64,000 nucleotides of DNA from Centroberyx gerrardi (taxonomy: Eukaryota > Chordata > Actinopteri > Beryciformes > Berycidae), in assembly GCF_048128805.1 (NCBI RefSeq), contig NC_136003.1:21157340-21221339 (forward strand). The letters are read 5' to 3'. Of this stretch, positions 1-64,000 are shown in pieces. The notes under the pieces were generated by a model. That model was not told the origin of the DNA. It saw nothing but the letters and a program-made list of their open reading frames with translations, and did no database searches. The stretch's first letter is position 1; each line of letters starts with the position of its first letter. The position numbers and the translations under genes were made by a program.

Positions 1-77
1 AGTACTTGATAATCATAGGTGTCTGTCCCTGTCTCATTACTCTTTTTTTTCACGTACATTCTCTTTTGGCGTTTCAG

Positions 78-1134
78 AGCAATGAATATCAGTGAAATTC
101 ATACTATGGGCATCCATATGCTGCCTGGCTACAGTGACCCTTATCATGGCCGCCCACTGACTAAGGGAGAGTTGGGGTGCTTCCTTTCCCACTATAACAT
201 CTGGAAAGAGGTCAGCCACATACACCATGCTTAGGCACCCCAAAAAAATAAGAAATACAACAGAAGATTTGTGACCCAGATGGATGGGTGAGTCACTGAC
301 TAATCTGTGTCTGGCCCTAGGTTGTGGAGCGGGGTCTGCACACCTCCCTGGTGATTGAAGACGACCTGCGTTTCGAGATCTTCTTTAAACGTCGCCTGAA
401 GAACTTGATGAGTGAGGTGGAGAGCGAGGGGCTGGACTGGGACCTCATGTGAGTGTGTATTATTGACACAAAGGAGATTTTTAATTTTACCTTAATTTTC
501 CTGGGTATTCAAATGCATAAACATTTCTCACACCCGTTTCTTTCTTCCAGATACATTGGTCGAAAAAGAATGCAGGTGGATCACCCAGAGAAAGCCGTGC
601 CAAATATTCACAACTTAGTGGAGGCAGACTACTCATATTGGACACTAGGCTATATGATTTCATTACAAGGTGCCAAGAAGCTCTTGAATGCAGAGCCACT
701 AAAGAGGATCTTGCCGGTGGATGAGTTTCTCCCCATCATGTTCAATAAACACCCTGTGTAAGTGTCTGTGTTTGTACATCAACTGGTAGAACTAACAAAT
801 ATTTGTGTTCAGGAGTTTTGCCAGTTTTTTGTTGTTTCTTGACATTATTCCCCCCTCTTCCCACAGCTCTGACTACATGGACCAGTTTGAGACTAGGGAC
901 CTGAAGGCCTTTTCGGCAGAGCCTCTTCTGGTGTTCCCGACCCACTACACGGGCGACACAGGCTACATCAGCGACACCGAGACCTCCACTGTGTGGGACA
1001 ACGAGAAGGTCCGTACGGACTGGGACAGAGCCCGCTCAGGCAAGACCCGGGAGCAGGCAGAGATCAGCTCAGAGGCCCAGAACTCAGACGTCCTGCAGTC
1101 CCCTCTGGACAGTACGGCACGGGACGAGCTATGA
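78..1134 (+). CDS. colgalt1: Procollagen galactosyltransferase 1, 3' part (last four exons)
   Basis: Coding exons 78-210, 321-448, 551-757 and 867-1134 join in frame (phases 1 base/0/2/2) and give the C-terminal 244 residues; earlier exons lie outside the window. The enzyme is a GT25-family glycosyltransferase of the endoplasmic reticulum that adds galactose to hydroxylysine of collagens and other collagen-domain proteins. Visible landmarks are [20 protein letters not shown], the acidic EDDLRFE motif in the second exon, [26 protein letters not shown] and [10 protein letters not shown], all close to human COLGALT1. The protein ends [11 protein letters not shown], i.e. an RDEL ER-retention signal. 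COLGALT2 is the alternative paralogue; the tail and the nearby gmip/atp13a1 favour COLGALT1. Confidence 0.93.
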
Positions 1135-2348
1135 GACGGTTCTGGACGAGAGCCTCGGGGAGATTCAGAGGAGCTTTGGGCAAACCGACGTAGTTTTTCA
1201 ATTGTCTTTCATCTTTCAAATTTCTGATTTTGCATCATCGCAAGGATGTGATATCAGAGTTTGTGGGGAGATTTAATTTATCCAGATGTGACAAGTTAAA
1301 AAGGGATCAGTTACATCTTGTATCATCATGTATTTTCTGTTGTGCTGTCCGTTTTTAGTTTTAACTTCATAAAGGCACTAGACTTGCCATTTGGAATGGC
1401 ATTTGCAGTACCCAACCTCTGTCTGTCATACAGAATGGAACCAGCAGATAATGTAATTGGACTGTTACATTTCAGTAGCTTCATTGGACAGTTGCATTTC
1501 ATTGTCTTGATTCGACAATATGCTGCAAATTGCAATCATGTTCTCTCTCAGTCTCTGAAGACTATGAATTGATTATAGCCTTATTTCACTGAGCAAAATC
1601 AAGACTGAACAAGGCAGACCTTTTAATGTCTAAAATTAACCTGTTTATTATTCTAAATGTATTTGTGTCTTGCGAAAAGACGAAGAGGAGGAAAATCTGC
1701 ATGTTTTTGCTTTACTTTGATCTTTATCATTTTCTCTTTTTAAACCTAAACATGTTTGTCATTTGCATAGTCATTAGCCAACACTTGAGATGCTTGAAGA
1801 ACAACTTTACCAAAGCAACAAAAGGCACAAGCAATTACAGCTCAGTAGCTGTCAACTCCTAATCGTTGATTTACAGTGCTGCTGTATATAGCATTGCTGT
1901 TGGGGTTTTTTATTGGCCCCGCTGCTTTTGGTTAGTTTCCAGACTAACGCCTCCAACCAGTTGCTGATGTGGTTATAGGCGAGACTGACCACAGTAAACG
2001 CCTCACACTTTGTGGTTTGGGAGGTACATGATTATAAATGGCAATTAAGTTCCCACAAAAGAGCCCTCAAAGCCAAATCCAGACTCGCCTGCTCTTAATC
2101 TTTTTCGGTTCAGTCTGAATGTGAGAGTTTTGGGTGTGCAGGACTTGATAAAAGGCCTCTGCAAAAGATAAATGTGTCAAGCTTGGATCATCATGCTTTT
2201 CTACAGGTTATTTATTGTCACAGTTTGAGCTCAGAGGGCCACACTGGACCACCTAAGAAGCTGATTTTCAGAGGCTGTTGATGCATTGAAGTGGGAGATG
2301 TTGGCCCATGGATGGACGTTGGTGCATTGTGCCTTCAAAAAGAATAAA
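1135..2348 (+). other. colgalt1: colgalt1 3' UTR with poly(A) signal
   Basis: This A/T-rich stretch follows the RDEL stop and has no supported ORF. A canonical AATAAA lies at 2343-2348, a plausible end of the transcript. The length of the 3' UTR is inferred from that signal only. Confidence 0.6.
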
Positions 2349-2369
2349 ATATTTTGTTTTTAAACATGT

Positions 2370-3333
2370 TGATTTTGTGATTAATATCTATTATCATGCT
2401 AGTATAACCAATTTTCTTTCATTGTCCCTAGCTTCACTGATGGCTTTATAAGTACACTGGACATCGTTAATAGCTCTCTGCTTTCAGGATGAATGTCTTG
2501 TGCCAGTTTAACCAGTCGGATACTGGGAAGCTGTAGGCCTTTAACAAGATGCTTATAGCTGCAAGAGACTTGAGGTAGGAGAAAAGACTCAACAGTAACA
2601 CTTGAGAACAAAGTTTACATTTTTAAAACACTGACAATTTCTTTAACAGCCCATATTGCTGATAATGTAGGAATAACCCTAGTTACTGGCAAACCCATAC
2701 ACCGACAGAGGTTTGATAAGATCATTTGCATTTACCAGGTATGGGGTTAGAAAGAAGTTCATAAAGGTTAAATAAAGGATCATCCAAAACGTATTGGCTC
2801 GGTTGGCTGCTCGTTAAAAGTCCGGTGCTCCAGAATAAACTTATAATAAAACATAGACTATCTGACGAACATTTAAGTTACAAACATTTTGATTTAATGT
2901 TGAAAAAGTTATGCATTTTTGAAGGTGTATGTTTCATATTGTAAACTATGCCTACTGCATGAGCTTCTATATATCCGTTGTGGCATGTTGTCAACCTGTT
3001 GAATCAAACGTCTCTTTTGAGTTGAGATCGATTTCCCACTGCAGCTGGTCAGGAAGTGTAGGCAGCTGTAGCCTGTTGGATAGTCTGGACCCCATTAGCC
3101 TAATATTAGCCACTCGGGCTATTTGTTTGTATTCATCAATGCAGAATAAATAACATTGGCCTACAGTGATTTCATAAATTTCCATGTGTTTTCATGCATA
3201 TTTTAATTGTCCAGACATTTCAGCCTCCTGGATCATCTCCATGCCCGAAGTTAATACCGTCGACATTTGAATTCTGACTGCTGTGGAGAAATATTCCAGA
3301 CAGTGAGAACCGAGAGCGACAAGACTGTCAGGT

Positions 3334-3377
<44 letters not shown>

Positions 3378-5690
3378 TCACATTGACACAAACACACACC
3401 CACACTAGCTAAATGAAATAGAAACATGTATTTCTATCCAAACCAATATTATAACTTAACATAAGTGACCAAACCAGTACATTTAAGAGGTGCAATGGAA
3501 CCCCCCAACCCCTCCAACAACATCTAAAAAAAAAAAAAGAAGAAGAAATTGCATGGAGCTGTGTATTATAATAAACTGCTTTCTAGAAAATCCTCTGTTC
3601 CTGTTCTTTTATATATAGCTGTGTCTGCAAATCCAGCCGTGCTTAAGTTGCTTTGAACACGACTCAAACTCTGAACACGCAGTAGTTCTTCAGGAGGTGG
3701 CTTGCCTGGCAAAATCCTACATCTAATTTTAACATAACTGGGGTGTTGTGTTTGCTGGAATTGAAGGAGAATGCCATTTTCTACAGTTCAGATGGATATA
3801 AATTATGCCAATCTGTTGTAAAAATGCAAGAAAGTGGCCTTAAACAGCCCTTCTTGGGACCTCACTCAAAATTTTGGTCTGCCAACAGCCCTGCCAACAC
3901 AAATCTTGTATATTGGCTAACTTCAACATAACTTAAAACCAACAGTAATTATACTAGTAGACTCCTACATAGCCGATTATTGCCTAACTTAAACACAATA
4001 TCTCAAAACCAGCAATTATACCAGCAGACTCCTGTAACACATTGATGGAGACATCTGCGTCTGCAGTATAGGACTTCTAGTGGTCTGCGCAAAAAAATGC
4101 ACCTTTAAATCACAAAAAATTAAACTAACCAATCTTCTCAACCTTGCCAGTGTACAAAACACACGACAGGCCTCATCAAACACAACAAACCTTCCCTCTG
4201 TCCCACAAAAGCTTAATGAACTACCACCATAACTACAATACAATCAATAACTCCTCAGCTAGACAAATGTTTGATACATAAAAATAATACATTGCATCTT
4301 TATCATAAAAGACTGAAAGAGAGAAAAAATATATACTAACTCTAAGTAAAGCATAAATAAAATAGCCAATGTAACACTGTTATTCCAAGTAATCACAAAC
4401 TGCTCAAGCTTGTTTCAACCTTATCAGATCTTCCCACCTAATATTCACAATGAATTATTAAATTAATTGATTCATAATGAAGATTGACCCTCTCAGCTAC
4501 TGAAGCACACTTTGTTCCACACGCTTTATTAAACTTATTTCCAGTAATCATTAGCCTACATTTCAATTGCACTATAATAAATGACATTATAAATACATTT
4601 TGCTGTTCTCTATCTAACAGATTAGAGGTTTTGTCTGGATCCACTCTGACTCTTGTTTCATTATTGTCTGAGACTCTCACAGCTGACCAACATGTACAGT
4701 ACGTAGCACTGAGCTAGTGTTCACTTGTTCTATCTGGGCCGCCCTCAAGGTGTCATCATTTTACTGGTAGGCTTCTTCAGCTGTCACCTACTTAAGTGAG
4801 AGTTTTTCAATAAAACCAGTTGGAGGAAGTCTTGCAAGAGGTTTGGTTTCTGGGCAAAAGCCCTGTCACTTCAGATTATTGGTCTTGGGTAACACTTCAC
4901 ACTAAGTGGTTCTCAAAGTGCAGTCCAGGGCTTTAAAAAGGTCCTAAGGAGTCCTAGGCAAAGTGAGATATTTTAATTTCACAGTTTACTCTCCCCACTG
5001 TTATTTCCATACATAAACATAAACATTATGTAATTATTTCCAAAGTCATCTCTAACAAAAAGAATATTTGCAGACAGGGAGTAGGGACAAAACCCATTTC
5101 ATCTCATTCTGCAGAAATTCAAAATTTGCTCATTAAACAAAGAATTTGAAATTGATTTTCCACCATCTTTCCCCCCACCAGTCTCTGTATTTTAAAACCA
5201 GTCCATTTAATTTTGCTCAAAAGCATCACCCCATCTTCTAACACCTTGCTGTCCAAACTGTGCAGTATGCGCGTTGACAGGATCCACAGCGAGACACTGA
5301 AGTCACACATTTTATTTTTACAAAGACCAGGCAGCATAAACACAGTGGCACCATCTCACTATGTATGGTGTGATAGTGTAGGTGTGGCCTACAGTGACAG
5401 CGAGATACACTTCCTCTTCCCATGGTGGTGGAAACATATTGGCCAACCTCCACTCCTCGAGAGGAAGATCATTTTGAGAAGCAGAAAGCTTAGCGAGCCC
5501 AGGAGTTGCACGCTAATAATTTACCATAAGCGTGTCTCTGAGGTTGCGTACATATTTCGGTCAAGATTTCCTGTCCACCCCCCTATCTCCCCTCCCTCCG
5601 CTCCCCCCCGGCTGGCTGTTGCTTTATGTGTCTGGTGCTCTGACCTCAGGACAGGTGATGTGCCGGTAGGACTGGTAGGGCCTGCTGCTG
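2370..5690. other. Intergenic, colgalt1 to gmip; decayed repeats
   Basis: No coding exon is supported here. There is a (CA)n run at 3334-3374. About 3925-4035 holds two degenerate direct copies of a 75-bp unit (aaaaccaacagtaattatac, then aaaaccagcaattataccag, each followed by agactcct). A hAT-like relic, tggttctcaaagtgcagtcc, lies near 4908-4927. The gmip promoter must lie towards the right end, but I see no clear TATA box or CpG island. Confidence 0.5.
3334..3374. repeat. (CA)n microsatellite
   Basis: Uninterrupted CA dinucleotides, about 20 units, in the colgalt1-gmip spacer. Confidence 0.95.
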
Positions 5691-5706
5691 TGCTGACAGT
5701 GTAGAA

Positions 5707-7460
5707 ATGGAAGAAGATCAAGTGCCAGACAAGGACTCCTCCCAAGCCACAGGTGAGCGCCAAGAAGAAGTGAGACAGTGTGGGATGAAATGTTTGAAGA
5801 AGTGCAGCATTTCACTTCATATGTACGCCGCGTTGTCTGCCATTCTTACATGTGATTTAATAGTTTATTTTTAGAGAATTGTGTTTTGTTTTAGAGACCT
5901 TTTTTCCTTTCTTCATGAGTTCAGTTTGTTCTCGGGCACCATTCTGACACGATACTGTGTGTGCGGGCATGTATGTGTGCCTGGTTTTGCGTTTGTTAAT
6001 GTGTGTGTGTGTGTGCATGTGCGTGTGTGTGTATCAGGGTGTCAGGGTGTTTGTGGTTGCGCGCTACATCCTCCCAGTCAGTGCAGGATTGGTGAACTCT
6101 TCCTCCATTTTGACACATTCTGTGGCCGTCCTCTTTGTGTCACTTCTGTATTTACATTTAACAGGACATGGCTGTCTTTAAACATCATGAAAAACAAATA
6201 ATAGAATATGAACTAAAAAGATCATTAAGATTGGCGTGAGGCTTGGAGGAATTTGTAAAATAGCAATACTAATAACCCAGCTCACTACAGTGTGTTGTAA
6301 TTTTGGAAACTAGAGAGGAAATTGTGAAGGAAATACACATCTAACTAGAACTTTTAACAATATGTTCCTTTTCAGGTGATGTAAACTTAATACTTGAATG
6401 CAGAATTATTTGCAATAATTACAATGATTGCAAATGTAAAACAAAACAGGATCATTCATTCATTTGAACATAGTGACATTTGTTTCATTATCTGACTAGA
6501 AGACTGTGGGTTCATGCTTTGCTGGAGCATCTCACCTGCCTCTCAGAAGCACTGCTGATGTGAAAAAACAAGGACTTTCTGTACTCATTACAGAACATGA
6601 CACAAATTGCAAGCAGGATGTGGTTGACCTAAATGGAGACGGTCTCTGAGAGAGAGAAAGAGTGATTGGTTTTCCTCATGCGTTACATCTGTTGTAAGTC
6701 GGCAGTAGTTTAACCTTTTTGCATGCTCCAGAGAGTGAAACACCAGCTACACAGTAGGAGCACAAAAGGTTGAGGTTTTGTTATCAGAATGCACCACAGT
6801 TCCTCATTGTCTCCTAGTTCATGTTGGCGTTCAGTGAAAGGCTAATTTTTCTCAAAAACTGCTATCAGATATCACTGAATGAGCAGAACAGAGTGGCATC
6901 TCTTTTGTGTATATTTAACACAGTTATTTCTCTACAAGCATATTCTGTTTACAGTCTATTTTACTTGTTGCATTCACCAAGTTTGGGAAATATATATTCT
7001 ACATTTTATACATTTAGCTGATATTTTTTGCAGATCAGCTTACAATAAGTACAACAGTAGAATAAGCTTCAATTCCCATATCACCAACATTGCAGGCGAC
7101 CAATAGGAAGTAGCGGCCTGAGTCAGACCCACAGTGCCATGACAATAGAATAACAGATGCAACAACATATTCCTATTTGTCTTGTCACATAAAAAAAACA
7201 AAAAAAAAAAACAGGCAATTTCAGTAGTTTGAGGATGACAAAAGTGTTACAAGCCAGTCTCTGCAAAATGTAAAGTCAACACAAAGTCAAATGTTTCCAG
7301 CTAATGTTTTGGGCACTCACACTTTCCAGACCTTTAACACATTTAAAACTCAAAGCTCTTTTTATTTCACCACAACGACTTTTACAGACTCGGTTTTGGC
7401 CATAAAGTTTACACACTTCTGTTTATAGAAAGAGAGTGTCGAGATAAAGTGTTTGTGTGC

Positions 7461-7514
<54 letters not shown>

Positions 7515-10500
7515 ATGCGTTTGTGTGTGTGTGTGTGTGCGTGCGTGCAGGCGTGCGTGCGTGTGTGTGTGTTTTGGGTGGGGATCTCAGTTGACGCCTC
7601 AAGAATTTCTACACTGGTATTCTGCATGACATAAATGGTAAGACTAACTTATTACTTTATATGACAGTTATCAAATTGTCTATTTCTCTTTGCAGATGTG
7701 AAGAAGGTCCCGCATAAATCTGAAACCAAGCGATACAGTGAGATCTTCCGAGACTTTGATAACCTTGAACTATCCTTAGTCTCTTGGTAAGTATGACAAA
7801 TGAAAATGTGGGTGCTGCCAAGAGTTTCTATTATCTCATGCATTTCTCCGCCTCTTCAGATTGACCTAAATTGTTTTCACTGCAAAACACAGCGGCTTGT
7901 GAGGTGTCATTCAAATTGCATTACATTTGGCTGATCATAGGATCCCATACAGTATGAAACTCCATTGACAAACATCTTATTCAATCCAAAACCATAATCC
8001 ATCAATGTGAACTGAGCCAGCTATGCTTTATTTCTAGATGTAGCTTCTTTCAGACAGCAAGTTCCTGGAAAAGTCATGTTTTAATCAATGCCCTCGGCAG
8101 GAATGAAGTTTTTCTTAGCTGTAAACTTAATCTACCCTTATTTTATGAAAACCACTGAAAACCACTCCTTTTGTAGGAGCGCATCAGTCCAAGCATCACG
8201 ACTTTCCCTCAAATCATAAAAACAAAACTATGCAATGGGAAATGGCCTAGAAGTACATTTTTGCAAATTAGCTGAATATGAAAAACTCCGGGATTTCCCT
8301 ATGAATGTTTTGAACTTAAGGTATCCGTGTGCCAGAACAATCAGTCCATCAAGTGTAGTCTGTGTGTTGCATACATCACTCTGGCAGACTTGTACATGGT
8401 AGCGTAGTTGCAGGAAAATGGAGTGTTTGTATATATGTTCCTCCAAAAGCCCCTGAGCCTTTTTAGGTATTGCTATTTGACTGTGCATGTATCTGTCCCT
8501 ATGCATTCTTTCTGTATTTAGTGCAGGGGAGGAGCTGCTGCCAGACCCAGACTCGCAGTCCATAACAGATTCCATCTCTACAGAAACCACAGAGCAGCAT
8601 GATGTGTCTGTAAGGGATCAATATCTGCTTAATAGACAGAATTATCAATTATATCTGGTTTTAAGGCTCAGCTCTGTTACTGAAATTACTGATGTTGCTG
8701 ATGCCAGATACATAGTTGATTTCTTAGAAAGCCACTGACCTAACATTGTTGTGTTTTTTGGTGATACAGTGATGCATTTAGTAAGGCTCTGTATTTCTCT
8801 CAACAGTGTGAAGATGCCTTGGCCACAGAAATAGATGGAAATCTATCAGGTATAGTTGTGTGTGTGTGTGTGTGTGTGTGTGTAGGAGTAAGTTAAAGAG
8901 ATGCCTGTGTGCACTTGTGTGTGGGTGAGGGAGTGTGTGCATATGTATGTCTAGTTGATATGTAAAAGCACTGAGCTCCCAAGAGGTCATTAAAGATGAG
9001 CGGGCCGGAGCCGGTGTCAGTCTGTGACAGTCCGTAAAGTGTCTTCTTCAACCTTTTGTGTTGTTTTCACATAATTAGTTGCATGGACTAATTGCCCTGT
9101 TCTAACAAGATTAGGATAAGGGTAGAGGATTAGAGCGGGAGGCAGCTGCTCTCAGTTTTTACCTCAGACACAAGAAGAAGACAGAGGGGACTGGAGAAAG
9201 GAGAGCAAGAGAGAAATGTGAGGCGTGGCGCCAGTTAGAGTCGTGTTATGTAGGCAGTGAGTCCAAGAGAAAGAGAAATGGAAAAACAGTAGGCCTCTTA
9301 ACCAGCCATTTCAACTGGATGTATATAAACAGGGAGTCAGCGCCAAATACATTGACCTCAGTTTGACCCAAATTATAGGTATTCACAGTACGCAGTAGAG
9401 ATTAGGGATTACAGAGACAGATAGCGTTTAAATAACACAGCGGCCGTAGAAGCAGCCCTGGAGTCTGAGCTAGCAGAGTAAACACAGAGCTCTAAATCTC
9501 TGTGTCCTCTTAAGGTCCTCCACCGGCCTTAAATATCCAACCATACCTGCACCTCCTGCTCCTGCTCCCTCCTCCTATAACCTGATCTCTAATCAGCCTA
9601 ATGAAGACGCAAAGGGGGGGAGGGCGGTTCTGCTGGTAGAGGGGTCACTCACGCTGTGGCCTGTTGCATGTAATGCCAGCTATCAGTTTGTGTAGATATT
9701 GATCCGCTGATCTGTGTATGGGTACATTTCATATTATGTGAAAGCGGAAGCAGTTGATCAGCAGCAGTACAGGCACTCAGTCCGTACATATTCTCTGTAC
9801 TCAATCACCCTGAGATTTCGTCCGGTCTTGTTTGATCTACTCCCATTGGTTGGGATTGGCCACCCACCAGCCCCTTATCTCCCCCCACCCGGCCAGTCAG
9901 GCACTCTGTCACACACCAGGAGGTAAACCTCACTCGACTCGACTCTAAAGCCCGTCACTCCACAATCTGTGCCTGTCCGGGATAATCCCCAATCCCAGCG
10001 CAGGAGGCTCTCGGCATGGGACAGCGCCAAATCTACTGGGAGGCTGTGTTCCGAAAGTGCTGAGAGCCATCCTTAAAATGAGACTTAGACTGAAAGAGGT
10101 CAACCTGGCACGCAATCTGGCCCGCAAATCCATAATGGATTTCTTCTGGTATTGCCAGTTTTCTTGCGTGTGGATTTTGCCTGCAGATGGACTTGAAAAG
10201 ATCAGCCTGGTTGGATTCTTTTTACCACTCTAACTGGATTTGGCTTCTGTGTCAGAGAACAGAGGAGAAGAGAATCTGTCTGTTCTTAAAGTGAGGAACT
10301 TGAAAGAGAAGTTGCAGTCTTTCCTTCTGAGAACGCATGTTTGGTTTTTCAGACAAAAGATCGCTTGATACTTGGAACTGGACTGTGGTACTTTTTGAAG
10401 AAGTGAAAGTATTTGTCTGCTCTATCACACGCAGCTTCAGGAAAAAAGGGAAGATGCGTTTTAATAGATTTTGGCTAAGTGACAGACGCTGACGTTCATT

Positions 10501-13500
10501 TGCAAAAGGTGTGCTGGAAGAGGAAAAACAGAGAGGCAAAGAGGAAAGTGTGAGAGTGGTAGCGAGAGGGAGGGAGAGACCACATGATCATTGCAGGACT
10601 GTTACACATCATCCGCTCTGTGTCGGCGTGAGTCAGAGAGGAAGAAGCAGAGCAGAGTTCAGGGTGGTTGTCATACCAACACCCTGCCTGCCTGACCACA
10701 GTAGAGCGGTGGCTTGTGGCTGATACAGCACACTGGCACCGACTGGTTTTGGTGACTCTCCTCTCAGACCGGGGACTTGTCTCTCTAACCGAGGAGCGTT
10801 CAGCAGGTGTGAGAGGGAGGGAGGGAGGGGAGCCGGCCAGAGAAAGGAAGAGGGGAGAGGAGGGGAAGTTATTGAGCTAGATCCCTCTTTCCTGGGTCCT
10901 TAGAAGCTCTTCTCTCTCAGGTCACATCCCCATCTGTGTTGACTGGAAGAGTCTGGATTGGATAAGGAATTTCTTGCCAACAAATGCGATTTCCACATGG
11001 CGCTTCAAGACAGCTGGCTATACATCCATCGTGCTGGATACATGGAATAGATACATACAGTGCGCTGAGACCCGTTGGAAAACCACAGGACTTTTATTCT
11101 GAAGACCGACTATGACTTGTCATATGCAGTCATTGTTTCCTATATTGGGTTTGTGTATACCGTTTTTCAAAAGTGACATCTGATTTTTGATTATAATTTT
11201 TTTGACCGGTAAAGTATGTAAGCGTACATTATACCGAGAGTTGGTTTTAGTTTTAAATCCAGCTTCCTAGGAAACGGGGGGCTGTCACTGCAGAGTAGGG
11301 GGGAGAAGCTGTGGGCTTTAGCCACTGGGACGCTGTGTTGTCCGGAGGTACGGCTCCAGGTACCCAGAGCCCGCAGTGATGCTGATGTACTCCCTCTCAG
11401 CCCAGGATGCTGACCTGGCCCTCTGTCGCTGCGAGGGCGGAGTGGAGACGGCCCTGCAGTACGCCAAGATGTGGTGCCGCTACGCCAAAGACCTCCTGGC
11501 CTGGATGGAGAAGAGAATCAGTCTGGGTGAGTGAAAACCTCATGGCTCCAGTTTTGGTGATTTTCATGTTTTCGCTTAATTAAAGGATTACAGGACTCCT
11601 CTGTTGGTTGAGAAAATTCTCACAACTCTTGGGCTTATGAAACCTTTTCAACTTGTATTGGATAACATCAAAAATGCATTGTCAGGGCTGTTTTTCTTAG
11701 TTCCTGAAAAGTTGCCATTTTGGAGATACAAGGTTTTCTCCGGACAAGCAATGATATGCTGCTGAGTAAGGGCAATGATAACACAGCGATGCAAAATCTA
11801 TATTTATATACATTTTGGGAAAAACTCTATGTCACATTCATCATTCAGTATGTGTTAAATATAGAGGATGCAGGGCATGAAAATCATTCTGTCAACCATG
11901 GAGTTTAGTTACCTACTATTCTTTAAAAAGTACCATAATTTGTGTAAATTTTGGGCTATCTATCATTTTCTAAGAGTCGGTGTCAATTTTTTCAATCTCA
12001 TTTTGTAAAGAAACTCTTTAATCAGAAACATGATTGTGTCCTTGCATGTAAACACTAATGTTTCAGTTCAAAGACAACACATGCAATATACACAAGGCAT
12101 GTGTACTCAGCCGGTATTAAGCCTGTCCTTTGAAAGCACTATCTGGACCTGAGGAATCACCACATTGTGTTTCCTAGATAGTTACAGCAGGTGTCTATAT
12201 GATTCAACAGGATTTGTTTATTTGGGACTGTAATTACAGCTAGAGGCATGGTTCTTAAAAGCCACCAGGCACACCCACAGTCCTAGAAAAGACAACAGAC
12301 TAAACCAGACCAACACAGAGAGTTACTGCATGTTATTCATCTATAAGAGGGTCAGCAGACCTCAGGAGAGCAGAATCCCGCTCCATAACTTCCATCTATG
12401 TAGAACCAATACTACAGGCACGCTGGAAGATTGACCACCATGCCTTAACCTGCCATAGCAAGGCCTGTCTGTATAGTGCCGCTCAGTGAGGGTGTCTGCG
12501 GGCGGTGCAGTCACCCCAGTAAACACTACAGAGGGAAAGGATTAGAGGGCAGATTAGCAGGCCACAGCAGGGTGATGGAGATGATGGGGTGCAGAGACAG
12601 AGATTATCCTGGCATCAGCCTGCACAGGTGCCTACGGCCCGCTCTCTGCCTGCTGCCGGGACCAGGCATGCGAGTCTATTGGCAGCAATCACAGAGAGAG
12701 CAACAGGAGAGGCCCACAGCTAGAGCAGCAGTGTTTGGTAACAGCAATAGATGACTAATGCTGGGTGGAGCTCAGTCCCACACTGCTCTGTATTACTCAG
12801 AGAGTAACAGAGAATACAGCAACACTGTAGATCAGCTAAAGTCGTAACAGTATTTATTGTTGTCCATTTTTTAAAACTCCACTGAACACCCCTGTCCAGT
12901 CAAATCAGCAGTAAATACAGAGTAGCCTCTAGTGTCAGGTTGTGACCACTGATGCTAAAGAGCAATCAGATTATCAATATGGATGCAGCCTAAATGATAT
13001 GGAGCAGCATTCAGCATTTAGCGTAGCGAGACCGAGTATGGATTTGGATAATGGAATAGTGATGTTGATCAGTCAAGTCCTGCCTGTGCTCCGGGAGTTT
13101 TGATGAGCTTTCCAGCAAAAGTCATGGTTCTCTAAATGGGGTCATAGGTTTGGTTATATCACCCAATGGGTCTAAAATAGAACACGCCAAAGCCCCAAGC
13201 ACCATATTGATATGTACCAACTAAAAGCATTAGTCATGTCTAATATTGTGGGTCCTGTTATTTCCCAGTCTATTTAATTTTCCATGATGCTCCTAGCTTG
13301 TCCTACTTAGACCTTATGTACAGTAATCTTGCAAGTAACGTCATGCCAAAGAAAACTGACTCATGATGTTTGTTTACAGAACAAGAATTTGCAAAAAACA
13401 TAATGAAGGCAGCTGAAGGAGCAAAGTCCTGTGTGGCTCAGCAGGTAAGGCTTTGTATACTGGGTGGGTAGGGTGTGTGGCAGTGTTTAGAAAGTTTTAA

Positions 13501-14159
13501 CACTCTTATGGAATACGCAGCCATATTTACCAGGGTTGGGGACATTCATGAATTGAATTGAGAATGGTAAATTCCAATTCAATTCCTGGAGTTGGAATTG
13601 GAATTAGAATTGCACCCAGCCCTAAGGAAACAGAATTGGAATTTAATTGGAATGACAAGAAACAGAATTGAATTCCATTGAATTCCATGAAATTGCACTT
13701 TAAGAGATTTTGTCTTGACTTGCTAAACATAAATCAAAAAGACAGTTGAAAGACACCTGAAAGGTACCTTTAACATTTTATGATATTCACTACTGATAAT
13801 ATATAACACTATGTGTAATCTCAGATATGTAAGAAAAAACAACAAAAACATGTAATTTCATTGAATTAAATTCAACTTAATTAAATTCCAATTCTGTTTC
13901 CTGTAGGTGTTTTCAAATTTCAAATCCAATTCCAATTCTTCAGTCGAATTGGAATTGATGAGTTCATTCATGAATTGACTCCCACCCTGATATTTACTGT
14001 AGAAAAGCTGTCTAAAATTGTTCAATGGCGTTCTTGCCTGGGCAGGATATGATGCCTCTACAGTACATCTACACCATGGCCCTGGAGCAAGACATAAAGA
14101 ACAGCCTGGCCTCCAGACAGACTTCAGAACTGCTACAACAGCGCTGTTACCAAGTAAAG

Positions 14160-14190
<31 letters not shown>

Positions 14191-17100
14191 TCACAGCTAA
14201 ACTAAATCATTTCTGTATTGTATATTCGTGTATATGGGAATGTGTCTAATCTGGGATCTTTACCCTGAAGGGCTTGGCTGCCAAGAGAAATGAGATTGAC
14301 AAGTGGCGCAGAGAGTTTAAGGAGCAGTGGGCAAGAGAGCAAAGGAGGATGGTGAGTGGTTTAGGAATCTTGGCAAGCACTGAAGTTCAGCTCAGTTAAT
14401 GTTTATTGCACTGTCAAAATTCATTTGTCCAAATTTAACACATTCCAACTGACTGGATGCCTGAACAAGCGTATAAAACAAAATATTTGGCAGTGTGAAA
14501 GAGTGTTCTATCTGTAATGCACAATTGTTGGAATATACTTGATTGTTGATACCTGGAAAGTGTTTAAACTGCATTATGTGCAGAGTAAAGAGAAACACCC
14601 CTGTGATTTTTCCCATATGCATCTCCCTTGTTTATTTTCAGAATGAAGCGGTGGCGGCTCTGAAGAAAGCTCGGCAGCAGTACGTCCAGCGCTGCGAGGA
14701 GCTAGAGAAGGCTAAGGCTGTCACCGCCAAGGCTGCGGACGACACAGCTGGATACAAAACACTGGACAAGAGGCGGAAGTCCAGGGATGAAGCCCAGTGC
14801 AAGGTGAAGGTTCCCCTCAACACTGAGCCTTCATTTGGCCCCCAGACATGCAGTTCTAGTGCAGTTGGTTTCACCTTTTTTGCATTTTTCACAATTGTGT
14901 ACAAGAGGAAGTACCATAAAGTGCTGTTTTCATGGTGACACTTGAAGTACATGAACATACTTGAAGTGTTGCTGATCATGATTTATTGTAAGCACTTAAT
15001 AAGTACATTACGAGTGCATTATGATGAGCAATGCATAATAAACTCTGTTTGATAGCTCTTAAGTGCTGAATACAACTGTGTAGCTGATAATAAGCTTTCA
15101 CCGCATTCAAAAGATATTAAAATGCGGGCCATTATGTAATGTCATTTTTCCTAATGTGGTTATAATGTAAGAATAGCAAGTATATATTTTTAGTGTGCTC
15201 ATAATGTGCTTATGATGTTTCACAATGCACGTCAAAAAGTAAAATGATACCGATTTGTCATAATTTAGCAGCAAGTGAAGTTCTGTCTCCGTGTCTCGGT
15301 GTCTCCCAGGTGACGGAGTCAGAGACGCTGTACAGACAGTGTGTGTGCGACGCCCGGCTCCACCAGGAGGACTTGGTGAAGGCCAAAGAGAGAATTATTT
15401 CTCACATGCGCAAGCTCATCTGTCAGGGAGATAACGTGCTCAAGGAGGTTGGTATGAAGTCAGGGAAGCTGTGTACATGCAGGATTCAACTCTGTTCTGT
15501 GCTAGATACTTGAAATCAGTGGTCATTTTCTCACCATTTTTAAATTTAGTCATAGTCTTTGTCGAAAACATTCTTTAAATTTAGTCCGTATTTAATCATG
15601 TCATATTGATTAAATTTAGTCAATTACTCACTTATTAAAACGGCATATGATTTAGTGAATTTATTTAACATTATAGTCAACGTAAATCTGTCTACTGCAG
15701 CAGCTCTTCAACTGCAGATTAGAAAAAAAAAAAGCTTTTGCAACATTTATACATGTCTCAGTTTATCTGCTGCTCAATGGGTTTTAAGCTTTTAACTCTG
15801 TCTTACAGATGAAAGGCGGCACCATAGGTAACCTGCAAACTCCTCCCTGAAATATGAAACAATGAGTGCACCTGAACATGCTCTTAGCTAACACTCAGCT
15901 ATTGTCTACTAAGCTTCCCCCAGACAAATATAAATCCAGCAGCCCAGCAAAAGAAACAAAACTCATATCTCCTAACCTACATCTGTCTTCCAAGTTAACC
16001 AAGCTGTAACCAAACAAACCTGTGTGCATCTCAGATGAGGAAAGCTCTGGCCAGAGAAATGTAAAGCTAGCAGCCCAACAAATAATGTCTTCTATCGTTA
16101 TGGTTTTCTTCCAGACAGGTTTAATCAAGATAACTTGATTGATACAAACATTTGTCTTTCAGATGAGTTACTTAAAGCTCCTGCCAGACAACTCTATAGC
16201 TAGCAGCCATGTAAAAACAAGTAATGTGCTTCATAATGTACAGGTCTGTCTGTCTCCCGGACAAATTAATCAAGCTGTCTCCTCATACTTGTTTTCTCCT
16301 AGATGAGTTTCTTAAAAGTTCTGCCAGGTAAATCTACAGATAGCAGCCAAGCAAAAACAATTAATACTATATATATCTCACAACATACAGTATGTCTATT
16401 TTTCAGACGAGTTACTCCAGCTGTACCCTAACACACCTCTTTGACCTTCGGATGAGTTGCTTAAATAACATCAAGCCAGAAAACTCTAACAAAAACAATA
16501 TGTCAACATTATGCTTGTCTTCTAGACAGGTTGCTCAGTGCAGCTGTCTCCAACCGCACATGTTCAGACTTGGGTTTTGGCATGGCAATATAATGCATTT
16601 ACTTTAGTTACCAAGTCAATGCCAAATACTTTTCAATTATACATAGACTGTGCATTTCTTCAGCAGTGTTAGCTAAAGACACGTTTGGGCGCGCTCACTT
16701 TTCTGTGTTTCAGGGGAGGAGTTAGCATGTTAACCTATGGTGTCGCCTCTGTTTGTGAGACAGCGCTGAGGGCTCAAACACCCTTTGAGCACTGCACACA
16801 TTCACACCTGGGAGCTGTGTGATATTTAGGGAACATTTTCAAAAGGGACAAATAAGTGTCGCACTTTGTACACTGATTAATGCATGTCTGTGATTGGATG
16901 ATAGTAAACCATGTCTCCATTGAAAAGCATGCACTTTTGTTTGCTAGCCTGCAAGAGTAAATGCATGTCTGTGATTGGATACTGAAAACAATGTTCTTTG
17001 TAGGTTTTCTCTTAACAAAACAGTGACTTTTTTTCCAAGGGTAATTATGATCATCTGCAGCTGTGTTTTCTGTTTTGATCATGTTTTCATCAATAATAGC

Positions 17101-20100
17101 ATGAAACAAAATCATTTTTAATGTCACATTGCAGATCATTGTCATCTTTGACTACATTCAAAAAAAAAAATCAACAACCATTTTCATCATTGCTTTTGTG
17201 ATTAGATTAACGCTGCTAGCAATAATAGAAATTTGAAAGGGGATCTGTACTGTATCATGATACAGTAGCAATCAATAACCAAAGCAGTACTCTGATATTG
17301 TACATTGCATCCATCCGTCTATCCATCCTGAAATGACCACCGTCAAACCCCTCCCTCTCCACCACCCTATTAGGCCACAGTCAACATGTTCTACTACCAG
17401 CGGCAGCAGACGGAGGCCATCCCGCTGGGCTACCACAACCTGGAGCTGACCTGCCGGCCCCTGGAGCCCGGGGAGCCCTACCTGCTGTACGTCCTCAGCA
17501 AGCGCCGCCATGAGCAGCCCCTCCAAATCTTCACCTTCCAGGAGTATATCCCTCAGGGCAAAGGGTACGGTCGGCCGAGCGATGACTGTCTCGAATGTAT
17601 TTGTCTGATGTATTGGCTGCAGTGTCTACCGTGGATATCGAAAATGGACACACCTTTTGAAAGTTTCTAGTGTTTCTTGCCTGAAATTAAAACCCATTTT
17701 CATTTGGATATAATATCTACCAAAATCAAGGTAAAAACAAAAGGTTAATCATTTATGACAGTGTATTAAAAATTTTAAACTTAGACACCTTTGTCACATC
17801 TGTGTAGACACCCTTAGTAGAAGCACCTTCTGCTTTGATAACAGCAGTAAGACTGTTTGAATAAGTCTTTACCAACTTAGTACATCTGGATTTAGGAATT
17901 TTCTCCCATTCTTCTTTGCAGAAGAGTTCCAAGCTCACTCAATTTGCAAGGGGATAAAGGCAAAAAATCTTTTGATATCCACTGTCTAAACTATTTTTAT
18001 GCACTTCTAGTAATAACACTTGAATCATAAGACTAAAGTCTCTGTTTTTGTCTCTGTGCCTTTTATGTAAGACCTGAAAGGACCAAACGAAAAACCAGCA
18101 ACCCTCTCAGCTCTCTTCCGGACTCTTTCGCTCTGCCAGATGACGGCCTAGGTAGACGAAGCGATGGAAGTAAGGACTCTCCTCATGATTACACTAGGAT
18201 TACATTATGGTGGCCCCAGTCTTTGGCAAATTCCTCATTCCAGTCAAATTTTGAGTTTTGAAATGTGTTTTGGTGCTCTATAGGGAGAACAGGTTACAGC
18301 GACTGCGAAAGTATTGGAGGCAGTATGGAATCTCTGTCAAGCCCCGGTAAGCACATGTCTGCGTTTGTTTCCTCGTCCTTCCTCTCATACTCATTTCAAA
18401 ACTCTATAGAGCTAAGCATTTTTGATTTGCCCTCTTCTTCTATGTCTCTGCTCTGCTCTGTTCATCATTGAAGCTCACAGCAATAGGAGGCTGCCCAAAG
18501 CCCCATCCATTGGGACAATATCATCAGAAGACCTGGAAGACAGGGACATGGCAACAGTGTTGGAATCAGGTCAGTTGCTCCCTTTTGATATGCATGTATG
18601 TCCTTACAAATAGCTTACTACTCACACTTCCTAACCTAACCTCCCATAGGCAGCAACGTTCATGAATTGACCCTCTCCCTCTCTCTTTCCCTCTCTCTCT
18701 CTCTCTCTCTCCCTCTCCCTCTCTCTCTCTCTCCCTCTCCCTCCACCTGCAGACTGTATGGATTCCACTGTAGACGGATACTGTCAAGCGGTCAAAGTGC
18801 GCACGCCTTCGCGAGCTGCATTGACACACCGACTCAGGAAGATGAAGAGCAAGATGGTCAAATGCAAGCAGTGCGAAAACTACATTGTGGTCAACGGGAT
18901 CGAGTGTGAGGAGGTACGAGGCCAGAGGGGAGAGATAGAACAGAGCATTGTGAGAAGGGCAGCGCATTTGACAGACATCCATGTTTTTTTTCGTTTAGCA
19001 ACACAATCTGACCTGTCTTAACACGGAAAGAACATGATTGGCGCTGAGTAAGAGTGTTAACGTTCTCTGTCCTGTTCCTGTTCCTGTTCCTGTTCCTGTT
19101 CCTGTTCCTGTTCCTGTTCCTGTTCCTGTTCCTGTTCCTGTTCCTGTTCCTGCCCGGCCCTCAGTGTGGGCTGGCTCTCCACAGAAAGTGTCTAGAGGTG
19201 TGTCAGCTGGAGTGTGAGAACAGGAAGGGGCTAGTGTTCGGAGTGGGCCTCTGCCTTGGGCCCCAGGACAGACCAGACGAGGTTCCCTTTGTGGTGCAGC
19301 GCTGCACCGCGGAGATTGAGAGCCGCGCACTCTCGGTCCAGGTACTGTTTACCAACGCATTGACCCAAATATACAGAAATGGCTATGAGAGCAGGCTGAC
19401 GCAAGGCTTACACACTAACAATTAGCTATGGTCAGGACTACTGTTTGATAACTGCATTAATATCGCTGTCTCTGTCTTCCTCCCAGGGGGTGTATCGTGT
19501 GAGTGGGTCCAAGCCTCGCATCCAGAAGCTGTGTCAGGCCTTCGAGACTCAAAAGGAGCAGGTGGACCTCTCTGACATCTCACCGCATGACGTCACCTCC
19601 GTCCTTAAGTACTTCTTCAAGGAGGTACGCGAGTCATTGCCAAATAGACTGCGCTGAATGAATTAGGCTGATGGAGAGGAATCAGTGCCAAAGAATTCTC
19701 TCAGTTCTCTTAGGCAATCGTCGCTAACCTCACTATTTTCCTCCTCCAGCTCCCAGAGCCCCTGCTAACCTTTGACCTGTACAATGATTTCATCGCGATG
19801 GGAAAGGTCATCCAACGCCAGAGTGAAAGGGAGCCCACAGAAGAGACTACGGTGATGATGAAGGACGTCATCCACAATCTGCGGGAGCTGCTAGAGAAAC
19901 TCCCCCCATATAGCTACAGCACTTTGCAGCACATGATGCAACACCTGCACACGTGAGCGTATAGCAGCATTACACAATTATTGTGTCACATTTGATTTTT
20001 ACCCAATCCTCCTTTTAGATTAGATTAGATTAAATTAAATATATTGTCCACCATAGTGGAACGTTCCCTTTGGCTTCTCTCACATAGAATAGGTTTGTGC

Positions 20101-23100
20101 CCAGAGGTAGTCCAGTGGTTAAATATCCTGCTTCTGGAAGTTTGTGTGCCCCCACCTAAGATCAAACTCTGCCAGAGCTTTCTCTCTTTGTGAAAGTTAA
20201 GTTTGTAACTTTCTTCACACTCTGTCTCCACAGAGTTTCAGAGAACTACGAGGAGAACAAGATGTCCCCTGGCAACCTGGGTATTGTGTTTGGGCCAACG
20301 CTGTTGCGCCCTCTAGTGTGTGTGGACATGTCCATGGTTGCCCTGCTGGAGACCAGCTACCAGGCTCTCCTGGTTGAGTTCCTCATCACACACCACGAGC
20401 AGGTTTTTGGCCCCCAACAGAGACCCAGCACGCCCCCTCCTCCAGCCCCTACCGCACCTCTTCCAGACACCCCTCACCGGGCTTCCTGTCCCATCAATGA
20501 GGACACTTCCTCCACCCAGGAACACGGAGCCTCATCCAGAGAGCGCCCACACTCCCTAGAGGTAAGAACTGCAATGAAGAAATGCTCAGCTTAAACACGA
20601 TCCGTCTTAGTTGCTGTATTCTAGTGCGCAGCGTTTTCACAGGCTTAGCAAACCATAAATGAAATATTTGTCTAATTTCAGAAGGTCTTCATTGAAGTAC
20701 CATTGGAAAAATGAATACCAACCTTCAGTTGACTGCTGCTTGAGCTTGCTAAGGATCAGTCGCAGTAGTTAGGCATACACACAGGGCAGAGTGAGTTGAG
20801 CCTGAGCTACTTTTCCTCATTAAGGTACCTGTTGGTCTTAAGAGCCTTGGCATGGCCATAGGGGCACCTGGCAGCTTAACCCCACGTTCATTCTGTTAGG
20901 ATTAACATGCTGGACAGCTGCTGCATTTCTTCTGCTCTACCTGCATCGACTCTCACCTCACACTAGAAGCATGGTTTTCTTTCAGACTTTCACCAGGCAT
21001 TACACTCCTCTTTCTCTGAAAAAAACCAAGTAGTTTACAACGAGTTTAACCCACTGTAGACATATGCAGTAACTGTCCTAAACATGTTCAAGAGTTTTAA
21101 AGAGGCGGCTCAAAGTCAGAGCTTCTTTTTCTCATAGCTTGAATTGTCCTAGAGCAGAGTTATGTTCGTAAGCTGATTAGAAATAGTCAGACTCATCCCA
21201 AGTAGTCGCCCACGCCCTTCCGCAGAATCTCTAGCACATGCTGTACTGCTGCAGTGTTTCCAGTCTAGACACGGTCTATAAATGTCTGCAGAATTCCAGT
21301 CCCAACTCCCCCCTTGTGTTACACCCCAAGTGTACCGTATGTCGCCTGTCCCCAACACTCAACTTGTGTCGTTCCAGCAGAGTCGAACAATCAAGAGAGA
21401 GTCAAGCGAGGGTTATATATCTGACAAGTCTTCATCCAATGAGGCAGTGGACCAGCTCAGCCCTGAAGCCAATGAGAGAGCAGGTAGGCGGGACGTAGTA
21501 ACAGAGGAATTATTGGTGTGAGCGGAGAATCATAGGATTTAACCCTATTGATTTGCTGTGTGGTTTATAGATGTTGGGGTTTTAGTTGTTGTTTTTTTTA
21601 ATAAAGTTATATTATAGATTATTGCTGCTGATTGCTGCTTGCACCTCTTCTTTTCTGCTTGAGGCCATTTTTTAATTGATCATATTAGAGATTGTGTAGG
21701 TATTACAGACACAGCTCTTAAGTTGTTTATTTAATTTCCCACAGATCGGCAGTTCTCTGTGGGCTTGAGTAACCCAGTCTCCTCCGCAGCACCAGTTAGC
21801 TGCAGAGTGCCTCAAGGGTCTACTCTAGCTCCTATTTTGCTCTCACTTTACATCCTCCCACTTAGTCATGTTATTTGTGGAAATAAGATTTCTTTTCATC
21901 ATTTTGCTGATGACATCGAATTGTATTCATTTGTAAAATCGAGTGAGTCAAATTTCTTGTTGGGGATTGTTTTAATGGCATTAGGCATTGGATGATTCAA
22001 AACTTTATTCAGCTAGAGGAAAACAAATAAGAAGTCTTAATTGGCCTACCGAATGTCACAAATGTGATTATTGAATTCATCTACTTTACTGATAACATAA
22101 AAGCTTTCACTAGGGAATCTTGGAGTTGCTTTTGAGTCTCACTTAAATTTAGATGAACAAGTCAAAAGGTCCTTCAGTCCTGCTTTCATCAGTTGAGAAA
22201 TATTTCCAGAATACAGAGATTTTGTGTTTTGCTGATCTGGAGAAAACCATTCATGCATTTATTTCTTTAGGATTTAGGATTAATCTTAAAATGCTGTTGA
22301 TTACTTTCAAAGCAGTGCAGGATGCAGTCGCAGTCTACATTGTAGACCTTCTAACTCCATATGAGCAAAAGTGCAGCCTCAGTTTTTCAGACAAGGCATT
22401 GCTGATTATTGCTAAGTGTAGGTTGAAAAGCAGAGGTGACTGTGTGTTTGCTGAGGACATTACACCGGTTTGTCTCATTTAGTCTTTTCTCCCTTCTCCC
22501 TCAGTCCTGGCTATGAGGGGGGCAGGTGGGGCTCAGGGGGAGCCGGTGGGGGAGCCAGACTCTGTTCTGGGGACCCAGCCGCTGTACCGCTTCACCAGAC
22601 AACCTGTGAAGTATCACCGGCATCAAACCCCAGCAGCCCGACTCTCCAACCCGGCTCCCAGGGCCGGACAGCCTGGGACCCCGGCGAGGAGCCCTCCGGG
22701 GAGCGCAGACAGCAGCCGCAGCTCCTCTCCAGAGCCGGGGACACAGAGACTCTCCCAAAGCCTGAACATCCCGCGTGAGAACAGCCGCCAGCCCCGCCAG
22801 GCCAGCGTCACCACAGAGGGCAAGGCTGACGCCCCCTCGGCGAGCCCCCGTGAGGTCGTACAGTACATGCTGGGACTGGACCCGACATTTACGACAGCTG
22901 CAACTGGGGCGCTCTCCAGTCCAACGAAGGGGTCCAGTCAGGAGGCGGGGCCCGGGTGTCAAGCCAGTCTGAACATGAATCAGTCCAATAATGGACAGAG
23001 CGCTGGGCAGGGCCGCTCTCTGTGCCACTCGCCCAAGAGACTTCCCGTTGAGCCGAACCTGACCGCACCAGCCCACAAGATCCTGTCCGGCCTGAAGCTG

Positions 23101-23142
23101 AGGCGCAGTCACTCAGGGAAAGACGAGCAGCTCTTTGTCTGA
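5707..23142 (+). CDS. gmip: GEM-interacting protein: F-BAR, C1 and RhoGAP domains (21 coding exons)
   Basis: Exons: 5707-5752, 7696-7786, 8522-8609, 8807-8849, 11401-11526, 13380-13444, 14046-14153, 14271-14351, 14642-14803, 15310-15447, 17374-17564, 18072-18169, 18284-18346, 18474-18569, 18753-18913, 19165-19341, 19487-19624, 19750-19952, 20234-20561, 21378-21483, 22505-23142. Phases agree throughout and give 1048 residues (human about 970). The N-terminus has [17 protein letters not shown]. An F-BAR coiled-coil region follows (about 90-340; [30 protein letters not shown]). The C1 zinc ligands are H491, C503, C506, C517, C520, H525, C528 and C536. RhoGAP follows (about 555-770) with the arginine finger in GVYRVSG (R582) and [18 protein letters not shown] is a cytosolic/membrane-curvature protein that stimulates GTP hydrolysis by RhoA and binds the GTPase Gem. 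The tail TRQPVKYHR separates it from ARHGAP45 and ARHGAP29. The ATG has G at -3 and +4; an untranslated upstream exon is possible. Confidence 0.93.
5753..7695 (+). other. gmip: gmip intron 1
   Basis: No exon seen. It holds GT-rich simple sequence at 5999-6034 and a large (GT)n tract at 7455-7572. About 7000-7060 reads like the fish-wide 'acatttagctgat...cagcttacaa' dispersed repeat, much decayed. Confidence 0.5.
7455..7572. repeat. (GT)n microsatellite, interrupted
   Basis: Long GT run broken by GC/AT variants (gtgcatgcgtttgtg, gtgcgtgcgtgcaggcg), about 120 bases upstream of gmip coding exon 2. Confidence 0.95.
8853..8883. repeat. (GT)n microsatellite at a gmip splice donor
   Basis: About 15 GT units begin within ten bases of the exon-4 donor (GT at 8850). 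Confidence 0.9.
8884..11400 (+). other. gmip: gmip intron 4, with a possible internal first exon at its end
   Basis: The left part is ordinary intron. The stretch from about 10480 to 11400 is purine-rich with scattered CpGs. It ends in ATGCTGATGTACTCC (ATGs at 11379 and 11385) reading in frame, without a stop, into coding exon 5 through the normal acceptor at 11399-11400. An alternative transcript starting here would encode [13 protein letters not shown] and lack the first four exons. This is inference; no core promoter element is decisive. Confidence 0.35.
11527..13379 (+). other. gmip: gmip intron 5
   Basis: Unique-looking intron sequence with no supported exon, RNA gene or clear transposon. 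Confidence 0.4.
13531..13989. mobile_element. Non-autonomous hAT-type element with perfect 8-bp target duplication
   Basis: The 459-bp element starts CAGGGTTGGGGACATTCATG and ends with the near-inverse of that, TTCATGAATTGACTCCCACC followed by CTG. It is flanked on both sides by ATATTTAC (13523-13530 and 13990-13997), the 8-bp duplication typical of hAT transposons. The inside is built from AATTGGAATT-like palindromic units and has no transposase ORF. It lies in gmip intron 6, just left of coding exon 7, whose acceptor is at 14044-14045. Confidence 0.85.
14159..14186. repeat. (CA)n microsatellite just after a gmip splice donor
   Basis: CA run beginning six bases downstream of the exon-7 donor gtaaag (14154). 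Confidence 0.92.
15448..17373 (+). other. gmip: gmip intron 10, flanking parts
   Basis: Apart from the tandem array annotated separately, no exon is supported. The donor used, GAG|gttggt at 15447/15448, is a poor match, but it is the only one that joins in frame to the next exon and keeps the conserved order DNVLKE-ATVNMF. Two near-copies of 'atgcatgtctgtgattggat' occur at 16880-16900 and 16960-16980. Confidence 0.5.
15860..16560. repeat. Degenerate tandem array, about 5 units of 125-150 bp
   Basis: A recurring block of the form gatgag..cttaaa..cTgccag..aatcta.agctagcagcc.a.caaaaacaa..aat..gt.tgtcTtc.agaca repeats with starts near 15905, 16034, 16162, 16302 and 16450. Units have diverged strongly. 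The array lies inside a gmip intron and contains no ORF continuing through the units. Confidence 0.75.
17775..17955 (-). mobile_element. Fragment of a widespread fish DNA-transposon-like repeat
   Basis: The words 'acatctggatttaggaattttctcccattcttctttgcaga' (in part) and 'gagttccaagctcactcaatttgcaaggggat' are typical of a repeat I recall from many teleost genomes, here shortened and decayed. I cannot assign the superfamily from sequence alone and see no intact ends. Confidence 0.4.
18669..18745 (+). repeat. (CT)n/(CCCTCT)n tract forming the polypyrimidine tract of a gmip exon
   Basis: Nearly pure pyrimidine repeat ending at the acceptor ccacctgcag (18752) of the exon that starts the C1 domain. 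Confidence 0.9.
19070..19152 (+). repeat. (CCTGTT)n hexanucleotide repeat upstream of a gmip acceptor
   Basis: About 13-14 almost perfect copies of cctgtt end 12 bases before the acceptor ccctcag (19164) of the second C1-domain exon. Confidence 0.95.
20562..21377 (+). other. gmip: gmip intron 19
   Basis: No exon or recognisable repeat seen. The 3' end carries tandem acceptors (cagcag at 21375-21380). Confidence 0.45.
21745..22470 (+). mobile_element. Decayed L2-like LINE (reverse transcriptase fragment)
   Basis: In broken frames the sequence reads like the reverse-transcriptase end of an L2/CR1-type retrotransposon. There is [19 protein letters not shown], then [14 protein letters not shown] (the F/YxDD catalytic box, here FADD), then further on [17 protein letters not shown], and near the end LLTPYEQ, SRLKSRGD-like and VFAED words. 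Frames change and stops occur, so it is not active. It sits in the intron before the last gmip exon. The 5' end and the 3' tail repeat are not clear. Confidence 0.75.
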
Positions 23143-23993
23143 GGCCAGTTGGCACCAGAGGAAGACAGACATCTCCAGACTGTCCACCTGAATCCATTCA
23201 CAGACACAGCTGGGCTTAAGGTCATCAATACTGAGTGAAAGAACTGCCACTAATATCAAGATTCATACATCTGCAGACTTTACTGATCAGGTTTCATGTA
23301 TGAAATGCTCATCTATTCCACACACAGACATCTCAAGGATATTCCACTCAAAAATCTTCGAAGTTTCTCAATCGAAGGTTCAGCTACCAGAAAGCTCCAG
23401 AACTAAAAACAGCAATAGAATCACTCTTTAAGGAAACACCGTTGTAAAGTTCAGGCCTGACGCTCTCTGGGATGCCTAGCCTTATTAGCACTAATCCTCT
23501 TTAGGATTTTGATCTGTTGGCCATCCAGTGGTCTAACCAGACCAGACAGAGATGGCAACTTATTTATCAGTTTTGAATATTCGTAGTGTATTCGAATGCA
23601 ACGAGCAGTTCTGAGACTGCAGATTAAGGGAAGCAAGCCAGCACAGAAGTATAAAGTGTCTACTAGTTGTTACCGGTTTTGTTCTATGCCAACTTTAATG
23701 TTAAAAATCCCAATGACTGTTGAAAACCCAATGACCTCAAGTCTTGTGTTTAAACAAAATGTTATGTACTTGATATGCTTTTTTTATGTTTTTATGTTGT
23801 TATAAACAAGGATATGTTTTCATTGGTATCAAGGTTATTTGAATACTGAATGTTTGAGTTTTCTTACTGAGGTTTTTACTGTGACTCTTGCACCTTTGCT
23901 GTTGTGTCACAAGGGGGCAGTCTTCTCCCGATGTGAACAAAAAGACGAGAAAGACAATAGTATAAGGGCAATAAACCATTTATTTCTAATAAA
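23143..23993 (+). other. gmip: gmip 3' UTR with two poly(A) signals
   Basis: Non-coding sequence after the stop, with AATAAA at 23970-23975 and again at 23988-23993. Confidence 0.6.
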
Positions 23994-24379
23994 CATTGTG
24001 ACACTTTTCCTTCATCTTCATAAGCCTTTTCAGTCTTTAACCTGTTTCTATTTGGAGTATAATACACTGAGGCAGCAGTTTCCAACGTCCATATGGACAT
24101 GGAATAACGGCTGGATGTAACTGATCTATCATCTTGGTTTGCCTTTGTTCACTTGATCATATTTCAGCAGAATTATAGCATTTTAGCGCATCATAATGTC
24201 ATTGTTATAAGGCTGAAACAGGTAGTTTCCCAAGAAGATTGGGATCAATTTCTCACCTCGCGGAGTGTCCTTTGAAGTCTCAGCTGTGTCCTTTCAAGTC
24301 TCCATCTTTCTAACCTTGAACACAAACGCAAAGGATCATTCTCCTATGAGTTATCAATAGGGCTGCATCATCTCTCATC

Positions 24380-24685
24380 TTCCCTCATCATCTTCCACAC
24401 CTTCTCCCTCCCTCCCTGTCTGTCCATCTCCTCCCTCTGCGCCTTTTACGCACAACCAAGTCGGAGCGCACACACGGCTGGCGAGGAGGAAAAAAGGAGA
24501 GACAATAGACAATAGTTTGGGTCATCATGGTATCTGGACTTTTACTGTAGGCAATATGCGCGCCGGAGTGTGAAATAATAGAAGAACGATCTGAAAACGC
24601 GTCTATTTATTTACTGGCTTAAAGTTTCCCCCCCGTTTTTAATGCTGCCAACCGAGATTTCAGGAGGAGTGTGTTTCACCTCAAG
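24380..24685 (+). promoter_or_regulatory. Probable promoter and non-coding first exon of the lmx1-type gene
   Basis: This block contrasts with its A/T-rich surroundings: a CT-rich stretch (24370-24440) is followed by CpG-bearing sequence (gcgcacacacggctggcgag, atatgcgcgccggag, aaaacgcgtc) and ends in a good splice donor, caag|gtaggc at 24685/24686. A matching acceptor, tttttcag, occurs at 26947, 28 bases before the coding ATG at 26976. LMX1 genes usually have an untranslated first exon. The transcription start is not determined. Confidence 0.5.
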
Positions 24686-25714
24686 GTAGGCGACCGCAAC
24701 TCAAGAACAGGTTGTCAATGAATGAAGACTTGTGATTTCCATGGCTCTTGTTTCTGAAACAATGTTTTTTTTTTTATTTCTAACATTACTTGGCATGTTT
24801 TTTAAAGAGAAGCTCAGGTGAAAATAATTCACGTCACAATGATTCTGATATCTGATAAATCACGAGCCCTGATCTGGTGTTTTAATCCAAACTAATAAGA
24901 TTATGTGCTAAATAACCTATTTTATTACAGGCTTGGTTTGTGGTTCAGCATCAAATTGATCGCTTTGGAGATAGACTCTATGTGGATATGATTGCATACC
25001 CACATATAGTTTGCCATTGTTTTCTGATTATTGCAATTGGATCCAAATGTTGGGACAAAACAAAATATAATGCATATGAGGATTTTTGACTTTTGGTGGC
25101 ATCATGGTCATCCTGACCCTCATTAACAGCTTTTAACTGATTCGATATTTACTCTGCTTGTTATGATATTAATTCATGGGCACAGGAGGGTCGCTCATTA
25201 CCTTATAATCGAGAGAAGCGTCTTACTGTTTCTTTTAATGCCAATCTTTCTCGTTTACTGTGCGCTTTGGCAGCTCCTCGCCAACCTTATATAGGAATTT
25301 ATATTTCTCAGCCTATTGATCACATAATATAACAAAATTATTTTCCTTTAGCTCCAGGTCCCTGCAGCTTAGGAAAGTTCATGAAATCTTTTTAAACTAT
25401 TTTCCATTACTTATTATCACCGTTACAGAGACAGGCAGGCTGTTGTCACAATATAATTAATAGCCTATAATTATAGATGCATTACACAAATATGCCACTA
25501 ATGTAAGCAATCCGCAATTAAGTAGTTAATCGTATCCTGTTGCCTGTATTTCTACGTAATTTATCATAATTCAGAACTTGATTTTCTGTAACAATTCAGC
25601 CTATATTTCCTGATATTTAATCATTTAGTTTATATTTAGTGGATTTTAGGCTATTAAGCTTAACCTATGTCTTCCTTACGAAAAAGAACTATAGTAATCC
25701 TATAATAAATTGTA

Positions 25715-25915
25715 TAAGGATGCTACAAATATCACAGCAAAACTATAAACTGAATATAATATAATATGGGAATATTATATGAATATTAGAATGATACCAT
25801 TGGAGATTTAAAAACTCCCAAAACATAATAGGCTCTATGGTCACTATAAACTCACTACAGAGCACCACAGACACACTAGAAGTTCCTATAGGAATATTAT
25901 AGGGATTTTTCGTTA
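25715..25915. repeat. Copy of the GGAATATTATAG repeat family
   Basis: Contains tatgggaatattatatgaat, ggtcactataaactcactac, cacagacacactagaagttc and ctataggaatattataggga, the same words in the same order as the array at 27230-27890. Confidence 0.8.
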
Positions 25916-26572
25916 GGGTTGCCTAATTTAGGTTTTTTTTTTTATCAATGAATGACTCGATTTTTTTTAAAGAGTGTTGCATTTTATAAAAAGCTGTTAA
26001 CTTTTTTTTAAGCCTACTTCTTCATCCTTCATAAAGCCTAGTTTGCAAGTTTATTGGAACAGTTACAAGCTAGAATAAAATAGCCCACATGTGGTTCAGT
26101 TATTGATCTTCAACAAATATCCTAGTTTTAAACATTTATATATTGAAAATAATTTCGACACAAAAATGTAATCTAAAACCGGAATTATCTTAGGCTAGTT
26201 TAAAAAAAAAAAAAAACAGAGCAGCATTATTAGGATAGGGTTGAATAGTTGTTTTATGTAGAAATGTAACCTACGAGATTTTTTTTTTTTTTTTTTTTCA
26301 TTTTTGCTAATTCTGTTGGGAGATTTTTATAGGCTGACGTAACACTGATTGAAGTGTCAGTTGATTAGATTTAGGCCCCTAAACCTTAACATTAAACGAA
26401 TTAAAACTGTCATTATATAATCTGTGACACTGATAATATCACTTCAAATTTCGATTAATTTCTTCGAACTTGAATTAAAATTTTCTATAAATGCACATCT
26501 ATTGATGAGGCGTTTTTGTTGTTTTCGCGTTTGAGCGATTTGACTTTAATCAGAGCAGTTCTAGATTACAAG

Positions 26573-26573
<1 letters not shown>

Positions 26574-26662
<89 letters not shown>

Positions 26663-26668
26663 GTGTGT
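26574..26668. repeat. (GT)n microsatellite, about 46 units
   Basis: Almost pure GT, one of the longest perfect simple repeats in the window. Confidence 0.97.
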
Positions 26669-26975
26669 GACCTCAGTCTGACTTCAGATCTAAATTGTGG
26701 TCCAAGTAAAAAGCCTTCCTCATCACTGTTTCAGTAAGATGGAGGTGAAGAGCCGCTTATTGGAAATGACGCTGTCCAGTTTCCAGTTTTATGCTAAGGA
26801 AACATATCGAAATAACTGTCTTCCGTAGTGTTTCGGTGTGTGCATGGGTGCATATTTCGTCTCACTGATTCCCTTCTCTTCACATGCAATTACTTCAGTC
26901 GTTCAGTTATGTCTCGGAGAGAAAAGTCAGTTTTTGTCCTTTTTCAGCGATCACACCGAGGGAAGGAGAGAAGGG

Positions 26976-27921
26976 ATGAAAACAGAGGAGAGCCAGTCCT
27001 GTCTGCAGCAGCCTCCATCCTCAACGCCTTTCGGTGAGTGGCAGCTGACAGCTTCTGAAATAGGGCACAGCTTTCTCTTTCCAAATTTTCACTATTACAC
27101 TACAGCAACAGAAACAGAACCTTTTAGTCTTTACGGTTCTTGGTGTACAAGTGTTGCTGAGGCCTAAAGACGAAAAATAGGCCTAACTGATGGGCTGCTA
27201 CATTCTAGAGGGACAGTTTTAAAACATCACAGCAAACTACCTCTGTAGGAATATTATAGGAATATTATAGTGACACTAAAGGAGAAAAAAATACCATAAA
27301 GTATACTGGGACCTTGATAAACTCACTACTGAGTGCCGTAGACACACTATAACTCCCTGTAGGAATATTATAGGAATATTATAGAGACGCCTTAGGAGTT
27401 TGTTTTTTTGAAATACCACAAAGTACTATAAGGTCACTATAAACTCACTATTGAATACCACGGATACACTATAGGTTCCTATAGGAATGCTATAGTGATT
27501 GCATATAGGAGATTGAAAAAGTTCACGCACACTATAAAATCACAATTGAGTATCACGGACATTTTAAAAATCCCAATAGTTGTACTATAGGAATATTATA
27601 TAGTGATATCATAGGAGGAAAAAATAGTCTACCATAAAGTACTATAAGGTCACTATAAACTGACTATTAAGTTCCGCAGAGATAGCCTGTAAGACCCTAT
27701 AGGAATGTTGTTATATCACAGGAGATAAAACAAATTTCCATAAACTAACACAGACAGTCTATATAGGAATATTATTGAAATATTATAGTGATATCATAGG
27801 ACCATACAAAAAGTAGGCCACTATAAACGCCCTATTGAAAACCACGGACACACTGTAAGTCCCCGTAGGAATATTATAGTGATTTTTCGATATGGTCATC
27901 ATCCTATTCTGACCTGTTGTT

Positions 27922-27954
<33 letters not shown>

Positions 27955-28980
27955 TAATTTGTAAACCGTGCCCCAGGTCCAGAGTACGGGGCAGGGGGAG
28001 AGCTGTGCGCGGGCTGCGAGTCGCCCATCGCCGACCGCTTCCTGCTGCGGGTGAACGAGCGCTCCTGGCACGAGACCTGCGTCAAGTGCGCCGTGTGTTT
28101 GAGCGCGCTGACCGGGACCTGTTACTGCAGGGACCGCCTGCTCTACTGCAAGCACGACTATGAGAAGTAAGAGCCAGCACGGGACACACAGACGACCACT
28201 TTCCATAAGTAACTCGGTTTCAGTCGTTCCTAAAAGTGGGGTGGGGGGACATCCAGGGGTCCGTGATGGGTGGGTGGTTGGGGGTGGTGGGTAGGGGTGT
28301 GTGTGTGTGTGTGTGTGGGTGTGTGGTTGCCGTGTAAAAGTCAGCTTATTTATCTTATTGGTTATTTTACTCTCTATAGTTGTTGGCCCAATGAGAGAGT
28401 GCATAAGGATGACTATTTTGATCACAGGTCCTTTATCATCCCACCTAGTGTAGACAGGTTCATACTTTTGTACCAAATCATATCTAACAATAAACATATT
28501 CTCAGACTAATCTCATTAAATGGAGGTTCCTGGTCTAATTATGTGTGTCTATTTTGGGGAGTCCTTGATATGGAAAAGTCTGGGAGCCCCTGCAAATCTT
28601 CCAGTGTTAATAAGTGACAATTGAGTCAATTATTAAATGATTTGGAGTTGACAGGTGTTGACTGGAGAGCTGTTTGTCCACTCATATGGAGCTGATATGG
28701 ATCTGAGCTGGCTGTTCATCACTATCTAAAGTGTTAAATTAACTCTGATGGGTGTGGACTTATATAAACACTGGCATTGTGTTGAGTTTTACACTCTCAG
28801 AGTTAAAATTAACACGGATGATTTTGCTGTGTGCTGTATGCAATGCTTTATTGTAATGCATTATAAATACTATTGGGAGGGAATGAATCCTACTCGAGGT
28901 GTTGTGAGGTCCCATCATACTGTCTGGAATCTCTGAATCAGTCACTCCCTCTTTTATAGGGAGAGAAACAGTGGGAGAAA

Positions 28981-29023
<43 letters not shown>

Positions 29024-29219
29024 CTTTTTGTTTTGGTCGTCGAGTGTGTGCTGCGGTCGGTCGGCGGGTGTGTGCTGCGGTCGGTGAGAGCTCCAGGAGT
29101 AGACGGCTGAAGGACGAGCCTGCAGCTTGTTATCATTGTTTTGAAAAGTGTCAGACGGCATCCAGCAGCACAGACTCTCCCACTGTACCTGACATCTGGA
29201 GGAGAGAAGGAGAGGGAGA

Positions 29220-29254
<35 letters not shown>

Positions 29255-31512
29255 ACAACAGAGAGGGGGAGAGAGGGAAGAATTGGCTGATGAGAGTCCC
29301 ATTGTGTGACGTTTATCTTGAAAAATGAGTGGGGGAAAAGTAAAGCGCATTGGCTTATCATGAACGCAGCACCGGGTTCATCTTCAGTGGAAAAAATGAA
29401 AAAGTCTCCAACCGGCGTATTTGCTCTGCTCATGTAATGCATGTAATTGAAGATCCAAATTAAAAGTCCGTGGCTCATTCAGTATAGTGTTGATTTAGTG
29501 CCCTATACATTGCATATGGATAGTTGCCTTGTTGTGTGACTCCGTGCCAGACTTGGCACGCAGTACCGCCTGTGACCTTCAGCGGATCAGCAACAATGTC
29601 TCCTTGTGTTCCCTGCAGTCTGTCCATCAGCGCCTTACACTCCACACACTCCTCCCCCTCCATCTGCAGCAGGTGTGTGCATTGTAACAGATAAGCATGC
29701 CCGAGAATTTGGAGCGTGCATAAGAATTCGAGGGGGAATACGTACAATTTTAGGTGGATGCTTATTTTTCCTCTTAACCTCTTGGAATCTGGCTCCATTT
29801 TATTTTCTAAGGGACGATTGATTGAATTGGCAGAGAGCAACTGACTGATGTCTTTACACACTGTCTGTTTTGCATGTCAAAATATTAAATGAATGTAATT
29901 ATTCACCGTATCGTGCAGAATGTTTGGGTGAATTGTTTCCACGCATGGTGAGGCTGCATCTTACAGTCTTCTAGCACATACTGGGCCATTTTCCATGCCT
30001 CCCTCATCATGCAGTATCTCAGGCTTGTCCAAACATTTTTAACTTCGTCCTTTGCTTTGATTACATCACCCAGCCCACACTCACACAGACAGGCAGAGCT
30101 CCCCTCCCTCGCTCTCCCTCAGCAGAAGCCAAAGGCCACACTATGCTAATGGCATGGTATGGTAACCCTGCTTATCTGTTTGCCTCTTTGCTTGATTGTT
30201 TTTGTTGTAGTTTGAATTCAAACACTATCTGATCTTCATATACCTTCTAAAATACAATCATTCCAAAAATAGAAATGAATCCAAAATTCATTTATTTGGG
30301 ATATGAGAGTGACACTGTACATATGCAAAGCACTCTATTCTGCCAAGGTGAAAGAAGAAAGAAAGAAAGAAAGAAAGAAGGCTAGAAACTATGCAGATGT
30401 ACAAAATTCAAATGAGAAGGAAAAAAAATCAAATTTTAAAATGTACAGTGTAGACTCAAGCCCTGTGTGGAATACCTGGTTCGGTCATGAATCACATTCA
30501 AGTCCCTGAGGCTTCAAGGAATAAATAAGTCATCACCTGCTGCCTCATCATCTACGATGTTAAAATACAGAAGGTTTTCAATTTCCCTTATCTCAATCTG
30601 CTGTGGAAATAAGATTTAGACTCAATAAACTCACTGAAAGTGCATCTTGTGGATTTGTAGTGATAATTATTTTTGTTTTGAAACCTCATGAAATTAACTT
30701 GAATGCCATTTATGAACCAGATATTCTGTATTGAGTGTATATTATAATATAATACATTGTTCAACACCTGTAACTACATCATAAACAGGAAGTCTGAGCA
30801 AAATTTTGTAATTTGGTCCAAATGTGTCAAGGTGGAAATTACTTTGGCCTTTGGATTTTGGATTTTTGGATTTTACTGGCAATTAAATTGTATACCTTCA
30901 CCAGATTTCAAGATTTCTGGACTTTCTTTTTGACATGCAGAACAGAGTATTTGGCATAGATCTCTGACAATACATGTATGCACTCTATATATACTGCAGA
31001 TCAAAGGTGTGATATGAGAAATGAACTGTTCAGCCCCTCAAAGTACTTTTTGGGTGGATGGCAAAAGAGTCCTGTGTTCAATCGCATGTTTTATCTTTAA
31101 CAAAAGTTATATGGTTATTAAATGTCATTTTGGCTCAAAATAAGACAAAAAAGCAGATGGACATAAATGGATAATGTCTGCCACCCTCAATCTCCAACAC
31201 ACACATTTAACTCATGCTCTCTTACACAGAGCGTCGACATGATGGTCCTTGTCCAAGCTGAGCAGTAAGGCCTGTGTGTCCCGGTCAACAGTGCTGAGCC
31301 CAGACAGAAGTGAGGGTTGCCTGGGTCTGCGGAGCCTGCAGGCTGCCTTGTAAGCCCCCATAAAGACAAGCCTCTGCACTGTGAGAGGCGGGTCACTGGG
31401 GTGGATATTTACTAAACCCTGGGTTTAATACATCACTCTGTGGGGTGGAGGGCAGCGAGGCTCCGTCTGACTTTACAAACCCTCGCTCTGCAGAAAGAGA
31501 GAGAGAGACAGA

Positions 31513-31550
<38 letters not shown>

Positions 31551-33017
31551 CCCCGCCGCCTCAGAATAGACCGAGTCGCTGTGTGTGAGTCTAATGCTAA
31601 TGGGCCGAGAGACTGTTCTCCATTCTCTCAGGTTACGGCGTGTTTATGTGTGTGTGTGCGTGTGCGTGTGTGTCTGAGTCCCGCTGCTCCAAAACACTGG
31701 GACTGTGGATCGAGATCGCATCTTCTTACCCCTCTTCCTCCTCTCCCTTATCCCTCCTATAGGCTACCCCCCACCTCCCCACCCCACCCCATCCCACCGT
31801 TCCTCTCCCTATCTCTCTCCCCATCACCTCGTTCATCACTGTCTGCTTTGTAATAATATTTCTCTATTCCAAACCTCATTTCCTTCTTGTTGAGATTGAT
31901 AGCAGCGATGACACCAATCAGTTTATCTCTCCGTTTATCCCTCGTTTTCTCTTAATCGTCTCCCCCCCCCCCAGCGCCTCTTTGTGTCTCGGGACGGGGG
32001 GTGGGGGGTGGGGGTTGGTTGGTGGGTGAGGGGGTGCGGTGGCGGGTTGATTGGGTACAGTGCTAATTAGCCTGTGTTCTCCGGCTGTCATGTGATGACA
32101 GGCCTGACACCGGGCTGCAGAGAAACACTATTAGAGGGAATTATGCAATGACAAGTCAAGGGGACAATAATCACCCTACAGCACCTCAACCTCACCTGAT
32201 GAATTACTGGCATATTAATGAATTACATTTGATACAGCAAGCCAGAATAGCGGACAAGTGTTTGATTTTGCTGATTAAGAATGCCGCCTAGATATGGAAT
32301 CTGCACATTTAAGGAAAGTGTGTGGTTTCATCCAGGATCATGTGTTAATCTTGGCTGCTTAGACTTCAACTCTGTTCCTAGAGGTCTGTGGGGAGTCTGC
32401 ACAGGCAGCCATCGCCTAAGATACACTCAGGACTCCATATATGTAAAATCACAGTGAGAGACTACATGCATGTGGTTCTGAAACTCCCAGACGCTCTACA
32501 GTACTCCTCCCTCACCCAAGAGTCTTAGCTCAACAGATGATGGGCGGAGGTGAGGTGTGCTACAGAGGACTGGAAAGTGGGAGGTGGGGGGGGTGGGGGG
32601 GGTAGAACCTGTTTTTGATGGTTTGACTCTATGTAACGATGAAACAACAGACAGGGACGACATCCGGAGAGAACCACAGAAGAGTTTAAGGTGTAAATGA
32701 AAGAACGCCGGGGGGAAAAGCTTAGCGGAGGAGAAGGGAAGGGATCGGCTCAAAATGGGATAAAGACGAGATGTCCGTGAGTTTTTAGGGAAGGGAACAG
32801 CCGCAGGGAGGGGAGGGGTGGAGCGGTGGAGGGGTGGGGGGTGGGGGGGGGGTGGAGGGCGTGTAACCCCCGGTAATATTGCCACTGTTTTTGCATAATG
32901 TGAGATGAGTCCCCATCATCTTTCCTCCCCCACAACAATTTTATTACAGACAGCTAATAAATGTTTCATGGCAGAACAAGCTGCTCGCCTTGGCTTTATT
33001 AAATCTGAGATAATAAA

Positions 33018-33056
<39 letters not shown>

Positions 33057-34019
33057 GGGGGTCGGACCAGAGAGGGAGAGATAGGGAGAACGGCGTAGAC
33101 TTTCTCGAATAGGGGCGGCTGTATCTCCTGTTTCTGGGGCAACGGGTCCCGCTGTCCCCCGCCGCCCCCTCCCCACCGCTTCCCGCTCCGCCAGAGAGAG
33201 ACAGGAAATGAGAAACCGGCAGACAGGATATTGCGTTCTGGTGGCCTGGGGATTAACTGTTTTATCTAAACTAACACACACACACACACACACACACATA
33301 CGCGCGCCCACACGCTCACGCACACAGACACACACACACATTCTCATCCATATCCTCACACACATTCACACATAGCGTTCATTCTTCTTAGCGTCAGGTG
33401 TAGATCACGCACAGCCAGACACAGTCATACATGCACAGAGACACGCGCTCATCATGCACACAGCATGCATGTATGTCACGCAGGTTTTTAGTTGTTACTG
33501 TATGCAGGTATATTACATTTGGTCTTGTAATATTATGGGCTGTCGCAAAAGAGTTCAAGTTCTCCCGGTGCTGAGCTCATGTAGAGCCGGTCTTATTACC
33601 AGTGTGAACAATTTACAGCGAGAGTCATGCCATGTAACTGTATAACTGTGAGAATGGCTGAGGGTCTATGCAGAGATGCTTCAGAGGGTCCAGTCCATAC
33701 ATCGCAGGATCTTGTGACCATTAGATAACTAATAACTCATTTTTTTTATAAATCAAGGAAATCTATTTTCAAAATTATATCTGGCTTTTACAGTTTTTGG
33801 AGATGGTGAATGAAGCGAGAGGACAGTGTGTGGTGTTAGTATATTGATGCATGGATGGGTATGGTGCACAAATGACAGCATCTGTCAGTGTTTTATTGAT
33901 GTTTGTACCCGGGAACCTTATCTGTGTTTACACATACTGTGCATATTTGTGTTTATGTGTGCATGTGACTGTATGTATACCCGTGTGTGTGTGTGTGTGT
34001 GTTTGTGACTGTATATATC

Positions 34020-34096
<77 letters not shown>

Positions 34097-34272
34097 TGGT
34101 GTGTGTGAGTGTGAGTGAGTGGTGGCAGGGGTAGCGAGTATCGTGGGGAATGCTGGGAGATTTTAATAACACAGAAGCAGTGCAGGGAGATTTAATAAAA
34201 GGAGATGATGTGATTACTGAACCCTGGCTCTGAGCCATTTTGCTTCACAGAGCAATATCCGCTGCAAGTGTG

Positions 34273-34307
<35 letters not shown>

Positions 34308-37211
34308 GCACGCACACACACACCTACACACACACACACACACACTCACACATCTAAGAAATGGATACTAAACACAACACAACTTAAAAGTAAGATTGTT
34401 GCATATCATTTGTACTTTTCATATCAATTTCACATGATGCATTGCATGCACTTATACATTTTCAGGACATGCATAAGCACCCATTTGTTTGCCACACACA
34501 ATGGTCATTCTGGACATATAATATATGTGGGAATCACAAGCTGCAATACATGAATACCTTGACACATCACATGTTCAGGAACAGAAATGCATCTCAAACT
34601 ATGGATAAGGAATCAAAATGGGTGGCAGACCTTTTTCTGGTGCATCTCCTCATGCCTTGTATGTTTTAACGAGCCTGGGGTCTAGAGTGAGGCTAAATTT
34701 ACCAGTTTGGGACCTGAGCTGGCAAACAGACAACTGACCCAAACCTAACGAGTATAGGATACAATGAAAACCTGGAGTCAGTTGAGGCAAACCCTTACCT
34801 GTATAATTATTCATCAATTATGGAAGCAAGCACAACAACTGTAATCACTCTCAGACACATACATATTTATGGAGTGATTGTGTTGCAGTCCAGACACTGT
34901 TGTGCTTGTCAGAGCACACAGGCAAAGCAATGCCACACGACACACAGCTTGCGCAGATAATGAAGACTCTGTTATCGTGTTTGTATGCCTAGGCTCTAAC
35001 AATACACATGAAGGAATGGGCTGAATATACACGCCAAATGCTTATAATACATCACCTGTGCCCCCTCTCTACTTTGGATCTCATAATCTGTGTGCTTGTA
35101 ATTACCTGTGCCCCTTCACCCCTCTGTAATCCATGTGCACTGAAGATAAAGTTTGCCTCAGCTGAGGTTCCCGAGGTTTAGGGTGGACTGTGTTGACTCT
35201 TCGGTCCATGCACTCACGCTTATCTCTTTTGTAATCATGTATGTATCGTATCTATTACAGATGGTAATATCACTTCATAAAATGAAAGCCCTGAAATCCA
35301 AAATAAAGTCCACTTGAAGATATCCTTTCAGATAGCTTTGCAAACCATTGGTTTTTACCTTTCAGCTGTTTAAACTGTCTTTATCTGAATTTCCACTTTT
35401 TTAAAATATATATATTGGAAATTCAAATGCAAGAAAAACAAGTTTCTCTGTATCTCAGGTCAATGTCATGCATATTTTCATTTTTCCACTGATTCCTGGT
35501 GTGAGCAAAAACATGCCTATATTAGGTGATGTATTCAAACTTTAGAAGTCATGTTTTTATTGTAATGCCATTACATAATCAAAATGGGAACGTGCTGCAC
35601 TCCTTATTTTAGAAATGTGTATTTTAATATACATATTTTGCTGTTAGTAACATGGGATATCAGAAACAACAATACATTTTCATTTAAAAGCAATGACTGA
35701 AAGTGTGGGCAGAACTTTGCATAATGTTATAATCCTATGCCTCTTAGATGTATAGATGGAGTTTAAAGAGTCAAAGTCACGCCATAAAATAATTCTAGTG
35801 GAATAAGAACAATTATGAAAAAAATTGACATTTAGCATCAGAACTGGAAATTATATAATTAAAATGTAGCCATGTGGCCTAAAATTCAGATACAACAACA
35901 GTCTATTTTACAAGTCACAATTTGCATGGGAATTTCTATAGGTAATCATGATCAAACTAAACATATTCAGGCACATTGTGCAAGATCTGCAATATTCTGC
36001 AATGACTAGAAAGATATGGAAAGGTCAAACATTTTTTGTGTAAAACATGAATATTGAAATATAGGCTAAACAATGTGTGGGTATGTTTGTGTAGATGCTA
36101 TAAATTTGGCGTGGAGGCCAGGTTTACCTCATACGTGTGTGTGAGCTGGGCTGTAAAGGGTTTACCCGTTCTGTCCATAGTGATTTATTGAAAGCTATAT
36201 CCCCTGGTAAGGGCCAGTGTGAATGATGCTTCTATTAGAGGGATTAGACTGATCTACTTACAGACCCCCCTCTGCGGCAGTTGCCCCAAGTTGCCTTCAT
36301 TTGCCATGTTGAGTAAATTCCTACCGTGCTGTGTACACCCCGATTAGGGAAAGGGGGACTCAACCGCCAACATCATTAGTCTTATGTCAAGCAATTCTCT
36401 GATGATTCTGTTGTCATTTTTCACAGTGAAAGGAAGTATTTAAGGTATGCTGCTGCAGCACTCGGATGGAGACTGAGGCTGTGCAGAGCAGAGCTGCGAT
36501 TGCTCTCTTTCAGGCATCGGTTCAATGCCAGGAATAATGATTGACACGTGGGGCGTGTTTGTTGACATCTTATGCTACTGGCATCTCTAAGATGCAATGT
36601 AACGTTTCAATAAAAGAGGGTGAGCAACATGTAGTTGAATGCAAGGGTCTGTCGCAATAGATCTGTGTAAGGCTGCTTGTAGGGACGCCTGTGTTTGTGT
36701 TATGATGTTAAGTTAGTGACACTGTCATTTGGGGAATTTGGGGAGCGTTTGGCAGATGGATTGAGAAAGATTAGCCGTAGCAGCTGCGTTTGGGACAGAA
36801 TCACAGATTAGGGGCTCTAATGTGCAGACCTGGCTCCCTCTTTGCACTCCAGATTTGGGCAGCAACACCTTCCTATCACTCAGTCAGGGAGCGTCAACAC
36901 TTCTGTCTTCGTCCCTTCCTCCCCCCCTCCGCTCCTCTCTCATCCTCCCTCTCTTTTTGTTCAGGTTTTTGTTATTTTCTGCTGCTATTTCTGCCTCCAA
37001 GTGCCTTTTTCCTTTTTACACCTATGCTCTGTCTACCTGGTAAATCCTCCTCTTGATGTGTAATGCTCTGATGATCCAAAGTATCCGCACTGTCAATATT
37101 TCCTGATGGGATGGCAGGTGTGTTGCAGATGTACTGTACACCACAAGTATGATGAAGGGATATGACACGGTTACCGTGAGTAACCAGCCAATATCAGACT
37201 AGGTATATGGA

Positions 37212-37255
<44 letters not shown>

Positions 37256-40200
37256 ATGCGTGCGTGTGTGTGTGTGTGCGTGTGTGTGTGTTTGTGTGTG
37301 TATGTGTGTTTTAGTGTGCATAAGTGAGAGGAGAGAGATTAACCCCATGCTATCCCCAATCCCTGGTTATGAGTTTACAGCGTCTGTCTGGCCATCGCAC
37401 TGTTTAAACAACAATCTAATTAATCCTGTCTTTATTAGTTTCAGTGAACTGGGGAGGCAGGCTGGGAGGGCGTGAGGGAGAACTGGGAATGCTGGCAGAA
37501 AATGCCGGGGAGGGAGGGGGGGGAGGGAGCCGAAGTGAGAGAGCAGGGATTTGAGAGGAATTTAATGGCAGAGACTTAGGCCCGCTGAATGGAAATGGGG
37601 ATGTGAAGAGATGGTGAGGCGGGAGAGAAATTGAAGGGTTATAACATCTCACAGGAGGAGAGACGGAGGGACAAAAGGAGAGAAGTGGTCATGGGGAAAA
37701 ACCAATGGACCTCAGAGAGAGACTGTATTAAACTGGAACTTTAACTTTATTCATCATGTTAAATCATTGCTTTTAGTCTGTGGGTGGGATATGGGTCGAT
37801 CGGAGCTCACTCTCTCGGATAGATCTCAACATTTAAGGAATCACAAGAGAGAGAATCGCAACAGGCAGCTCCCTTATCATTGGTGAACTACTGCCACCTA
37901 CTGTCAAGAGGGAGAAAAGAAAATACAATATAACAATACAGACAACTGTAATTCCTGTTAGCAGATGTTCACCTTGTTGCTCTGTGCATTGGGTAATGTT
38001 TATACGACCTTTAATTAAGAGACTATGCTAATCTCCAGAATAATTGGAGCTGAGGGTAAACGAGTCAAAGCTCTGTGTCTGTGCTTCCATCTTTAATTAC
38101 CTTACCTTTCTTTCTGCGCACTCCTCTGTTTTACAGTTTATGTTTGTGTCTTAACCTACGTATCCTTCACTCACATGCCCATGTGTCTGTCTCTCTCTCT
38201 CTCTGTCTGTCTCTCTCTCTCTGTCTGTCTCTCTGTCTGTCTGCGTGCCTCCAGGCTGTTTGTGAGGAAGTGCAGCGCCTGCCTGCAGGTGATTGGCCGC
38301 TCTGAGCTGATAATGCGGGTGCTGGGCCAGGTGTACCACCTGGGCTGCTTCAGCTGCTGCGAGTGTGAGCGCCGGCTGCAGAGAGGTGATGAGTTCGTGC
38401 TGAAGGAGGGCCAGCTGTTGTGCCGCGTCGACTACGAGAAGGAGAGAGAAATGCTGGCCGCCATCAGTCCCACCCCGACTGAATCAGGTAGAGTCAGTTT
38501 TGTGACAGGATCGTTTCACCTGAACCTCCTAAAAGTCTGCTCAAAGTTGCTTGTTTTTTCTAGAATAAGGATAATAATACTGTGATACTTTGTAAGGAAA
38601 TTCTCTTTTAGTTTAGGGTTCATTTCAGAACAGCACTGCTGGTAGGGATTGGGTGTTGATCTCTCCGACCATCAGTGTAAAGGGAAACCTCACAGGCTTA
38701 TAGCCCTGTCTGTATGGAGTAGGAGGGATAGACACATACACACGCATACACATGCACACACACTTGCACTCACCTAGACATGCTTATGAATATGTATGTA
38801 AACCCCACCTAATATAGTCTGACATGGGAAGCTTTTGGATGACGATCCCAAAATGAGATGTTGGTATTAATCTGAAAGTGTAACTGTATTTATTTAACAT
38901 TATTTGTACAATTCATTTGCATTCTTGATTCTGTTGATAGCGTTAATTCATCAGTTCATTCATTAATTGTTATTCTGTTGGGGGATTTTGTTATTATACA
39001 TTACATTATACATTATTTGTCAGTAGTTGGTTAAATGCATGTCTTCCAATCGCCATCAGAACCTTTATTCATCCAGGGAAGAGTTATGTTGAGCGTTCAC
39101 TCATCCAGCATTCATTTTCAGCACAGCCTGCCTCATACACAGTTCCACACATTCACACTATAGGAAGGAGTTCAGTACAACAACAGTCCTTCACTGTAGG
39201 CCGCTGACCTGCTTCCCTTGGGCAACTGGGGGATAAAGGCTTTTGCTCAGGGGCACCTCAGTGTTAAACACTTCCACTTTTCCGTTTCCAGACTGAGGGA
39301 TTTGAAACGGAGACCTTCTGCTCACAAGCCTGCATCTCTATGTCCATAATCTGTTTTTTTTATGTGTGTGAAAAACAATGAAAATGCACCTTCTCCTGCG
39401 CGCTGTTCTGACGGCTGTGTTTTCTGCCGACCTCTCTCAGTGAAGAGTGAGGATGAGGATGGTGGAGGAGGCTCCGGCGGGGGGAAGGGCGGCGATGAAG
39501 GCAAGGAGCACAAGCGTTCAAAACGACCCCGCACCATCCTGACCACACAGCAGCGGCGCGCTTTCAAGGCCTCCTTTGAAGTGTCCTCTAAGCCCTGCCG
39601 CAAGGTGAGCGGACCAGCCTCTCTCTTATATAACAGGATACAGCGCTAAAGGATAATACCGGCGGTTTTTTCATCTATGTTGCCTCTTTCCTTTACATTA
39701 TTCCTAGTGGTGTCTGCACACAGTCAGCATAGTTGGAGATATCAGGGCTCGTTTTCCTACCTTCAGAAGAAGCTATTTGCTGCCATTCATTTTTGTGCAG
39801 TATGAAAAACAATTTCCACAGACTTGAAAATTGCCCGACCTAGATAATCCATCACAGTAAACATGAAAGCCTTAATTTGGTTTTATCAAAGTTTCTGTTG
39901 TATCCTTATTTCATTGTGCCCACGTTGCATTACGTTACGCTCTGCTTACTGTCAATCACCTGACACCCACAGCAAGACGCCAGGAAATAATCCCTCAAAA
40001 CATAATGCCTTACAAACTTTATTGTCACATCTATGTCTTTTTATTTGGGGCTTCTTAGTGAGACGGGACAGCAGTTCATTTGAAGCTAGGTTTGTATTTT
40101 AAAAACAATGTAAAACGAGTAAATGTTAAAAACAAATCTAATTACATACTGCATACATTGCAAAATGATTGGGGGAAACATAAACTAGACGTAGATGGAA

Positions 40201-40392
40201 GTAAATGGGTTTTAACTGTAAATGACATTGGTATTCTCCCTTATCATATTAACATCATGGCTCTGTCTCACCTGTAGGTAAGAGAGACGCTGGCTGCTGA
40301 GACTGGACTGACAGTGCGAGTCGTGCAGGTGTGGTTTCAAAACCAGAGAGCCAAGGTTAGACTTTACATATTACCTTCAGGGCATGTTCTCT

Positions 40393-40424
<32 letters not shown>

Positions 40425-41706
40425 ATTTTCATACTGACAGCGTGTGTGTTCCTGTGCTTCAGATGAAGAAGATAGCTCGCCGACAGCAGCAGCAGCAGCA
40501 GCAGCAGCAGGAGCAAGAGCAGCTGGGAGGGACCAGGAGAGGGCCGAGCAGAGGGGGCCGACAGAGCAACGACGACAGCGAGGGTAAGAGATAAAGTGAC
40601 AATGCGGAGACCGAGTCATTCATATCGCTCATGGCGGTGACAGAGAGGGGGGCAGGTGAGGAGGTGAAGAGGGTTTGATTGAGGGGATTTTCATGTCCAC
40701 ACAGACGGCTCTAGCACTCACGGAATGGATGGGATGCTGGGATATCCCTCACTGCCACGTCAGCAGCTATTGGCTCTGGACCCCAACATCTACGGAGGAG
40801 AGCCGTTCCGACACGGGCTTACACCGCCTCAGCTGACCAGTGAGCAGCTCCACTCCTATGGTAAGACAGGGGGCAAAGACGCAAGACTAAAGGAGTAGTT
40901 CATCCCAAAATGAAGATTCAGTCATTAACTACTCACTCCCAAAAACAGCATAAAGTGTCCATCAAATTTCTCCAAACAGCTCATGCAACATAATCCAAGT
41001 GTTTTGTAGCCAAACCATTACACTGTAGGTCCAAAAGTTCAATATTTTCCTCACTGTCAGTGCTAACCCAATGAGCACCCTATAGTAACAAGCAAGGTCT
41101 TCTACCAGATCAATGTAGAGCTGCATGACCATTGAATGAGTATTGACAGTGAGGAAGATATAGGATATAATGAGATGAATGTTGGACTTTTGGACTCACA
41201 GTGCAATGGTTTGGCTACGAAACACTTTGATTATGCTGCATGAGCTGTTTGGAGAAAGTTGATGGGCATTTTTATGCTTTTTTTTGGAACTGTCAGAAGA
41301 TGGCCTCCTTAACTTCAATAGTTTGAGAGAAGGCTGAGATGGGCTAACTCACTGTGTGTTTGGTGGTCCTATGAATCAAATGGAGTTTTGACTGACATGG
41401 GGGTGAGTAGATAAAGACTGGATTTTAATTTTGGGGTGATTCCTTTAATAAATAGATTGAAGGGGTTAAGATATTGTGCTTGTTCCCATGGTCTTCTGCG
41501 CTCTCTCCAGTTCAACCCTACACACTCTCACTCTGTTTACGCCCCCAGACTCAGAGACAGTGTTCCACGACCTGGACAGCGATGGAAGCCTCGGTCACCT
41601 TGGCGACTGTCTCTTAGCAACAGGGGAGGGCGGTCTCCTGCCGGGGCGGGTGGGAAACCCCATCGACCGTCTCTACTCCATGCAGAACTCCTACTTCACC
41701 TCCTGA
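26976..41706 (+). CDS. lmx1al: LIM-homeodomain transcription factor of the LMX1 class (third paralogue, lmx1a-like)
   Basis: Coding exons 26976-27033, 27977-28166, 38255-38487, 39441-39604, 40278-40355, 40463-40583, 40705-40860 and 41549-41706 join in frame to 385 residues (human LMX1A 382). A short MKTEES start (compare MKMEE in LMX1A/B) precedes LIM domain 1 (about 30-81; CAGC, HETC, CAVC, CYC, CKHD). LIM2 follows (about 89-145; [31 protein letters not shown]). Then come VKSEDED, a Gly-rich spacer, and the homeodomain (about 187-246; [34 protein letters not shown]). Nine glutamines follow, then GLTPPQL, and the end [18 protein letters not shown] is that of LMX1A. LIM1 is more diverged than the homeodomain. 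LMX1 proteins are nuclear regulators of dorsal limb, roof plate and midbrain neuron fate; this copy's own role is not known to me. The symbol is my best guess. Confidence 0.9.
27230..27890. repeat. Tandem array of GGAATATTATAG units, about 7 copies
   Basis: Units of roughly 60-120 bp carry the ordered words 'ataccataaagta.tat.aggtcactataaactcacta.tga.t.cc..agacacactata..tccc.tataggaatattatagtgat'. The palindrome-like core (ataggaatattatagtgat and variants) recurs near 27240, 27360, 27480, 27585, 27700, 27757 and 27862. It fills most of the intron before the LIM1 exon. Confidence 0.88.
27916..27953. repeat. (GTT)n microsatellite before the LIM1 exon
   Basis: About 11 GTT units, ending 23 bases before the acceptor ccccag at 27976. 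Confidence 0.93.
32040..32300. promoter_or_regulatory. Candidate conserved enhancer in the lmx1-type gene
   Basis: This is complex, non-repetitive sequence dense in homeodomain-type cores (gtgctaattagcc, aattatgcaat, gatgaattactgg, attaatgaattac), lying between G-rich and simple-repeat DNA. A large intron of a developmental transcription factor is the usual place for such elements. Conservation cannot be judged from one sequence. Confidence 0.35.
34015..34095. repeat. Compound (TA)n(GT)n microsatellite
   Basis: About 10 TA units run directly into about 26 GT units. Confidence 0.95.
38488..39440 (+). other. lmx1al: lmx1-type intron after the LIM2 exon, with SINE-like tail
   Basis: About 39060-39330 reads like a tRNA-SINE/LINE tail common in fish: ctttattcatccagggaag, cttttgctcaggggcacctc, gatttgaaacggagaccttc. 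Ends and target duplication were not found. The rest is plain intron. Confidence 0.45.
40484..40510 (+). repeat. lmx1al: (CAG)9 coding repeat, polyglutamine after the homeodomain
   Basis: Nine perfect CAG codons directly follow KKIARR in exon 6, then GAGCAAGAGCAG (EQEQ). LMX1A also has a glutamine run here, with mixed length. Confidence 0.95.
40888..41449. mobile_element. Foldback-type MITE, about 560 bp
   Basis: The ends are inverted: taaaggagtagttcatccca at the left and the complement-like ggggtgattcctttaata at the right. Inside, 40947-41068 (aaagtgtccatcaaatttct...) reappears in reverse complement at about 41140-41279, so the element can fold into a long hairpin. No ORF. A shorter relative is at 53307-53571. 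It lies in the last intron of the lmx1-type gene. Confidence 0.82.
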
Positions 41707-42759
41707 CCCCTATAAACTCTCACCCTTTCCCTACTCCTCCTCCACCTTTCACCTCTCAGAGATGCAGCTAATGGAGTCTGTCCATCAACATGCCTGTCGG
41801 ACCACTCTCCATGAGACAGCCTTCACCCAAACACAGTTCTGAGCTTTTACCACAAGGCCAAAATCATCGCAAGACAGGCGTAGTCATAATATCGTTTTGC
41901 AGCTGTGGAAATAACTATTAGATTAGCATAGTGTCCCCATAATCTCTCCTAGATAAGAATCACATGCTGGAAATATAGACACTGTAAACGTACAAGAAAT
42001 GTAAAAGGACCTCAGTTTCTCTTGTGTATTTATGTCATGTTTAATCAAACATAGGGTTTTACAGCACTTTTCAAACAAAAAACAAACAAAAGAAACTTAT
42101 CAAACATGTTGGCACGCGATACATTTGTGTAAACTTTGGTATCATAAATTACTGAGGATAATGGCTTGCTGACAGTGAATTAATCAAGTTACACTTATTT
42201 GGGACAGTGTTGGCAGGGCTTAGGAGCAGCTGAAGGTCTAAATTAAAGTATATTGCGCAAGTTTTTTGATAGAACTAGTGATTAGCTATTGTGTGTGAAG
42301 GACTGAAACATATAGTATATGGATTGGAGTAGAATTTTGCTCTCAGGTTAGTGTGTATGTTTATGTGACCTGAGCCCCAACTCAGGATAGTGTGCTGGAT
42401 AGGATTACAATTTATTTTGCCCAATGATTTCATCGGTATACACTTCAAACAGGGTTTTTGAAATAACTCTCCATGTGAAATTATTCCAAACTTACCTTAA
42501 TTTTGATAACGCACGAGGAGAAAAATGTGGACCAAAAAAAGCAATCACATTTTTTTAAGCATTTAGGCAACACTACAGGGTCATTTGAAGAGCCTTATGC
42601 GGAAACAGGGTTGTGTAAGGGATCGATGCTTCAGCTTTCCCTTTTCTTTTATACTGTGCTCACTAAAAAGCAGTGCTGTAATTGAAGACCAATGGATCTA
42701 TTAACTCCCAAAACTTAGGACGCTGGGTACATGACGATGTGCTCCAAATGTAAAATAAA
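41707..42759 (+). other. lmx1al: lmx1-type gene 3' UTR
   Basis: Non-coding A/T-rich sequence after the stop; AATAAA at 42754-42759 is a plausible poly(A) signal. Later signals cannot be excluded. Confidence 0.5.
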
Positions 42760-42769
42760 TGTGAGTATG

Positions 42770-44280
42770 ACTGTGTGGTTACAATTAATACAGTTGTTGT
42801 AGTCACTTTCTGTAATAATTTCTCTCTTCGGAACATCTCCTGAAAATCGATGTTGTTAGGTAGATATTTTGTACCTTCTTCTGTGATAATCAACGAATAT
42901 TTAAACTGTAGCATGATATTTATGTGTCACAAAATAGGTCTGAAAATATAGCTTCAAGACTCGAGTTTGGATAGCAGGAAGGTTTTACGCAGCATCGGGA
43001 GCGGACTCAGACTCTGCTGCAGAATAATAAAATAGGATTAGGATATTTGTTTCATTTAGGTACCAGTGATTGGCTACAGCTTGTGACATTCTTTTTCATG
43101 ACATTATGTTTGACTCTGATCACCGACTAATGCCATTTTTACAGTGATATTTTTGTGAATGTAACTTATTTGTGCGGTATTAGGTGAGCTCCTACTATCT
43201 GACTTTTTTTTTTTTTCGTTCAGTGACTGCCAGGTGATGTGCTTTGAATGTAATGTTGCCATATCTTCAATACAATCTGCGGTTTCATCTTTGAAGTACG
43301 TCTGCCTCTCATTTGTTCTGAATTCTGAAGCACGATGACACACGGATCCCCTTCACATCAAGTATAAACCAAAGGTATTACATTTGCAGGGCAGAATCTT
43401 TTTTCCTCTCGATTACCCCCTTTAAAGCTTTAATAAGTGAACCAGAAAGGGACGGTTCTGCTTAGTAGTCAAAGGGCTCATAACTCAACATCCTCCCTCT
43501 GTCTCTCTCAGTAGTCCCACTGATTAGAAGTGGACTGCCCCCTCCGTCTCCTTTCTTCCCAGACTCCCTGTTCTTCGGTCACTGGGTAGTCGGGAGAGGT
43601 GTGTGGGAGAGAGAGAGAGACGCATTCCAGTTTAATATTTTACTGTGACTCAGACCAGGGGAGAGGGGGAGTGTGGGAGGGAACAAAAAACAACAGAGGA
43701 TAACCGGGCTGGATGAGTAATACAAGTCTGACATCAATTTTAATGAAACGGATCAACAAAAGTCAGCAGAAACTACCGTCTTGCTTGCAAGTATTTTTAT
43801 TTATATTTTCACCTGAACACACATATGTAGAGAATAAAAGGACGATACAGTACTTAAATTTTCACGTCAAGTCAATATTATATTCGTCCCAGTTGCACCA
43901 CATTGACCCCTTTCTGGCTCACAGTGCTGCAGTGTTTATCTCCTATATCTTGAGAAATGAGTCCCATCGACGAGTGGATGGGTCACAATGAATGAGTTCT
44001 GTTTCCTTTCCTTAAGAAGCACAGATGTCCGAACTGTTATTGTACTTAACTTGGCTCCATCCACAGCAGACCAGCCCATCTGCGCTGCTGTGGAGGCAGT
44101 TCTGCTCCGAAGGCGCTGGAAGACGACTGGACCCTACGAAGGCTGAGGGACCGGATTCACATCTGGGAAAAGAGCAAAATCTATTGATATGTTGAACATT
44201 AACATAGTAATAAAAAGACAATGAAGGTGGAGTATTAGCTCCACTTAACAGGCTTAATAAACTGGGGGTCTTTTTCATCA
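42770..44280. other. Spacer between the convergent lmx1-type gene and chchd5
   Basis: No exon supported. A short (GA)n run occurs near 43608-43621. The 3' UTR of either gene may extend in. AATAAA signals on the minus strand (tttatt at 44284-44289 and 44291-44296) could end chchd5. Confidence 0.4.
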
Positions 44281-44289
44281 GTGTTTATT

Positions 44290-44430
44290 GTTTATTTGGA
44301 TCCCCGTTAGTTGTTACCAAGGCAACAACTACTATTCCTGGGGTCCATGTTAAAAAACATATATGTATACACATGCTTTCATATACATGCATACATAAAT
44401 ACATACATACAATTGCAGAAATACCCCCCC
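44290..44430. repeat. Dispersed fish repeat carrying a short inverted repeat
   Basis: Begins tggatccccgttagttgtta and contains agttgtt.cc.aggcaacaac, a near-perfect inverted repeat, followed by ctggggtcc. I recall this block from many teleost 3' regions but cannot class it. Confidence 0.45.
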
Positions 44431-44682
44431 CCCTTCCAATTAAAACAGTATGAACATTACAAAAAACAAATACAACTAAACCAAATACAATACAAGTGTC
44501 TTCATATCAGCAATACTCAAGATGCCCAGGTAATACAAGACTTAACCCATGCATGTCTGAAATATTTCAGCATGCACAAGCCATGTAGTGTAGAGAAATG
44601 TACACCTAGTAGCTCTTTGAAGGGACAAGTGGAGGTGTATAGTCTATAATCTTCCGATCTTTTATTTTCTAATCACTTCCAT

Positions 44683-45434
44683 TCACAGCTGTTTCTTTGT
44701 GACCTGCTCCAGTAAAGACTCACCCACTCCACTGAGATCCACTGTCTCCGCACAGCCAAGGAAGCGGGCGACATGTGGGGAGCAGGAGGTAGGTGCGGTC
44801 TGGTTTTCTCTGAGGCAGCGCTCAAACTCCACAAACTCCTTGGAGCAGTCCGATCTGATCTTCTGGATCACCGGGCTGCAGTCACATTTAGGGAGAGACA
44901 GAACAGGAGTATGCTTTACAGTGCTTTGGTGAGATGTGGTGATGTCAGTATCACATTGTAGCAACAATTATTTGAACGCCTTACTGTGAAGATGTGCACT
45001 GAGCAACCTTCATCTTTAGTTCATGACACTGATGCTGCCATGTCGATGGGTTGGAGGCCACACATGACCCGTACTCCTCCATTTCTTTATGGCAATACTT
45101 TGCCGTGATGTCCATAGCAGCCTGCCTGAAAGGTGACAGACAGATAGATGATGGATGAATAAGTCAGGTCATGCTAGACAAGTCCAATGAGCCAAAGCCA
45201 TTAGCCTTATAAACATAGTTTGATAAATATATGATATGGCCTGATTCCCTACTAGTACAGTATGATAATGAGTAATAAAGCAGTTTTGTTGAGGATGCAT
45301 ACATGAATCACACACAAAGTAAATGTTTGTTTCATGATTACAGCCTCCACTGTATGTATTTCACTATATTTCTAGACTATGAGAACAAAAGTAAATGTAG
45401 CCTACTCGTATATACTCGTATGTATTTCTTACAT
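44683..45434 (-). CDS. chchd5: Coiled-coil-helix-coiled-coil-helix domain protein 5 (three exons, split ATG)
   Basis: On the minus strand, exon 1 contributes only AT of the start codon (45434-45433), exon 2 is 45125-44985 and exon 3 is 44875-44683. The product has 111 residues (human 110). It begins MQAAMDITAKYCHKEMEEYG; human begins MQAALEVTARYC. Four CX9C motifs make two CHCH folds: C-HKEMEEYGS-C and C-HELKMKVAQ-C in exon 2, C-SKEFVEFER-C and C-SPHVARFLG-C in exon 3. Such proteins are imported into the mitochondrial intermembrane space and oxidised by MIA40/ERV1; the precise role of CHCHD5 is poorly known. The exon-1 donor ACAT|gtaaga is strong and leaves A at -3 of the start codon. The gene is head-to-head with atp13a1. 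Confidence 0.9.
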
Positions 45435-46044
45435 GTTGCTCCGGAAGATAACTGGGGACTTCTGAACTGGCAACTGAAGACTGAACTGATGAATCAAGGT
45501 TATAACGCCAGTGTGTCTGCATGTGGAGCTATGTCTGTGCAGTTTACTACCGTGTACACCCTGTTACTATCCGATAGGAGGAAAACATAAAGTTATGAAA
45601 TCGTTCTTTAATTCTATTGGTTCAGAGTCGTGTCAATCTCACACTTTGGCTCCTCCCCGATTGTGACGTCTCAATTTCTTAAAGGGATGGCTCATCGCAT
45701 CTTTAAAAAAATAAATGACCAATTCATTATTTTGTCAAAGAAAACTCTTCATACACATGTCGTATGCAGTTTGCTCCCCAAAAAAAATACATTTTCAGTA
45801 TCTGGAAGACGACGCATACTTGGCAGTTTGCTCGCATGTGTTGTGCTACGACAGCGAAAAGAACATTGCGTGACTTTGCGTGTTTACGTACGCGGAAGCA
45901 GCGGCGAGAGAACGGGCGATTCAGAAAACGGAATCTGAAAGGTGGACAGGACGCCGCTCTGTGTGTACAATTGCATTTTTACCGGCTACAGCACGACGGG
46001 GGGTGGTGGAGGAGAGAGGGGGCCCGGGAAGTGAGGGACGTACA
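45435..46044. promoter_or_regulatory. Shared promoter region, chchd5 (-) and atp13a1 (+)
   Basis: About 610 bases separate the two start codons, which point away from each other. The stretch includes an ETS-type ccggaag (45442-45447) in the chchd5 leader, an inverted CCAAT box (attgg near 45617), a CRE-like TGACGTC (45664-45670), and CpG-rich sequence at 45800-46040. No TATA box stands out. Both are housekeeping genes, which suits a bidirectional promoter. Confidence 0.6.
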
Positions 46045-55380
<9,336 letters not shown>

Positions 55381-58130
55381 ACTCATGCCAACAGCAACCG
55401 CTGCCCTTAGCAACCAAACTGTAAAGGGAGAGAAAACTTTGGAGGAGGAAGAGGAGATTTAAAGCTGTTGGGACACGCACAAGACAGCTGAGGCGGCCAC
55501 GGCGCGCAGTACTGCACACTCCTATGCGTATCCCTCCCTTCGTCCTGCTCTGCCCCTCCCTCACCAGCTCTGTTACCAGTTCTTCATCAGCTCTGCGTTT
55601 CCATTCTGTTTCTTTATGCCTCATAACCCCCTGTTTGTTCTGTATTTCTCTCTCTTGCTTCATCTCTCCCTCCCCCCTCCTACAGAAGGCCAAGAAGACA
55701 GCAGTATTGTGTGGAGTGCGAGACTGTGTGCCAGCCAATGTGAAACGTACAGGCACACAATAGGGGCATTCTCCAAGAGAACTGCAAAGTGTTTGAATTT
55801 TTTTGATTTCTCTCCTTGATTTTGTAAAAAGTACAAAAAAAAAATCTCTTACAGACTTATAAAAAGACTTACAGATACAAGTTATGGAGGTTGTCAAGTG
55901 TTTTGTCATGCGCATGGAAAGTATGAGCGTGTCCAGCAAACCCCAAACAGCTGGCTGTGAACAGCCATGCTCCAGGAAATAGGTAAGTAAGGAAATAGTT
56001 AAATGATCAGGTCATGAGAGCATGCTGTGACACTACAAAGAAAAGCAATCGAATTCCTGCATCCATCTCATGTGGATCACAAGTATACACAAATATACTT
56101 GGCCGAGATGAAATGTGCCATTCCATTATGCATTAGTTTGAGATGAAGACAAGTGATAAAGACAAGTTTGGTAGCTTTTGAGCTGTGTGTTTACTTAAAA
56201 ACTGATGTTAACTGCCAAACACGCTGGTCTCAGGAAGCCTAGATCAGCAGTAGACAACTGGTGGCTCTTTGTTTTTCATATGAACTACTGTATGTTTGAT
56301 GAACAGACGTCACAGCAGCTTGGAAAAAAATGTGCTTTTTCCATGTTGGCTCACCCATTCCCATCTGAATCATATGTTCTTTCTGGGGTCAGTATGACTT
56401 AAAGGAATACATACACAAAAAAATCCAACTAGATACTTCCAGATCCCTTCCATTTCAAAACAAGTATACAAGTACCAAGCAATCAAAGGGCCTTGAAATC
56501 TAAAGTGACAAATGAGCCAAGTTTCCTTTCCACTGATTTTAAGATGCCACTGTCCCAAATTGTATCACTAGACTCCTAATGATTTATTAAACGCAATCCA
56601 AAGTTTATGAAGGGCAAAGCAAAGGGTGTTTAGAAGCATTATATTTATCCTATGGATAATTTATCAAGCCTCCTCTTAAACCATTAATTCAATTTTCACA
56701 TCATTTGTTTCTGAGTAATTGTCTCCAGCCTCCTCTAAACAACTGTTTGGACTGCTAGTTTTTGCTTGAGCTTATTCATAAAAAGAGATTGATGCCAATT
56801 TCTCAGAAATAAAATATAGGGATGGAAGTTTCCTCATTTCCCTTAAAGGAGGTTTTGGTTGGTGATCAATAGCACAGGCTTCCAAAAGTCCTGCATTTTT
56901 CCTTTTAGGACAAGAATTTACTCATGAATTAGGGGCATTTTGGCCATTTTCCTAAACCATGTGTAATTCACTGTCCAATGCCTCCCTGGTAGGTAAAAAT
57001 TGACTAGGCGTAGTGGGGATGATGACGCCTGGGCTTGGTTACATCTGCATGGGTCAGTTCATGATCCCATTCTTTCAAAAAGCTGTTTTACGAAAAAAAA
57101 AAAAAGTGAACAAATCAAACAAACAAACAAAAAATCGTCTTTTTCATTTTCAGGTGCATTTTAATAATTTCATCATGAAAACATGCCCAGGAAGCCATTA
57201 GTCAAACCTTAATAATGCTACTTGGGATGTGGATACAACAGTTTGTAGCCTAACAAAATTCTTTGGTTACCAGGCTGTGCATTTTGTAGTTGTAGTTTGG
57301 CAAACCATGATTTTCACTAAGGCCAATATGGAGTATGATTTACATCCCAGTAAGGCAGTATGTTCTCATCAATTAGTCTAAAACTATTTTGCTGAAAAAA
57401 AAGGGAGAATGCCAGACAAGGGACACTCATGAGGTGACAGATCATATTGACATCAAGGCTCTTATCAGTCTGGTGAGTGAAGCCGGTGAGCCAGGCTCTA
57501 TCCGGCCCAGAAGATCCTGCTTCCAGCCAGGCAGGAGGTCAGAGCTGCTGAGCACAAGGTCCTGACCTCAGGAAGCCGGGCACCAAACACTCTTCTGCTA
57601 AACATCAAAAATCCAACCAGCCTGAACAAAGAGGATCAGGCTCAGTGCTGTTTGAACCTATAGGTCAATACTCCCTCTAACTTGATCCAGGGGGATCAGC
57701 GCCAAAGGCCACCTCTCTAAGAAGCACAGACAGACAGTAAGAATTTAGGCTGTTCGATGTGTGCGTTTGCATATTCAGATGAGGGAAAAACAAGAAATTA
57801 CATAATGTTACACTTTTCTCTCTGCTTTTTTTCCATGGTCAAATCAACTATGTTAAACTAAAATCATTAAATCCAGTAGAAAGGAATATCACTTAATCTT
57901 TCACTATGCTGTAGCCTACCTGCAGCTGCAAAACCTGAGAAGCTTCCACAGCAAACCAGCAAAATAAAGAAGAGCAAAGCCAAAGAGTAAGAGTCTGTAT
58001 TAGGCACACATCAGTTAAGAAGAAATGCGCTGTTATTTACAGCCTGCATCTGATTCCCTAAATGCGCACACGTCTTTCAGGCTGCTTGGGAGAGACTGAA
58101 TATCAGCACGTTTATAGCCCTTTTTAGAAA
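55381..58130. other. atp13a1 3' UTR and atp13a1-dsn1 spacer
   Basis: No further exon is supported. The transcript end is unclear; the first canonical AATAAA on the plus strand that I see is at 56809-56814. A-rich runs occur near 57091-57103. About 57470-57720 is unique, G/C-richer sequence of no recognised type. Confidence 0.45.
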
Positions 58131-58134
58131 ATGT

Positions 58135-58288
58135 AGAAAGATAATACAAATATCACAGCAAAACTGACTAAATTATTATGCACATACTACGAGTCAAAAT
58201 GACGCCACAAAAAAATCTATGGTAGCCTAATACCAGATAAACAAATATAGGCTGAAGTACAATGAGGTCACTAAACTCACCTAATATC
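58135..58288. repeat. Diverged copy of the GGAATATTATAG repeat family beside the dsn1 promoter
   Basis: It shares acaaatatcacagcaaaact with 25715-25750 and aggtcacta..aactcacc with the units of 27230-27890, and ends where the dsn1 promoter motif begins. Confidence 0.6.
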
Positions 58289-58359
58289 ACACTGCATTTC
58301 CCAGCATGCATAGCTCAGGCTTGTTGGGCGCGCTCTGCAAAGGAAACTTTGAAAGAAAA
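58289..58359 (+). promoter_or_regulatory. dsn1: dsn1 promoter: ZNF143-like site, E2F-like site, CHR element
   Basis: actgcatttcccagcatgc (58291-58309) closely fits the ZNF143/THAP11 promoter motif. ttgggcgcgc (58323-58332) resembles an E2F/CDE site, and tttgaa (58348-58353) is the CHR word found in G2/M genes. All lie within 70 bases of the start codon. This suits a kinetochore gene expressed in mitosis. Confidence 0.55.
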
Positions 58360-61300
58360 ATGGCGGATACACAATTGAAAACAGGACAAGGCAGGTTTGT
58401 ATATTTTTGTTTTTTGGAAGTACGACAACAGAATAAACAGTCGAAAAGTTATATGCTTGTGTTGTATTCGATAAATAGAATAAAATAGTTTCAAATCGAT
58501 TGGTATCTCCGTTTGAGCTTCGCTCTCAAAGCAAATCATGTTTGTGGTCTGCAGACTAGTGTTGTTAGCGAATGTTAACTAGTTGTACGGTTAATGTTAT
58601 TATATAGCAACACTAATAATATAGTCAAATGTTAAGCAGAGCAACGTGTTATAGCAGTCTGTGTGTAGTAAGTTTACAAAGTTTTCTGATCCATTTACTC
58701 TGTCGTTAACAGTCGCGCGTGTGACGTTGCAGATACCCAGGATGAGGTAAAATACACTTACCATCAACTTAACAGCTGATCTGACACTTATGACCATGCC
58801 ACAAGTTGGTTACTTTATTATTCTTTGTTCAATCTCACTGTATATCAAGGTCAAGTCATTGAAACGGAGCCACAAAAGAGCCTCCACAAGCCCCAGCCGA
58901 GCAACCCCGAGCAAGTCACCTCGCACCGGCTCCCCACCCTCCACCACACAGATGCCCGATGCTGGAGAGGGACGTATGGAGACAGGCCGAGAAGAGATGC
59001 AGGCAGAAACCTCGGAGGGACTCGTCCCCACTGAAGGACCCTCTGTCAGCTGCAATACACGGAGGAAATCCTGGAGGAGAGCCACCATAGGCCGGCGCTC
59101 TCTCCCTGCTCTCCCCAACCCTTATCAGAGTCAGTCGCCTGTCCTTCTGCCTCCTATTTGTCAGTAGTACAGAATAGTGAGGGCATTTATATGTTGTCTG
59201 TAGTGTGAATGACAGTGTTTCTGTGTTTCTCTTAGTTCTGTGCAGGAGCATAAGCACGTCCTTGTCACAGCAAGAGAGGCTGGAGAAACTAATGGAGGCT
59301 TCAATGAGGGTGAGTTTGTCTGGGCCACATAGATCTTAATCATTTCAACAGAACTGATGATATATGAACAAATAAATACTTTACACTTTTCACCACCTCA
59401 CTGGTGTTGGCTGTTCTTAGTAAAAACAGGCCCTATTTTCATTCATCTTTTTCACTCAGCAGTAAACACTTGGAAAGGGAATAGGTCCAGGAAAACATTC
59501 ACTGCTTAAACAGTAAACAGGCAAGCTCTCTTTACTGTTGTAAATAGCCTTCCTTCTTGGATCCGGGCAACTCAAACAACTAGTGATTTTTGCATTATTA
59601 TAAATGCATTGTTATAAAATCAAAGTCTAGGATTCAGTGTAATGTTAAACTCAAAACTATAGAGATAAGTGTTGATGTTTTTGTTAAGGAATAATGAGTA
59701 ATGAGTCCCAATGAGGGAGTACGCTTCAGCACCTCCAAGTAGATCATGCCTTTTTAAAATGATTATATCTAATACTGGGCTGTCTTAAGAAAAAAAAAAA
59801 AGGCCTACAGTTTTGCTTACTTTCAAATCAATAATTAGAATTTAAAATCACCACATCAATTTACTGTATAAACAGTATTGGAAACTGTGTTGGCAGGATT
59901 TAAGTTCTTAAAGAGCCCGACCCAGCCCAGAGATCTCAAGTAGCTCTTGGCTGAAATATAGTTCATTCAAATTGGTCATAGGTCAAATTTCTAATGGATT
60001 TATCTGTCCAATCTCCCCTGCTTTGTTTCTAGTTGGCAATAGAGAGAACTCAAAATTCGCTGCAGTCAACGCCGAACGCCTCGCTGGAGTCATTTCAAAA
60101 ACAAGGTTAGTGCTTGTCCAAACTACATTTGATAGGCTTGCATCTATTACATGGTTCATAAAGCTTGTCTTTCAGACTAAAACTGGAAGACGGAAGATGT
60201 GGAAGATAAATATTTGGCTTAATTGATTTCTGTCCTTTTCCTTGTCCTAGTTGAGCACATGCAGAAAGAATGGTGCTGTCTGGCCAAAAGCATACGCAGT
60301 GAACCACAGAGTCAACAACTCCCCGCTGCTACAGCTAGGTAATGCAGTTGCTGTTTTTCTTTATACACTGCAATGGGTGTCTTGATTGATTTTTTTATTG
60401 TTGCCTCCAAATTGCCCTTTTCTGTTACATTTGTCCTTCTGTTTGGTTTTCGTTCCAGTGACCCTGCAGTGCAGAAATACATGGAACAGACCCAGAAAGC
60501 CATCCACAGGCATGTTTCCTCTTTTTCACCATTATTCACTGGGTGTACATGTTTTTATTCTAGTTTAAAGTGAGTTGCCGCGCACATAGTCTTTATACAA
60601 ACCAGACTCCAGACACTTGAAATGATTCAATCAAACTTGGAGTAACCTACCACATGTACGGTGCTTTTTAGTCTTCACCATTTTGTGTTTCAGGCTCCAG
60701 GCAGAGAGTGACTCTTGGGAGGATTTGTTGAACAAACACCGGAGTAAAGCGAAGGAACTGGCAAAGTGAGCATGTGCATTGTCATCGAGGGATACGATAC
60801 TGCTGCTTGTTACAGTGTGTGTGTGTCAATAACGTATTCTGTGTTTGTCTTGCACAGGAAAGTGGAGCAGGGTCAGGAGAGCGGTGTAACGTTAGACCCC
60901 TCCTCTCTGGCCCGGTCTTCACAGCACCAGCTCATACAGAGTAAACCAGACTACCGCGGTCTCCTCTGTAAACAGCAGCCCATACTGCACACTATGGAGA
61001 TGGTGGTACGTTGGAAATTAAATGAAACTTTAATAATCTTCATGGGGGAAATCAGTGGAAATATTGTAGCTTTTATTGAGATCCATTGAAATGCTAGAGG
61101 TGTTTTGAATATTTTGGTTAAATGCAATGACTCAAATATGAAAATCTCAAGACAGGCTGCAAGAAAATTCCACATCTCCTGCACTTTATTTCTAATCACA
61201 ATCTGTTGTATGATTGTATTTAATCTCCAATTCTTTTTCTGTAGATGGACACACAGTGCAAGATGGTTGGAGAGCTTCTGACCATCCAGAAGCATTCAGA

Positions 61301-61508
61301 GTTATTGGTGAAAGAGACCAGTGGCAGATTGGGTATGGAAATATTTCATGTTCGCTGTGGATTTATTTCATGATTTTTCATCAATGATCTGGCAAGTTTA
61401 ATACACAATCATTCCCCTCCCCCAGCGTCAGAGGAAGGATTCAAGGATCTTTCACCTGACATCATCGGGAATCTAGTGGCGCTTTCTTCATCCTCTGCGA
61501 CTTCGTAG
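58360..61508 (+). CDS. dsn1: Kinetochore protein DSN1, MIS12 complex subunit (11 exons)
   Basis: Exons: 58360-58394, 58713-58746, 58850-59129, 59236-59309, 60033-60105, 60251-60338, 60459-60509, 60694-60765, 60858-61005, 61245-61332, 61426-61508. Phases agree and give 341 residues (human 356). DSN1 is a subunit of the four-protein MIS12 complex that links centromeric CENP-C to NDC80 and KNL1 at the outer kinetochore. Diagnostic parts are RRKSWRRATIGRRSLP (human SWRRAS...NRRKSL), then RSISTSLSQQERLEKLMEAS, ASLESFQKQ, and near the end QSKPDYRGLLCKQQPILHTM, aligning with human TKPDYQKILQNQSKVFDCME. T102 and S107 stand in RRxS/T contexts matching the Aurora B sites. Exon 1 and the 11-codon exon 2 are less certain. 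Intron 7 has a GC donor. The ATG has A at -3 and G at +4. Confidence 0.9.
59310..60032 (+). other. dsn1: dsn1 intron 4
   Basis: The largest dsn1 intron. A/T-rich, with one poly-A run near 59790-59801; no exon or clear transposon seen. Confidence 0.5.
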
Positions 61509-61729
61509 TCTCTCTGGCCGGAGGCGAGCAAGACCCATCAACTCTTTTAATGGACCGGGCTCTTCATGACACGGAGCTCATTTGTAGTCCTGTTCAGAAT
61601 TATACATGTATTTCTGTTTGTTTTACTGCTCTATGATCTATGTGTACATATAATTTCTTGATTTGACTGTTCTCTTTGGTGTCTTGTGTCACTGTATATA
61701 GTAAACCCTAATTTAATCTTTTTAATAAA
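61509..61729 (+). other. dsn1: dsn1 3' UTR with poly(A) signal
   Basis: Short A/T-rich 3' UTR; canonical AATAAA at 61724-61729. Confidence 0.75.
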
Positions 61730-61739
61730 TCCCCCTTTC

Positions 61740-63222
61740 AGTCAGCTTGAGCAGCCGGATTGTTTAGTAGAGATCCAGGTAATGCATGTCTTTGACCAGC
61801 AGGTGGCAATGCAGCTCTTTTTCCAAAACTCTGACATGCTCAGTTGATTTTTAAATTCTGCTTTAATTAAGTAAAGATTCATCCTGTAAAACCTGGACAA
61901 TTTAAGATGAGATTTCCAGTCATGGAAAATAAAGGATTTGACAAATGTCTCAGAAAATGTTGGTCCTACAAAACCAGGTTGCTGTTGCCTCTCAAAAGTT
62001 CCCATTAACATTTAATTAATATTGTGGAAGCAATTCCCTACCTGCTAGGACCAAACTGATCTGTGGTCCTAAAATAACCAGATATGAATATAATAGGAAC
62101 TACCAAAGCACTTTTTTTATGCTTTCTGAAATGGTTTCACTGCATGCAAATTGCAGTGATGGAGGACACTTGAAATCCTGTATATGCTTGTGCAGTTTCA
62201 TCAATGCTTTGTAAATGTCCTCGATAAGAATCCCCTAAGGAGTAGGGAACCCTGTTTGTATACATGGTCTCTTTTCCAAAAACAGAAGGGTTACTCATGA
62301 AACTTGCTCAGAGGTTACCTGCCTTTTCATTTGGAACTGACTTGTACATGCATAACAGGAAAGCATTAACTGTGAAAAACGTTTTGCTGTGGGTAAAACA
62401 TGAAGCAGTTTGAATACAGATGACACTTGCTCTGTAGTTTGCCCATGATTTTCACAGTATGTCCCGTCCTTTTTAACGCTCATTTCCTGTCAGATTTACT
62501 CTCCTGGTGCTGCATCTATTCCACCTCCTGAGTGTCCCCTGACCATTCAGGAGGAGGCCCCTCCCCCCACAGTGACTCACTCCCATCTCTTGCATTTGGC
62601 TGGGTCACTGATGCAGAACGAAGCTTTGACATTGTGCCAGTCAGTCAAAGCTTTGTTCGCTCGCACTCCATCAGTTTAATTCTCTTGGAGCTATTCACTT
62701 ATTAATGTTTCTACTCATTCTGTTCCTTTGATAATTGCAGCAGGGGGAAATCCTTCTTATTGTAAACATGAAATATGTGAATGACTTTTTTGTGCTCTGC
62801 GGTTATGATCCTCAACATGGTGTGTAGTGAGATTTACTCCTGATTGTATTCAAGAGACGAGCGAGGAGAAGGGAAGCGGGGTTATGACCGTGAGAGTTGT
62901 GAGTCAGGAAGGATGGTGCGCAGCAGGAGAGATCGATTCTTATTTAGATGAAAATGAGGCTTGATGCTTGTGGGGTGAGAGGAGGGCGTCTTTAGCATCC
63001 AAACTAAAATAAGTTACACAGGAATGCTCTTTAAATGAATCGGCAACGGAAACACGCAACGAAGTTTAAGAAATAACTGAAATTGTCTCATTTTTAAAAA
63101 AGGTCTGTTGACAATGATAGGCAATGACAGTGGGATCAGTTGCTGACACTATAGCACCTTCTCACTGGAAAATTGTTCAACCCCAAGCTGAATTGTTGAA
63201 TTGCTGTTTTAAGTGTCCTGTC
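61740..63222. other. Gene-free region downstream of dsn1
   Basis: No exon supported on either strand. About 62480-62780 is complex, non-repetitive sequence with the inverted repeat annotated separately and may be regulatory. Confidence 0.45.
62616..62658. promoter_or_regulatory. Inverted repeat with paired TCF/LEF-like sites
   Basis: gaacgaagctttgac (62616-62630) and gtcaaagctttgttc (62644-62658) are 15-base inverted arms with one mismatch, around a 13-base loop. Each arm carries CTTTGA/TCAAAG, the core of TCF/LEF sites; a third CTTTGA lies at 62727-62732. Confidence 0.5.
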
Positions 63223-63230
63223 ATCTAGGT

Positions 63231-63571
63231 CAGTGATTCTCAGCCTTTTTCATATCAAGGACGCTTAATTTAGTCCACATTGGGACCACAGACCCCCATT
63301 TGATGAGATTTTGTCTCTTGGACCTAAATCTGAGAATATTTTAATTGTTAGATATGATTTTGCCCAGAATTCCATGACTATCTGTATTGTAGGTAGAGAG
63401 ATAATAATGAAACTATGATGAAAATAGTCACTCTTCTACATTCTCTAATTGTGTTAACTTCTTAGAAATGAAATAATGGTGAAGTTTAACAATTCATCAA
63501 TTTGCTGGGGACCCCCTGGAACCAGCTCAAGGACCCCCGGTGGTCCCCGGACCCCACGTTGAGAACCACTG
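63231..63571. mobile_element. hAT-Charlie-like MITE with perfect 8-bp target duplication
   Basis: The 341-bp element starts CAGTGATTCTCAGCC and ends GTTGAGAACCACTG. It is flanked by ATCTAGGT on both sides (63223-63230, 63572-63579). CAGTGGTTCTCAA-type ends and 8-bp duplications are typical of hAT-Charlie elements. No transposase ORF. Confidence 0.9.
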
Positions 63572-63579
63572 ATCTAGGT

Positions 63580-64000
63580 GACCCCAGGAAACACCTTGTT
63601 AGAAGTTATTTTTTAGACTATTTGATTAGGAAGTAATGCATATTTGGATTAAGGTGCCTTAGGTGTGGTGAGAAAGGTTTTGATTTGTGTTACTTTTGAC
63701 TGCTATGGTGAAGGTGACCAGGGGGTCCCAGGCCTTCCTTCCTGTTTATAGTCTACTGACAAAGAAAGGAAGTGAAGATAGATTTTTTTTTTATTTTGTG
63801 GAACCTGCATGCCAAACGGTGGATTTTACAAGATTGAAGATTTAGTTGTGGTAGAACTAACCTTTTTTTTTATAGGGCTAAATTCCACTGCACTGTGGTT
63901 ATTTCAGCCTAAATTGTTGTACTATATGCACATGCAAAGAGCAATTACTGTTTAGGTTTACTGTATTCTCTATTCTTGTTGTCTCTAACTTTAGATTGAT
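63580..64000. other. Right edge of window
   Basis: A/T-rich sequence with no supported feature. Confidence 0.5.

Follow-up and report, generated by a model that had tools for sequence, protein, structure and literature searches.

The window analysed here, the whole stretch of 64,000 nucleotides from Centroberyx gerrardi, carries an intact LIM-homeobox gene of the LMX1 type on the plus strand. Comparison of its protein with those of other vertebrates supports the view that this gene is a third, old LMX1 paralogue, separate from both LMX1A and LMX1B. Taken as a whole, we consider it very likely that Centroberyx has here its orthologue of a third LMX1 gene of jawed vertebrates, one that ranks equally with LMX1A and LMX1B, is probably a remnant of the early vertebrate genome duplications, was probably lost in mammals, and most likely encodes an ordinary LIM-homeodomain activator.

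Structure of the LMX1 gene and its product

The eight exons between 26976 and 41706, in which GT and AG border every internal junction, form a single open frame of 385 amino acid residues. The sequence-only reading took this frame for the complete gene. The intact frame, the two LIM domains, the homeodomain and the conserved C-terminus were all recovered, but the first exon had been missed; the corrected gene comprises nine coding exons and encodes 409 residues. Coding exon 1 (MLPTEISGGVCFTS..., 24642..24685) was found by tblastn with the percomorph orthologues P0001 and P0002, in which 14 of 14 residues were identical over 24642-24683 with an E-value of 0.001. The exon ends at 24685 before a donor GT and joins 26948 after an acceptor AG, keeping the frame with no internal stop, and in-frame stops lie upstream of its ATG. 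Coding exon 2 (26948..27033), delimited by splicing, tblastn and the in-frame join, contains an internal, in-frame Met at 26976 as an alternative start. As the later Met is the annotated start in some orthologues (gar P0053 and turbot P0006), either start may be used.

Splicing, Pfam and alignment agree on exon 3 (27977..28166), encoding the LIM1 domain, and exon 4 (38255..38487), encoding the LIM2 domain. Exon 5 (39441..39604) covers the linker and the first part of the homeodomain, exon 6 (40278..40355) the portion of the homeodomain with the WFQNQRAK helix, which is unchanged, and exon 7 (40463..40583) the end of the homeodomain and a glutamine run. The C-terminal region continues in exon 8 (40705..40860), and exon 9 (41549..41706) encodes the conserved C-terminus and the stop. 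All nine coding exons are on the plus strand. A pseudogene is ruled out by the intact frame and the intact splice borders.

In Pfam, the protein matched the LIM domain (PF00412) in two stretches and the homeodomain (PF00046), far above the cut-off. The best matches among solved structures in PDB were LMX1A homeodomains with an E-value of 1e-33, and the C-terminal tail conserved in LMX1 proteins was recognized from the group consensus.

Phylogenetic position among LMX1 proteins

Relatives were searched among 5.8 billion proteins; two further queries were the LMX1A of the elephant shark and one lamprey protein. The best 120 of 1289, 1511 and 1258 matches amounted to 246 proteins in total, the lamprey-protein search having scored part of its candidates. 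The main maximum-likelihood tree contained 69 rows, 68 picked from the 246 proteins and the window protein, and was rooted at the midpoint.

The 32 rows of the third type, including the window protein, grouped together with support of 100/100 and in 100% of 200 bootstrap trees. Their clade comprises chondrichthyans, gar, bowfin, sturgeon, teleosts, coelacanth, amphibians and sauropsids, with seven chondrichthyan rows standing beside 25 bony-vertebrate rows, the latter united with support of 99/92. LMX1A (17 rows; 100/99) and LMX1B (15 rows; 100/100) formed clades of their own, both with chondrichthyan members, and the five cyclostome rows made up a separate group with support of 97/88. Five species in this tree, namely gar, coelacanth, tuatara, skink and spadefoot, possess both the third copy and LMX1A. 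The same groups were separated when all 246 proteins and the window protein were placed in a fast tree, with support of 100 for the third group, 99 for LMX1A, 100 for LMX1B and 95 for the cyclostomes.

The window gene falls outside the LMX1B clade and outside the LMX1A clade, the set containing no teleost LMX1A. Since no teleost LMX1A was found by name among the 246 proteins (the best 120 of each search), ray-finned LMX1A was represented in the tree and the topology tests by gar and paddlefish only. The third paralogue proposed in the sequence-only reading is thus borne out by a clade of cartilaginous and bony vertebrates, and the phylogeny that it called for, run with these LMX1A rows, displayed no nesting of the window gene inside LMX1A or LMX1B.

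We also analyzed the LIM domains alone (119 columns), with the LIM domains of LHX3, LHX4 and ISL1 as the outgroup. In this rooted tree, the third clade was again recovered with support of 100/100, and the root was placed outside it. LMX1B was not reconstructed as one group (32% of bootstraps), four cyclostome rows moved beside the third clade with support of 95/89, and the 119 columns did not resolve the order of the three paralogues.

By best-relative grouping, the third clade accounts for 114 of the 246 proteins in the best-120 lists: 64 of ray-finned fish, eight of cartilaginous fish, one of coelacanth, 14 of amphibians and 27 of reptiles and birds, with taxa assigned from the names of cluster representatives. 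None of the 114 was mammalian by name among the representatives in these lists. Among the same 246 proteins, mammals provided by name 11 of the 64 LMX1A and six of the 63 LMX1B representatives. The sequence-only reading had treated the gene as one of fish; it is indeed present in fish, but not restricted to them, being found across jawed vertebrates. From these best-120 protein lists, the simplest reading is that the mammalian lineage has probably lost the third LMX1 gene.

Gene neighborhood and the paralogon

The gene order in the window is colgalt1, gmip, LMX1, a minus-strand CHCH-domain gene and atp13a1. The 3' part of colgalt1 (1..1131, plus strand) matched Procollagen galactosyltransferase 1 in PDB with E-values of 1e-37 and 6e-34 and the Pfam family PF01755. 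The gmip gene (11322..23142, plus strand, outer limits approximate), whose exons were found piecewise, was recognized from GEM-interacting protein (PDB 3qwe; E 2e-11), PF22699 and the RhoGAP domain PF00620; its final ORF was assigned by reading and stops near 23142, about 1.5 kb before LMX1 exon 1. The CHCH-domain gene (44686..45163), which we take to be probably chchd5, scored just above the cut-off of PF16860, and its second exon was placed by the CX9C motif. The gene that follows (45874..55235, plus strand, start and end approximate) matched the ER transmembrane helix translocase (PDB 9jbz and 9jbm; E 5e-18 for 9jbz), which we take to be ATP13A1. Three exon-sized pieces of it matched the P-ATPase model TIGR01657, which takes its name from ATP13A2, with scores under the whole-protein cut-off of that model, and the last piece was assigned by reading. 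LMX1 had been described as lying exactly between gmip and atp13a1. The two genes do flank it on the left and right, respectively, but the CHCH-domain gene sits between LMX1 and atp13a1, so that the description is nearly, not strictly, right.

The human orthologues GMIP, ATP13A1 and COLGALT1 are all genes of 19p13.11, and COLGALT2 and CERCAM lie on 1q near LMX1A and on 9q near LMX1B, respectively. In the part of the human homeobox table consulted, LMX1A (1q24.1) lies close to PBX1 (1q23.3), LMX1B shares 9q33.3 with PBX3, and PBX4 is in 19p13.11, in agreement with the pairing of LMX1 and PBX genes put forward by the sequence-only reading (PMC2211742). The fit of the third LMX1 locus to a genome-duplication paralogon is good but limited, because the gene order comes from one fish locus and the human positions come in part from the homeobox table. 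We infer that the third LMX1 gene probably arose in the early vertebrate genome duplications.

Alternative explanations

Many orthologues in the third clade carry the database names LMX1A or LMX1B, and the tree was built with no teleost lmx1a protein, both of which would suit a copy of lmx1a or lmx1b that arose in the teleost-specific (3R) duplication. We nevertheless give this origin almost no credence, as gar, bowfin, sturgeon, coelacanth, tetrapods and sharks all belong to the same fully supported clade as the window gene, and the AU test rejected the trees in which the nine teleost third-type rows were joined to the LMX1A rows (p-AU 2.0e-9) or to the LMX1B rows (p-AU 7.2e-8). A small local duplication, rather than a whole-genome one, could also have produced an old gnathostome paralogue; the tree does not separate the two mechanisms, and the gene order is that of a single genome. 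Such a duplication is improbable in our judgement, given that colgalt1, gmip and atp13a1 are genes of human 19p13.11, the band of PBX4, in parallel with PBX1 and LMX1A on 1q and PBX3 and LMX1B on 9q, and that the window gave no further LMX1 copy in a tblastn search with an orthologue. As for the loss in mammals, an orthologue of the third gene may have been missed there through strong divergence, a gap in the assemblies or a rank below the listed matches. Genes hidden in GC-rich regions are known elsewhere, and the lists hold the best 120 matches of each search. Against this, the third-clade proteins of frogs, 63-67% identical to the window protein, all outrank the first mammalian match, which is platypus LMX1A (best 120 of 1289), and LMX1A of platypus and marsupials was retrieved with no third copy of these animals among the best-120 lists. 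In addition, the human homeobox table, where pseudogenes are listed as well, names only LMX1A and LMX1B under Lmx in the part consulted (PMC2211742). We therefore regard an overlooked mammalian orthologue as unlikely, and a third gene lost from mammals as the better account.

The remaining alternative concerns the protein itself, in that the third copy would have altered partner binding through LIM1, as the sequence-only reading suspected from a LIM1 clearly more diverged than the homeodomain. The window LIM1 is indeed 53% identical to that of gar LMX1A, in comparison with 97% for the homeodomain. The third gene shares the domain order and a mean homeodomain identity of 96% with both LMX1A and LMX1B, and the C-terminal motif with LMX1A, but differs from each as a separate clade and in the LIM domains. 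The mean LIM1 identity of the third clade is 53% to LMX1A and 63% to LMX1B, and LMX1A and LMX1B are themselves at a comparable 58%. LIM1 is 80% conserved inside the third clade, and all 16 zinc ligands of the LIM domains, at positions set by the general LIM pattern, are kept in 32 of the 32 third-clade rows. LIM2 changed more: its mean identity is 66% to LMX1A and 65% to LMX1B versus 80% between the latter two. Judged by these identities, the divergence of LIM1 is family-wide and not peculiar to the third clade, and LIM2 is the relatively more changed domain, so that LIM2 would be the better place to look if partner use differs. An unusual divergence of LIM1 is not supported, and we deem a change of partners through this domain unlikely. 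Under a strict rule, two positions (numbered in the 385-residue protein) separate the third clade from both LMX1A and LMX1B: residue 149 in the linker is Met in the third clade, and mostly Met also in cyclostomes, versus Leu in LMX1A and LMX1B, and residue 227 in the homeodomain is Thr versus Ser.

Names in databases and the literature

Records belonging to the third clade are already annotated in many genomes as LMX1A, LMX1A-like, LMX1B or LMX-1.2, and as lmx1al in zebrafish. At least three of the names on them, LMX1A, LMX1B and LMX-1.2, are misleading; a gene that frequently bears the name LMX1A in sharks, fishes, frogs, reptiles and birds is probably not the orthologue of human LMX1A. Zebrafish lmx1al is very probably the same gene as the window LMX1, as four fish records named lmx1al (P0008, P0017, P0028 and P0051) belong to the third clade; the zebrafish protein was not identified by name among the best-120 lists. 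A 2025 paper, in the part consulted, assigns a mammalian orthologue to zebrafish lmx1al (PMC12714231), an assignment that the 69-row tree does not support. In searches of the openly available full-text literature, we found no analysis of a third LMX1 paralogue and no treatment of this gene as a distinct family member that mammals have lost. The string 'lmx1al' occurs there in four papers, of which three mention the gene once each and the fourth refers to the mouse allele Lmx1a-lox, and the part consulted of a lizard gonad study names lmx1a-like. The string 'lmx' was not found in the part consulted of a survey of human and mouse homeobox genes (PMC3141429).

Possible function and implications

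Cartilaginous fishes, ray-finned fishes and the coelacanth retain the third LMX1 gene, as do amphibians, reptiles and birds; mammals have probably lost it. By analogy with LIM-homeodomain proteins in general, its homeodomain would bind AT-rich elements, cofactors of the LDB type would be recruited by its two LIM domains, and activation may be added by the conserved C-terminus. Zebrafish serotonergic enteroendocrine cells are marked by lmx1al together with lmx1ba, according to the parts consulted of the original paper and of a review repeating it (PMC12714231; PMC12346124), and the part consulted of another study has lmx1al marking a hypothalamic neuron type (PMC12239631). Extrapolating from this zebrafish expression, the third gene may play a role in both serotonergic enteroendocrine cells and hypothalamic neurons. 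A bolder proposal, which we put forward tentatively and hold to be somewhat doubtful, is that all jawed vertebrates began with three LMX1 genes, of which the third would be a selector of the serotonergic cells of the gut (enterochromaffin cells) and of certain hypothalamic neurons, and that mammals lost it, with LMX1A covering for it. If this is true, an equivalent cell type would be run by non-orthologous paralogues in fish and in mammals.

Neurons that use dopamine or serotonin, the inner ear, the limb and the kidney are places where LMX1A and LMX1B are important. If the third gene is absent from mammals, equating 'lmx1a-like' or 'lmx1b' of zebrafish, frog and chick with human LMX1A or LMX1B may pair genes that are not orthologous. 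The third LMX1 gene would also offer a clean test case for the loss of a regulatory gene between two retained neighbors.

Gene structure and flanking genes

The LMX1 gene possesses a short first coding exon at 24642-24685 on the plus strand, which was recognized by tblastn of the orthologues and an in-frame join. This exon starts approximately 1.5 kb past the end of gmip and lies outside the interval of 26976..41706 assigned to the gene in the sequence-only reading. Between the LMX1 gene and atp13a1, a small twin-CX9C gene was found on the minus strand (44686-45163), comprising a Pfam CHCH match and a second CX9C exon; this gene is probably chchd5. At the right side of the window, two plus-strand ORF pieces (58751-59164 and 60626-60766) were judged by eye to resemble the kinetochore protein Dsn1, and the searches of the former against Pfam and NCBIfam yielded no match.

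Third-clade and other retrieved proteins

In the 69-row tree, P0159 (Heterodontus LMX1A) and P0099 (the third copy of Amblyraja) bore unusually long branches. The LIM1 domain of P0159 has seven of its eight zinc-ligand positions altered or absent, probably due to a gene-model error.

Among the matches listed, third-clade proteins of sharks, amphibians and salmonids were found under the labels LMX1B or LMX-1.2 (e.g., the retrieved proteins P0024, P0064, P0067, P0073, and P0092). LMX1.2 is an alias of LMX1B (PMC2211742).

Among all 246 proteins retrieved from the capped search lists, FEVSAKPCRKV in the homeodomain was shared by 35 of the 64 ray-finned third-clade proteins, while 25 bore S at the A position and four bore neither; the remaining 182 retrieved proteins had S in 177 and A in one at this position. 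This exon 5 change occurs in many percomorphs, and the window protein is without it.
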